Source: Strigamia acuminata
Taxonomy: Eukaryota > Arthropoda > Chilopoda > Geophilomorpha > Linotaeniidae
Length of the DNA: 62,000 bases
Direction of reading: 5' to 3'
Assembly (NCBI GenBank): GCA_949358305.1
Contig: OX442314.1
Span: 7,247,060 to 7,309,059 of the forward strand
Under the pieces are notes generated by a model that ran no database searches, was not told the DNA's origin, and saw nothing but the letters and a program-made list of their open reading frames with translations. Positions 1 through 62,000 of this stretch are shown here, piece after piece; position 1 is the stretch's first letter; every line of letters starts with the position of its first letter. The position numbers and the translations under genes were made by a program.

Positions 1-86
1 TTAGCAACGACGACAAGAATAAGAATAGTGATTAGAATGAAAATAAATATATACATTTATAAAATTATAAGAGAAGAATTCCTCCC

Positions 87-2317
87 TTAATGGCGCCCTC
101 CATCTCCCTTCTCCTTCTTCTTCTTCTTCTTCTCCTTCTTCTCCTTCTTCCCCCTGTCGCTCGATTTTCCGACCCCCTTCCCCTTCCACACCTTCCCCCC
201 CTCCACTCGCTTCGGTCCCGCCTCGAAGTCGCCGTCGTCGTCGCGCCCTTCTTCACCGTCTTTTCCGCACCTCTCTCCACCACCGTCTTCGTGCTCTTCC
301 GCGGGCACGGGCACCTGCAGACCCGGCGCCGAAGATGGCCCCGCGGGCACTGGCGGGACCCCCTCCGCCATAAACGTCAACACGAGCGGCCGGTGTTCCG
401 GCTGAAAGGAAAAAAGGAAAACGAATAATTAGAACGCGCCGACAACGACACGCGCAGCGGATATACCCACCGGTGATATGTCCCACTTGTGCAACATCTC
501 GTCCATCGTCGCAACAACGACGTTGTCCGTCTGTGGAACGAAGAAAAAGGAAAAACAAAACAAAACAAAACAAATTAATAAATTAATTGATTAAAATTAA
601 ATTTTACGTAAAAGAGTCGTTTACCTCTCCGATCAAAGACCGAAGTTCGTCGACGACCCATCGCGTGAGCCGAACACTCCCATCCGAACACACCTTCCCC
701 GACAACGACCCGTCCCAATCGTTGCGGCGGCGTTTCTTTCGCGGCGGCGAATGGGGAGCACCGCGAGCATGCTGGGTGCCGTCGTCGTCGTCTTCTTCGT
801 CGTCGTCTTCGTCCTCGTCCTCGTCCTCGGTTCGCCTCCCCTCCTCGTCTTCTCTCTCCTCTTCCTCGCGTATCCACGCCGGGGGGGTGGTCCCGAACCG
901 ATGGACATCCAGCCAATGGTCGGCCAGCCCATCGGCGGACGGCGTCGCCGAGCAAAGAGGGCAATGTCCATCCTCGTCTTCGGCGTGCATCCGTTTCAAC
1001 GTCTAGAGGAGGACAACAACAACAAGAACAACGTTGACGATAAAATAAAATGAAATAAATAAATAAATAAATAAATAAAGAGAAAGGAAAAAGAGGAAGA
1101 GGATGAAGAAGAAAGCGAACTAGTCGTTCAACTACGGTAGTTCGATATTCACCGAAATCAAAAGACGGGGCTGGCGCGAATACAGCCGCAGCAACCCTCG
1201 GGCGGCCTCGGCCGCGTCGTCCAGGACGGCGTGCCACTTCCGCCAGTGGCGGAAAGCGTCCCGGAAGAAGCTCCCGTACTTCGTCACTTCTATAGAGAAA
1301 ATTGGAATTTGAAATAAATAAATAAATAAATAAATAAACAAACAAATAAATGTTTGTTCGTTCGTCTTGTTTCTTACTGTCCGGGCGGAAAGCGCACATG
1401 GCGCAGTAGTGGGCCTTATTGCCCTCCTTCTCTGGCGCCTCTTTCCCCGACGACGAGGCGCCCTTCGTCCTCCTTCTTCCACCGCCCCCCGTTCGCTCGT
1501 TCTCTTCTCTCCCCCTCCGCCGTCGCCGCGTTGACGTGCTCCCCGTCGCCCCCTTCACCATCCGGAGCATCCTCGCCTCCATCGCCTCCATCTTCGCTTC
1601 CACCGCCGCCCCCACCGCCGCCTTAATCCTCGCTTCCGTCACCGCGTCCGTTGTCGCGGCGGCGGCGGCGGCGGCGGCGTCGGTGCCACCGGACAGCTCG
1701 TTGGCGGCGCCGGTGCCACCGGACGACTTGTCGAGCATCGTCGAGCGAGTTCCTTGTGTCTGGAAGAAGCAAAACGACTGATTAAACAGACAATCAAAAA
1801 CAAACGAGCGAACAAACGGTATACGAGTATCGACAAAAATTACCGCTTTCGCCACTTTCGCGGCCTTGGTCGCGCGACCATCGGACAACTTCCGCTTTAG
1901 ATTCCGAGGCCGCAGGGTGATGTGCAGCGGTGGCAACCGTTTCGGGGGCGGCGGCGGCGGCGTCGGCGTCGGCGATGACGACTGCGGCGACGAGACCGAA
2001 GCTCGCCCGGAAGACGGCAAAGGCGACTTCGGCGACGTCTGTGGCGTCGACGGCGCCGGAACTCGTTCCGGATGCGCCGGTGATGTGGCGTCTCCGGCGA
2101 CGGTCTGCGGGTCCGGGGCGGGTTTGCGCGCCCGCTGGATGTCGTTCTCCGACAACCGCTCCACGGGTACGGTGACTCGCTGTAGCAGCACCTCCGACGA
2201 AAGCGGCGCCGTCGCCTCAAACGTCTCCGGCGACGATTGCGGCGAAGACGAAGACGTCGACGCGATTAAGATCGGCGATGGGAATCTCCCGGGCGTCTAC
2301 CGAGAAAAGGAGAAAAA

Positions 2318-2377
<60 letters not shown>

Positions 2378-4939
2378 ATGAATAAATAAATAAATAAATA
2401 AATAAATAAAGAAACAAACAAACAAACAAACAAACAAACAAACAAACAAATAAACAAATAAAGTAAATTAAAGTAAAGTAAAGTAAAATAAGGTAAAGTA
2501 AAGTAAACTCGTAAATGAGCGAGTGTGTGAGTACGGACGATCGAGTTGAGACAAGAGAAAATACCTCTCGCGGCCACTCCAGGCTGTTTGTTTGAGGAAA
2601 GAACGCGGGTAAGGAAAAAGAGAAAAAAAAATATAAAAAAAAAGAAATATGCACGAAGTTGGGTGATGGAAATGCCAAAACGTTACCTTCTTCATCCTTT
2701 TCCACGCGCTCCCTCCCGCCCTCGTCTCCCTCTTCACGGCCTTCTTATCGCCTCTCTTCTCTTTCGTCTTTCTGGCGCCCTTTTTCTCTTCCGTCCCCTT
2801 CTCCGTTCTCACCTCTCCCCCCTCATCATTCGGCTTCTTCTTCTTCTTCTTCTCCTTCCTCTTCTTCTTCTCCTCATCCTCCTTCTTCTCCTTCTCCGCC
2901 ATCATCCTCTCTTCCTCCTCTTCTTCCTCTTTCTTCTTCTTCTCCGCAATCACCCTCTTTTCCTCCACTTCTTCCTCCTTTTTCTTCTTCTCCGCCATCA
3001 CCCTCTTTTCCTCCTCTTCTTCCTCCTTCTTCTTCTTCTCTTCCGCCCTCGCCTTCTTTTCCTCCTCTTTTCTCTTCTTCTTCTCCCTTTTCTCCTTCTT
3101 CTTCTTCTTCTTCTCCTCCTTCTCCTCCTCCTCTTTCTTCTTCTTCTCCGCCATCGCCCTCTCTTCCTCCTCTTCTTCCTCTTTCTTCTTCTTCTCCGCC
3201 ATCGCCCTCTTTTCCTCCTCTTTCGCTAACCACCCACGCATCCAATCACTCCTCTCGTCGGCTTCACTCCCGCTCAGCTCCTCGTCGGCCTCGTCATCGC
3301 TCTGCCCGTCGTCGGTGTCACTACTGTCATCCTCACTCTGCTCCCCCTCGGTCTCTTTCGCGTCTCTCTTTTTCCTACAAAAGAGGTGAAATTGTGAGAC
3401 ATTGCGCGCGACCCGCAAAGAACGCGTCAAACTTACACCGGCGACGCGCCCGTGGACTCCGCGGACCGCCGCTCGCTCATCGCCCGACCCGCGGGCCGCG
3501 ACAAACCCGGTGCCAACGCATTCGATGGTTGTTGCTGTTGTCGTGGCGAATCTGGCTGGATCTGGAAAGGAGCGAAACGAGCGGCGGACTAAGAAAATAA
3601 AATAAAACGAGCGTGGGAATGACGATTCTTTCACTCACCGGCGCCGTCGACCGCGACTTCGGACCGCGCAGCATCATCATCGCCGCCTCGAACAACCCAA
3701 GTCGTCCGGTCTGCGACCCGGCCGTTGTTGTCGCCGTCGCCTGCGACTCGAGCGACGCCTGGCTATTCAGGGGCAGCGTGGTGTCCTGCGACTCTTCGTC
3801 CTCGTCTTCGCCCGGGGACCGAGAAAGCTGCGTCACCCGCGAGAAAACGAAATAAACGGGATCGATAAAATAAAATAATTACGCGATAATTCTTTTACTC
3901 ACCGTCTCGGGTCCCGCGGGCCGTGGTCGGGGGTCGACCGTCGACGACGACGAGCCCGGCACGACCTGGAAGAAAACAAACGAACAGACAAATATAAGTA
4001 AACGAGCGAATTAAAGAAAAAGGCGGGCGAAAGAAAAGAAAAGAAGGAGTAACTTATGAAACGAGGCGAAACGAAACAGATCCGAGTTGGTCGGATGCGC
4101 TCTAACGCTCGTTCTCGGGCGCTACTTTGACGGCGGACGGGCAAGCGTCGAGGCCTCGGCTCGATTTTTACCGGACTCGAACTTTTTTGTTCGTGCACGT
4201 TTCGACCCAAACAAACCAACAACAATTTCACTCACCGTCGATGGGGATGGCGGCGGTAGTGGCGAATACGTCGGCGATTGCAGTAGCGGCGACGGTAGTG
4301 ACGATGACAGCGACGACCGACTCGCGGACCGTCGCGTGGGCAGCGTGACCTGGAAAGAGGCGGACGAGTTAATAAGATGAAATAATAGTGGGACAAAAAT
4401 ATTTTTTTTTTTTTTTTTTTTTTTTTAAACCCACCACCCTGTCGGGTCCTGTCGGACTCGGCACGGGCGCGTTGCCGTCGTCCGGGAAGCGAGGCTGCAA
4501 CCCTTCGTCGATGGACACGACCTGGAAACGAACGAACAAATAAAAAGAAAAAGATAAATAAAAATAAAAGGAAAAATAGAAATAAAAATAAAAATAAGTG
4601 GAAAAGTAAGATATAAAGTAACGCGTGAAACAAAACGAAACAAATCGAGGCGATTCTTTCACTCGGCGCTACCTTTGGTTCCTCGGTGGTCGACTCGGAC
4701 GCCGCCGACGTCGTCCGCTGCAGCCGCGGCATGTCGGGAACCACCGCCTCGTCGTCGATCGTGGCCTGTAAATAAGCGATCGAATTAATTAAATGAATGG
4801 ATGAATAGATGGTTTACGGAACGACTCTTTCACTTACGGGTTTCGCCGCTACAGCCACGGCATCCGTTTCTTCGACCTCGACCTCCGTTCCGATGTTGAG
4901 CTCGGTCTCATCGACTATTTTTTCTTCTTCTTTTTCCAT
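87..4939 (-). CDS. Large multi-exon protein with a paired C2H2-like finger module and Lys/Glu-rich helix
   Basis: Not a family I recognise by name. Fourteen coding exons can be chained on the minus strand with matching phases: 4939-4838, 4765-4673, 4521-4438, 4349-4236, 3965-3903, 3827-3639, 3561-3437, 3374-2687, 2296-1844, 1759-1378, 1289-1153, 1002-625, 530-471, 401-87, about 1060 aa. The start ATG follows directly after an acceptor CAG. Ser/Pro-rich exons come first, then about 230 aa of (KKKKEEEE)-like charged helix, then a Pro-rich segment. The finger module follows: HYCAMC ends exon 1759-1378 and FRHWRKWH lies in the next exon, so finger 1 is split by an intron. Finger 2 is HCPLC-x11-HWLDVH in exon 1002-625, followed by an acidic run and a KKRRR basic patch. 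The C-terminus is Lys-rich. The donor at 4672 (GTAGCG) is weak. Paralogues of the finger module lie at 6438-6937 and 8805-9322. A nuclear nucleic-acid-binding role is inferred only. Confidence 0.6.
2320..2512. repeat. (AAAT)n / (AAAC)n / (AAAGT)n simple repeat within an intron
   Basis: AAAT units run from about 2321 to 2410, then AAAC units to about 2455, then AAAGT-like units to about 2505. The tract lies in the intron between the 3374-2687 and 2296-1844 exons. Similar AAAT tracts fill most introns of this gene (for example 1053-1079 and 1312-1350). Confidence 0.9.
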
Positions 4940-5752
4940 CTGGTGTCTACGCGGGAGAAGAAAAATTAAATAAATAAATAATTAAATAAATAAAACAAAC
5001 GAACAACGTGAAAATGTGAAAATAAATTGAGTGACAAGCGACGATAAACCGGGAACGAGGGATCGAAGATGGGGCGACAGAACACGTCGCGCGAAATCCG
5101 CGAGCGGGACACCGAGCCCGCTACCCCGGCCGTTTGCGTCTCGTTATTTTATTTCATTTTATTTTTATTTATTTTTATTAATTAATTAATTAATTAATTA
5201 ATTAATTAATTGATCAGTTAGTTAATTAAAACTAATTAAAAAGAAAAAAAAGTTGAAATGAAGCTGTTCCCGCGATCAAGTTTTCTCGCCGCCATGAGCG
5301 ACGCGACCGAAACGCGACCAAACGAATTTGCACGCCGTATTGGCGTACGCTGTTTCGCGTGTACGGGTGCATACGTGTGGTCGCGATCGTGGTTAATAGA
5401 CCAATTTGTTTACTCACTCGACAATCGACAGGCAATTGATAAACGTTGTTGGTGCCAAACAATCGCGCGCTAGGGTGCACCGTGGATAAACAAACCCGTG
5501 TGACATCTGGTGACAAGTCCGCGAACAATTTCATTTCATTTCTAACCTACAAGTAGGCGGTTTAATCAAACCAACCATCGGTTTATATTTAAAAAAAAAC
5601 AAAACAAACAAGAGAAAAAAATAAAATAAAATAAAATAAAATAAAATAAAATAAAAGGAGTCGGCGTCAAAGGAAACCGTGGTAGCGGCGCCAACGGGAC
5701 GAATCCGATCTATCAATAAGACGGGCGACCCGGCGCTGGCCGAGGAGGCGCG

Positions 5753-5789
<37 letters not shown>

Positions 5790-6009
5790 GCTTGTCTGTC
5801 TCGTTTCGAAGTTGACGGATATGTTGGTCGATTTCTTTTGTTTTATCATCTATTTTGTTGTTCATTCCCTCTCTTACACGGTCGCGCCGAAACGTAACGA
5901 CACCACCGCCCCTCGTTACGTCGTTCCCGGCAGCCGTCGCTCGCCTGACGCGCCCTCGCGCGCTCCCGTGTCCCCCGCACGCGCCTAAACGCGGTCACGT
6001 CGCAGAAGC
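4940..6009. other. Gene-free stretch upstream of the large minus-strand gene, with simple repeats
   Basis: No convincing exon seen. It holds an (ATTA)n tract at about 5177-5210, an (AAAAT)n tract at about 5620-5655, and a (TGTC)n tract at about 5755-5792. It presumably includes the promoter and 5' leader of the large gene. The acceptor CAG just before its start codon implies a 5' UTR intron here. Confidence 0.5.
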
Positions 6010-6306
6010 GCGCCGATCCAGTGCCCTGATCAAAGACGTTTTGTTTCGATTTTATCGTCGCTGCGTGAGGAGAAGACAAAGACGACGACGACGACGACGA
6101 CGACGACGAAGTTCGGAAAGAGAGTCGAGAGGCTGACGAGGAAGATGCGGGAGAAGACAAAAGTGGTCGCGTTGAAGTTGAACTTGACGAGGAAGAGGCT
6201 CGGGGGCCCGGGGACCGACCTGTACGAGTTGGGAGCGGATGAGTTGGAGACGGTGGACGACGAGGACGAGTCGTTTGTTTGTAATAATAACGATGTAATG
6301 ATGTAA
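6010..6306 (+). CDS. Possible C-terminal exon of an unrecognised plus-strand protein
   Basis: A plus-strand frame is open from about 6010 to a TAA at about 6304. It runs through a poly-Thr stretch (ACG)n, then a basic segment and an acidic Glu/Asp tail. From the internal ATG at 6145 it would give 53 aa. The shift from Lys/Arg-rich to a TDLYELGADELE-like segment looks less random than its neighbours. No acceptor was fixed and there is no homologue in the window. It may be a chance frame in CpG-rich DNA. Confidence 0.25.
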   Translation, partial: APIQCPDQRRFVSILSSLREEKTKTTTTTTTTTKFGKRVERLTRKMREKTKVVALKLNLTRKRLGGPGTDLYELGADELETVDDEDESFVCNNNDVMM

Positions 6307-6437
6307 TAATAATAATAATAACAACAAAAACAACAACAACAACAATTACAATGGTTAATGTGGATTTATTTATTTTTTTTTTATTTTATTTATTTTTTTT
6401 TTTTATATATTTGAGACAATACAATAAAAGAAAAAGA

Positions 6438-6937
6438 TCAAATTAACGAAATCCTGTGCGCCTCCGTCCAATGGCCAATCAGGTTGTCTGGAGAGGGTGT
6501 CTCCGCACAAAACGGACAGCGTCTGCCGCGTTGGTGCACCTGCCCCAATATCTAAAAGAGGGGGGGGAAGGGAGAAAGAAACGAATTAGTTGGTTGGTTA
6601 ACTAGACGAAGGAGTTAAATGCTCACCAACGCTAGATGAGCGGGCTCGCGCGAATACATTCGTAGCAATCCCCGGATGGCCTCGTCCGCACCTTCACGGA
6701 TGTCGTGTCGCTGTCGCCAGTGGCGGAAGATGTCCATGTAAAAGTAGCCGTCCGGGTCTGAAATAAATAAGAAAAATAAAAATAAAATAAAATAAAAGAA
6801 AATGAAAAAATAAAAAGAAAATGGACGACTAATAAGTAGATAAATAGATGTTTCTCACCGTTTGGGTGCTCGCCGCACAAAACGCAGTAATACGACCTAC
6901 CGCCCTCTTCTCTGTGTGGTGCTGGTGCTCCGTTCAT
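6438..6937 (-). CDS. Small protein with two C2H2-like fingers (copy 2)
   Basis: Three coding exons on the minus strand: 6937-6859, 6757-6627, 6551-6438, giving 107 aa. Exon 1 starts MNGAPAPHREEGG and carries the first Cys pair (YYCVLC). Exon 2 carries FRHWRQRH plus a conserved helix (IRGLLRMYSREP). Exon 3 carries finger 2 (RRCPFC-x11-HWTEAH) and ends 12 nt after the second His. Exon 2 is 131 nt, the same as in copy 3, and both introns fall in identical places. An intron splits finger 1 between its Cys and His pairs. The donors and acceptors are GT-AG. Function is unknown; zinc binding is inferred from the spacing. Confidence 0.6.
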
Positions 6938-7026
6938 CTTTCTTTCTTCCGTGTGGGAGACGAATAAAGAATTAATTAATTAATTGAAAATAAATTGGAA
7001 AGGGAGATCACACAAAGCATCAAACT

Positions 7027-7031
7027 TACTC

Positions 7032-7086
<55 letters not shown>
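7027..7086. repeat. (CTTA)n microsatellite
   Basis: About 14 copies of CTTA/ACTT lie in the 5' flank of the small finger gene copy 2. Confidence 0.95.
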
Positions 7087-7327
7087 AACGAAGACGATGT
7101 GGCGACGGGGACCGGGCGGATGATGAAACGCGCACTTGATCCACGTTGTCGTGACACTTGATGTCGAGACCGCAAACCATTTCGTCTGGACTACGGAGCG
7201 CCCGGAGATGCGCTGTACCGCGCTCGGTACAACGAGGAATTGTACGCGGGCGCGTGTGTGCAAAACATGCGGTCGATTAGCGACGTTCCCTCCGATATGC
7301 ACTCGCCGAGAGAACGGGGTCGGCATC

Positions 7328-8610
7328 CCACGCCGAGAGAACCGTGCCGGAGAAAGAAAGTTGGAGTCGAAGCCAGCAAACGAGACTACCGGGAAACATC
7401 ACGACCATCGTTGCGAACAACGTTGGCACGACAAAGACTTTAAAAAGACAGGCACGCTCGGGCACCCGGTGGAAGGCGAATCCTCTCGATGGCGCGTCCC
7501 ATGCCGAGGGAACCGTGCCGGAGAAAGAAAGTTGGAGTCGAAGCCAGGCGGCCGAATTCCGCCACCCGGAAGTGCGTTCGTGTCCAGTTGATCGGGGACG
7601 GAAAGAAGATCGTGGCTTGCGCGCCCAGAGACGGATGTTTGTTTGAATTTTAACGAGATGGAAAACGACGGAGTTTTGGTTGCCGGATTCGGTCGTAGCG
7701 GGGCACGCCGTTGGTGATGTTCCCGGCGCGCGATTCAAAGTGGTCAAAGTCGCTAATGTTTCGTTGTTGGCTTTGTACGGGGAGAAAAAGGAAAGACCGA
7801 GGTCTTAAAATGTGTTTGTTTTTTTTTTTTGTTTGTTTGCTTGTTTAGTGGCAAATTTGAATTCGATCGAGTTTCAAAAATAAATCGATCGAAACGTTAA
7901 AAACGAGACTTTAACGTAGAATTTCTCATTCGTTTTAATGGCGGCAACGACTTTTTGATCGGACGACACTATCGTTTATTACAAACAAACAACGGGGTGG
8001 CGAGTAAACCGAGTGACTTCGGGCGCCGCGTTAGCATCCAAGAAACAATTAGCTCACCCGCGTGTTCGTCATCTTTGCTCGCCGCCGAGAGGATTTGCCT
8101 TCCATCGGGTGCCCGAGCGTGTCTGTCTTTTTCGAAGTCTTCGTCGCGCCAAACGTTGTTCGCGACGATGATCACGATGTTTCCTCGCAGTTCGCCGACC
8201 TCGCGGTTTACCCGCTTCGCTCGTTGGATACGGAAGGTCGATCGGTTTATTTTTGAATTTTGGTCGCCGAGTTCGAATTTGCCGCCGAATTTGTTCGCGC
8301 GGTCTCTCGCCGTAATATGTTTTGTTTCTTTTTTTTTTTCTTTCTCGATTTTCTGTTTAATTTTTATTTATTTATTTATTTATTTATTTTTTTATTTATT
8401 AATTAATTAATTTATTTTTTTTTTTTACGAACCAAAAAAAAAAAAAACACATTTTAAGACCTCGGTCTTTCCTTTTTCTCCCCGTACAAAGCCAACAACG
8501 AAACATTTGCGACTTTGGCCACTTTGAATCGCGCGCCGGGAACATCACCAATGGCGTGCCCCGCTACAACCGAATCCGGCAACCAAAACTCCGTCGTCCG
8601 CCTCGTTAAA
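7328..8610. repeat. Direct and inverted repeat block between finger-gene copies 2 and 3
   Basis: A segment with CGTGCCGGAGAAAGAAAGTT occurs twice in direct orientation (about 7335-7380 and 7505-7550). Two further segments are inverted. About 7385-7480 matches about 8070-8185, and about 7670-7825 matches about 8455-8610 in reverse complement (for example AAAATGTGTTTG against CACATTTTAAGACC). No transposase frame is visible. It looks like a foldback arrangement or a decayed inverted duplication. Confidence 0.6.
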
Positions 8611-8804
8611 TAACAACTACGATTAATGTGGATTTTTTTTTATTTTTATTTTTATTTTTATTCTTATTTTTTTTATTTTTAATTAATTAAAACAAATAAA
8701 AAGAAATGAAGAAGAAGTCATACAATACAAAAAAAAACAAAAAAACAAAAAAACAAAAAAAGGTCAAATAAAATCGAATGCACGGTCCACCGATGCTGTC
8801 TCCG

Positions 8805-9322
8805 TCATCCCTGGTGGGCGGTCGGTGCTTGAAATCTATGCGCTTCCACCCAATGGGTAGAGAGATCCTCGAAAAAGGGTGTTTCCGCGCAAAACGGACA
8901 GCGTCCGTCTTTGTGTCGGTACACCCGTCTCAGTGCCTTGAAAAAAAAATAAAAAATAAAAAAAAATAAATTAGTTGACTAGTTAACTCGGCGAAGAAAC
9001 TAAAAGCTCACCAATGCCAAACGAACGGGGTCGCGCGAATGGATTCGTAGCAGCCCTCGGGTGGAATCGTCCGCATCTCCGCCGATGTTATGGTACCGTC
9101 GCCAGTGACGAAAGGCATCTTTACAGAAAACACCGTTCGGTTCTGAAACGAGAAAAAATTAAAATCAAATAAAATATACATAATTAAAAAATAAATAAAT
9201 AAATAAATTGAACAACTGATAAGTAAATAAATGGATGTTTGTTTCTTACTGTCGGGGTATTTACCGCAGCACAAAGCGCAGTAATGTGACTTGTCGCCCT
9301 CTGCATGCTGCGCTCCTTCCAT
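8805..9322 (-). CDS. Small protein with two C2H2-like fingers (copy 3)
   Basis: Three coding exons on the minus strand: 9322-9250, 9142-9012, 8936-8805, giving 111 aa. The start MEGAQHAEGDKS follows an AG-rich leader. HYCALC in exon 1 and FRHWRRYH in exon 2 form finger 1, split by the intron. Finger 2 in exon 3 is GRCPFC-x11-HWVEAH. The helix after finger 1 (TRGLLRIHSRDP) aligns with RGLLRMYSREP of copy 2 and RGLLRLYSRQP of the large gene. The donor context GACA|GTAAGAAAC is identical to that in the large gene. The unit lies about 2.4 kb from copy 2 in the same orientation, so tandem duplication is likely. Confidence 0.6.
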
Positions 9323-9629
9323 CTTTCTTCTGTGTGGGAGACGAGTAGAGAATTGAAAATAAATTGGAGAGAGAAACCACACAAAACACCAAACTTACCA
9401 ACGGAGACGAAGTGCCGATGAAAACCGGGAGGAAAATGAAACACTCGCGCGATATACGCTGTCGGACCAACGTGCGCGTTTGTCGTGACATCTGGTGTCG
9501 AGCTCGCAAACCATTTCGTGGCCGCGCGAGTCGAGGCCGTCGACTTCGAGTGGTAGCCGAGACCGTAAATGAATTCGCTTTTACCGCGACGAATCTCGCG
9601 CGACCGCGACTCCGCAAAAATACCGTATA

Positions 9630-10145
9630 TGGCCCGTAACGGCCCGCCGACGGTCCCGTAACGGTCCCGTCACGACCCCGTCAACGGCTTGTACGGGCCG
9701 TGATGGGGTCGTGACGGGACCGTCGGCGGCCCGTTAACGGCCCGTGCGGGCCGTTACGGGATCGTGACGGTCCCGTCACGATCCCGTCAACGGCTTGTAC
9801 GGGCCGTTACGAGATCGTGACGGTCCCGTTGGCGGCTCGTTAACGGCCCGTACAAGCCGTTGACGGGATCGTGACGGTCCCGTCACGATCCCGTAACGGC
9901 TCGCACGGGCCGTTAACGGGCCGCCGACGGTCCCGTGACGGTCCCGTAACGGCCTTCGTTCCCGGACTTCGGCTCGCCGACGGCCCGTACGACCTCATGC
10001 GGGCCGTTAACGGCCCGTTAACGGGCCGCCGACGGCCCGTCAACGGCCCGTCGACGGCCCGCATGGGCCCGCACGGGCCGTTAACGGGCCGCCGACGGTC
10101 CCGTCACGATCCCGTAACGGCCCGTCATGATCCCGTAACGGGCTG
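9630..10145. repeat. GC-rich self-complementary satellite
   Basis: Degenerate head-to-head units are made of CCGTTAACGG, CCGCCGACGG, CCCGTCACGATCCCGT and GTACGGGCCGTT modules. Most modules are palindromic or present in both orientations, so the array can fold on itself. The same modules form the larger array at 20105-21290. Confidence 0.9.
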
Positions 10146-10545
10146 AAAACGGGAAAACTGAGGGAGTCGGGTGCGAGACCACGTGACCCGGAGTGTGGTT
10201 TTTGGGGGCGAGGGCCGTCCTCCGACCGCGCCGTGACGCGCCCCGAGTCGGATCAAGAGTCACGGCGCGTCGCGGCGCTTTCGGAGCACGCGACCCGATC
10301 CCCCCCCTCCCTCCCGTCACAAAAACCACGTTTTAGCGAAACCCTTGACCGGTCACAAAACCCACCGAACACCGAAAAGCAACGAACAAAACGCGCTCGG
10401 TCGCACGAACTACTCGGCCAAAACAACATCCGCAAATTCCGCATCGCAGTCGCGATCAACGAAACAACGTATAGGCCGCCGTAATGTTAAAAAGCGGGAC
10501 CCTTTCGCCCCCGACAAAATCCGCACACATACCCCAAGGTTAAAC
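10146..10545. repeat. Dispersed repeat flanking the GC satellite (also at 21280-22125)
   Basis: It begins at the end of the satellite (CTGAAAACGGGAAAACTGA) and is nearly identical to 21280-21420. Its second half (about 10255-10545) matches about 21840-22125. The two copies diverge exactly after CACACATACCCCAAGGTTA. The first half also occurs inverted at about 19975-20110. No credible coding frame. Confidence 0.85.
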
Positions 10546-10818
10546 GAGCGTTTCATTCGCCCATTTATCCGTCGGTCTCTTCTAGGCCATGGCGGACGGT
10601 TTTCCCAAAACTGACGCGGACGCGCGTGTGTGGGTCGCCACGACAACATCGCCCTCTTCCTTCTCGCTTCGACGGACGACTGTGTGTGTTCGCTCAATCC
10701 GCGACGTCTTCACGACCGAACACGTGTCAATTTTGGACAGCCGACTGGCCGATTAATTCTGTTTCGTTTTATTTTATTATATTTTATTGTATTTTATTTC
10801 ATTTTTCCATTTTTATTA

Positions 10819-10868
<50 letters not shown>

Positions 10869-11024
10869 TAACAACAACAAAAACAAAGGCGATGACGACG
10901 TATTGTCGGTGCCAACGAGGAAAAAAAAAAAAAAAAACAAAAAAAAAAAAGAAGAAGAATTGAAAACAAATGAAACAGGGATAAATAAAAACGAACGAAT
11001 TAACTAATTAATTAATCGATCAAT
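10546..11024. other. Intergenic stretch with (ATT)n and poly(A) tracts
   Basis: An (ATT)n microsatellite runs about 10812-10866 and an A-rich tract about 10921-10950. No gene seen. It lies downstream of the minus-strand coiled-coil gene. Confidence 0.6.
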
Positions 11025-12125
11025 TTATTGGTCCACCGGTCGATCGGTCGCGTCGGGGCGCGTTGGAGCGATGGCCCGGTGCTCGCGGTACCCACTCGTC
11101 GTGGCCGTGGCCGCGTCCATCGCCTCGTCCGACTCGGATCGCTCTCGGGTTTCGGTCGGTCCTTCGGCAACGACAATGGTGGCTGGCGGTTGGTCGTCGG
11201 GCTCTCGGGTCGGCGAGTGACTCAACTGGGGACAAGTAAAGTAAAGTAAAGTAAAGTAAAGTAAAGTAAAATAAAACAAAGTAAATGGAAAATAAATTGG
11301 CCGGGGTGGGACGGTGTCTAATCGAAATCGAGTTTGACCCCGTGCGCCGTGAAATGGGAAGGGGGGAAAGAGAGAGAGACAGAGACAGACAGACACTCAC
11401 GTGTTCTTGTCTCGGGCGCTTCTCGAGATCCAACGCCTTTTTTTTTAAGTCCTCCACCTCCACGTCATGAGCCGACTCCGACTCCGGCTCCGACTCGAGT
11501 GGTCGTCGTTGTTGTTGCTGCCACTGCTGCCACTGCTGCTCTCGCTCCCGCTCCCACTGCTGCTCCGACTGCTCCAGCTCCAATCGCTCCCGCTCCAATC
11601 CCTCCCACTCTCGCTGCTCCCGCTCTCGTTGCTCCCGCTCCTGTCGACGCCACGCCCGCCGATAGACCGCGCTTTCTCGGTCCAACTGTTCGAGACGCAA
11701 ATGGATTTGGCGCTGGTGGGACACCTCTTGTAGTCTCAACCGCTCATCAAGTTCTCTCTTCTTCGCCTCCAACCGTCTTCGCATCTCTCGCTTGAACCTC
11801 TCCAACTCGTCGTCCGTGGTTCGACGCAGTTGTCGTTGCTCCTCTCCCAGCTGGTTTCCCAGCGCCCACAGGAGCCGCGCGGTCGACGGCGGCTCTTCCT
11901 CCCCCTCCTCTCCTTCCTTCTTTTCGAACGGCAGCTCGAATTCGACCGCCCCAGTCTAGAGAGAACGAAGGAACGAACGAATGAACAAAAATATTGCGCC
12001 GGGTAACGCGGGGCAACGCGAAAATTTTTACTCACTTCGACCTCGAGTTTGACTCCTCGTTTAACGTCGCGCAACATGGCGGCGTCGATCTCGGTTAGGT
12101 CTTCGTCGTCGTTGTCGGCGGCGGC

Positions 12126-12181
<56 letters not shown>

Positions 12182-12349
12182 CAACGACAGCGCCATTGCC
12201 GTCTTCTTCGTCGTCGTCGGTGATGTCAACCTGAAAGCAAAATGTTAAGCGGGGCGACGTGACACGTCGAAGAAAATAAACGCGCTCACCGTGACGACGG
12301 GAATGGGCGGCCATCTCGGATCCTCGTTTCGTTCGCGGTTCGGTTCCAT
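11025..12349 (-). CDS. Acidic coiled-coil protein with polyalanine tract
   Basis: Four coding exons, all with phase-0 junctions: 12349-12290, 12230-12036, 11955-11401, 11225-11025, giving 336 aa. The start ATG (MEPNRERNEDPRW) follows directly after an acceptor CAG, as in the large gene at 87-4939, so a 5' UTR intron is expected; a GTAAGT donor lies at about 12425-12430. Exon 2 has DDDEEDGNG, a tract of about 15 Ala encoded by (GCC/GCG)n, then acidic residues. Exon 3 is a long Glu/Arg/Gln-rich helix with repeated REQRERE-like heptads, poor in breakers, consistent with a coiled coil. No catalytic motif seen. A Tc1-like transposon sits about 125 bp upstream, in the 5' leader. Family not recognised. 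Confidence 0.55.
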
Positions 12350-12433
12350 CTGAAAAACGGAACGAAAAGTTGACGCCGACTGACGAGAACGAAATGGTTG
12401 TCGCGGTAATAGCGTTGGAGAAACTTACCACGT

Positions 12434-12475
12434 TGTGTATGTATGTATGTATGTATGTATGTATGTATGTATGTA
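12434..12475. repeat. (TATG)n microsatellite, target of the Tc1-like element
   Basis: TATG units flank the left end of the transposon and resume at 17903-17914 after its right end. The transposon therefore inserted into this microsatellite, duplicating TA. Confidence 0.9.
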
Positions 12476-15400
12476 CAGCCTTGGACATAAAAATCGTCCC
12501 ATTCTAGCTTGAGCTCGAGCTTCAGAATGAGCAGTTGCAACTCTAATCACCAGATGGCGCAAAAAATCGTCGATTGTTACTGACATCACAATAAAAAATC
12601 CAAAACTAGAAAAGAGCAAGCGATCTGCAAACATGGCTGCCCATAGAACAATTCCCAAGTGCAATACACGTTTCAGATGAAAATCGAACCGCGATCAAGA
12701 TGAGGCTGTTAATGAATTAGCGGGAAGGATGCGGATTTGATTGTTTATTTGAAATGGTGGGTTTTGATTCCTTTCCAGATAAAAAACGAAGATAAGTTCA
12801 AAATTTTCGGCCTAGCTGCTGAATAACTGCGAAATTTTTAGTCGTTTTCAGGTTTAATTCATCCAAAATAACCATTTCGTTTCAGTTGTTCAATATTTTT
12901 CCGCAATTGAATTACGGAGGAAATTCGTACGACCAGATGTTAGTTTGGGTTAAGTATTTTTATTTCTTTATTTTTTACACAAAAAAAAATGAATTTTTAC
13001 GAGAAAAAATAAATTTTCACTTGAAAAAATGAATTTTCACGAAAAAAAATGAATTTTCACGAGAAAAAATGAATTTAAATTCATTTTTTCTCATGAAAAT
13101 TCATTTTTTCACTTAAAAACACATTTTTTTAGTTGAAAATGCATTTTTTTTTTTTTTCTGGTGTTAATGGTTTATAATTTATCTAATTGTTTTGTTTTGA
13201 CAGGAAATTCTAAGGAGTGGAATTTTTGCCGTTTTGGACCTGTGCGATCGGTTTGCCGTGAAGGAATTGCAGTTCAATTTATCCGAGCCCAGCAGAGAAT
13301 TATTCAACTACACGAGGATTATTTCAAACATTTATACACAAAATCTGTATTTTTTATTTGATATTTTTCAGTCATTCCAACCAATAAATATATTTTTGAA
13401 ACCAAAAATGAATTATTTTGTCTCAATTAATGATTCAGCAAATACTTTTGGCCAGAAAAGAATTTTTTAAACAAAAAAAATTTTTTTTTGGACTTAAAAT
13501 AAATTATTTGACCTCAAATAAATATTTTGACCTAAAATAAATGTTTTTGGAGCATAAAATAAATGTTTTTTGAGCATAAAATAAATTTTTTTGCATCTAA
13601 AATAAATTATTTGACCTAAAATAGATATTTTTGACCTAAAATATATATTTTTGACCTAAAAGAAATATTTTTTGAGCCTAAAATAAATTTTTTTGTGATT
13701 ATGATGTCACATGATCCAGCCCCTTGGATTTAACCTTTTGCCAGACATGGAGGAATAGAATTTATTTTATTTTGTGAAATTTTATAAATAAAAAATTTTA
13801 TTTTGAGAAACATCTATTAATTTTTTATTTTAATAAAGAAATCAAATAAAATAATTTAAAAACAAAAACAAACATATAAATAAAATATTCAAATTTAAAA
13901 AAAAGCTAAAAAATTTCAAATGCTGAAATTTTCAAAAGAAATTCAAAGATGCCTCAATTAACTACTCAACAAAGGAACCAATTGACTGGATTTTGGATCG
14001 CAGGGGTATATCTTGAAGTTGAAAAATACAATATGAAACCAAAAAAATATATTTTATGCAAAAAAATGGGTTTTTAAACACAAAAAATACTATTTAATGC
14101 AAAGAAATGGGTTTTTTGAATAAAAAAATACATTTATGGGCATAAAAATGGGTTTTTAGATCCAAAAAATACATAATTTATTATATCTTTAAGTTGAAGA
14201 GCACACCAATTTCATATGAAAATTGTATTTTATAAAATATAACAATTTTGTATAAAAAGACCAACTATAAACTAAAAACATGCATTTTTTTAAATAAACA
14301 AGCTAACTTTAGTCTTTAAAAAATGCATATTTTGCTTAAAAAATATAAAATCGGATAAAAAAATAAAGTCTAATAAAATAATTCATTTTTAGATGAAAAA
14401 GTAAATTCTTTTACAAAAAACAAACTGTAGGCAAACAAAAAAATGCATTTTAGATGAAATATACAATTTTTAATTGAATAAAACAGTTTTAGATAAAAAA
14501 AATTGATGTTTAGACCAAAAAAATACATTCTTTAGGTAAAAAATTACATTTTTCGTTAAAAAATTACATTTTTCGTTAAAAAATTACATTTTTCGTTAAA
14601 AAATTACATTTTTGGTTAAAAAATTACATTTTTGGACAAAAAAAATACATTTTTGGGCAAAAAAATACATTTTTGGGCAATAAAATACATTTTCTAGTAA
14701 AAAAATCACTTTTAGATAAAAAAAATGCATTATCAGATTTAAAAAACAGCCTTTTTGACCAAAAAAACGCATTTTTGGACTAAGAAATAAAATTTTAAAC
14801 CAAAAAAATGCACAAATATTACAATTTTTCTCATTTTTACAGATGGCAATACCAGATATTGCTAACGAATTGGCCTGCAGTACCAAAACCGTGCAAAGAT
14901 GGGTGAACCGGTGGCGCCGGCTAGGTGCTGTCGACCGCAAAGCAGGGAGTGGCCGGCAGAGGAAAACCACTAATGATCAAGATGAAGAGATCATCACAAC
15001 AGCCCTACAACAGCCGTTCTCCAGTTCCTCAGAGATTCGGAGTGACCTCGATCTGCCAGTGTCCTCAAGGACTGTGCGCAGAAGGTTGTGCGAAGGCGGA
15101 TTGAATGGCTGCATAGCTGCACAAAAGGATTTACTTTCTGATGTGCACCGTGCAGCAAGGGTTCAATTCGCTGAAGCCAACCTGCAGCGGGACTGGCAGA
15201 ATGTGGTCTTCTCCGATGAAAGTTCGGTGGGTGTTGGCGGCAATGGTCAGGTCCATGTGCGACGTCCAGTAGGAGACAGGTTCGATCCGGCATTCATTCG
15301 AACAAAAGTAAGATTAGCTGTTGAAATATATTTAACATTAATTTCAAATTTTAATAAAAATTACACACTTATTACAGATACACAGTGGACGTTTTAGTAT

Positions 15401-17902
15401 CAATGTCTGGGGCTGGATGTCGCAACGTGGTCTTGGAGAAATCTGCCGTCTGACAGGCCACCTGACTGCCGCATCATACGTAGAGGTTCTGGAGACGACT
15501 ATGCTGCCAAGCTGCCAACGCCGGTTCGGTGATGAACCGTGGGCTTTCCAGCATGACAGGGCGCCGCCACACACAGCCAACATCACCAGGCAGTGGCTGG
15601 CAACAAACCTGCATGCGGAATTGCTCGATTGGCCGGCGAAGGCAGCTGATCTCAACCCAATTGAGAATATATGGGCAAATTTAAAACACCATCTGCAAAA
15701 AAAGGTAATAATTGATTAAAAATTTAAAAAAAAAATATAATGATATAAAATACTTATTTGCAGCCAATTGCAAGAAACCCAGAGGAACTATGGGAGCAAA
15801 TTCAACAAACTTGGGGAGAATTAGCGGCAAACCAGAACTTGGTGCCAACAATTATCCAGTCCATGCCCAGAAGATTACAAAAAGTAATTGACTTAAATGG
15901 GCACTGGACTGGATATTAATGGAAGATATTACACATTTATTTGTATTATTTATACACATTTATTTGTATTATTTATTAGTTATTTAAATTGTTTGTGTTA
16001 TGATTAAGTGATGATAACTTGTCAGTTGTTACGTTTATAAGAAAGCTCTCTCGAGCTTGTTGCTTGTATTGTTATAAGCCATCATAGCTGATCTGTGTGT
16101 TAGTTTAAGTAAAACTCTTTTCTTTCAACTCAACTTTCCTTTATTCCCTGCTCACGGTTAACAGTTTGTCTTTGTTTAACAGTATTATTATGTTTCGAAT
16201 TAAATCATCCCATTCTACTCCTATTTTGTCACAATAACAAAATCATTTATATTAGGCCCAAAAAAAATTATTTTAGACCCAAAAATTTGTTTCTTGTTTA
16301 AAAAATTCTTTTCTGGCCAAAAACATTAATTTATTCATTTACTGATTCAAAATAATTCATTTTTGGTCAAAAAATATATTTATTGGTTGGAATTTTTGAA
16401 AAATAAATATTTTATGTATAAATATGTGATGTTTCAAATAATCCTCGTGTGAACCGATCGCACAGGTCCAAAATGGCAAAGATTCCATTCCTTAGAATTT
16501 CCTAACAAAACAAAACCAAATCAACACCTGCCGGAAATGCGGTTGTCCGGCAGCAGTTTGCTGAATATTTCGTTCAACTTGTCTGGAAAATTTAATTGAT
16601 TTGGTGAGATTTGGAAATCGTGAAATCAAATGATGTCGGACTCACTTTGCATTATTTGCGAGTCACGAGTTCCTCGAAGTTGGCCGTTTGGTATTTTTCG
16701 ACTATTTGCTTCCGTCGTTCTTCTTCAGCTTGGATTCTGGTGGATTGAGGTTCCGCCAGCATCTTCTTTAGGGAATCGACAGTCACTTCTTCACCCGGAT
16801 ATTTCTGTAAAATCGATCAACAGTTTAAAAATTGCGATAAATTTGAGCATTTTTTTTGTTCAATATCGCCAAATTTTTTAGCAATTTCGTCAGTATCTGA
16901 GAAAATTGACGAATTTCGTCAAAATTTCACCAAACTTTTGATAAATTTCAATTAATTTTGACTAATTTTTAATAAATTACGACATAATTTGACAACTTTT
17001 GATAAATTTCAATGAAATTTAGTCCAATTTAGCCACAATTCCGCTCAAAAAACAATAAATCACAAAATTTCCTCATTCATATAACAATTTCAAATGCCCG
17101 ATTAATTACTTTAGTCACTCTCGGCGAAGACGCGACACTATCCACTTCAACACTAATCGAATTCAAATCATTAAAACTATGTGTAAGCGTCATCAAACCT
17201 AAAACAAAAAATTTCTTTAAACATTTTCCACACAAAACCAAACCAAAAAACCCAAAAAATCACTTTGTTTCGGCACTTGCTCTACGTGATGAAGTCCGTT
17301 GAAAACGTCGGCAAACGAGGATCGTCCAATTCGAGTTTGTGTTCGATTACGGTTGTGAAAATGTGGAATGGAAATGAAAGGAAATTCAACGTCAACAACT
17401 GAAATAAAAATTAACACTTTGTTATTTGCTCCAAATTAATTTACCTCCAAACAAGTTAATTTGATTACCCAAACCAACAACTCGTCAACAACTCGTCAAC
17501 AACTGAAACGAAATGGTAATTTGGGATGAATTAAACCCGAAAACGACTCAAGATTTCGCAGTTGTTCGGCAGCAAAGCCGAAAATTTTGGACTTATCTTA
17601 ATTTTTTTCATCCCGAAAGGAACCAAAACCCACAATTTCAAACAAACAATCAATCCGCATCCTTTCCGCTTGCGTAATTCAGCATCTAGAGTGAAAACAA
17701 ACGAGAACGTGTATTTGCACTTGGGAATTGTTCTACGACGGCCATGTTTGTTGATCGCTCGCTCTTGTCTTGTTTTGAATTTTACATTGTGATGTCACAA
17801 CAAATCAACGATTTTTTGCGCCATCTGGTGATTGGTGTCGAAACTGCTCATTCTGAAGCTCGAGCTCAAGCTGGAATGGGACGATTTTTATGTCCAAGGC
17901 TG
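12476..17902 (+). mobile_element. 5.4-kb Tc1/mariner-type transposon with long foldback arms
   Basis: Termini are inverted repeats beginning CAGCCTTGGACATAAAAA and flanked by TA on both sides (12474-12475, 17903-17904). The arms are long. About 12476-12680 matches 17700-17902 closely, and further inward 13200-13330 matches 16430-16510 in reverse complement. The core carries an intact three-exon DD35E transposase (14843-15919). Between arms and gene lies AT-rich DNA of degenerate ~20-bp AAAAAATACATTTTTGG-like periodic units. A 2.25-kb relative with the same ends lies at 26601-28850. The length is several times that of a typical Tc1 (about 1.6 kb), because of the arms and the periodic filler. 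Confidence 0.88.
14843..15919 (+). CDS. Tc1-like DD35E transposase
   Basis: Cuts and pastes the surrounding element at TA sites. Three exons: 14843-15307, 15378-15704, 15764-15919, 315 aa, both introns phase 0 with GT-AG ends. The N-terminal helix-turn-helix includes STKTVQRWVNRWRR (about residues 13-26). A GSGRQRKT-like basic linker follows. The catalytic triad is visible: Asp125 in VVFSDESS, Asp215 in FQHDRAPPHTA, Glu251 in DLNPIENIW. That puts 35 residues between the second Asp and the Glu, so DD35E rather than the DD34E of classical Tc1. No stop or frameshift is seen, so it may be active. The ATG follows an acceptor-like TTTTTACAG, so an extra upstream exon supplying the rest of the paired domain is possible. 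Confidence 0.85.
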
Positions 17903-17999
17903 TATGTATGTATGAATGGATAAATGTCTGTCGGTCGTCGAACGAAGTTGGTCGCAAAACGCAGACGTCGCGTGGTCGGGAAAAGTGCACTCACTCACA

Positions 18000-18068
<69 letters not shown>
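18000..18068. repeat. (CT)n microsatellite
   Basis: About 30 CT units with a single interruption (TTTCTCT) near 18048. Confidence 0.95.
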
Positions 18069-18246
18069 GCGAGATGTGACGCTAGAGCATGTCGGTCGAC
18101 CGGTGACGCGAAAAAGATTAATGGCAATAACTGACAACTAATAATTAATAATCAATAATTAATTAATAATCGACGATTAATAATCAATAACCGATAATGA
18201 TTAGTAATAACGACAAACGTCGTCATCGAAAATAGCGACGCTTTGT

Positions 18247-18328
18247 CTCCGGGCCCGGGTGGCCGAGCGGGCAGAGTTACCTGCCGTACGGAGTTGTGGA
18301 TCGAGGGTTCGAATCCCGCTCCCGCGAG
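18247..18328 (+). other. tRNA-like sequence (pseudo-tRNA or SINE head)
   Basis: It has an A-box-like TGGCCGAGCGGG and a B-box GGTTCGAATCC about 40 nt later, as in Ser/Leu tRNAs. The 5' end (GGGCCCG) does not pair with the 3' segment (CTCCCGC), and the T-stem has an A-G mismatch. I therefore read it as a tRNA-derived relic rather than a working gene. Confidence 0.4.
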
Positions 18329-18744
18329 TTTTCGTTTCTGGCAAAGCTGTATTGTCAAACACGCATTCCATTGACATTGCCATACATTGTGCCGTTTCAG
18401 TTTGGTCCCTTCTTCGTTTCAGATAGTGATGGTGAACACTCTCCCGCGAGGTTGCGGGAGGGTGGGGGGGAGTCGAAAGATTCGGCTCTCCTTTTATTTC
18501 TTCGTTTTATTTTTTTATTTTCATTTACCGTTCTCATCTTTATTTTCATTCTCGTTTTTTATTTTCGTTTACATGTTTCTATTTTTATTTCCACGGTGTG
18601 TCGGGAGGGCGCGCGAAAACCTACTCGCCCAATCTCCGTGGTCGCATTTTCCAAATTTTGTCACTGGATTTCGCGCTTGCGGTGGGGATGGGCGCGCGCA
18701 GGCTCCGTCGTCGTGCCAGAAACTCCACTGTGTGATGTAGTCGC

Positions 18745-18775
<31 letters not shown>

Positions 18776-18779
18776 ACCT

Positions 18780-18950
18780 AAACCACCACCACCACCACCA
18801 CCACCACCATCGTCGTCTCTTCTCTCCTTTTCTTTTAATTTTTGTTAATTTTTGTTAATTTTTGTTAATTTTGTAATTTTGTAATTTTGTAATTTTGTAA
18901 TTTTGTAATTTTTGAAATTTTTATTTTTAACTTTTGAATGTACAAATGTA

Positions 18951-18989
<39 letters not shown>

Positions 18990-19066
18990 ATACAATAATC
19001 AGACTTTATTCTTCAGTCTTAAAAATATAAAAAAAATAAAAAAAAAAAATATTGTAAACCACTCGT
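18780..19066. repeat. Simple-repeat stretch: (ACC)n, (TTTTTGTTAA)n, (AAAT)n
   Basis: (CCA)n at 18782-18808, TTTTTGTTAATT and TTTTGTAA units at 18835-18905, and (AAAT)n at 18953-18990. No gene seen. Confidence 0.8.
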
Positions 19067-19468
19067 TTACGGTCCACGGGGAAATAAATAAATAAATAAA
19101 TACATAAATGAATGAATGAATGAATGAATAATTAGAATCGAAGAGTGGCTGTCGTCGTCGTCGTCGCCGCCGTCGCCGCCGGTCCTCTCCTCGCCACCTT
19201 TACCACCGGTCGCCCCTTTGTCGTCGCCTTCGTCGTCCACCGGCTCCGTATCATCGGCCATCGCTCCCATCCACTTCTTCTCCACCCTCTCCAACATGTT
19301 CTCGAATCGTTCCTCCGTTCTCGCCAGCATCGCTTCCAATTTTGCCTCCGTCCTCGCCATCATCTTCTCGACCATCGCCTCCAGCGCCGTCTCCTCGCTC
19401 TTCTTTTCACTCGGTGTCGGTGGCGGCGGCGGCGGCGGTGGTCGCGCAGACGCACCCCCTCGACGCAA
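19067..19468 (-). CDS. Isolated 3' exon, Pro-rich plus Met/Glu helix
   Basis: A minus-strand exon starts after an acceptor TCGCTAG at 19469 and stays open to a TAA at 19067. It encodes LRRGGASARPPPPPPPP, then a helix with repeated MxARTExxLExML units resembling the AKMEAMEARMLRM helix of the large gene at 87-4939. An acidic tail follows, and a hydrophobic end is read from the (AAAT)n tract. Upstream exons were not found, because the region above is (GA)n and a large inverted repeat. It may be a displaced fragment of a related gene. Confidence 0.4.
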   Translation of the reverse strand: MRRGGASARPPPPPPPPTPSEKKSEETALEAMVEKMMARTEAKLEAMLARTEERFENMLERVEKKWMGAMADDTEPVDDEGDDKGATGGKGGEERTGGDGGDDDDDSHSSILIIHSFIHSFMYLFIYLFPRGP

Positions 19469-19477
19469 CTAGCGAAA

Positions 19478-19600
<123 letters not shown>

Positions 19601-19640
19601 AGTGCACTGTTCACGCGCCCACATGCGTGAACAGTGCACT
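19601..19640. repeat. Perfect 16-bp hairpin with 8-nt loop
   Basis: AGTGCACTGTTCACGC (19601-19616) is exactly repeated in reverse complement at 19625-19640, with the loop GCCCACAT between. It sits between (GA)n and (CT)n tracts, which extend the complementarity. Confidence 0.9.
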
Positions 19641-19676
19641 CGCCCTCCGCGCCCCGTCGGCGTAGGCGCCGGCCGT

Positions 19677-19714
<38 letters not shown>

Positions 19715-19744
19715 GCCCGGGAATCGCCCTTCCGCCCGTCACCG

Positions 19745-21665
19745 AATTTTGTCAATATCTGATAAATTTCCACAGAATTGCAGCGACATTGTACGAGATA
19801 TTTCTGCCCGATTTGACGGACTTATGTAAAACATTGCTGAAATTCCGTGGAAATTTATAAAATATTGACAAAGGTTGGTGACCGACCCACGGCGCGTCGC
19901 GGCGCGTTCGGAGCACGCGACCCGATCCCCCCCCCTCCCCCCGTCCCCAAAAAACCACGCCTCGAGGAACCCCGAGGTTCGGTTTCCGACCGGGTCGCCT
20001 CTTGATCCGACTCGGGGCGCGTCACGGCGCGGTCGGAGGACGGCCCTCGTCCCCAAAAACCACACTCCGGGTCACGTGGTCTCGCGCCCGACTCTTTCAG
20101 TTTTCCCGTTACGGGATCGTGACGGGACTGTCGGCGGCCCGTTAACGGCCCGTGCGACCCCATGCGGGCCGTTGACGGGCCGTTGACGGGCCGTTAACGG
20201 CCCGTGTGAGCCGTTACGAGATCGTGACGGGACCGTCGGCGGCCCGTTAACGGCCCGTGCGAGCCGTTACAGGATCGTGACGGGACCGTCGGCGGCCCGT
20301 TAACGGCCCGCACGGGCCGTGACGGGATCGTGACGGTCCCGTAACGGCCCGCCGACGGTCCCGTGACGACCCCGTAACGGCCTTCGTTCCCGGACTTCGG
20401 CTCGCCGACGGCCCGTACGACCTCACGCGGGCCGTTAACGGCCCGTTAACGGGCCGCCGACGGTCCCGTCACGATCCCGTAACGGCCCGTACAAGCCGTT
20501 GACGGGATCGTGATGGTCCCGTCACGATCCCGTAACGGCTCGCACGGGCCGTTAACGGGCCGCCGACGGTCCCGTCACGATCCCGTAACGGCCCGTACAA
20601 GCCGTTGACGGGATCGTGACGGTCCCGTCACGATCCCGTAACGGCTCGCACGGGCCGTTAACGGGCCGCCGACGGTCCCGTCACGATCCCGTAACGGCGT
20701 AAAACCAAAAACAGGATTCGAGATTAATGTCTATGAATGTTGTACGCGTTTTCACGTACGTGTTGTCGGTTGTTGATTTTTTCGATTTACGCCGTAACGG
20801 CCCGTTAACGGCCCGTTAACGGCCCGTTAACGGCCCGTCAACGGCCCGCATAGAGTCGTGCGGGCCGTTAACGGGCCGCCGACGGTCCCGTCACGACCCC
20901 GTAACGGCCTTCGTTCCCGGACTTCGGCTCGCCGACGGCCCGTACGACCTCACGCGGGCCGTTAACGGCGTAAAACCAAAAACAGGATTCAAGATTAATG
21001 TCTATGAATGTTGTACGCGTTTTCACGTACGTGTTGTCGGTTGTTGATTTTTTCGATTTACGCCGTAACGGCCCGTTAACGGCCCGTTAACGGCCCGTCA
21101 ACGGCCCGTCAACGGCCCGCATGGAGTCGTACGGGCCGTTAACGGGCCGCCGACGGTCCCGTCACGATCCCGTCACGGCCCGTGCGGGCCGTTAACGGGC
21201 CGCCAACGGTCCCGTCACGATCCCGTCACGGCTCGTGCGGGCCGTTAACGGGCCGCCGACAGTCCCGTCACGATCCCGTAACGGGCTGAAAACGGGAAAA
21301 CTGAAAGAGTCGGGTGCGAGACCACGTGACCCGGAGTGTGGTTTTTGGGGGCGAGGGCCGTCCTCCGACCGCGCCGTGACGCGCCCCGAGTCGGATCAAG
21401 AGGCGACCCGGTCGGAAACCGAACCTCGGGGTTCCTCGAGGCGTGGTTTTTTGGGGACGGGGGGAGGGGGGGGGGGGGGATCGGGTCGCGTGCTCCGACC
21501 GCGCCGCAACGCGATGTGGGTCGGTCACCAACTTTTGTCAATTTTTGACAAATTTCCACGGAATTTCAGCAACATTTTACGAGACGTTTCTGCCCGACTA
21601 GACACGTTTCCGCAGGTTTTAGCAAAACAACGTTAAATTCTGTGGAAATTTATCAAATGTTGACA
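19745..21665. repeat. About 2-kb inverted repeat with GC satellite at its centre
   Basis: Left outer arm about 19745-20110 and right outer arm about 21285-21665 are reverse complements. Both contain TTTGTCAATATTTGATAAATTTCC-like AT stretches next to the CGACGCGC-rich segment. The centre is the CCGTTAACGG satellite. Two near-identical ~95-bp AT-rich blocks (about 20697-20793 and 20967-21064), each bounded by GGCGTAAAAC and GATTTACGCC, are embedded in the array. No transposase is visible. Confidence 0.8.
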
Positions 21666-22144
21666 AAATTCTGTGCAAGTTTTGTCAGATACTTACTTAC
21701 TTACGATATAAACTCGAACGTCGTCCATCGACACTCTCAACATTCCACCGGACATTTTCCGGAAGAGTTTGTCCCGATCGGGACCACGCCTCGACGAAGC
21801 CCGGGACCCGGTTTCCGACCGGGTCGTTTTTGGCCCAAGTCACGGCGCGTCGCGGCGCTTTCGGAGCACGCGACCCGATCCCCCCCCTCCCCCCCGTACT
21901 CAAAAACCACGTTTTAGCGAAACCCTTGACCGGTCACAAAACCCACCGAACACCGAAAAGCAACGAACAAAACGCGCTCGGTCGCACGAACTACTCGGCC
22001 AAAACAACATCCGCAAATTCCGCATCGCAGTCGCGATCAACGAAACAACGTATAGGCCGCCGTAATGTTAAAAAGCGGGACCCTTTCGCCCCCGACAAAA
22101 TCCGCACACATACCCCAAGGTTAACCTCTGTTCTCCCAGCAACG

Positions 22145-22285
22145 TCTCTCTCTCATCAGACCACTCAGCTCCCTCCTCCTCTGCTAGGCCAGTCCACTCC
22201 GTGAGGTGGACGGCTCGGGGCTACAAGGCGGTGTGTGGAGTGACGCAGGTCACCTAGGGTGGCCAAGCAGTCACACAACTACAGC
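22145..22285. repeat. Dispersed ~135-bp repeat (second copy at about 29945-30080)
   Basis: Shared landmarks are ACCACTCAnCTCCCTCCT, a short CCGTGAGGTGG / CCGCAAGGGG hairpin, GGCGGTGTGTGG and GGTTGGCCAAGCnGTCACA. It looks SINE-like, but no Pol III boxes were confirmed. Confidence 0.6.
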
Positions 22286-22704
22286 ATTATCAAAAACAAA
22301 ATGCGTATAAGAATTCTATTTTAAATAAGTGAGCCGATGTAAATATTATAACACTAGAAAAACACTAAATAATTACACCTTTAAGTACGTAATGTAAACA
22401 TACATTAAATCTGATGTGTCCTGTGCGTGGATGGCTTCGGATTCCCGTGGATTCAGTCGGATTGTGTTGGAGGTGGTAAAGGAACGAGGCAGTCGTTGTA
22501 AGAACTTGAATTGGAATGCTTTATTCTTGGCTCAAACAAAAGGGGGTGGAAGTGGGTCAAGCCACCGGTCACTTATTGGAGGATGCGCACATCTGGTTTG
22601 ACCGGTGACATCACAAATATTGGAGTGGCAAACACTCCAAAATCAATCCAAATATATCCACATTCCACAGTGACCCCACTTCACTTTATCATTTATTGTA
22701 ACAG
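22286..22704. other. 5' flank of DEG/ENaC copy 1; no exon seen
   Basis: By comparison with copies 2 and 3, the first two channel exons (N-terminus, TM1, and the 79-nt exon) should lie here. I find neither. Copy 1 is therefore 5'-truncated. Confidence 0.5.
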
Positions 22705-23130
22705 CTGAAGCTTCTAGCAACTCAATTTTTGAAGAACTGCTGACAGTAAAAATGGAAAAAATTCAAGATAACATATGCCGAGGACAACCATATAAGGTAA
22801 TTTTAATAGATTAAAATTGGTGATTGACAGTCATTGATTTTTTATTTCTTGCATTTAGCTTTCCCTTACATTCAACGATTTTGGAAGACACTTTGGTGTA
22901 GGAGCGCAATATTCTGGTGCAACATCTAAAATTTATTTGAGTTATGAGAAAGTAATATTATAACCGGAATTTAAATGTAATCTGCATCACTGTATTCTGT
23001 TTTAAATCCATAGTTCGTATTCCTTAATTCACCTATAAATCCTTGCGGCAGTGAAGATGAATTCAAAGAATGTTATCGGAGTTGTTTATTTAGAGAGTTT
23101 AAACAGCATCTAAAGTGCAGGTGAGAAATT

Positions 23131-24132
23131 GTGACCGATTATCGGCCACTGCAACACGCCCACATGGCCCAGCCCAACCCCACCCGCCAGGTGGCGTTGA
23201 CGGTTGAGGGATGGTGACCAGGATGACGTCATATCCGGTCACCAACCCCACAACCAATGGGAAGAGGTACTCTCGTACCCATGGTGCAAGAATGAGCTAT
23301 AAAAGGCCCAACATCCTGTTTCTGGCCAGAGTTCCACAGGAACGGTCCTGACCAACATCAGACCGGTCCACACTCTTGTTCACCATGGTGTCACTTAGGG
23401 ACTTGGCCGGTTTGCCAGTCCCAGTACCGTGAGCGATTACCATGGGCCAAATGAACATCGACATGACCACGCCGCACAACCAGGTTAACCCTAACCACGT
23501 GTGTTCCGCGTGTGGTCACAGGTCTGCTGCAGCAATGCCTGTCCGGGATAGAATCCCGGCTGGGCCCCCAATTGTGAGAGTGGACGGACATTGTTCGGGC
23601 ACGGGAATGCCTAAACAGCGCCGGACGCTCGACACGTATAGATAAGAGACTACAAGAGACTGTGGTTGAGGTTTTAGGCCTTTATTCAGTTGTCTAGGGG
23701 TCAATATCTTGTGTCTCTCCCATGCTCTTGCTGCATTGCTGCAGCAGACCTGTGACCACACGCGGCACACACGTGGTTAGGGTTAACCTGGTTGTGCGGC
23801 GTGGTCATGTCGATGTTCATTTGGCCCATGGTAATCGCTCACGGTACTGGGACTGGCAAACCGGCCAAGTCCCTAAGTGACACCATGGTGAACAAGAGTG
23901 TGGACCGGTCTGATGTTGGTCAGGACCGTTCCTGTGGAACTCTGGCCAGAAACAGGATGTTGGGCCTTTTATAGCACACCATGGGTACGAGAGTACCTCT
24001 TCCCATTGGTTGTGGGGTTGGTGACCGGATATGACGTCATCCTGGTCACCATCCCTCAACCGTCAACGCCACCTGGCGGGTGGGGTTGGGCTGGGCCATG
24101 TGGGCGTGTTGCAGTGGCCGATAATCGGTCAC
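23131..24132. mobile_element. 1.0-kb inverted-repeat element in a channel intron
   Basis: Arms of about 400 bp (about 23131-23535 and 23728-24132) are near-perfect reverse complements beginning GTGACCGATTATCGGCCACT. The element is flanked by ATT on both sides. The homologous intron of copy 2 lacks it and reads AAAATTGTCATG, so the insertion is datable to after the duplication. The left arm contains CCAAT (about 23266) and TATAAAAGG (about 23298), as a promoter would; these recur inverted in the right arm in degraded form. No coding capacity. The 3-bp duplication suits a PIF/Harbinger-like MITE, but inverted LTR-like arms are another reading. Confidence 0.75.
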
Positions 24133-25048
24133 ATTATTGTCATGGTTTGACACAATTAGAAAATAATTAAACATCTTCTTTGCAAGATTTCCCTTTACGG
24201 AAACAGATTTACCACTTTGCAAATGTTCAAACAACACGCACGAGCAATACAATGCTGCAATTCAAGTGATTGAAACCACAAATTCAATTTCTGGTTGCCC
24301 ATGTCAACGTCCATGTCAACAAACAACTTTTTCCCCATTCACTGAAATAGGCATATCAGATAATGTTAAAACTATATCAATTTCTTTTGCAATAACTAAT
24401 GACAAAATTAGCGTCTATGAAGAACGGTTCACCTACGACATTATTGCTCTGCTGTCAGACTTGGGAGGCAATCTGGGCCTGTTTCTCGGTCTATCTTTAA
24501 TCTCATTACCTGATATCACTTGGTATTTATATTATATTGCATCACACATTCATCAAAAAAGACCTGTCAATAAGATTTGTCGTCTCTATGAGATATGCAA
24601 AAAGGAAGTCATTGCATATGAAGAGAAAACCACGAGAAATGGATTCTTCGAAAAGTTTAAGTTTGTGCTGGTATTTCTGACCGCAGGATTTACTTTATAT
24701 TGCTTGGAAATTCGTATCAACTACTACATTGATGAACCGGTTACAAAAATCGTTAGAATAGTTGAACGTCACTACAATGAATTTAAATCAGCCACGATTT
24801 GTGGTGAAAATCAAAATGATGACATGGACGAAGCCAGATCACATTTACTTAAAAACACAAAAAAAACTTGCGATAAAATATCACCCTGGCAATTGTTCAA
24901 TCAGGAATTGTCACTGAAAGAAATCTGGAAAACACTCAACATCCACGACACAATTAATATTGAGAATGAGGTACTTCTACTCAGGGGCGAATCTAGCCTT
25001 TTAGGGGCCCTGGGCTTGAGCTTTTTTCGGGGCCTCTTTATCAATATA

Positions 25049-25812
25049 CAGGGTGGAAGAAAAGTCTGTTCTCCTCAAATATTTCCTGAGCAATTGCATC
25101 TAGGCCAACTTTGATGAAGCAATCGTATAGGAAGTTGAGTGAGAGCAATTCAATGATGTCATCAAATTTGACCTTGAAGGTCATTTTCAAGGTCATTCAC
25201 TTGCTAACTTCTAAACTAATCACGCTAGAGCAAACTTTCCAATTACAAAGTTGTAGAGCACAATCAAATTAGTACTATCCAATTTATCTTAGTCATCTTA
25301 AGATAAATGATTTCTTTTTAAAAAGGAAACAAATCAGTAAAAAAATCAGCAAAGTGAAATTTTTTATTCTTGTGAAAAAAAAAATTATTGAGGCATTAAA
25401 AAAGATAGTGATTTTTCTTGTGTACTTGCACAATAATGCACATTTGAATAAATTTATTTAAGTAATTCAGTATTTTTGTAGTAGAAATTTAATTTCTGCC
25501 TCAATGGCTGACTTTATTTCAGCTGATTTGTTTTCATTTTAAAACGAAAACATTTAACTTAAGATGACTAAGATAAATTGGATAGTACTAATTTCATGGT
25601 GCTCTACAACTTTGTAATTGGAAATTTTGCTCTAACCTGATTGGTTTAGAAGTTAGCAAGTGAATGACCTTGAAAATGACCTTTGAGGTCAAATTTGAGG
25701 ATGCCATCAGATTTGCAATGAATGATTTCCTCTATGAGTTTTTTTTCAGTTTTCTGATATCTCAAGTATTTTGGAAATTACTTGGGGAGGTTCAGACTTT
25801 TGGGACACCCTG
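25049..25812. mobile_element. Mariner-type MITE nested in the hAT element
   Basis: The ends are CAGGGTG ... CACCCTG flanked by TA. About 340-bp arms share AAGGTCATTTTCAAGGTCAT, TTCCAATTACAAAGTTGTAG and CCAATTTATCTTAGTCATCT in inverted order. 764 bp, no ORF. A decayed relative lies at 45640-46118. Confidence 0.85.
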
Positions 25813-25904
25813 TATACCTAGGTAGTACAATGAGGTACACACAGCAGTTTCCGTTACGGAAATCACTAAGTGACATCAAAAATACTCAATGACGTAAAAA
25901 AAAG

Positions 25905-26057
25905 GTCAAGAAGACGCCAAAGGATGCCAAGAAGACGCCAAAGGATGTCAAGAAGACGCCAAAGGATGTCAAGAAAACGCCAAAGGATGTCAAGAAGACG
26001 CCAAAGGATGTCAAGAAGACTCCAAAGGATGTCAAGAAGACGCCAAACGATGTCAAA
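25905..26057. repeat. 21-bp tandem repeat
   Basis: About seven copies of AAGACGCCAAAGGATGTCAAG, with few substitutions. Confidence 0.9.
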
Positions 26058-26600
26058 TGACACAAAAATCGATATTATTTTTACACTTACACGTTTTATT
26101 GCTTCTTAAAACATAACATACTATACTTTTGTTGAACTCAAGGTTTCCCCCCAAATTTCATTGGTCGAGCCTCATTACTACTAATTCCAGACTGTATACT
26201 ACCACTAGGAGAAGTAGTTCTGACTTTTATTTATTTCTGTGATTGTTATAACCATTTAAGTTAATATTACTAGTAGGTTGATTTTTCTCATTAAAAAATG
26301 TTATTTCCACTAACAAAATAAAGTTGTGGGCACATATAAATGCCCAACTCATATTTTTCCTGTTTATTGGTTGCTTTGTCTGGAAAGCAATCGATTACAA
26401 TGTCTGTACATCAATTGCAATTCTGGTGTTTGGGTCTATTTTTTTGGATCAGTACACCAGTAAGAAGGCTCGACCAATGAAATTTGGGAGACATCTTGAG
26501 TTCAACAAGAGTATAGTAAATTGCGTTGTGTCTTGGGGGTTCTGGGCTCAAGCCCTATTTGCCTTGATGTAGATCCGCCCCTGTTTCTACTACTACAGTA

Positions 26601-28850
26601 CAGCCTTGGACATAAAAAACGTCCCTTACCTGCTTGAGCTGGACTTCAGAATGAGCAGTTTCAACTTTAATCACCAGATGGCGCAAAAAATCGTCGATTG
26701 TTTCTGACATCACAATGAAAAATCCAAAACTAGAAAAGAGCAAGTGATCAGCAAACATGGCCACCCGTTGCAAATACACGGTTCGAACGAGATAAAATTA
26801 GTAACACCATCATAGCATTTAATTAATTCTGTTTGTTTCCACTCCAGATGTTTGAAATTGTGAATTTTGGTTCCTTCCGGGATAAAAAAACAAAGATAAG
26901 TCCACGATTTTCGGCTTTGCTGCCGAACAAGTGTTGACTATTTTTCCGTGATGAGGAATTACGATGAGATGTTGGTTTGGGTTATGAAATTAACTGGATA
27001 CATTTTAGGTCCCGAAAAGGTAATTAATTCGGAACAAATGACAAAGTATTAATTTTTTTTTTCAGTTTTTGAGGTTGAATCGATCGCAAACTCGAATTAG
27101 ACAATCCACAACGTTTTGCCACTTCATTTCAGTAAATCACCGTGGATTAATAGCCCACTCCTGCTCACCATCAAATGCATCACTAGGAATCTAAATAGGT
27201 AAAATTCATTCCTCTGGTAATTTATTTTCCATTTATTTATCCATTTATTTGTTTATTTTGTAGGTTATTTTTATTTTGGGAGCAAAAAGTTGATTTTCAG
27301 AGAGTTGTGCATTATTTGCTGGCTATGTGTTGGAAAACAACTTTAAAACCAGCTATTAAAGTATTTTTATTTCTTTATTATTTAATGGTTTATAACTGAT
27401 CTATTTGTTTTGTTTTGTTAGGAAATTCTAAGGAATGGAATCGTTTTGGACCTGTGCAATTGGTTTGCCATGAAGGAATTGCAGTTCAATTTATCCGTGC
27501 CCAGCAGAATTATTCAACTACACGAGGATTATTTGAAACCACAAATTTCTCAAAAAATGTATTTTTTTGCCAAAAAATGTATTTTTTTGCCAAAAAATGT
27601 ATTTTTTTTGCCAAAAAATGTATTTTTTTTGCCAAAAAATGTATTTTTTTTATCTAAAAATCTATTTTTTTTTACCCAAGAGTCTATTTTTTTCAAAAAA
27701 ATCTATATTTTTACCTAATAATGTAATTTTTAACCCAAAAATGTAATTTTTTAACCAAGAGTTTAATTTTTTACTTAAAGAATGTATTTTTTTTTGAGTA
27801 AACATCAATTTTTCTTATCTAAAACTGTTTTATTCAATTAAAAATTGTATATTTCAATAAAATCATTTTTTTTGTTTGCCTACAGTTTGTTTTTTGTCAA
27901 AGAATTTACTTTTTCATCTAAAAATAAATTATTTTATCAGACTATTTTTTTATCAATAATTTTATATTTTTTAAGCGAAATATTCATTTTTTAAAGACTA
28001 AAGTTAATTTGTTTTAAAAAATGCATGTTTTTAGTTTTTAGTTGGTTTTTTAATACAAAATTGTTATTTATTTTATAAAATACAATTTTCATATGAAATT
28101 GGTGTGCTTTTCAACTTAAAGATATAATAAATTGTGTATTTTTTGGGTCTAAAAACCCATTTTATACAGATTTTGTGTATAAATTTGTGATGTTTCAAAT
28201 AATCCTCGTGTAGTTGAATAATTCTGCTGGGCACAGATAAATTGAACTGCAATTCCTTCATGGCAAACCAATTGCACAGGTCCAAAACGGAGTGGGCTAT
28301 TAATCCACGGTGATTTACTGAAATGAAGTGGCAAAACGTTGTGGATTGTCTAATTCGAGTTTGCGATCGATTCAACCTCAAAAACTGAAAAAAAAAAATT
28401 AATACTTTGTTATTTGTTCCGAATTAATTACCTTTTCGGGACCTAAAATGTATCCAGTTAATTTCATAACCCAAACCAACATCTCATCGTAATTCCTCAT
28501 CACGGAAAAATAGTCAACACTTGTTCGGCAGCAAAGCCGAAAATCGTGGACTTATCTTTGTTTTTTTATCCCGGAAGGAACCAAAATTCACAATTTCAAA
28601 CATCTGGAGTGGAAACAAACAGAATTAATTAAATGCTATGATGGTGTTACTAATTTTATCTCGTTCGAACCGTGTATTTGCAACGGGCGGCCATGTTTGC
28701 TGATCACTTGCTCTTTTCTAGTTTTGGATTTTTCATTGTGATGTCAGAAACAATCGACGATTTTTTGCGCCATCTGGTGATTAAAGTTGAAACTGCTCAT
28801 TCTGAAGTCCAGCTCAAGCAGGTAAGGGACGTTTTTTATGTCCAAGGCTG
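26601..28850. mobile_element. 2.25-kb foldback derivative of the Tc1-like element
   Basis: Same termini as the 5.4-kb element (CAGCCTTGGACATAAAAAACGTCCC), flanked by TA (26599-26600, 28851-28852). About 940-bp arms are almost perfect reverse complements, including 26960-27190 against 28310-28510 and 27420-27545 against 28185-28300. The centre (about 27550-28180) is AT-rich periodic filler; 27830-28150 is the reverse complement of about 14190-14490 in the larger element. The transposase is absent, so it must be moved in trans. It lies in the intron just upstream of the second-half exon 28898-28982. Confidence 0.88.
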
Positions 28851-29944
28851 TACACTAAATTCTAAAAACATGCACCACATTGAACATTTTTTTGTAGGCT
28901 TATTATGGATATGAAATAGCTCTAAACATATCAATGCATCCTCTTTCACTTCCCTTTGGTAATTGTTCACGAATAAACACAGGTAATTTAACTAATTCAG
29001 TATACTGCTCTATGAATCACCTTTGTTTTTTATGCTACCAACTCAATTTATTTATTTATGCACGGTAGTGTGAATTATTTCACTTTTTTAAATTCCTTGG
29101 TACATGATGCATCAGAAAATTATTCTAACCTTTACTCTGTTTTTTCAGAAAAATCAATTGACCAATCTGCTTACCTTATAATTACACTTCAATATCTGTT
29201 TCCTCCTGGAGTATGTGACCAGCATCTAACGGTAATACGATAAGACGGGCGGATTGAGAAGTAATATCGGACTGGATATTTTTGGAAACAATAGATCATT
29301 GGAAAATTACGACATACTGCAGTTTGACTTCGCCAAATTAACAACGTTATAACGTTACTTTGGAATGCTTTTTCTCATAGAGGGAAGCAACCATTGTTAC
29401 GATCACATGATTTTATCACCTAATCTCATTTTCCAAAGGTCTATTGGGCCTACTGATCAAAATTCAACCGGGAGACTAAGCTTATTATGCCGTTTCTGAC
29501 ATATGATGTTGTGACTGGTATAGTCTTTGCGAAGGTAACCTTTTGTGACTGGTTATCTTGGTTTGGGACGCATACTCACCTAAATAATGACAAGAGACTC
29601 CATATTGTTGGTTGTTGGCCTTTAATATGTTTGTCTCGAGGTTGGAGAATCCCATCACCCCCGTGCAGGGGTGCCGTGATGGCACACCGCACCGGCAATC
29701 GACCCGTCACACATAGGGTCTGAACCCCATGTATGACGAGGTCGGTTAAACATAAAATTTGTTTTGTACTTACTCGAGTATGACCCATGCAGCCGCTCAT
29801 GGAGGCTGTAGCAGGGCCATCGTCATACTACTGAGCGTCGCAGTGGTGAATGGTGAGGAGAGCAGAGTCAGCACAGGTGTCCTTGCTGGCGTCAGAATCT
29901 TTATCACATGTCTGGTCTCTACGATGGTGACGCTCCCTCTCTCT

Positions 29945-30080
29945 CACCACACCACTCAACTCCCTCCTTCCCTATACTTTCCTATACTGGGTCAGTCTAC
30001 CCGCAAGGGGCTGACCTTAGGACTACAGGGCGGTGTGTGGCAGTGATGTAGGTCACCATGGGTTGGCCAAGCGGTCACAG
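29945..30080. repeat. Second copy of the dispersed ~135-bp repeat
   Basis: Matches 22145-22285 with the same landmarks (ACCACTCAACTCCCTCCT, GGCGGTGTGTGG, GGCCAAGCGGTCACA). It sits in the last preserved intron of channel copy 1. Confidence 0.6.
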
Positions 30081-30518
30081 TTGATTTTTTAAGATTTGTT
30101 TCAAACTTGTTACACCCTTTCTTTAGGGCCCGGGTCAACGTCCAAGTATCCATGCTAGCCCTTCTGTCTGACATTATTTTAAATTATAATTATGTCTGTA
30201 CAATTTGTTAGTTTTTCCTAAATAATCTGGAAGAAGAAGTTAACATTTTGTCACCTTTGGCTTTACACTATGGTTAGTTGAACATGGTAACACTTCGAGC
30301 CTTTACGGTAATAAATTAAACAAATTCACTGGAAAAAAATATGGCTTTACACGTTTTTTAATTGCTGAAAAGTTAATGTAAATTTGAACTTTCGGCTTTG
30401 TAAAGTCACATTTACAAAGATTGTAAATTTTTGTTTTAAACAATAACTTTACAAAATTAAAAAGACATTTTACAATGAACACGCACAATAACTTTAAAGT
30501 TTGTAAATTTTGAATTTG

Positions 30519-30760
30519 TCAGATTTAACAATAAATTTAATTTAAATTTAATTTAAATTTTCAGTTTTAACAATAAATTTAATTTAAATTTAATTTAAAT
30601 TTGTCAGTTTTAACAATAAATTTAATTTAAATTTAATTTAAATTTGTCAGTTTTAACAATAAATTTAATTTAAATTTAATTTAAATTTGTCAGTTTTAAC
30701 AATAAATTTAATTTAAATTTAATTTAAATTTGTCAGTTTTAACAATAAATTTCATTTAAT
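30519..30760. repeat. 43-bp AT-rich tandem repeat
   Basis: Five to six copies of a 43-bp unit beginning TCAGTTTTAACAATAAATTT and continuing with AATTTAAATT-type palindromic DNA. Confidence 0.9.
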
Positions 30761-30898
30761 TTTAATTCTTTTTTTAATTTTATGTTTGTTAAAAAATTAA
30801 ATTAACTAATTAAAGTTTTCTAAAAACAAACATAAAATTACAAACATTAAAATTACTGCTAAAAAAATTAAAAAATAAAAGTAAAAATTTTCACACAC

Positions 30899-31836
30899 TG
30901 TCGTGATTCGACTTTGTGGTTAAGAAATACAAATACTTTGTCGGGACAAGCAATACACTTTATTATTAACTTAGGAATAATTAATACAGTCAGATAAATG
31001 TATGATTGATGGTCTCGGATCCTGTTGCGAATACGAGTTGTTGCTAAACAATTAGCCCTCAATTGTTTAGACTTACACGTGGCTTCTGTTGTTGTCTAGG
31101 GTTATATTTTTTACACTTCGCGAATCGAGTCAGTCTCAATTCGCTTAGCAGTTTGGATGTGAAATCAAACGAGGCCTACTTCGTTTGGGACGCGTGGCGC
31201 GCGTGTTAATTACCGCCAAAGTGTTAGGTTGAATCCAAACTGAATCCGTCTTGTTCCGTACGCGTGGTGCGCAGAATTCTTTCGCCAATGCGTTCGGTGA
31301 GCCCAAACTAAACGAGATCCGTTTCGTGTGGAATACGTCTTGCGGAACACGTGGCGTACGTGATTTTCTTCGGCGATCGATTGGCGATTCGTATCGATCG
31401 TGGATTAGTCCCGAAATTATGTTCGGTTGACACGTGTTTTCGAACAAACACGCGGGAATTCGCTTCGTGCGAATTAAACGATAGATTCGGATATTTATTC
31501 TAACGTGGATTGGCCACGTTAAATAAATGCGGCTTGTTGCTTACAGTTGATTTTATCAGCGGGCACCGGTCCTCGATCAATCCGATGAAACGGCCTGAAA
31601 GGTGAGGAAAGTGGTGCTCTTGCTGAATTGTGGTAACTGTAGTGTCATTTCCGGTCAAGCTTCGGTCTTATATACTGACCGGAAGTGACGTCATATATAG
31701 ATTATTCTGATTATTCAGATCCGCAGAAATGCGAGACTAGTCAATCTAGTCTATTTCTAGTAGCGCTCCTGGCGGTCGGATTCATCAACACGATAAATCT
31801 TATCAATTTATCTTCAGGTGATTCGGAATCACCACA
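30899..31836 (-). repeat. 3' LTR of the Gag-only element
   Basis: 938 bp, TG...CA ends. On the minus strand it has TATATAAG (31674-31667) preceded by a TGACGTCA CRE/ATF site (31693-31686) and an ACTTCCGG ETS-like site. An AATAAA lies at about 30960-30965. Confidence 0.92.
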
Positions 31837-32129
31837 CGTCCCTCCCCAAGAATAAACTATCGGGACCAAACCAACGTTTGCAGGTTGGCCAAGAAAACTA
31901 CTTATTTTATGAAATAATTTACATCTGAATAAACTTTTTGTGATGAATTTAAAATGAGAACGAGAGATACTCAAATTTTTAAAATAGGTCAACATAACTG
32001 GCCTTAGTCTTGGGGATAACTGGTTATTCCAGTATCGCTGGACTGCTGAGTTTTTTCTCAGCTTGGTGATTAGTTTTTTGATCAGTTCGAAATCTATGGG
32101 TGACGAGATTTGCGCAGACGGAGTTATCT

Positions 32130-35100
32130 TTATTCCGCCTGCGAACGCCAGTTTTTTGCCATGTTGTCAAATTTAGCGGTGAATTCCTTCATGATTCTCT
32201 CTTGTTCTTTACCGAGCATTTTCAGCAATTCTTCTCGCTCTGCAACTTTTTCGTTGACTTTTTGCTTTGCTCGTTCAGGACAATCCTGTCGCCAATGGCC
32301 GTCCTCCCGGCAGAAGTTGCAGGGACCGCTCTTTCCTCCCTCTCGGTTGACTGGTCCCTTCGTGTACTCTCTGTAACAAGAAGACGAGATCAAATCTAAA
32401 TGGTCTTCCGATCTATCCTCAGCACTAGACGTCTTTGTTTGGTAAGCGTTCCCAGGAGGCGGTATGGGGTTTGACCCGCTATTATTCCTTTTTGATAGAA
32501 GTGGTTCGATATTTCCGTTTAGGTAATTCCGTGATTGGAGCAGCTTAGTTGAGTCTATGCTGCGCTCCTGTATTCGTTGCTGTCGAGCCACTCCTAGAGC
32601 TCGTTCTTCTTTTGTCAGATTTTCGTTATACCGAGCATTTACTTCGGTGTGTTTTTTCTCGACGAAAGCTAGGATGGCTTTGAAATTATCTCCTTTAGGA
32701 GCGTTCATTTCTCGTAGGACTTTGGTTGCGGTTTCGTTTAGTCCTTGTTCGAAGAGAGCTTTCTGAGCGTGTTGGTCAAATGGTTTGTCCATTTCACGGA
32801 ACAGGCTGTCGGCTCGTTGTACGTACTCTCTCAGAGTTTCCCCGGGAGCTTGCTTCATAGAGCTTACTCTTTTCTGGATTTCCTGGCTCGTCTCGCCATA
32901 TTGGTTGTGGAACTTTATGACGAAGTCTTCCCAGTTTCGGGGTTGGACATCAGCGTACCAGTTTCGGGCTCGATTTATCAGCATTTCTGGTATCCCGCGT
33001 GAAACCATTTCGTCGGGTTCCGCTCCCAAACGATTAATCGTCAGGGCGACTTCGTCCAAAAACAAGTTGCCGGCGTTCCAGGATCCGTCGAACTTAATTA
33101 GTCTCAGGGTCGTCCACTTGATGTTGTTATCCTTGCGAGAATACAGCCATCGGTCCGCGGAGTAACGTTTCAACAATACTTCGCTTCGATCGTCTTCCTC
33201 GATCTCTTGGCCACGGCTTTGTTGAAGTTTTTGGTCCATGGCCCGAAGGAGTTCGTCTTTCATCGTCCGTAGTTGGTTGCTTAGCGAGTCAGTCTCACTA
33301 AGCAGCGGTGATGATCGTGGATTGTCGGAAGGGAGGCTTGGGTAATGCGTACCGTTGCCCGTCAGTCCGAATTGATTGTGTTGGAACGACGTTTGTCCTG
33401 ATGATCCCGCGGTGTTCGGGTTATTCGCGAGGTCTTGCGCTATGGTTGAGTTATCGGGGTTCGCTTTCTCTGGAGCGGAGGTTCGGCTCAACTTTGTTCC
33501 GGGCGGTATCAGATCGTCCAGTCGGGTCCCCGTGAGGGCTCCGTCCACTTTTTTGATAAAAACGTAGGAGTCTCTCCCAGCATATGCTTCGGCGGCGTGT
33601 TTCTTTTCGAGGTGGTTTTTAACGGCATTAATCTCCTCGAGCGTCGGCATGGCTAGTTTATTACGACCTGCTTCGTTTCGTATCTGGTTCTTTTGATTTA
33701 TACATCTGATTAGTTCGGCGTTAGGGTCGCTTGGGTTAGTATTACTGGTTTGGCCAGTTTTCATTGCGAATGAGTTTTTCATTGCCCATGATTCAGCACC
33801 CTGATTATTTCTTCTATCTTGTATAAACGCCTCGTAGAGTTCCTTCTTGACTTCGTCCGATTCGTTTACGATACTGTCTAGTCCGGTGACTCGGATACTG
33901 AGGTGAGATGTCAGAGAGTCGATGCTTTCGCTGTCTGAAGTTTGCTCGTCGTTTTTCTTGACCGGGGGTTGAGTTGAATTGACCCGGCACCGTTTCTCTT
34001 CTTGATTTGTAGAGTTTTCGGCTGTTCGTTTTTCCGTTCTCTCGTTGACCAGATCGATCACCCTACTTAATTCTTCGTAAGGGTCCTTATCCTGATCTAT
34101 CTCGATACCGTGAGCGCAAGCCACTCGCGTCACTTCGATGGCCTTTGCTACTAACTCCTTTGCTGAAGGGGATCGCTCTGGGGAATTCTGCAAGGAGTTT
34201 GTCTCCGAGCGTTGACCCAACCCATTGCTTAATGGCTGGATTTCATGATCTCTTGCCATTTCTCGTTCGATGATTCTTTGTTTTGCTAGTAATTCTCGGG
34301 CCAATTCTCGCTCCATTACTATTTGTTTTTCTTGACTCTCCTTGGCGGCGGCTGTTTGCCTCGCTTGACGTTCGCGAGCTATTTCTTGTTCCATTGCGGT
34401 GACTTTTTTGCGGTGCTCTTTGGCTAGTTCTTCCATTAATTCAGCCTTTCTCTCCTCCAAGGCGTCTATTCTCGCCTGATCAGCAATCTCACGTTCCATT
34501 TCGGCTCGTTTTTCTGTTATTTCTCGAGCTATTTCGCGTTCGAATGTGGCTCGTCTATCTGCCGCCTTTTCTTGCCTTGCCTGATTTGCTCGGGCTCGTT
34601 CGCGCAATATTGCGGTTTGTGTTGTGGTCGTACTATTGAAGAGGGTCATTTGATCTCTTTTGGGAATCGACCGTGGCGAATTTGGCAGCGAAATCGATGG
34701 TGTTAGTGAACGATGAAGCGTTAATCGTTTCAATTTGTTTTGACGGTCGTTTTCATCGTTTAATCCGCTGTTGTTTGGGTCATTTGGATCGTCGAAACTA
34801 TGGATAGGTGAGTCCTGTCCGTTTTCTTCGATTAGAATTTCGTCGCTATCTAACTCATTGGTTGGATCGTGGTCGCTATGGATTGGTGGGTTTTCGAATG
34901 ATTTAGTGAAAATATTCTCTCCGTGAGAGGTTCCTGGTCCTTCGAATTCTCTGCCCGAAAACTGGAGCTTTTTTGCAATCGGGTTAGTTTCTTCTGTTGG
35001 AATTTCAGTCGAGTTAGTCTCAACTTTGTTTTCGTGAATTCGAGCTTCCGGCGTCAAGAGTGGATCGTAGACCGTTCCATCCTGACGTTCACGTTCTTGT

Positions 35101-35165
35101 CTTTGCTTGTAACGTGTTTCACGATCGCTAGCGGTGGCTGCATAATTATTTGAATCCGATTTCGA

Positions 35166-35168
<3 letters not shown>
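32130..35168 (-). CDS. gag: Gag polyprotein of the Gag-only LTR element
   Basis: 1012 aa, uninterrupted. Gag builds the particle that packages element RNA in the cytoplasm. The N-terminal half is charged and low-complexity. A long Glu/Arg/Ala-rich coiled coil (about residues 185-305) has repeated EREIAREI-like units. A retrotransposon-Gag capsid-like domain (about 670-840) has NWEDFVIKF-HNQYGE and the GETLREYVQRAD motif. A zinc knuckle CNFCREDGHWRQDC (CX2CX4HX4C) lies near residue 950. The ATG is immediately preceded by an uninterrupted A tract (plus-strand T's at about 35169-35202). The capsid segment aligns with that of the Gag at 58855-61878 (KWDDFVKQF, GESLHSYMLRAE), so the elements are related. 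It stops without any frame continuing into Pol. Confidence 0.9.
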
Positions 35169-35203
<35 letters not shown>

Positions 35204-35267
35204 ATTTGACTCAAACAATTTCGATATCCCGGTATTTCTCAGTTTTGTCGTAAGGTTAGCAAATTCT

Positions 35268-35285
35268 ATCCCGGACGGGCCCCCA
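35268..35285 (-). promoter_or_regulatory. Primer binding site, tRNA-Pro type
   Basis: On the minus strand TGGGGGCCCGTCCGGGAT begins 2 nt after the 5' LTR. It is complementary to a tRNA-Pro 3' end and is identical at 61973-61990. Confidence 0.85.
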
Positions 35286-35287
35286 CG

Positions 35288-36225
35288 TGTCGTGATTCGA
35301 CTTTGTGGTTAAGAAATACAAATACTTTGTCGGGACAAGCAATACACTTTATTATTAACTTAGGAATAATTAATACAGTCAGATAAATGTATGATTGATG
35401 GTCTCGGATCCTGTTGCGAATACGAGTTGTTGCTAAACAATTAGCCCTCAATTGTTTAGACTTACACGTGGCTTCTGTTGTTGTCTAGGGTTATATTTTT
35501 TACACTTCGCGAATCGAGTCAGTCTCAATTCGCTTAGCAGTTTGGATGTGAAATCAAACGAGGCCTACTTCGTTTGGGACGCGTGGCGCGCGTGTTAATT
35601 ACCGCCAAAGTGTTAGGTTGAATCCAAACTGAATCCGTCTTGTTCCGTACGCGTGGTGCGCAGAATTCTTTCGCCAATGCGTTCGGTGAGCTCAAACTAA
35701 ACGAGATCCGTTTCGTGTGGAATACGTCTTGCGGAACACGTGGCGTACGTGATTTTCTTCGGCGATCGATTGGCGATTCGTATCGATCGTGGATTAGTCC
35801 CGAAATTATGTTCGGTTGACACGTGTTTTCGAACAAACACGCGGGAATTCGCTTCGTGCGAATTAAACGATAGATTCGGATATTTATTCTAACGTGGATT
35901 GGCCACGTTAAATAAATGCGGCTTGTTGCTTACAGTTGATTTTATCAGCGGGCACCGGTCCTCGATCAATCCGATGAAACGGCCTGAAAGGTGAGGAAAG
36001 TGGTGCTCTTGCTGAATTGTGGTAACTGTAGTGTCATTTCCGGTCAAGCCTCGGTCTTATATACTGACCGGAAGTGACGTCATATATAGATTATTCTGAT
36101 TATTCAGATCCGCAGAAATGCGAGACTAGTCAATCTAGTCTATTTCTAGTAGCGCTCCTGGCGGTCGGATTCATCAACACGATAAATCTTATCAATTTAT
36201 CTTCAGGTGATTCGGAATCACCACA
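35288..36225 (-). repeat. 5' LTR of the Gag-only element
   Basis: Near-identical to 30899-31836. TATATAAG lies at about 36063-36056 and the CRE-like TGACGTCA at about 36082-36075 on the minus strand. This copy would drive transcription of the element. Confidence 0.92.
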
Positions 36226-36228
36226 ACA

Positions 36229-36297
36229 CACACCAGGATTTGAACCTGTGTAGAAAGATTCCTAGTCCATTGCCTTAACCACTGGACCACAACTACA
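36229..36297 (-). other. tRNA-like sequence (SINE head or decayed tRNA)
   Basis: On the minus strand TGGTCCAGTGGTTAAGG resembles an A box and CAGGTTCAAATCCTG a B box within a paired T arm. The acceptor stem is not complementary. It abuts the LTR insertion site. Confidence 0.45.
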
Positions 36298-37060
36298 AAC
36301 TATTATTGTCTTCATGAAGACAGTCATAAAATTCCTGGATGTGACCATGTGACCAGAAAACAACTCCAGAAAAAATAGTTCTGGATTAGTGCTCCAGAAC
36401 TATTTTCCTGGAGTTGTTGCTCAGCAACCAGTTGTTTATCATATCCCTACACACAGTCTTTTCACTCAAAATGTCTACTAAAGCCCAAAAAGAGTACAGA
36501 TTTGGGATAATTACCATGGTTAATCAGCTGACCATGGAGATTTAAAAATTTAGGCAATTATTAAGCTCACTTTAGACATCATTTGGCCAAAATTTGGCCA
36601 AAATCTAAAATGACTTATTCATGTGGTTCCCTTGTTAGTTAAAATTGTCAATACAATTGCAACAAATTTACTATTTTTAAGAATAAAAATTAAAAAATTC
36701 ATTAGAACACAATAGTTAAGCAACATTGGGTCTGGTTAGTACTTGGCTAGGAATCACAGTTGTTTATTTCATTCTTGTCTGATTAAGATATGTTTTTATG
36801 GCAAGAACATCTGCCACCCGCCTCTAACTGGGTTTTCTGTTGTTTTCCAAGCTCTCGGTGCAAATGCAAGATTGGGTCCTTAAGAAAGTCATCCCACAGA
36901 TCGCGCTGGTGTTGTATAATCACTGCATATTAGTTGTAAGTCCTCATAACGCTCTGTACATGTGTGTAATCCGAGACTGTTATCTTCGGATTACCGCTGT
37001 TGTTTTCATTAAGCTTTATTGTATACATCTGATGACAGATGGAGCTAGTTGTTTTTTGTA

Positions 37061-37246
37061 ATGGCTGGTTGCCATGATGATTATAAAACAATTGTAAACC
37101 TGACTCACCCTGAAAGAAACTTGATACGCCATGAGAACTGTGATTACCCTGCAAAAATGGAAGATCCATTTAAGGATAAAAGAGCTGCCAAATTTGCTAA
37201 AAAGAAAGAGGAAAAGAAAGAAAAATGCAAAAAGGAAAAGTTATAA
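37061..37246 (+). CDS. Possible small Lys-rich protein or terminal exon
   Basis: A 61-residue frame starts MAGCHDDYKTIVNLTHPER and ends in a Lys/Glu run (KKKEEKKEKCKKEKL) before TAA. Codon use looks less random than in surrounding non-coding DNA, but no homologue, promoter or splice partner was found. It could be a last exon or chance. Confidence 0.25.
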   Translation: MAGCHDDYKTIVNLTHPERNLIRHENCDYPAKMEDPFKDKRAAKFAKKKEEKKEKCKKEKL

Positions 37247-37559
37247 TGTAGTGTCTACCAACAGAACAATGGGCCTCAACTTAGGAACAAGGCCTACTTG
37301 TGGTTGACAGGTGGCTTTGTGCAGGATTGTATTTCGACACCTCTTGGGTAGAAGGTACCTTTGTGCGAAGCACAACCTGCACACCGACATGTGGCGGTCG
37401 TACCTATGATCAAGTTCATTGGTGGGTTGCAATAGGTTCATATTTTAAAATCATTTTATAAAAAGGCCTATGGTTTTGATTAATTGTTTGTGTTCAGAGT
37501 GCCATTAATGTCATTAAAATCACTTTATTGTTAATTATAATATTATCACAAATAAAATT

Positions 37560-38110
37560 AATTTTTTTATGCGTAGAAGTGCAAGCTTACAAAAATCTCA
37601 AGTGTGTTATGTTCCAACTTATTAAAATATTAAAATTTATAGTGTCTCATGAAATGATGAAATCAATCGGCTCTCCCTGGTAAAGGATAACCTGAGACAA
37701 ACGGGCACCGTCAAAGTAAACATTTTAGTAGTTTTAACAATCAATGGAAATAATTTAAAGAAAATAAAAATGAAATAAAATAAAATGATTATAAATTTTC
37801 TTTCTAAAAAAATCAATTGCCAACCTATTTTTTTTTTATTGTCATAATTTTCCTTTTAAAGGATTGGCATACTAGTAGAAGAGGGTCACTACAAAACAAG
37901 GGGGTACAGTATGCCCCAAATAGCTTTACTATATATAATATAAATTGTTTTGTTATGTTAAAAGGTACAAGACAAACCCACAAGCACCAATAATACGTAA
38001 AACCCGAGTTTTGAATGCAGCTACTGTTTACGAAATGATTGGACCTTTGGACCATCTTTAAATTTGGTACCCAGGCAATCACTTGCTCCCCTGTGCTTAG
38101 CAGCGACCCT
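37560..38110 (+). other. Relic of a peptide-gene flank with the gene deleted
   Basis: 37575-37660 matches the upstream flank of peptide gene 1 (about 44570-44690: AGAAGTGC, ACAAAAATCTCAAGT, AATTTATA, CTCATGAAAT). 37668-38110 matches the downstream flanks of both peptide genes (CGGCTCTCCC, CCTGAGACAAACGGGCACCGTCAAAGT, ACTGTTTACGAAATGATTG). The two flanks meet directly, so a third peptide gene was probably lost. Confidence 0.6.
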
Positions 38111-38139
38111 GGCTGGGTTTGTTTAACAAACATAAAATG

Positions 38140-38335
38140 ACAGGAAAAAGACATAAAAATGACATAAAAATGACAAAAAAATGACATAAAAATAACATAA
38201 AAATTACTTAGAAATGACATAAAAATGACACAAAAATGACATAAAAATGACATAAAACTGACATAAAAATGACATAAAAATGAAAAAAAATGACATAAAA
38301 ATGAAAAAAATGACAAAAATGACATAAAAATGACA
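38140..38335. repeat. 11-bp tandem repeat (ATGACATAAAA)n
   Basis: About 17 degenerate copies. The reverse-complement version forms the array at 39217-39395, on the other side of the first channel exon. A shorter array lies at about 45560-45640. Confidence 0.85.
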
Positions 38336-38719
38336 ATTTATTGTAGAAATGCACAGCAGTAGAAGAAATAGTCCGTTTACCAACAGCTCAAACAAACACA
38401 CAACTGCCATTAAACATCTAAAATATCTAGAGACAACAAGTTAGTAAACAAACGATAAAATTGAAAAACAAACATGTTCATTATTTATTCTATGATACTT
38501 GGCAGTTTTAGACAACCACAAACTCGATCAGCTTAATAAGAATTTATTACAGAACCAAACAAAGAACAGTCGATTCTGAAGTGAGCAAAGGTAGACACCT
38601 ATTAACTTTCCTTTATCTTCTTAACACCACCAAAAGCAGGTAACATCTCTCAATATTTACATGTTGTTTCCAATACACTAGTTTTAACTATCTTCTACTA
38701 GTATACCAAGTAAGATAGA

Positions 38720-41700
38720 ATGCAGACTAACACTTCAGTGAGCAGGAACAGGCAAAGATTAAGACAGCTACGTCCTGCAATTCACCGATTGTTGAAGAAT
38801 GATGCAAATAAACTCAGATGTAACTTAATCGGCTTTGATGATTTTGTCAAAATCAAACATCATGGGTGCAAGCGTCGCTTGTTTTGGCTTGTTTTATTCT
38901 TATTTTGCACATGCATGCTCACCTATCAGACTAATGATAGAATAATGCATTACTTGAGTTATCCAACAGTTGTTGATGTAATGAGCACATCCGAAGAAGT
39001 TATTTTACCAAACTTGATGATCTGTAGCAGCAATACGGAAGAAATGGGTAGACTTTGGAATAAAATTCATAATGAAATCGAAGAATGCTTTGATATGTTG
39101 AAAACTCTAATGGCAATCCCAACACATAATATAAAAGAACTTTGGCGAGCGACTAATTTGACGAAAGAAGTAGTGAGCATAAAAATAAAAGTATAAAAAC
39201 ATTTTTATGTTATATGTTGTCATTTTTATGTCATTTTTATGTCATTTTTATGTCATTTTTATGTCATTTTTATGTCATTTTTATGTCATTTTTATGTCAT
39301 TTTTATGTCATTTTTATGTCATTTTTATGTCATTTTTATGTCATTTTTATGTCATTTTTATGTCATTTTTATGTCATTTTTATGTCATTTTTATGTTATA
39401 AACAACATTTAAACTCTTTATTCTGCACAGGGATATTCTAATTCGAACACAACAGTCGTTCCAACAGAAACTGGCAATATTTGGGGAATATGTGCAACAA
39501 TTCAATGTCGTAACTATAAACAAATACATAGCACTATCTACTCAAGTACACTTTATATCATTTATTGACACAGCCAAAGGTTTTAGCAACTCTTTTGGAG
39601 GACAAGTACTGACAGTAAAAATGAAAAATAACATTTGTCCTGAAGAGCCATACGAGGTAAATTTAAAAATTAAAATTCTTATTTAAATTCCTATGTAAAT
39701 TCTTTTATGCATATAGGTTGTACTTACACTCAATGATTTTGGAAGACACTTTGGCTTAACAGTGCAATATCCCGGTGCAACATACAAAACATATTTGAGT
39801 TACAAGAAAGTAAAATTTTAACCAGAGCTTAAAATTACTTACTTGTTAGTATATATCCTTATCCTGTTTTGAATTTTTAGTTTGTATTTCTTAATTCACG
39901 TATAACTCCATGCTCCAGTGAAGATGTATTCAGAGACTGTTATCAGAGTTGTTTATCTAAAAAATTTAAAAAGCATCTAAAGTGCAGGTAAAAAAATTGT
40001 CATGATATTGAACAATCAGAAAAATAATTAAACATCTTCTGTGCAAGATTTCCCTTTACCAAAACAGATTTACCACTTTGCAAATGCTCAAACGAAACAC
40101 ACAAGCAATACGAAATTGCAAGTCAGCTGATTAAAACCACAAATCCAATTTCTGATTGTCTCTGTCGACGTCCATGCGAACATTTAATATTTATAACGCA
40201 CACTGATGCGGACATAACAGATGATAATAAAACTACATCTATGTCTTTTGCAATAACTGATGACAAAATTAGTGTGTATGAGGAACGGTATACCTACGAC
40301 GTTATTGCTCTTCTGTCAGATTTAGGAGGCAATCTAGGCCTGTTTCTTGGTTTATCGTTACTCTCATTACCTGAAATCACTTGGTATTTATGTTATGTTG
40401 CAACAAACATTGACCAAAAACCACCCATCAATAAAATTCGCTGTCTGTACGAGATATGCAAGAAGAAAGTCGTTGAGAATAAAGAGCAAACCACGACAAA
40501 TGGAGTATTAGAAAGGTTAAAGTTTGTGCTAGTATTTGTGATTGCAGGAATCACTTTATATTGCTTGCAAATTCGTATCAACTACTATATTGATGAACCG
40601 GTAACAACAATGGTTAGAATAGTTCAACGCCGCTACACCGAATTTCAGTCGATCACGGTCTGTGGTGAAAAACAAAATGATGACATAGACAGTGCCAGAG
40701 ATCACCTACTGAAACACACTAACAATACCTGCAATGAAATATCGCCCTGGCAATTGTCAACAATAAATTGTCATTGGATGAAATCTGGAAAACACTCAAT
40801 GTCCATGACACAATTAATTTAAAGAATGAGGTATGCTAGTATGGTGTATTACAAATACAAACATAACAACGAAATCATTGTTGTAGAAATATTATGGATT
40901 TAAAACACCGTTAAACGTATCAATGAATCCCATTCCACTTCCCTTTGGCAATTGTTCACGAATAAACACAGGTAATTTTACTAACTCAATTTCATAAAAT
41001 TCACTGTTCATTTCACATTACGGTATTTTGTATAGTATAAATGAAATACCTTTACTGGTATATAAACACACACAACACTTTTATTGAATACATTGTCACG
41101 TCGTTAATTTCGACTGGAAACAATGGTTTAGAAAAATTAGGTTTTCAGGGGTTTGTATTAATCAAAAGATGGGAGGTCCACAGGCGCCACAACCCTTAAG
41201 ACTTAACCATGGTGGCAGCTCAGTAAAGACAGCGTCTGTTTGTGAATCAGCCCGGGTGCAGGATATCAGCCCGGGCGCTTGCAAAATGGCTAACTGTGAT
41301 ATACGAATTACGACCGAAATACTATGTCCCACTGAGGGAGAGCATAGTCACTCACAAAAGGCACAATGAAGGATATTTTCTTCTCCCGTGTTCACAAATG
41401 TTGTGTGTACGCACTCACAGGTGCCTGACAGCAAACCGCGGCTTCACGTCAGGAATGCAAAAATAAATAAACAATTGAGACGACAAATACTTTGTATTTG
41501 TATTTGTCCAGAAATACAAATAAAGAAAAAATAAATAAAGATTATCCAAAAACTTAGGAAAAATTAAATTATTCACAAAGATAAAAGGATTTTTTGTGTC
41601 AAGACAAAACTGTGACAACACTTTTCAACATTAGCTTCATATAAGGAAGTGATAATAGCATGAATGTGCCAGGGGGCTTCCGTACAATAATGGGAAGTTG

Positions 41701-44217
41701 ACATGATTGATACAAATAAGATACTATACAAAAGTATAGGACATTCAGCACATTTTAGTGTAGCTACTTTTCATATTTTGTTAACATCCTGGAAATTTGT
41801 CTTGTCTGATTGATAAGTTCTTTTTCAGAAAAATCATTTGACCAATCTATTTACCTTTTCATTAAATTTCAAAATCTGTTATCGTCAAAATTATGTGACC
41901 AGCATCTAAAGGTAATTCAACACAGAGGTAGATTGTGGAATAATATCGGCCTAAGCTTAGGCATTATTGGAAATATTGGGTCCATTTATGGTCAATCTGT
42001 TCCTGACATAACAATTCATTTAATATTCATTAGGTTCTCTATTTTTCCTTCTGTTACTGCCTTAATCCTTCAAAACATAAATTGCACAAAATTATTCAGA
42101 GATCCAAAGATGAATTAGAAACATTAAAAAATTAATATTTTTAATTACAATTGATTAATTTTCGATTTAATTCTGACCTTTCAACCTACAATATGAAAAT
42201 CCTTTAAATATTATTTAAACTCTAGGTTTGTGCACACAAATTTTTATTCATTGAAGAGTTTAATGCAGCATGCTCCCCAGCAGGCTCCACAGCAGGCTCC
42301 ACAGCATGTTCCCCAGCAGGCTCCCCAGCAGGCTCCTCAGCAGGCTCCCCAGCAGGCTCCCCAGCAGGCTCCCCAGCAGGCTCCCCAGCAGGCTCCCCAG
42401 CAGGCTCCCCAGCAGGCTCCCCAGCAGGCTCCCCAGCAGGCTCCCCAGCAGGCTCCCCAGCAGGCTCCCCAGCAGGCTCCCCAGCAGGCTCCCCAGCAGG
42501 CTCCCCAGCAGGCTCCCCAGCAGGCTCCCCAGCAGGCTCCCCAGCAGGCTCCCCAGCAGGCTCCCCAGCAGGCTCCCCAGCAGGCTCCCCAGCAGGCTCC
42601 CCAGCAGGCTCCCCAGCAGGCTCCCCAGCAGGCTCCCCAGCAGGCTCCCCAGCAGGCTCCCCAGCAGGCTCCCCAGCAGGCTCCCCAGCAGGCTCCCCAG
42701 CAGGCTCCCCAGCAGGCTCCCCAGCAGGCTCCCCAGCAGGCTCCCCAGCAGGCTCCCCAGCAGGCTCCCCAGCAGGCTCCCCAGCAGGCTCCCCAGCAGG
42801 CTCCCCAGCAGGCTCCCCAGCAGGCTCCCCAGCAGGCTCCCCAGCAGGCTCCCCAGCAGGCTCCCCAGCAGGCTCCCCAGCAGGCTCCCCAGCAGGCTCC
42901 CCAGCAGGCTCCCCAGCAGGCTCCCCAGCAGGCTCCCCAGCAGGCTCCCCAGCAGGCTCCCCAGCAGGCTCCCCAGCAGGTTGTTGAGATATTCCAGTTT
43001 GAATCTGTGGCACCAGATTTGGAAATTTAGTACAAGTCTTTTTTGTGCTAACTTATCTTCAAATGGTGGCTGCTCGAAAACTAAGAGGGGTAGACACTTG
43101 TGGTTTTCAGGGTTTGTTAAGGAGAAAATCGTCTTTCTTTTGGTGTAAAAACCATTAAAATCTGTGCTAAAAAAAATTGGGATTTGTTCTATCCGTAGTT
43201 TGGGCGAATGTGAATGTGATGCCAACTTCAGCCTGGTCTGATTAGACAAAAAAGGACCTAAAAAATTGATTTCCCAGGTTGGAATTTGCATATCTGGTAC
43301 CGCTGCAGAGATATGGGCAGAAAAATAAGTTTTTGAAAAGAAAAAGTTGTCAAAAAACTCAGTTTTCTGCCGATATCTCCGGAGCCCCAAGACAAGGCCA
43401 TGCTAGTAAACTTAATCAATCATTCAGTTTTTCTTAAATGACCTGGAAGAAGAAGTTAACATTTTGGCACCTTTGGCTTTCAACTAAGAATGGTTGAACA
43501 TAGTAACACTTCGAGTGTTTAAGGTAAGAAATTAAACAAATTATATAACTGCCTACACTTTCAAACCTTGATTTTATGAAATAGACTATTCGTAGAAATA
43601 CAAAGCATAATCCATGTGAAAAGAAAAAAAGTGCTTATTTCAAGTGTAAAAATGCTTGTATCAATAACAATTCATTTTACGCAGTTAACTGCAGGTAGGC
43701 TAGGTCAAATATTTTACTTTTCACTCTATCCCAATTTTGACCTGTTTGCAACACATTCAAACAATGCATAGACCTTTGATTTACAAGTATGTATACTACT
43801 CTTTGTTTCAGATTACCTTATATGGGGAGACTGCATTTGCCAGCTTGTAACACATCAAAGGAAATTACTGCCGCTCATTTAACGTACTTAAAGAATTTCG
43901 ACTCTAATCAAAAACAATGCAAATGTAAACAACCTTGCGAAAACAGTTTTAACAAAATTATGTTGCATGGAAATAAATTATTAGTTAATTTCCACACAAT
44001 AATACTTATTCAATTACCAGATACTTTCTTAGAGAGTATAGAAGAGCAAGAGGCATATCCGATATCTCAATTGCTTAGTGATGTTGGTAGCATTGTGGGA
44101 TTAGGTCTGGGAATGTCATTACTGTCTTTCTACGTTTGCATTTTAAATATTTACAATCGATATCGCAGTCAGGAGTTGGGTTGTCAATTTGGTCCCAAAA
44201 GAGCCAGTAAAATATGA
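38720..44217 (+). CDS. Tandem-fused double DEG/ENaC channel, copy 2 (two apparent lesions)
   Basis: Sodium-channel family protein with two complete channel halves in one frame, about 792 aa if intact. Exons: 38720-39172, 39431-39509, 39574-39656, 39717-39809, 39881-39987, 40048-40830, 40887-40971, 41829-41911, 43428-43523, 43585-43694, 43812-44217. Half 1: N-terminus, TM1 (LFWLVLFLFCTCMLTY), YLSYP post-TM1 motif, Cys-rich ectodomain, TM2 (GLFLGLSLLSL). A roughly 45-aa Lys-rich linker follows, then half 2: TM1 (FVLVFVIAGITLYCLQIRI), ectodomain, TM2 (GLGLGMSLLSFYVCI), stop. Internal exons of the halves have matching sizes and phases (79/85, 83/83, 93/96, 107/110 nt). Lesions: a 1-bp deletion near 40760-40770 (783 nt against 784 in copy 1) and a TAA in exon 43428-43523 where copy 1 has TAT. 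It may be a recent pseudogene. A 5' UTR exon probably ends AAAAGCAG at about 38641. Confidence 0.8.
39217..39395. repeat. 11-bp tandem repeat (TTTTTATGTCA)n in intron 1
   Basis: About 16 near-perfect copies in the first intron of channel copy 2. It is inverted relative to the array at 38140-38335. Confidence 0.95.
42268..42985. repeat. 12-bp minisatellite (CCCCAGCAGGCT)n
   Basis: About 58 units, almost pure from 42335 on, with early units varying (CACAGCAGGCT). It lies in intron 8 of channel copy 2. Because 12 is a multiple of 3, all frames stay open on both strands. Confidence 0.97.
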
Positions 44218-44751
44218 ATTTGATAAATCATTCTATGTGCAAGAATATTTTAAATCTTTATGTCATAATAACAACAAATTTGGTATTTGTATTTTTAAGT
44301 ATTAAATAAATAAAATTTTGATTCCGGCTTCATTCTTCATTATGTGCATACATATCGGTCCTCCGCATCAACTTCTTGCCGCCATTTTCACATGGGTGAT
44401 CGCGACCGGTCTTCACCTAGCAGGCCACCTAACGACAAAATTGCCAGTGGAAATAAATAAAAGTAATCATGTCTATAGACATTTACAGAGAAAATTTTTT
44501 TTTGATTAAATTAAACGAATACAACAAATAAAATGACATTTTAAAAAATGTCACGTTTCTGAAATTTTGTATGTGTAGAAGTGCTAGGTTACAAAAATCT
44601 CAAGTTTGTTATGTCTCAATTGATCTAAACTTTAATTACTTATTACAATATTAAAATTTATAAAGTCTCATGAAATCAATTGAATGGAATTAATAAAACC
44701 TCATGCATATTTCCACACGTAGACATTAAATATTAATTGCTTCTCTCTCCA

Positions 44752-44757
44752 TATAAA
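44752..44757 (+). promoter_or_regulatory. TATA box of peptide gene 1
   Basis: TATAAA in CTCCATATAAACCATATCGC, about 100 nt before the ATG. The whole leader is conserved in peptide gene 2. Confidence 0.6.
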
Positions 44758-44854
44758 CCATATCGCAACTACGACGCCCACATCCTGCTCAGAAGATCTT
44801 CCACAAGCCGCCAATCAACTTATTTCACCTAAATACAAATTTCATCCATTTAAA

Positions 44855-45074
44855 ATGAAATACTTAATTATCTTATTCCTTGTTATTCTGTCGTGCTTGG
44901 GTAAGTTATATTCTGCACAAAAATAATCAAATTATTCGTGAACATTAACATGTTTTAATTTGATTAGCAATCACGACTAATGCGCAGGCCTGTGACCTTA
45001 AATATTGCAAAGATACTTGTAAAACTGCTGGTCTGAAAGGTACTTGTATACAGCGTGAGTGCGTATGCGTTTGA
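44855..45074 (+). CDS. Secreted six-Cys CSalpha-beta-type peptide 1 (defensin-like / channel-toxin-like)
   Basis: Two exons, 44855-44900 and 44968-45074, 50 aa. The phase-1 intron falls at the end of the signal peptide, the usual layout for this fold. The signal peptide is MKYLIILFLVILSCL. The mature part has Cys spacing C-x4-C-x3-C-x8-C-x4-C-x-C; the Cx3C plus CxC pair is the CSalpha-beta hallmark. It is shorter than typical arthropod defensins (about 36-45 mature residues) and closer in size to short potassium-channel toxins and drosomycin-like mini-peptides. It lies 640 bp downstream of channel copy 2 on the same strand. Antimicrobial, venom or endogenous channel-ligand roles are all possible; sequence alone does not decide. 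Confidence 0.8.
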
Positions 45075-45559
45075 GGGATGAGCCAAAAGTGTCCAAACCT
45101 CCGGCTCTCCCTCATAGAAGACACCCTGAGACGTACGGGCACCGTCAAAGTTAACATTTTAACAATTTTAACAATCAATGGAAATAATTTAAAGAAATAA
45201 AAAAAAAATAAAAAAAAAATGATTATGAATTTTCTTTCTAAATAAATCAATTGCCAACCTATTTTTTTTAATTGTCATAATTTACTTTTTAATGGAATGG
45301 CATAGAAGAGGGTCACTACAAAACAAGGGGTACAGTATGTCACAAATATCTTTACTATACTATAAATTGTCTTGTGATGTTAAAAGGTAATAAAACACAC
45401 TCACAAACATCCAAAACACTTAAAACACGACTTTTTGAATGTAGCTACTGTTTACGAAATGATTGAAAATTTGTATCACCTTTAAATTTGGCACCCAGGC
45501 AATCACTTGCTCACTCTGTACTTACTTGTTAGCAGCAGCCCTGGCTGGGTTTGTTTAAC

Positions 45560-46118
45560 GAAGACATAAAATGACATGAAAAAGACAAAAATGTGATAAA
45601 AATGACAAAAATGACATAAAAATGACATAAAAATAACACAAAACAAATCAGCTGAAGTAAAGCCAGCCATTTTGGCAAAACTTAAATTTCTACTGCAAAA
45701 GTATTCAATTTCTTCAATAAATGAATTCAAATTTTCATTATTATTTAACGAAACAAGAAAAACCGCTGTCTTTTTTTAATGCCTAAATTATTTTATTTTT
45801 ATAAGAATAAAAAATTTCAATTTGTTGATTTGTTTTCCTTTTTTTTAAAAAAACTATTTAACATAAGGTGACTAAGATAAGTTAGATAGTATTAATGTGA
45901 TGGTGCTCTACAACTTTGTAATTGGAAATTTTTATGTATCTTAAACGGTTTAAAAGTTAGAAAGTGAATGACCTTGAAGATGACCTTCTGGATTAAATTT
46001 AAAGTCACCACTGGATAGCCCACCATCGACCACCTATATGACCACATCAATAGAATTGATATATCTTCGGTCATTTTCAAGAAAAAAAGCGGTTTCTAGA
46101 CTTTAAAATCACCCTGTA
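45560..46118. mobile_element. Decayed mariner-type MITE next to an 11-bp repeat array
   Basis: 45640-46118 shares AACAAATCAGCTGAAGTAAAG, GTGCTCTACAACTTTGTAAT and GTGAATGACCTTGAAGATGACC with the MITE at 25049-25812, and ends CACCCTGTATACC. The left end is missing, replaced by ATGACATAAAA-type repeats. Confidence 0.6.
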
Positions 46119-46441
46119 TACCGTAATATGTATCTTTTTAGTTTCGACGAGGCAGTCGAACAATGGATCATCCAAGATGGCGCCTCCAGTTCCGCGTGGT
46201 TGCAGAGAACAATGGAGTCGTCTTGGCTTCGCTGATGCTTGTCTCGGATTCGTCCACCGGACCCGATGGAATGCTCAGAGAGCCTAATATCCATGCCTGT
46301 TGTCATTTCCCCCCAGGACACACACCTGCTTACTGAGTGGGTTCTGAGAAAAGGGGAAAATGACCCTTTTCTATGGTGACTCAAAAAGGGGTCAACACCA
46401 AGAATTTCTTCTTGTGTTAACCCTGAATTTTGGGGTCACCA
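46119..46441. other. Insertion of unknown type before peptide gene 2
   Basis: A GC-richer stretch, absent from the homologous flank of peptide gene 1, ends GGGGTCACCACA at 46441. That resembles the LTR ends elsewhere in the window (ATCACCACA). It could be a solo-LTR fragment, but I could not fix a left end or target duplication. Confidence 0.3.
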
Positions 46442-46548
46442 CAACATTTATAAAGAAATAATTTTTTTGGATTATATTAAACGAATATAACAAAACTTCA
46501 TGCATACTTCCACACGTCGTCATTAAATATTAATTGTTTTTCTCTCCA

Positions 46549-46554
46549 TATAAA
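46549..46554 (+). promoter_or_regulatory. TATA box of peptide gene 2
   Basis: TATAAA in CTCCATATAAACCGTATCGC, at the same distance from the ATG as in peptide gene 1. Confidence 0.6.
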
Positions 46555-46651
46555 CCGTATCGCAACTACGGCATCCACATCCTGCTCAGAAGATCTTCCA
46601 CAAGCCGCCAATCAACTTATTTCACCTAAATACAAATTTCATCCATCTAAA

Positions 46652-46871
46652 ATGAAATACTTAATTATCTTATTCCTTGTTATTGTGTTGTGCATGGGTA
46701 AGTTATATTTTGCACCAAAATAATCAAATCATTCGTGAGCTTTAACTTGTTTTAATTTGATTAGAAATCACGACTGCTGCGAATTGTGATCCTCAATTTT
46801 GCAAAAACTCTTGTGGAACTATTGGCATGAAAGGTGTTTGTGGTGGACCAAAAGGGTGCGACTGCATTTGA
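46652..46871 (+). CDS. Secreted six-Cys CSalpha-beta-type peptide 2
   Basis: Two exons, 46652-46697 and 46765-46871, 50 aa, the same exon sizes and intron position as peptide 1. The signal peptide MKYLIILFLVIVLCM is nearly identical. The mature part has diverged strongly but keeps the Cys spacing x4, x3, x8 and the final CxC; the loop before CxC is five residues instead of four. The gene and about 500 bp on each side are duplicated from peptide 1. The conserved leader and divergent mature region suggest diversifying evolution of a secreted effector. It lies 2 kb upstream of channel copy 3. Confidence 0.8.
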
Positions 46872-48338
46872 GGGAAAAGCCAAAACTGTCTAACCCCGGC
46901 TCTCCCTCATACAGGACAACCTGAGACAAACGGGGCACTGTCAAAGTAAACATTTTAACAATTTTAACAATCAATGGAAATAATTTAAAGACAATAAGAA
47001 GAAAATAAAAAGAAAATGGTTATGAATTAGCTTTCTAAATAAATCAATTTCCATCTTATTTTTTTTTAATTGTTATAATTTTCTTTTTAAAGAAAAGGGT
47101 TACTATCAAACAAGGGGTACCGTATGTCTCAAATAGCTTTACTATACTATAAATTGTGTTGTGAGGTTAAAAGGTACGAAAACAAATCCCAAAACACCCA
47201 AAACACTTAAAACACGAGTTTTGAAACCAGGTACTGTATACGAAAGGATTGGACCATTGGACCACATTTAAATTTGGCTCCCAGGAAATCACTTGCTGCT
47301 CGCTGTTAAAGTATTGCAATAACGGGCGATACGCGCAAATTGCACTTTTGTAGCATTCTTCAATTATTCAGTTTATGTTTGTTATCGAGTGCATGATGCC
47401 ATACTGTGGCGGTGTCTTAAACACAGGGCAGCATGCAACCTACATTATATAGTTGAGTATGTTGTCACCAGACTGTGGCAACGTAACCTCGCACCCATAA
47501 CATTTCCAATATGGCGGCGCACATGGACAATCAGTGTTAGGTGCGGTACGCCCATCGTGGACCACGGTACAAGTGCGCAGTACATGTGCAGATTCCAAAA
47601 AGTACCGCGGTCCCGATATGCGGTACACAGCGCTGCCGCACAAAGTACCGCGGTCCTGATATGCGGTACACAGCGCTGCCGCACAAAGTACCGCGGTCCT
47701 AGTAGCATATTCGCAGAACATACCCGATTTCGGCAACAACGGTGGCCAGGAGTGACTAATGACTCAATAACTTAAAAATCACCATCCAACCTAATCTAAC
47801 TTAACCTAACCTAACCTAACTGAGTCACACAAAGCAAACCAAAGCAAAACAAATCAAAATAGCAAGCAAACAGACAATAAATTCAAAATTTTACTGCAGA
47901 ATTTTGATTTTCAAGTTATTGAATCATTATAGTCTCTCCTGGTGCATTGTTTTTGGGATTTTGCAGTAAATTTTGCGGTCCATGTAAAAACGCGAGAAAA
48001 CACGGGATTTGCAGTGTTTTCCCTCGTTCTCAGTTTTAATCGTTTTTTTTATAGTTTTAATAATTTATTATTTTTAATTACTCTGGTTAGGCACACTCCC
48101 CAGGCACACCTCGCCCAAATTAGGCTGGGGTGAGTTGCAAATTAACATAGAACACATGAAAACACATAAAAAGATATAAGAACAGAAAAATGTCGTAAAA
48201 ATGTCATGAAGTGACATAAAAATCACACAGTTTATGGTACAACGTACAAACACAGCAGCAGAACCGATAATTTGTTTACACAACAACCTAATCATACATA
48301 CACTGCCATTAAAAGTCTAAAATATCTAATATCTAGAT
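46872..48338. other. Spacer between peptide gene 2 and channel copy 3
   Basis: 46880-47300 is the conserved peptide-gene downstream flank. A 43-bp unit beginning AAAGTACCGCGGTCC repeats about 2.4 times at 47598-47702. A (CCTAA)n-like tract lies at 47787-47820. No gene seen. Confidence 0.6.
47787..47820. repeat. Short interstitial (CCTAA)n tract
   Basis: ACTTAACCTAACCTAACCTAAC: about four perfect and two imperfect units of the arthropod telomere repeat, on the TTAGG complement strand. Confidence 0.75.
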
Positions 48339-48594
48339 CAGCGGTCGGCAACTGGCGGCCCGCGGGCCGGATCCGGACCGCGGAAGGTCGAAACTTGGAC
48401 CGCCAGATATTTTTTATTATATATTTTTTTGGTATTTTTGTTGTTTTTTGGTGTTTTTTTAATTTTTTTGTTTTTTTTTTGGTGTTTTTGGTGTTTTTTG
48501 TGTTCTTTTGTTTTATTTTGTTGTCTTTTTCTGGACCTCGAAAAAAATTTTTACTAGTATCCGGACCCCACTCAAAATTACTTGCCGACCCCTG
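48339..48594. mobile_element. hAT-type MITE with perfect 8-bp target duplication
   Basis: Ends CAGCGGTCGGCAA and TTGCCGACCCCTG, flanked by ATCTAGAT on both sides (48331-48338 and 48595-48602). 256 bp, no ORF. The homologous site upstream of channel copy 2 (about 38415) is empty. Confidence 0.9.
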
Positions 48595-48949
48595 ATCTAG
48601 ATAGTAATTATGTTTACGAAGCAAGCCAGTTGGTAAACAAATGATAAAAATGAACAACAAACGTTCATTTTTATGATACATGATAATTTAAGACAACCAT
48701 AAATTTGATTGAGGAAATAAGAATTTATTACCGTAACCAAACAAAGAACAGTCGATTCTGAACTAAGTGTTGGTAGACACCACATTATTTCCCTTTATCT
48801 TCGTAACACTACCAAAAGCAGGTAAGACATCAAAAACTATGTTAAACTGAGGAGAATCTCCCCCGAATATTTGTATACAAATAACGTATTTACAAGTCAT
48901 CATATGTCATTACAGAATATTCATTTCAGCCAAACTTGAATTCTGTACG

Positions 48950-50610
48950 ATGCAGAATAATTTTTTGGTGGGAAAACTACGTCCGGTAATTTACCGATTG
49001 TTAAATGACGATAAAAACAAACTTCGATGCAACTTAATTGGTTTGGATGATTTCGTAAACAGCAGACGGCACTGGACAAAGCGTCACATCTTTTGGCTGC
49101 TTTTATTCTCATTTTGCACATGCGTGCTCACTTATCAGACTTATGATAGAATAATGCAATACTTAAGTTATCCTATGGCTGTTGATGTAACGAGTAAATC
49201 AGAAGATGTCATTCTTCCACAATTGATGATCTGTAGTAGCAATACGAAAGAAATGGCGAGACTATGGAATAAAACTTACATTAAACTCAAAGCTCAACCG
49301 GATGAATGCTCTGATATGTTGAAAACTCTGATAACAAACCCAGCCTACAATGTAGACGAACTTTGGAAAGCTGCTAATTTGACGAAAGAAATAGTGAGCA
49401 TAAAAATAAAAGTAAAAAGATAGAATAAAGCATTTTTTATTTGATCAATTAAAATGATTTTAACCTTTCATTTCGCACAGGGATATTCTAAATCAAGCAA
49501 AACAGTTGTTGTGGCAGAAATTGGATACATTTTGGGAATGTGCTCAACATTTCAATTTCGTATGTATACTGTATAACCAAAAATGTGTCTATCTAGCACT
49601 CTAATTCAATATGTTTTATTGCCACAGCAAAAGCTTCTAGTGACTCATTTGTTGGACAAGTACTGACGGTAAAAATGGAAAAAAGTTATGATAACATATG
49701 CCCTACAGCGCCATATTGGGTAATTTTTAATGAATTAAAACTGTGATTTGTATTTATCATCTTCTTTTTGCAATTAGCTTTTCCTTGCATTTCATGATTT
49801 TGGAAGACAGCTTGGCATGGGAAGACAATTTATCGGTGGAACAAAAAAAGTTTATTTGAATTACAACAAAGTAAGATTTAATCCAAGAATGTACATTTAC
49901 TAAGGTTCGCTTAATTTTGTTTACAATTTTTAGTTCATATTTCTGAATTCACCGATAAATGAATGCTCCAGTGAAGATGAATTCAGAGAATGTTATCGAA
50001 GTTGTCTATTGAAAAGATTAAAACAGCATTTAACATGCAGGTAAGCATACTGCACATCAGATGGTATCGTACAATTGTTAGTTTTCATAAATAAATGTTC
50101 ACACATCACTTTGATAAATAAAAAAACCAGTATAATGTCCAAATAGTTTTAGATTACACACAAACGCTTCATCACCGACATTCACAAGTGCTATCAATCC
50201 CACAATGCAATACAAACTCAATATTGTTACCAAACCCGTCCCATAATCCAACATAATCTCGAACCCACAATAATTTTACAAACAAACTCTCTAACAACAA
50301 TCAAAAACATCGCCATCAAAAATCTTTTTTGCTAGATTCCCCTTCATGAAAATTGATTTGCCACTTTGCAAATGTTCAAAGGACATAAACATGCAATATG
50401 ATGCTGCAAAACAGCTAATCGAAACCACAGATCCAATTTCTGTTTGCCAATGTCGACGTTCATGTGAAAAAATAACTGTTACACCATCCACTGAGACAGG
50501 CATGGCAGATGATAAAAAAGAATTTTCCGCGTCTTTAGAAATAACTAATGATCGAATGAGCGTGTATGAAGAACGTTACACCTACGATGTTATCGCTCTA
50601 CTGTCAGATT
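48950..50610 (+). pseudogene. DEG/ENaC channel gene, copy 3, cut by an LTR element in TM2
   Basis: Exons 48950-49393, 49481-49559, 49628-49719, 49778-49870, 49934-50040 and 50334-50610 match half 1 of copy 2 exon by exon. TM1 is HIFWLLLFSFCTCVLTY, followed by YLSYP. The ectodomain keeps the Cys pattern (CSSEDEFRECYRSCL). No stop or frameshift is seen in these exons, unlike copies 1 and 2. The reading frame breaks at LLSD just before the TM2 pore signature, where the LTR (TGCTGCG) begins at 50611; the chimaeric frame ends 10 codons later. The second half, if it exists, lies beyond the retroelement outside this window. The 5' flank (48600-48830) matches that of copy 2, including the AAAAGCAG|GTA donor. 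Confidence 0.8.
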
Positions 50611-51569
50611 TGCTGCGATCCGGGTTTTTATCTACTTAATTTCTAATAAATTAAGCAGAAACCGCAGGTGAATGCTTAACAAGACTTATATCGCGGCCGA
50701 AACTTGTCTAGGGTTAAGTTTATGGAAATAAAGGCACAATTTAATATGGTAATAAAAATCACACAAATATTTATTCTTTAAATTACAATATATATTAAAA
50801 ACGATGGAAATATCACAGAATGCGACAAGTCGCAAGAATAAATGAGCGGGAACAATGGAAGGGCTTGCAACGACTGTTGCAAGCTACAAAGCGCTAAAAT
50901 GGCGCTTAAACAACACACAGTTGTTAGGCGAAGGCGAATTGTCTTCGTTTGCTGAACTCACGAACGATGGTCGAAGACGATGGTTCTCGTGGGCTCCTTC
51001 TACGGCTCGTGCGACGGCTCGGCGGCGGTGGTTGACGGCTGTAGGCGTCCGGCTCTCGTACGATGGCGGTGGCTGTCGTTCGCGCGGCAGCGACGGCGAT
51101 GGTTCACGATCGTCGGGAAACTTCTACTTCTCGATAGCTGGAATTAGCGACGGCTAATTCAAGCTGAATTGCTGGCTTTGTGCGTTTGATACACAAAGAT
51201 AGCAGGCGAAACTGAGTTACAACGGTCCTCTATCAATACTTTTCTTTCAGGAGCAAAAGCAGTGATGTTGAGGTTGTTGTTGTATTTTTCAGAGTCCCGA
51301 TTTGAGCCAAGACGCGAGCCCAGCACGCTTCAATATTGCGCAGAAAACCTGCGCACTTAGCTCAAATGGGTGCAACTAGTGGTTATTACACCATATTGCA
51401 CCATAACGGCTAATAACCGTTTTCACCCCGGACAACCTGGGGTGATATGTGCCTAGAGAGGATTTCTCCCCTCGGTCACATGATCTGACTTGGCGTGTGC
51501 CACAGTCAAATTAATTAGAAGATAATTAATTTAATCTTCTAAGTTGGTGAATATTTTGAGATCACCACA
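50611..51569 (-). repeat. 3' LTR of the large element
   Basis: TG...CA boundaries (TGCTGCGATCC ... GATCACCACA). An AATAAA on the minus strand lies near 50770. The other LTR starts at 61993. Confidence 0.85.
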
Positions 51570-51583
51570 CATCCCCCCATTTA
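51570..51583 (-). promoter_or_regulatory. Polypurine tract of the large element
   Basis: AAATGGGGGGATG on the minus strand directly precedes the 3' LTR; it primes plus-strand DNA synthesis in LTR elements. Confidence 0.75.
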
Positions 51584-51621
51584 AGACGAATCTTACATGG
51601 AGAGAAAATGAACGAACCAAT

Positions 51622-54418
51622 TTATGATTCGTCCATGTTCTGAGTTCGCTCGGGCGTCAACGGGCGCATCATATCCGTGGTGTCGTCCCTCGGGTTGGAC
51701 CGCTCGTTAACCGTACACAGGTCGCGACCTGCGTTTGGTCCGGAGACCATTCCAGGGTTGACATGAAGCCAAACCTGGATGATTCTCGCCGAGTTCGCTC
51801 GGTTGAAAAATCCTAGCGCCGCAAACTCTATGGGATCCTCTGGCGCCAATCGTGCTCTCAGGAGTCGATCGTGGAGCACTGATGGTGGGCTTAACACCCG
51901 GATGTGGTCCTCGAGCCACATAAACACCTGCCTCGACAACTTGTGGTTGTTGCTAAGCAGTGTTCGCGTATCCGGCGTCAAATAGAAGTGCGGATACAGG
52001 CGCATCAGGGTCTTGAAAGCCGACTCTTTTTTCAGCGGCTTGACCTTCGTCTCCGGCTTGGCTGGCGGCGGCGGCGGCGGACGTGAGTCTTCCGTCGTGG
52101 CATCGTCAAAATGGCACTGCGGGCCCAAGAAAACCAACGCGGGTGCGGAGGTTGACGAGGGTGTGACGCCTCGTCCCGGTGCTCGACCCACACCGGGGAG
52201 CTGACGGGTTTCGACTACCCGTTGAACTCCGGCTGGAGTTTGAGAACTTCCGGCGTTCTCTGGCCAAAATGAACATCCAGCGCCCTCTTGGGCCGACTGG
52301 AAAACAGCCAGTGACGCAGCTGCTGTGGCGCTTGTAACTGGAAGCGGTGGTCTTCCGGCTATTCGCGCCGTGGCCTTCGCAAAGGACCACTCGGTTCGCA
52401 ACCGAACGGCGGCCTCTTCTTCGGTCTCACCGTTTGCTACGACTTGCTTTATTAGCTCGGCTAAGATCGTAGGCGGGTCGAGCCTGAGGTGGTACCACAG
52501 CTCGACTTTCTTCTCCGACAGGCCCATCGGCGCGGTCCAAAGGTACGTAATGGCCGCTAACGCCTGTCCTGGCGAAGGAAGAACACCAGGGTACAACACC
52601 CTAGTCATCCCCGGAATTAGCTGACGCTGAAAATCCATCAGGCGGGGATCATCAATGGTCTTGATGTCGGAGAGTTCTAGCCTTTCAGCTAGTCTCTGCC
52701 AGTCCTTCTGCGACTCGGCGATCTGGGCGCTTTGGTAGGCGTCCAGCTTCTTGAGCACTTCCTGCTGCGCTCTAATGGGTTGCTGCTCGTAGCAGGTCCA
52801 TTGTGGGCCGAACGACTCACTGAAAAATGGCCGGAGTTGCAGGTTGCTCACTCCAGCCGGCAAGCGGGAAACATAACCATGTTCGGGCAAGCGGCTAGCG
52901 TGTCCAGGTACTGGCACGCTACAGTCGGGAGAGATATCACCGACAACACGTCTCATGGCGTATGGAGTAGCCGGGTTGTCCACTTTGAACGTGGAGGCGG
53001 TTCGGCTACTTCGGGCGGACTTAATTGTGGAGTCCGATTCAAAACTTAACGAAGACGACGAGCCAAACGACTCTGGTGTCCGTCCTCGTCGCGACTGCGG
53101 GCGTGATGGCTGCGCGTCAGTCGAATATGGGCGCGATCGCCTCTGTCGCTCCTCTCGATCGCGACTCGATTCGCGGAACATTGGTCGGACTGGAACCGGC
53201 GGAGGGAGTTGCCCCACCCTCAAATCCTCGTCTTGCGGCGGAGGATTGATGGCCGCTGGGGCCGGAATTTCATCTTCTTGATAAAAAGGGAGAGCGCAAC
53301 GCGCTTGCTCCTCTGCCTCGTGTTCTCGAGCCAGTTGTCGATTTTCGTCGACGCGAAGCTGCACCGCGGCAGCTCTGAGTGCTTTGGACGGGAAAAATCC
53401 CGGAAAATCGTTAAAACACCCGGCGAGCGCCAACTGGTGGAGCTCGGTTTGTGTGACGGGAAGTTGTGGGTTCCCGTCACGAACGGATTTGCGATACCGT
53501 TTAACGACTTCGCGTTGTGTCGTTTTGAGGTTCTTCCTCAATTGGGTGAGAGCACCGTAATTAATTCCGGTACTCTTTAGCGCTCTTCTGCGCTCGTGAC
53601 GCTCTCGTGGCGTCACTGGCCACTGGTTGTGCAGCAACTCTGCTGCAAGCGGTCCTGGGGGGCTCTCGTCGAGCGTCCACTCGATTTCGTCGACACCGTC
53701 CACGTGAAGGCGCTCGATGAACCGGCCTCTTGCTCCGAATCCTTGCAGAGCCGATCTGCTGAAGTCGTGGCGCAGCTTCCACCACGTGTTGTTTGCCGTC
53801 TTCAGTCTTCTGATTTTTTCGGGCAACGCCGCTCGAAAAATCAGCGGGTGCTGAGTCGGCACGTGATCGGGAAGCGCGAATGGCGTTTCTCGATCCCTCT
53901 CGATCTGTATTCGAAGAAAAAATAAATAAATTAGTTTATTTAAAAATAAACAAATAATTTCTTATTTGAAATATTTTTTAAGCTTAGCGCTTGTGGCTGT
54001 GAGTCACTAAGGGATGTTGGTTGTCATGGCAACTCCCTTCGCACATGCTTGAAGCACGTGACTTTTATAGCCGCCATTTTTATTTTTTAGCGGCTTGTGT
54101 TTGAAGTCAGGAAAAGTGAAATTACTCAATTTTTCTGACTTAAACACTTGGTAAAAATTTATTCTAATAATTTACCCGTTGTTGAAGCGTCAATTGAACG
54201 TCTTCATTTGCCCCTTCCATGGGCATTTCTCCGTCCGCCTGGAGTTGGATCGCTTCCTCGTCCATTCTCTTTCGTTTTCCGGTAATTTCGGAAATTCTTT
54301 CGTCTTGAAAGAGAAATAATACATAAATCTTATGTTTTATCAAATTTTTCATACAGAAAAATTACTTACGATCAGGTTGTCGAACTATTCGGGTCGTAAC
54401 GTAGGCGATGCGATGCAT
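51622..54418 (-). CDS. Spliced third ORF in the envelope position, unknown function
   Basis: Three exons give one frame of 819 aa: 54418-54370, 54303-54176, 53904-51622. The junctions are GT-AG (donor GTAAGTAAT at 54369; donor GTAAATTAT at 54175; acceptor TTCGAATACAG ending 53905) and keep frame exactly. It starts MHRIAYVTTRIVRQPD. The protein is Arg/Pro/Ser-rich with an RS-like patch (about residues 280-350), a poly-Pro run (PPPPPPAKPETK) and helical Trp-containing segments. I see no signal peptide, transmembrane helix or fusion-type hydrophobic stretch, so it is not an evident envelope protein. It must be expressed from a subgenomic mRNA. A chromatin, RNA-binding or structural accessory role is possible but unsupported. 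Confidence 0.7.
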
Positions 54419-54607
54419 ACACTCTCGAAACTTTTGAAAAAGTGACTAAGTTCGTTGATTGCAAACACGAACTTGGATTAGAGACGCTTTGTGACGTCAC
54501 TAATTATAACGTATGATTAACGTTGTCATTCGAGTGGGTACTACGAATGACGTCACGAGATTGCTTTCTCGGATCTTTTGGGTAAACCTAAAAGGTGAAA
54601 GACAACA

Positions 54608-57600
54608 CTATGTCTTGGCTCGCGGAACGCGAGATCTCAAGTTGTACTTTGACTTTCGCGAAGTACAATCCAACTTGTTTAGATTGTCATCAGCATCGTC
54701 TCCAATGTCAGATGAGTTATATACTTCATTGTTTGAAATTTTCTCTTTTTCTAAAAACATTTCCTTTTCTAGATTTTCATCAAGAGAAACATTTTCAAGT
54801 CGCTGGTTTATTTCATCGACTTCGTTATTTTTGAGTTTCGATTTTTTACTCGATTCCGTGTTTTCGACAGGAATTTTGGATAATTTAGCATCATCCAAGG
54901 TATTAACAATATTCTTTGTTTTTTGACCCACTTCCTCCCCTTCCAGCCAAATTTCTTGGTTGAAAACGGGAAAGTACGGCATTAATTCAGTGCCGTGAAC
55001 AGCTGGATAAATTTTATTATCACTCAGCCGTCGAAGTTGAAAGGCGCCTCCTTGTAACCTTTTGATAATTACATAAGGCCCATTCCTTTTCGGTGAAATG
55101 CCTGCTGCTATTCCTTTAGCGGCATTTGAGAGAATATGAGACTCTCGCCAGACTAAATCATTTTGTCTGAAGTTGTCGAATTTTTTATCTGATTTTTCAG
55201 CTTCGACACGGCGTCTCAAATCTAAGACGTGAGACATCATATGCTGATACGTCTCTGCAATTATTGTTTCTAATTTCTGAACATATAAATGCGGATTTTT
55301 TGGATCAATGACTAAAATTCCTTCCGGAATTCTTGGATCCCAAGGAATTCTTAATTCTCGGAAAAAATTTAAGAAAGCAGGAGAATAATCTCTGCCTCTT
55401 GTTACAGTTGTTCTCAAACTGAATGCAAATTCGCGTAGATACTCATCCCATTGGTCATGAATATCTAAATAAATCGAAACTAAATATTTAATATCTCGAT
55501 TGGTTCTCTCCACAGGATTGCTTTGTGGATGATAAATCGATGTCGGTGTTCGCGACATGTCGAATTTTTTGCAAAATTCTTTATAGACCTGTGATCGAAA
55601 TTGTGGTCCATTATCACTTATGATTTGTCTCGGAAATCCGAAAGTCATTGATAAGTGATAAATTGTGTTGGCAACTTTTATTGCCGTTGGATTACACATT
55701 GGAAATAATTCGGGCCAATGTGTAGCGACATCTACGATGACGCAAATGTGGGTATTGTTTTTTCTGGTTCTTGGTTTGGGACCAGACAAATCCACACTGA
55801 GGCAGTCAAATGGTCCAAATGGTCCAATTTGAGCGCCTTCAATTTCGGTCTTTGATCTCGGCTTACATGCCTGACATCCTTGACAATGTTGAATAAAACG
55901 TGTAATATCACGTTTCATACCTTTCCAGGTATAAACTCTTCGAGTTCGGTACATTGTCCTCGCAATGCCTGGGTGGCCGGACAGTGGATGTCCGTGCATC
56001 AACCAAATGATTTTATAAATCAATTTTCTTGGCACAACAACTTTAAGTGCCCTACCATCCTCTCCCAATTCATCGGTGGAGGTAGGATGATAATGGAGTA
56101 GCATATCTTCTTCAATGAGATAAGTACTCGCGTGTCTTTCAAAGTTTCTTCTTTGAAGACGAGTTACTATGTAACTTGGATATTGCTTGTTTAGCAAGTA
56201 ATTGCGAATATGTTGGCAAAATTCGTCTGCTTTTTGCGCTGCAATAATGTCATCTCTCGTTGGAGGATCACATTCTAATTGCTTCGCAATTTTAGCTGCA
56301 AATGCTTTAATTAAAACATTTGTTGTTGGCAGCTCGAATTTTTTAGCCATCATAGCTCTTAATTCGACGTCAGGGGTTCCTGACGGATCATGCATGTTAA
56401 TACAAAAATTAATTAATGCTTGATCGTCGTCATTAACTATTATTGACTTGGGTAATTCGTTCAATTTTCCCATTTGCCAATTTCGGCAAGGAGATGGACA
56501 ATATGATAATAAATCATCATTATCGCCATCGTCTTCTGGTTCGTCAGGTGCGCTGACAGGTGCACGTGACAATGCGTCTGCTATTACATTTAGCGGACCT
56601 TTGACGTATTGTATTTCGAACGAATACGCCATCAGCTCCATTTGCCAACGAGCTAATCTGCCCGACGGGTCAGATAACGACATCAACCACTTAAGTGCTT
56701 GGTGATCCGTTTGTACAGTGAATGTAGTGTACTCTAAGTATGGGCGAAATTTGCGTAATCCCCATACCACTGCGAGACATTCTAATTCTGTCACAGTATA
56801 ATTCTTTTCAGCGGGTTGCAAGCTTCTGCTTGCATACACGCATGGCATTTCGACTTCTTGGCCATCCACATTTTTCTTTTGTGTAAGGGCTGCACCCAAC
56901 CCTTGTTTACTGGCGTCAGTATGAACAATAAATGGCATGTACAAGTCAGGCATCTTCATTGTTTCAGCATTCGTAAGCAGGTCTTTTATTGCGTCGAATG
57001 CTGCTTGATGATGCAGTTCCCAATCGAACTCCGCATCTTTCTTCAAGAGTGGCCTTAGTGGTTCTGCCACTGTGGCCAAATTCTTGATTAGGCGGTGAAA
57101 GAAATTCACCATGCCTAGAAATCTTTGTAATTCCTTAAGATTGGTAGGAGCAGGAAATTGCGTAATTGCAGCGACTTTTTTAGGGTCTACTGCAAGTCCT
57201 TCTACTCCTACTTTGTAGCCTAGAAAAATTAATTCCTTTCTACAGAGATGCGTCTTGCCAGGGTGCGCATGTAAATTAGCTTCTGCCAATTTTTTAAACA
57301 CTATATCTAAATGTTTAATGTGTTCTTCGAACGATTTGGATACAACAATTATGTCATCCAAATATGCCCATGCAAATTTTCTGTAAACGTCACCCAAAAC
57401 TTTTTCCATTAATTCTTGGAAGGTAGTTGGTGCGTTTACTAATCCGAAAGGCATGACTAAAAACATTAGTCTTCCCATTGGGCTCCAGAAGGCAGTTTTT
57501 TCTCTGTCTTCAGGTCGCAATTCTATCTGCCAATATCCCTTGGTCAGATCTATAGTACTGACCCATTCGAATTCTCCGATTTCTCGCAGAATTTCCTCAA

Positions 57601-58867
57601 TTGTTGGCATTTGAGGTGGGTTGTACTTAGTATGTGTATTGATGGGGCGAAAATCAATGCACAAGCGTGGGTCGTTTCCTGGTCGCATGACTAGGACTGG
57701 CCGCATTCCGTAATCGCCTTCAGCTTTGACGACTACGCCTTTGTCAATCATGTCTTGACAAAGTTGTCTGATTATTTCCCTTTTTTGAGGGTTTATGCTC
57801 TTAAAGGGGACACGGATGGGTTTCTCCGTGTCAAGCTCAATTTTGTGCTTAACCAGGTGTGTTTTACCTGGATCTTTAGAAATAATCCTTTTATGTTTGG
57901 ATAACATCTTTTCTAATAATTTGGATTGCTCCAAATTTAAGTTAGCTTCTTCGACTAACTTTTGGATGAAATTCTCTTCATCAATTTTGCCTTGAGTTAC
58001 ACTTGCAGCGTAAGCTTTTGCAAAGGTCACAAATGAGGAATCGGGTTCCTCCACTTTCTCCAAATAACGTTCCAGCAACGCTTGTGGAATGTAGGGTAAA
58101 TCTGCATCCACAGGTTGCGTGAAATTCCAAGACATCGTCTGTGGATTAGGTTGGATTTTTAATTTATTCATAAAATCGCAACCCAATAGTACCATTGGAT
58201 ACTTATTTGGTATTACGATGAACGGATGACGTAACGTGCCATGTGTCCACCGAAATGAAAGATGGATGGTTCCATCTGGAGTGACTTCTTCACTTGCCGT
58301 CGTGACTCTGACACCAGGTCCGATAGGTCGCAGATATTTTTCTAGACCTAATTGATTAATAACTGAAGTGGCTAGGAAGCTTTTATTTGCTCCTGAGTCC
58401 AACATTCCGGTTATTACACCTTTTAACGTTTCTAACTTTAACGTTGGAAGGTCATGGCTGTTTGGTATTCCAGCCACTTTGCACTCAAACTTGCGCAATT
58501 TATGATGAACTGTAATTGGAGGCTCCAAAGGCAATTCATCTAATAACTCATTGGTATCAAGAGTTGTAGCTGCAAATAACTTAATGCATTCCTCAATTCC
58601 AGGTGTCTCTGGAACTGAGCTTGGTCTATCGTCTTTAACTTCGACTTTATCTTGAATATTGGAAGTGTCTTCTTCAGTCGGGGTTTCGCCGACAATCTCC
58701 TTTTTTACATCAAGAGATCCATTTTCTTTTAGTTCAGTTTGACGAATTAATTCATCAATAACTTCTTCAACATCTTCCATTATCTTCAGATTTTCATTCT
58801 CTGATTCCGATTTCGGAGGTGACGCAGCGTCCACTAGACCTGATGGATCTGCGTCTACAAGTTTTTT
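54608..58867 (-). CDS. pol: Pol polyprotein: protease, reverse transcriptase, RNase H, integrase
   Basis: An open frame of about 1408 codons counted from GTG at 58834, entered in the -1 frame from Gag at the A AAA AAC heptamer. Domain order is the Ty3/gypsy one. Aspartic protease MLDSGANKSF near residue 146. Reverse transcriptase, with RPINTHTKYNPPQMPT and FGLVNAPTTFQELM, has the catalytic YLDDII near 491. RNase H has HTDASKQGLGAAL and TELECLAVVWGL. Integrase has an HHCC zinc domain (HPLSGHPG ... CQGCQAC, about 950-990) and a D-D-E core: VDLSGP (about 1013), SDNGPQF (about 1073), PVERTNR (about 1109). A GPY/F-type module (RNGPYVIIKRLQGGAF) lies near 1245. No chromodomain recognised. All catalytic residues are present. 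The ORF ends in a basic tail (YNLRSRVPRAK). Confidence 0.95.
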   Translation of the reverse strand, partial: KKLVDADPSGLVDAASPPKSESENENLKIMEDVEEVIDELIRQTELKENGSLDVKKEIVGETPTEEDTSNIQDKVEVKDDRPSSVPETPGIEECIKLFAATTLDTNELLDELPLEPPITVHHKLRKFECKVAGIPNSHDLPTLKLETLKGVITGMLDSGANKSFLATSVINQLGLEKYLRPIGPGVRVTTASEEVTPDGTIHLSFRWTHGTLRHPFIVIPNKYPMVLLGCDFMNKLKIQPNPQTMSWNFTQPVDADLPYIPQALLERYLEKVEEPDSSFVTFAKAYAASVTQGKIDEENFIQKLVEEANLNLEQSKLLEKMLSKHKRIISKDPGKTHLVKHKIELDTEKPIRVPFKSINPQKREIIRQLCQDMIDKGVVVKAEGDYGMRPVLVMRPGNDPRLCIDFRPINTHTKYNPPQMPTIEEILREIGEFEWVSTIDLTKGYWQIELRPEDREKTAFWSPMGRLMFLVMPFGLVNAPTTFQELMEKVLGDVYRKFAWAYLDDIIVVSKSFEEHIKHLDIVFKKLAEANLHAHPGKTHLCRKELIFLGYKVGVEGLAVDPKKVAAITQFPAPTNLKELQRFLGMVNFFHRLIKNLATVAEPLRPLLKKDAEFDWELHHQAAFDAIKDLLTNAETMKMPDLYMPFIVHTDASKQGLGAALTQKKNVDGQEVEMPCVYASRSLQPAEKNYTVTELECLAVVWGLRKFRPYLEYTTFTVQTDHQALKWLMSLSDPSGRLARWQMELMAYSFEIQYVKGPLNVIADALSRAPVSAPDEPEDDGDNDDLLSYCPSPCRNWQMGKLNELPKSIIVNDDDQALINFCINMHDPSGTPDVELRAMMAKKFELPTTNVLIKAFAAKIAKQLECDPPTRDDIIAAQKADEFCQHIRNYLLNKQYPSYIVTRLQRRNFERHASTYLIEEDMLLHYHPTSTDELGEDGRALKVVVPRKLIYKIIWLMHGHPLSGHPGIARTMYRTRRVYTWKGMKRDITRFIQHCQGCQACKPRSKTEIEGAQIGPFGPFDCLSVDLSGPKPRTRKNNTHICVIVDVATHWPELFPMCNPTAIKVANTIYHLSMTFGFPRQIISDNGPQFRSQVYKEFCKKFDMSRTPTSIYHPQSNPVERTNRDIKYLVSIYLDIHDQWDEYLREFAFSLRTTVTRGRDYSPAFLNFFRELRIPWDPRIPEGILVIDPKNPHLYVQKLETIIAETYQHMMSHVLDLRRRVEAEKSDKKFDNFRQNDLVWRESHILSNAAKGIAAGISPKRNGPYVIIKRLQGGAFQLRRLSDNKIYPAVHGTELMPYFPVFNQEIWLEGEEVGQKTKNIVNTLDDAKLSKIPVENTESSKKSKLKNNEVDEINQRLENVSLDENLEKEMFLEKEKISNNEVYNSSDIGDDADDNLNKLDCTSRKSKYNLRSRVPRAKT

Positions 58868-61800
58868 CGAAACATGTCAGTTATGATCTTGACTGCTTTT
58901 TCAAACTCAGCTGTTGACACTGGTTTGTCCTTTTTAGAGGAAGGGCAGTCTTTTTGCCAATGCCCTAATTTTTTGCATAAATTGCATGGATCAGTGGCAG
59001 GCGATTTCTTTTTCGTTGCTGCTGGCGAGGCAGAACGAGAACGAGCGTCAGACCGGCGCTCTGGCGACACCGCAGGTGACTTTGAATTCCTTTCGGTATT
59101 CACCTTTGATGCGTCAAAAGAAACCTTTTTTGATTTCATTCTTGGCTTCCATTTGCCTGCAACGGGGTTATTTTTTGCTAACAACGCCGCTGCTTTGGCT
59201 AATAAAGCCAACGTCTCATCTCCTGCTTCCTCCTCCTCTTCAGCTTCTTCAGCTTCAGACGACGGAGTTTCAGCTCCAGTTATATTTGCATGTAACTTAG
59301 GAACTGAATGAGGATTTTTGACGTCCTTTTTGGAAGATTCTTTTTTCGAACTCTTCTCATCCACTTCGTCTAGAAAGTCTTCGTAACTAGGTGGCTGCAA
59401 CAATTTCAAACCATTAAAGGTTTCATTGTTTTGCTCAGCGAGTCTTTTCTCTCGCTTTAAGTACGCTGACCTTTCGGCTTCTGTAAGATAAGCTTTGTAC
59501 TTTTCGTCAATGCGCAATTGATTGACTTCCATGAATTCGTTTAACTCGGAGAATTTCCCCGGGTCGGGAGCGTCCGACATCATCAGAATATTTTTACTAT
59601 ATTCTGTGAGGCCAGCTCTAAACTGATCATCTGCTGTTGCATCAGTAACAGCATGTGGCATTCTGCCAAGCAGATTCTCTGCTCTTAGCATGTACGAATG
59701 TAAGCTTTCGCCTTTTCGTTGCTTAAGACATCTCCAAAGCGTCTTGATGTCTTCGCTCGATTCACCAAATTTAAACATAAATTGTTTAACGAAGTCATCC
59801 CACTTCGTGAAGTCTTTCCTGCGAAACCACTCCTTGACACCGCCAACTAGTATTCTTGGTACTAGATGGGCCAATGCACCTTCACAGCTAAAACTGTGAA
59901 CTTTGCCTAGTTCAAATATTTCCAGCAAGAGGTTTGACCCTGCTTGCCAATTTCCATTATAGGCGTGTGGGATAACTCGATCCCATCTAATGAACTTTTC
60001 ATCTGTTGTTTGATGAGTCCATTTATCAGAAGTAAATTCACTTATTTTTTGCAAAATAATTTTATCCCTTCTGCTTTTTCGCTGTTGTTGAGCATTTTGC
60101 CTCAACAACTGGTCAATCTCATCTTTCGTGTAGAAATCGGGTCTTTGAGTTCTACTACGTGTTCTGTGACGAGATCGCCCTCTCACACTGGGACGTGAGG
60201 AATCTGTATCTGACGCAGATTCATGATTCGGATTTGGCGGCGGATCAGGGTCCGGAGGATCGTCGCCATCTGGCGGACGACGGTCTCCATTTGGTGGTCC
60301 CCTTCCATTTCGATTGCCATTCGAATTGTGGTCACGTGAGTGGCCACCTCCATGTCCATCTGAACTGTCTCCACCTGGTGGGTCACCACCTGGCGGATTT
60401 CCACGGTATCTCGGCCCATCACGGATGTCGTTGTGACAATCTCGTTTTGGTGAGCCTTCTCGCGGATTATCGTGTGACCGTCCACGATCGTGTGGTTTCT
60501 CACGTTCTTTATTCTTTTTCGCCAGCAATCCAATTAATTGGTCACTATTGCTAAAGAATCTATCCGAATTTTGCGGAACTTTTGGGGAATGATATTCGGT
60601 CGGGTCTGGTTGTCGCTTTCTCTTTTTGCGACTGTGATGACTATTACGGCTTCCACGACTACTGCGTGAGTCATCACTGTCAGTCCAACTTGATTGTCGA
60701 CTGACTTTTGGTTTAGCTGATGTTAAATCAATCAACTCAGGTGATTTGGAAGCACCTTTTTGCAAAACTGGGGCTGGCTTTGCAAAATTATCTTCGCCGC
60801 AAACGTCTTGTACTTTTTGTACGACTACTGCAAAGTTCTCTTGTACCGTCAACAGATCTGCGCGAAGAATTTCGTTTTCACGAGCTTGCGCAGCTAAGTC
60901 GGCACGTAATAACTGCTCTGCAGTACTTTGACTTTTGGCGGCTTGACCAGCATCAATTACGGACTGCTGTCGAGCGAGAAATACTTCGTTTTCTCGTTGT
61001 GCTAATCTCTTAGCTCTTGCTGCTTGCTCTGCAGCATGATTCTCGTAATTTCGAGAAGTGGAGGGAATTACTTCCCTCGCTCGAACTGGGGCGGTTAGTT
61101 CGGCAGTCATTAAATTTGTGTTGGCTTCTCGCAAATTTGCGTTGGCCAATCTCAAATTTTCATTAGCAATTTCTAAATCTTTTTGGGCTTGATTTAGTTG
61201 CTCGAGCCTTTGTTGTTGCTCTTCGTCAGTAATTAGCCAGGAAGCTTTTTCCTGCTCTAATTGTAACAACTTAACATGGTCATTCGCACGTTGTTGTTTT
61301 AGTTCGGCATTTTGCTGATGCATTTCTGCACGCATTCGCTCGAACTCTGCTTGCAAGCTTGTTCTGACGATTTCAACGTCTTTTTGGCTTTGTTTGCGAA
61401 CCATAGCTTTGTGGATTTGTTCCACAGTCATTTCGCTAGTGACTTTTACTCCCTCGAGCCTAGCTTGCTCACGGAGTGCGTCCATCATGGTTACACGCAC
61501 GGGAGAATGAGAAACTTCCATATTGGAGTTCTCAGAATCTTGTTGTGCTGCACCTTGAACCGGTGATGAATTCAGCGAGTGCTCTGCACTTGATGATTGA
61601 ATTCGTAAATTCAAATCATCGTTTTGCGACTTGGAACGGCCACTTCCAGTTGGATTGTTTAAGTCCAACTGGCCGCTTGGCGGGGATGGCTGTTGTCGCT
61701 CCAACGCTTGCGTGAATTCATTCACGATTAACTGTGCCGAGTTACAGTTAGCTGTTTGATCCATAGTTTCAAACAGTTCTTGTGACTCAGTCACTTCTTG

Positions 61801-61878
61801 ATCCACGACTGGTAGATCGATGGCCACTCGTCTCTTCGCTGGTCTGCCTCTCGGTCTCTTTTCGCCTGGAGTCGCCAT
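58855..61878 (-). CDS. gag: Gag polyprotein of the large LTR element
   Basis: 1007 aa. It begins MATPGEKRPRGRPAKRR, an AT-hook-like basic N-terminus. A long Gln/Glu/Ala coiled coil lies at about 150-330. A Gly/Asp/Pro- and Arg-Ser-rich region follows, with GRSRHRTRSRTQR near 590. The capsid-like retrotransposon-Gag domain (about 640-830) contains KWDDFVKQFMFKFGE and GESLHSYMLRAEN. The zinc knuckle CNLCKKLGHWQKDC (CX2CX4HX4C) is at about 963-976. The last codons CGA AAA AAC TTG TAG contain the frameshift heptamer. The capsid part is recognisably related to the Gag at 32130-35168, although the ends differ. Confidence 0.9.
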   Translation of the reverse strand: MATPGEKRPRGRPAKRRVAIDLPVVDQEVTESQELFETMDQTANCNSAQLIVNEFTQALERQQPSPPSGQLDLNNPTGSGRSKSQNDDLNLRIQSSSAEHSLNSSPVQGAAQQDSENSNMEVSHSPVRVTMMDALREQARLEGVKVTSEMTVEQIHKAMVRKQSQKDVEIVRTSLQAEFERMRAEMHQQNAELKQQRANDHVKLLQLEQEKASWLITDEEQQQRLEQLNQAQKDLEIANENLRLANANLREANTNLMTAELTAPVRAREVIPSTSRNYENHAAEQAARAKRLAQRENEVFLARQQSVIDAGQAAKSQSTAEQLLRADLAAQARENEILRADLLTVQENFAVVVQKVQDVCGEDNFAKPAPVLQKGASKSPELIDLTSAKPKVSRQSSWTDSDDSRSSRGSRNSHHSRKKRKRQPDPTEYHSPKVPQNSDRFFSNSDQLIGLLAKKNKEREKPHDRGRSHDNPREGSPKRDCHNDIRDGPRYRGNPPGGDPPGGDSSDGHGGGHSRDHNSNGNRNGRGPPNGDRRPPDGDDPPDPDPPPNPNHESASDTDSSRPSVRGRSRHRTRSRTQRPDFYTKDEIDQLLRQNAQQQRKSRRDKIILQKISEFTSDKWTHQTTDEKFIRWDRVIPHAYNGNWQAGSNLLLEIFELGKVHSFSCEGALAHLVPRILVGGVKEWFRRKDFTKWDDFVKQFMFKFGESSEDIKTLWRCLKQRKGESLHSYMLRAENLLGRMPHAVTDATADDQFRAGLTEYSKNILMMSDAPDPGKFSELNEFMEVNQLRIDEKYKAYLTEAERSAYLKREKRLAEQNNETFNGLKLLQPPSYEDFLDEVDEKSSKKESSKKDVKNPHSVPKLHANITGAETPSSEAEEAEEEEEAGDETLALLAKAAALLAKNNPVAGKWKPRMKSKKVSFDASKVNTERNSKSPAVSPERRSDARSRSASPAATKKKSPATDPCNLCKKLGHWQKDCPSSKKDKPVSTAEFEKAVKIITDMFRKNL
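58861..58867 (-). promoter_or_regulatory. -1 ribosomal frameshift heptamer A AAA AAC at the Gag-Pol junction
   Basis: On the minus strand, in the Gag frame CGA AAA AAC TTG TAG, the X XXY YYZ heptamer A AAA AAC lies two codons before the Gag stop. A -1 slip gives ...K K L V D A D P S and runs into the open Pol frame without a stop. No downstream pseudoknot was worked out. Confidence 0.8.
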
Positions 61879-61972
61879 TTTTCAAATGAAGACAAAGAAA
61901 GGATAGAGAAGAAAGATAAGCAAGATAAAAATGGCGGGTAAATTTTAAACTATCAAAATTTATACAATGACT

Positions 61973-61990
61973 ATCCCGGACGGGCCCCCA
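61973..61990 (-). promoter_or_regulatory. Primer binding site, tRNA-Pro type
   Basis: TGGGGGCCCGTCCGGGAT on the minus strand, 2 nt after the 5' LTR; identical to 35268-35285. Confidence 0.85.
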
Positions 61991-62000
61991 CGTGCTGCGA

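Follow-up and report, generated by a model that had tools for sequence, protein, structure and literature searches.

A DEG/ENaC gene family predicted to encode two channel subunits in one polypeptide

Channels of the DEG/ENaC family are trimers, and each of their subunits has two transmembrane helices. A gene in the window analysed here (the whole stretch of DNA, 62,000 nucleotides long) raises the question of whether two such subunits can be made as one polypeptide. In its sixth exon, which is flanked by an acceptor AG (40046-40047) and a donor GT (40831-40832), one open frame leads from the TM2 of a first subunit (GLFLGLSLLS) through a Lys-rich linker of 38 aa into the TM1 of a second (FVLVFVIAGITLYCLQIRI). 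This in-frame passage, on which an earlier note on the locus was built, is seen directly in the sequence. The same note also took the gene at 38720-44217 to code by itself for a single polypeptide with both subunits, and this part is not confirmed. Compared with a neighbouring copy (copy 1), this copy (copy 2) lacks one nucleotide near 40757, and because of this loss its frame terminates at a TAA at 40820-40822; a further TAA stands in frame in exon 9. Both lesions had been overlooked. All 11 exons of copy 2 are nevertheless recognizable (Table 1), ten of them by gene modelling and exon 9 by hand, and exons 1, 6 and 11 each give a match to Pfam ASC; modelling of the fused exon halts early, at 40657, owing to the frameshift. 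The later exons that were said to finish the second ectodomain and its TM2 are present, yet in this copy the second half is untranslatable.

The two other copies in the window are damaged in different ways. Copy 1 had been described as carrying the same fusion with no frameshift, and its sequence bears this out. It is represented by exons 3-8 only, since the modeller found none of exons 1, 2 and 9-11 between 15001 and 31000, and between its exon 5 and fused exon lies a segment (about 23130-24133) with inverted repeats at its borders. Copy 3 breaks off within TM2, and its fused exon scores only 0.047 against Pfam ASC, below the cut-off. The three copies in the window are decayed members of a large and old family of DEG/ENaC double-subunit genes, which we call doubles.

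Table 1. Exons of the three double-subunit gene copies in the window.
Feature	Position	Strand	Evidence
Copy 1 exons 3-5 (22705-22796, 22859-22951, 23014-23120)	22705..23120	+	model
Copy 1 fused exon, intact	24187..24970	+	Pfam ASC 3e-13
Copy 1 exons 7-8 (28898-28982, 29149-29231)	28898..29231	+	model
Copy 2 exon 1: cytosolic N-terminus, subunit 1 TM1	38720..39190	+	model; Pfam ASC 1.9e-11
Copy 2 exon 2, ectodomain 1	39431..39509	+	model
Copy 2 exon 3, ectodomain 1	39574..39656	+	model
Copy 2 exon 4, ectodomain 1	39717..39809	+	model
Copy 2 exon 5, ectodomain 1, then phase-2 intron	39881..39987	+	model
Copy 2 fused exon 6: ectodomain 1 end, TM2, linker, subunit 2 TM1, ectodomain 2 start	40048..40830	+	Pfam ASC 8.6e-17
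Copy 2 exon 7, ectodomain 2	40887..40971	+	model
Copy 2 exon 8, ectodomain 2	41829..41911	+	model
Copy 2 exon 9, ectodomain 2, in-frame TAA 43485-43487	43428..43523	+	by hand
Copy 2 exon 10, ectodomain 2, then phase-2 intron	43585..43694	+	model
Copy 2 exon 11: ectodomain 2 end, subunit 2 TM2, stop	43812..44217	+	model; Pfam ASC 1.3e-09
Copy 3 exons 1-5	48950..50040	+	model; exon 1 Pfam ASC 5.4e-12
Copy 3 fused exon, truncated within TM2, then unrelated sequence and stop	50336..50639	+	model

The fused exon is found throughout the genome, at a frequency far beyond chance. With the copy 1 exon as the query there are 147 matches including the query itself, although some of these may be one locus assembled twice (C32:58129 has the same score as C1:5396613). 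The join is spanned by 131 of the matches, spread over eight contigs, and 125 of the 131 are free of stops; 84 of these are 51-100% identical to the query and 41 are 25-34% identical. The fused exons also keep company with the exon that should complete them: within 6 kb downstream, a last exon was present on the same strand for 62 of 88 and on the opposite strand for 4 of 88. The same-strand control upstream gave 18 of 88 within 6 kb, which is non-zero as expected in tandem arrays.

Intact genes are found among these relatives. Seven of the 23 modelled loci (L022, L023, L025, L026, L027, L032 and L035) have clean 11-exon GT-AG open reading frames of 792-824 aa, and a complete clean model is absent for the remaining 16. 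In L023, which was read by hand, the intron phases are 0,1,0,0,2 before the fused exon and again 0,1,0,0,2 after it; the modeller imposes these phases and GT-AG borders, so that neither is independent evidence at the other loci. On the true strand the models scored 1542 to 4367 at the first 20 loci (13 of which supplied seeds) and 737 to 782 at three deep loci added later, and the reverse-strand null at eight loci gave total scores of -84 to 14. A third subunit was sought and none was found: in all 17 last exons that extend as far as the second TM2, the chain stops behind it (18 tails are listed; that of L033 is shorter and lies in a mis-modelled exon).

Each half can be recognized as a DEG/ENaC subunit by itself. 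The first half of L023 alone matches Pfam ASC (PF00858) at 3.4e-26, and the second half alone at 3.1e-19 over profile positions 26-449 of 455; in the first half of L032 a single stretch covers positions 4-453. The joined chains of L025, L032, L035 and L040, the last joined without two exons missed by the modeller, match at 1.6e-50 to 3.2e-43, above the cut-off. Hydrophobic stretches occur at the four expected places in all six doubles scored, the TM1 stretches being the weakest (1.28-1.55), and in the near doubles TM1 is uncalled at a hydropathy cut-off of 1.6. The fused exon contains invariant Cys. A GxS-type selectivity motif in TM2, which we take to be a DEG/ENaC hallmark, is present in the first-half TM2 of 20 of 23 fused exons, with GLA in the other three; the second-half TM2 reads GMS in all ten usable near tails, and among seven deep tails GLS or GFS in five and GLC or GMC in two. 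When the fused exon was modelled with AlphaFold from 24 aligned sequences, helices came out at 85-119, 128-149 and 153-182, matching the expected TM2, linker and TM1; the model has low confidence (pLDDT 64.5, pTM 0.31) and no significant PDB match by Foldseek, and it was given no weight. What had been claimed for the gene in the window therefore holds for its family, through seven clean paralogues in the same genome with ASC in each half. The note had named a lack of intact double genes in relatives as a refuting condition, and the paralogues in this genome withstand it. The family very probably encodes a chain of about 800 aa with four TM helices, two whole ectodomains and two pore-type TM2 segments, its halves being connected by a short cytosolic linker. 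Since two subunits and four helices lie in one frame, in place of one two-helix subunit per polypeptide, each half was classed as a DEG/ENaC subunit domain, and the full-length chain was treated as a new architecture.

The nearest solved structures are those of the myriapod channel BRTNaC1 (8ymx, 8ymr, 8ymw) and the centipede channel PDPNaC1 (9jf7), which are the best PDB matches of the L023 double (5.5e-15 and 5.4e-13); the second half of L023 alone matches BRTNaC1 at 3.4e-10. As in these channels, each half has a TM1, a Cys-containing ectodomain and a TM2 motif of GxS/GxC type (GIC in BRTNaC1), and a half measures 385-409 aa against 421-431 for the solved chains. BRTNaC1 and PDPNaC1 are, however, single two-helix subunits, whereas the doubles have two subunits per chain. 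PDPNaC1 assembles as a homotrimer, according to its report (PMC12714832). A search for insect odorant receptors (PF02949) gave a single marginal hit, which speaks against a winged insect. The same genome also contains ordinary single DEG/ENaC genes, six of them in L044-L046, with a TM2 motif of GFC or GAC. They share with the doubles the family membership and a phase-2 intron directly 5' of the TM2 exon, but in all six a stop follows shortly after TM2.

The linker is 38-39 aa long in the 18 near sequences, and its pooled dN/dS is 0.49, compared with 0.34 and 0.36 in the flanks (127 of 153 pairs, the pairs not being independent); pN reaches or exceeds pS in five of the 127 pairs in the linker and in none in the flanks. 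As judged from these substitutions, the linker evidently evolves under purifying selection. Its Lys-rich composition and its looser constraint would suit a single chain that is cleaved in the cytosolic linker, so that the mature channel is built of ordinary two-helix subunits in a fixed 1:1 ratio; we consider this improbable, given that the near-group length is almost constant and some residues recur, although these could also function as the N-terminal end of subunit 2. Two adjacent ordinary genes could give the mere appearance of a fusion, either as separate mRNAs bounded within the shared exon or as a bicistronic mRNA, and the single DEG/ENaC genes do form tight tandem arrays, such as three in 7.5 kb of L044. 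This is quite unlikely in view of the stop-free frame in 125 of 131 joins, the near-constant linker under purifying selection, and the single genes themselves, with their stop close after TM2. Moreover, from the first TM2 to the second TM1 no Met occurs in 13 of the 18 near linkers, and half 2 would be without a start codon there.

The damage in all three window copies, together with the other genome matches that are fragments or contain stops, might suggest a dead or dying family of functionless fused relics. This is very improbable: 84 of the 147 matches are full-length and open, seven reading frames are complete, pooled dN/dS is 0.34-0.49, and the deep loci examined retain both halves. A chimeric join produced by the assembly, for which no support was found beyond at most a few loci assembled twice (C32 and C1), is hardly conceivable for a join present on eight contigs in sequences down to 25% identity with the query. 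Separate genes, a dead family and an assembly artefact were accordingly rejected on stop-free joins, complete reading frames, copy number and divergence.

How old is the joined chain? The earlier note took the fusion to be ancestral, and the comparison agrees, both through lineages that share it although their fused exons have no more than 25-34% identity with that of copy 1, and through the tree. Exons 1, 5, 6, 10 and 11 are retained in seven of seven deep loci, so the double design is common to all seven examined. In the tree, 22 first halves separate at UFBoot 92 and 18 second halves at 100, and five single genes that were placed fall outside both clades. The fusion is old because first halves and second halves form separate clades, and as far as sequences can tell it is shown to have a single old origin. 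Between distant lineages, first halves are no closer to each other (28-32% identity) than to second halves (25-31%), and the pairing of distant first halves rests on the tree and not on pairwise identity. A tandem duplication of a DEG/ENaC gene may have come first, with the TM2-bearing final exon of one copy then joined to the TM1-bearing first exon of the next; from there the family has spread to over 120 sites of the assembly.

It is worth asking how such a chain would assemble. Two-pore-domain potassium channels (K2P) and two-pore channels embody the same evolutionary idea, in that pore subunits have been duplicated and fused into a single chain. There the fused number divides a fourfold pore; three positions are not a multiple of two, and a single trimer built of doubles alone would always leave a half to spare. 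There is about an even chance that the doubles depart from the usual scheme, in which every position of a single trimer is taken by its own chain, through either a twin-pore complex of three doubles, in which first halves and second halves form adjacent trimers, or a forced 2+1 arrangement with singles. Our preferred model, the 2+1 assembly, is by itself a little less likely than not: each double would occupy two neighbouring positions of the usual trimer, and the third would be taken by one of the ordinary single subunits that the genome also encodes. Covalent joining as such is compatible with function, at least in engineered ASIC concatemers, where head-to-tail subunits give functional channels in oocytes (PMC4899722). 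Those are laboratory-made, with three subunits and a short artificial linker, whereas the doubles are natural and have two subunits and a linker of about 38 aa or more. No earlier description of a natural two-subunit DEG/ENaC protein was found in the literature searched, which was available in part.

By analogy with their nearest solved relatives, the myriapod channels, the doubles may be sensory cation channels. A natural, old and expanded family of covalent subunit pairs poses an assembly puzzle that is directly testable, and the doubles offer naturally occurring concatemers with which stoichiometry and gating can be studied. The 2+1 assembly, if true, would mean that more than 100 genes form a sensory receptor system in which heteromers are obligatory. 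The findings suggest a large receptor repertoire, so far unrecognised, in an arthropod-like animal.

The earlier note had read the gene at 38720-44217, copy 2 of the three damaged DEG/ENaC double-gene copies in the window, as encoding two whole channel subunits in one chain. In its fused exon (exon 6) a first TM2, a Lys-rich linker and a second TM1 do follow one another in one open frame, and the DEG/ENaC profile PF00858 (ASC) matches this exon as well as the first and the last one, but the copy is broken beyond the second TM1. One base is missing near 40757, which closes the frame at the TAA at 40820-40822. Of copy 1 the modeller recovered just exons 3-8; the third copy is truncated within its TM2. 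With all three copies broken, incomplete or truncated, the window alone is therefore without a working double gene. The note's observation holds in part.

Features in the window, with positions in nucleotides
Feature	Position	Strand	Remarks
Copy 1 fused exon	24187-24970		same exon as in copy 2, open throughout
Copy 2 fused exon	40048-40830		acceptor and donor at its ends
Copy 2 exon 9	43428-43523		in-frame TAA at 43485
Copy 2 intron 1, array	39218-39400		11-nt unit
Copy 2 intron between exons 8 and 9, minisatellite	42266-42985		12-nt unit, about 60 copies
Two short genes just downstream of copy 2	44855-45074; 46652-46871		apparently two exons each; small Cys-rich, secreted-looking peptides
Similar stretches at the two peptide genes	44679; 46476		300 nt each, 91% similar
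Long retroelement-like frames	54608-61881; 32130-35210	-; -	1422, 1008 and 1026 aa
Direct repeats flanking the 1026-aa frame	30899-31198; 35288-35587		300 nt, identical
Tc1-like transposase frames	14759-15719		Pfam HTH_Tnp_Tc3_2, 3.9e-14, in 14759-15394

The fused exon is common elsewhere in this genome. When the copy 1 fused exon was searched in six frames against 237.5 Mb in 157 contigs, 147 matches came back, among them the query and the remaining window copies. They are not strictly a count of genes, since at least one pair (C32:58129 and C1:5396613, which score alike) may be one locus assembled twice. The TM2-to-TM1 join is spanned by 131 matches and is stop-free in 125, namely 84 of a near group (51-100% identity) and 41 of deep lineages (25-34%). 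Matches open over the full length also number 84 out of 147 (78 near and six deep). Nearly all near join-spanning matches (83/89) lie on contig C1, and the deep ones are spread over C1, C3, C5, C6, C8, C9 and C11. More tandem arrays of deep matches were seen at 3.7-4.2 Mb on C6 and 5.02-5.05 Mb on C11, and one locus in each (L041, L042) was modelled as a double.

Complete doubles were found among these loci. L023, read by hand, has 11 exons, GT-AG introns and a single open frame of 793 aa, with intron phases 0,1,0,0,2 upstream of the fused exon and 0,1,0,0,2 again downstream. A script requiring GT-AG borders, the L023 phases and similarity, applied to 20 loci and later to three more, returned clean 11-exon frames of 792-824 aa in seven of the 23 (L022, L023, L025, L026, L027, L032 and L035). 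The other 16 gave no such frame: L033 had eleven exons with a wrong last one (747 aa); L021, L031 and L034 were one exon short; L024, L028, L029, L030 and L036 gave no trustworthy late exons within the 8 kb analysed; and in the seven deep loci at least one weakly conserved middle exon was absent or low-scoring with near-group seeds, exons 1, 5, 6, 10 and 11 being kept in all seven. True-strand totals were 1542 to 4367 in the first 20 loci, inflated for the nine near and four deep loci that supplied the seeds, and 737 to 782 in the three later deep loci, against -84 to 14 in a reverse-strand control (eight loci, same script). The L023 last exon, used as a query, gave 150 matches. Among 88 near fused exons, 62 are followed on their own strand by a last exon no more than 6 kb away and 72 by one no more than 10 kb away, against four and five on the opposite strand. 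Upstream on the same strand the counts were 18 and 24, as expected in tandem arrays.

Each half of the chain amounts to a whole subunit. Against ASC, half 1 of L023 alone scored 3.4e-26 in two stretches (the best at profile 296-453) and half 2 alone 3.1e-19 in one stretch, at 26-449 of 455. Single stretches also cover 4-453 in half 1 of L032, and 19-449 and 26-449 in half 2 of L025 and L035; the joined chains of L025, L032, L035 and L040 scored 1.6e-50 to 3.2e-43. Between half 1 and half 2 of a chain the identity is 26-31% (nine doubles). Hydropathy placed four helices where expected in the six doubles scored, with TM1 the weakest (1.28-1.55), and a stricter cut-off of 1.6 missed TM1 of near doubles. 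The predicted structure of the fused exon was a poor model, and its PDB search returned no significant match. The TM2 motif of half 1 is of the GxS type in 20 of 23 fused exons and GLA in the remaining three; in half 2 it is GMS in all ten usable near tails, GLS or GFS in five of seven deep tails and GLC or GMC in two. The last two share the GxC type with BRTNaC1, a solved myriapod channel (GIC), and with the ordinary one-subunit genes of L044-L046, which carry GFC or GAC where doubles mostly carry GxS. These one-subunit genes lie in tight tandem arrays.

The linker itself is coding sequence. It is 38-39 aa long in 18 near sequences, with a pooled dN/dS of 0.49 against 0.34 before and 0.36 after it; the pool takes in the 127 of 153 pairs that have dS <0.9, which are not independent. 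In five of these 127 pairs pN reached or exceeded pS in the linker, and in none did it do so in the flanks. In 13 of the 18 the linker holds no Met, which leaves half 2 there with no separate start codon between TM2 and TM1. In six single genes of this genome, unlike the doubles, the chain stops soon after TM2. In these genes too a phase-2 intron precedes the TM2 exon; its acceptor side was read in five of them and its donor side in three, with AG|GT in one and AA|GT in two.

A maximum-likelihood tree of 46 sequences, built on the TM1 and TM2 regions, unites 18 second halves in one clade (UFBoot 100), splits off 22 first halves (UFBoot 92) and puts five single genes in a group of their own (90). 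Raw identity sets the halves of distant lineages at much the same distance from each other (25-32%), so that the tree alone gives their order. On the simplest reading, a DEG/ENaC gene would have been duplicated once in tandem and the last exon of one copy then joined to the first exon of its neighbour, before the deep lineages diverged.

Our literature search found no natural two-subunit DEG/ENaC described. The best PDB relatives are the myriapod channels BRTNaC1 (5.5e-15) and PDPNaC1 (5.4e-13), the latter described as a homotrimer from sensory neurons in centipede antennae (PMC12714832). Insect odorant receptors gave just one marginal hit in this genome, which speaks against a winged insect. 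ASIC subunits joined by a short artificial linker are described as working channels in oocytes (PMC4899722), and on this analogy the 38-aa linker should leave room for both halves within one trimer. We infer that doubles could assemble with single subunits as 2+1, in which the two halves would occupy two places of the trimer and an ordinary single subunit would take the third; a twin-pore or spare-half arrangement is also possible.
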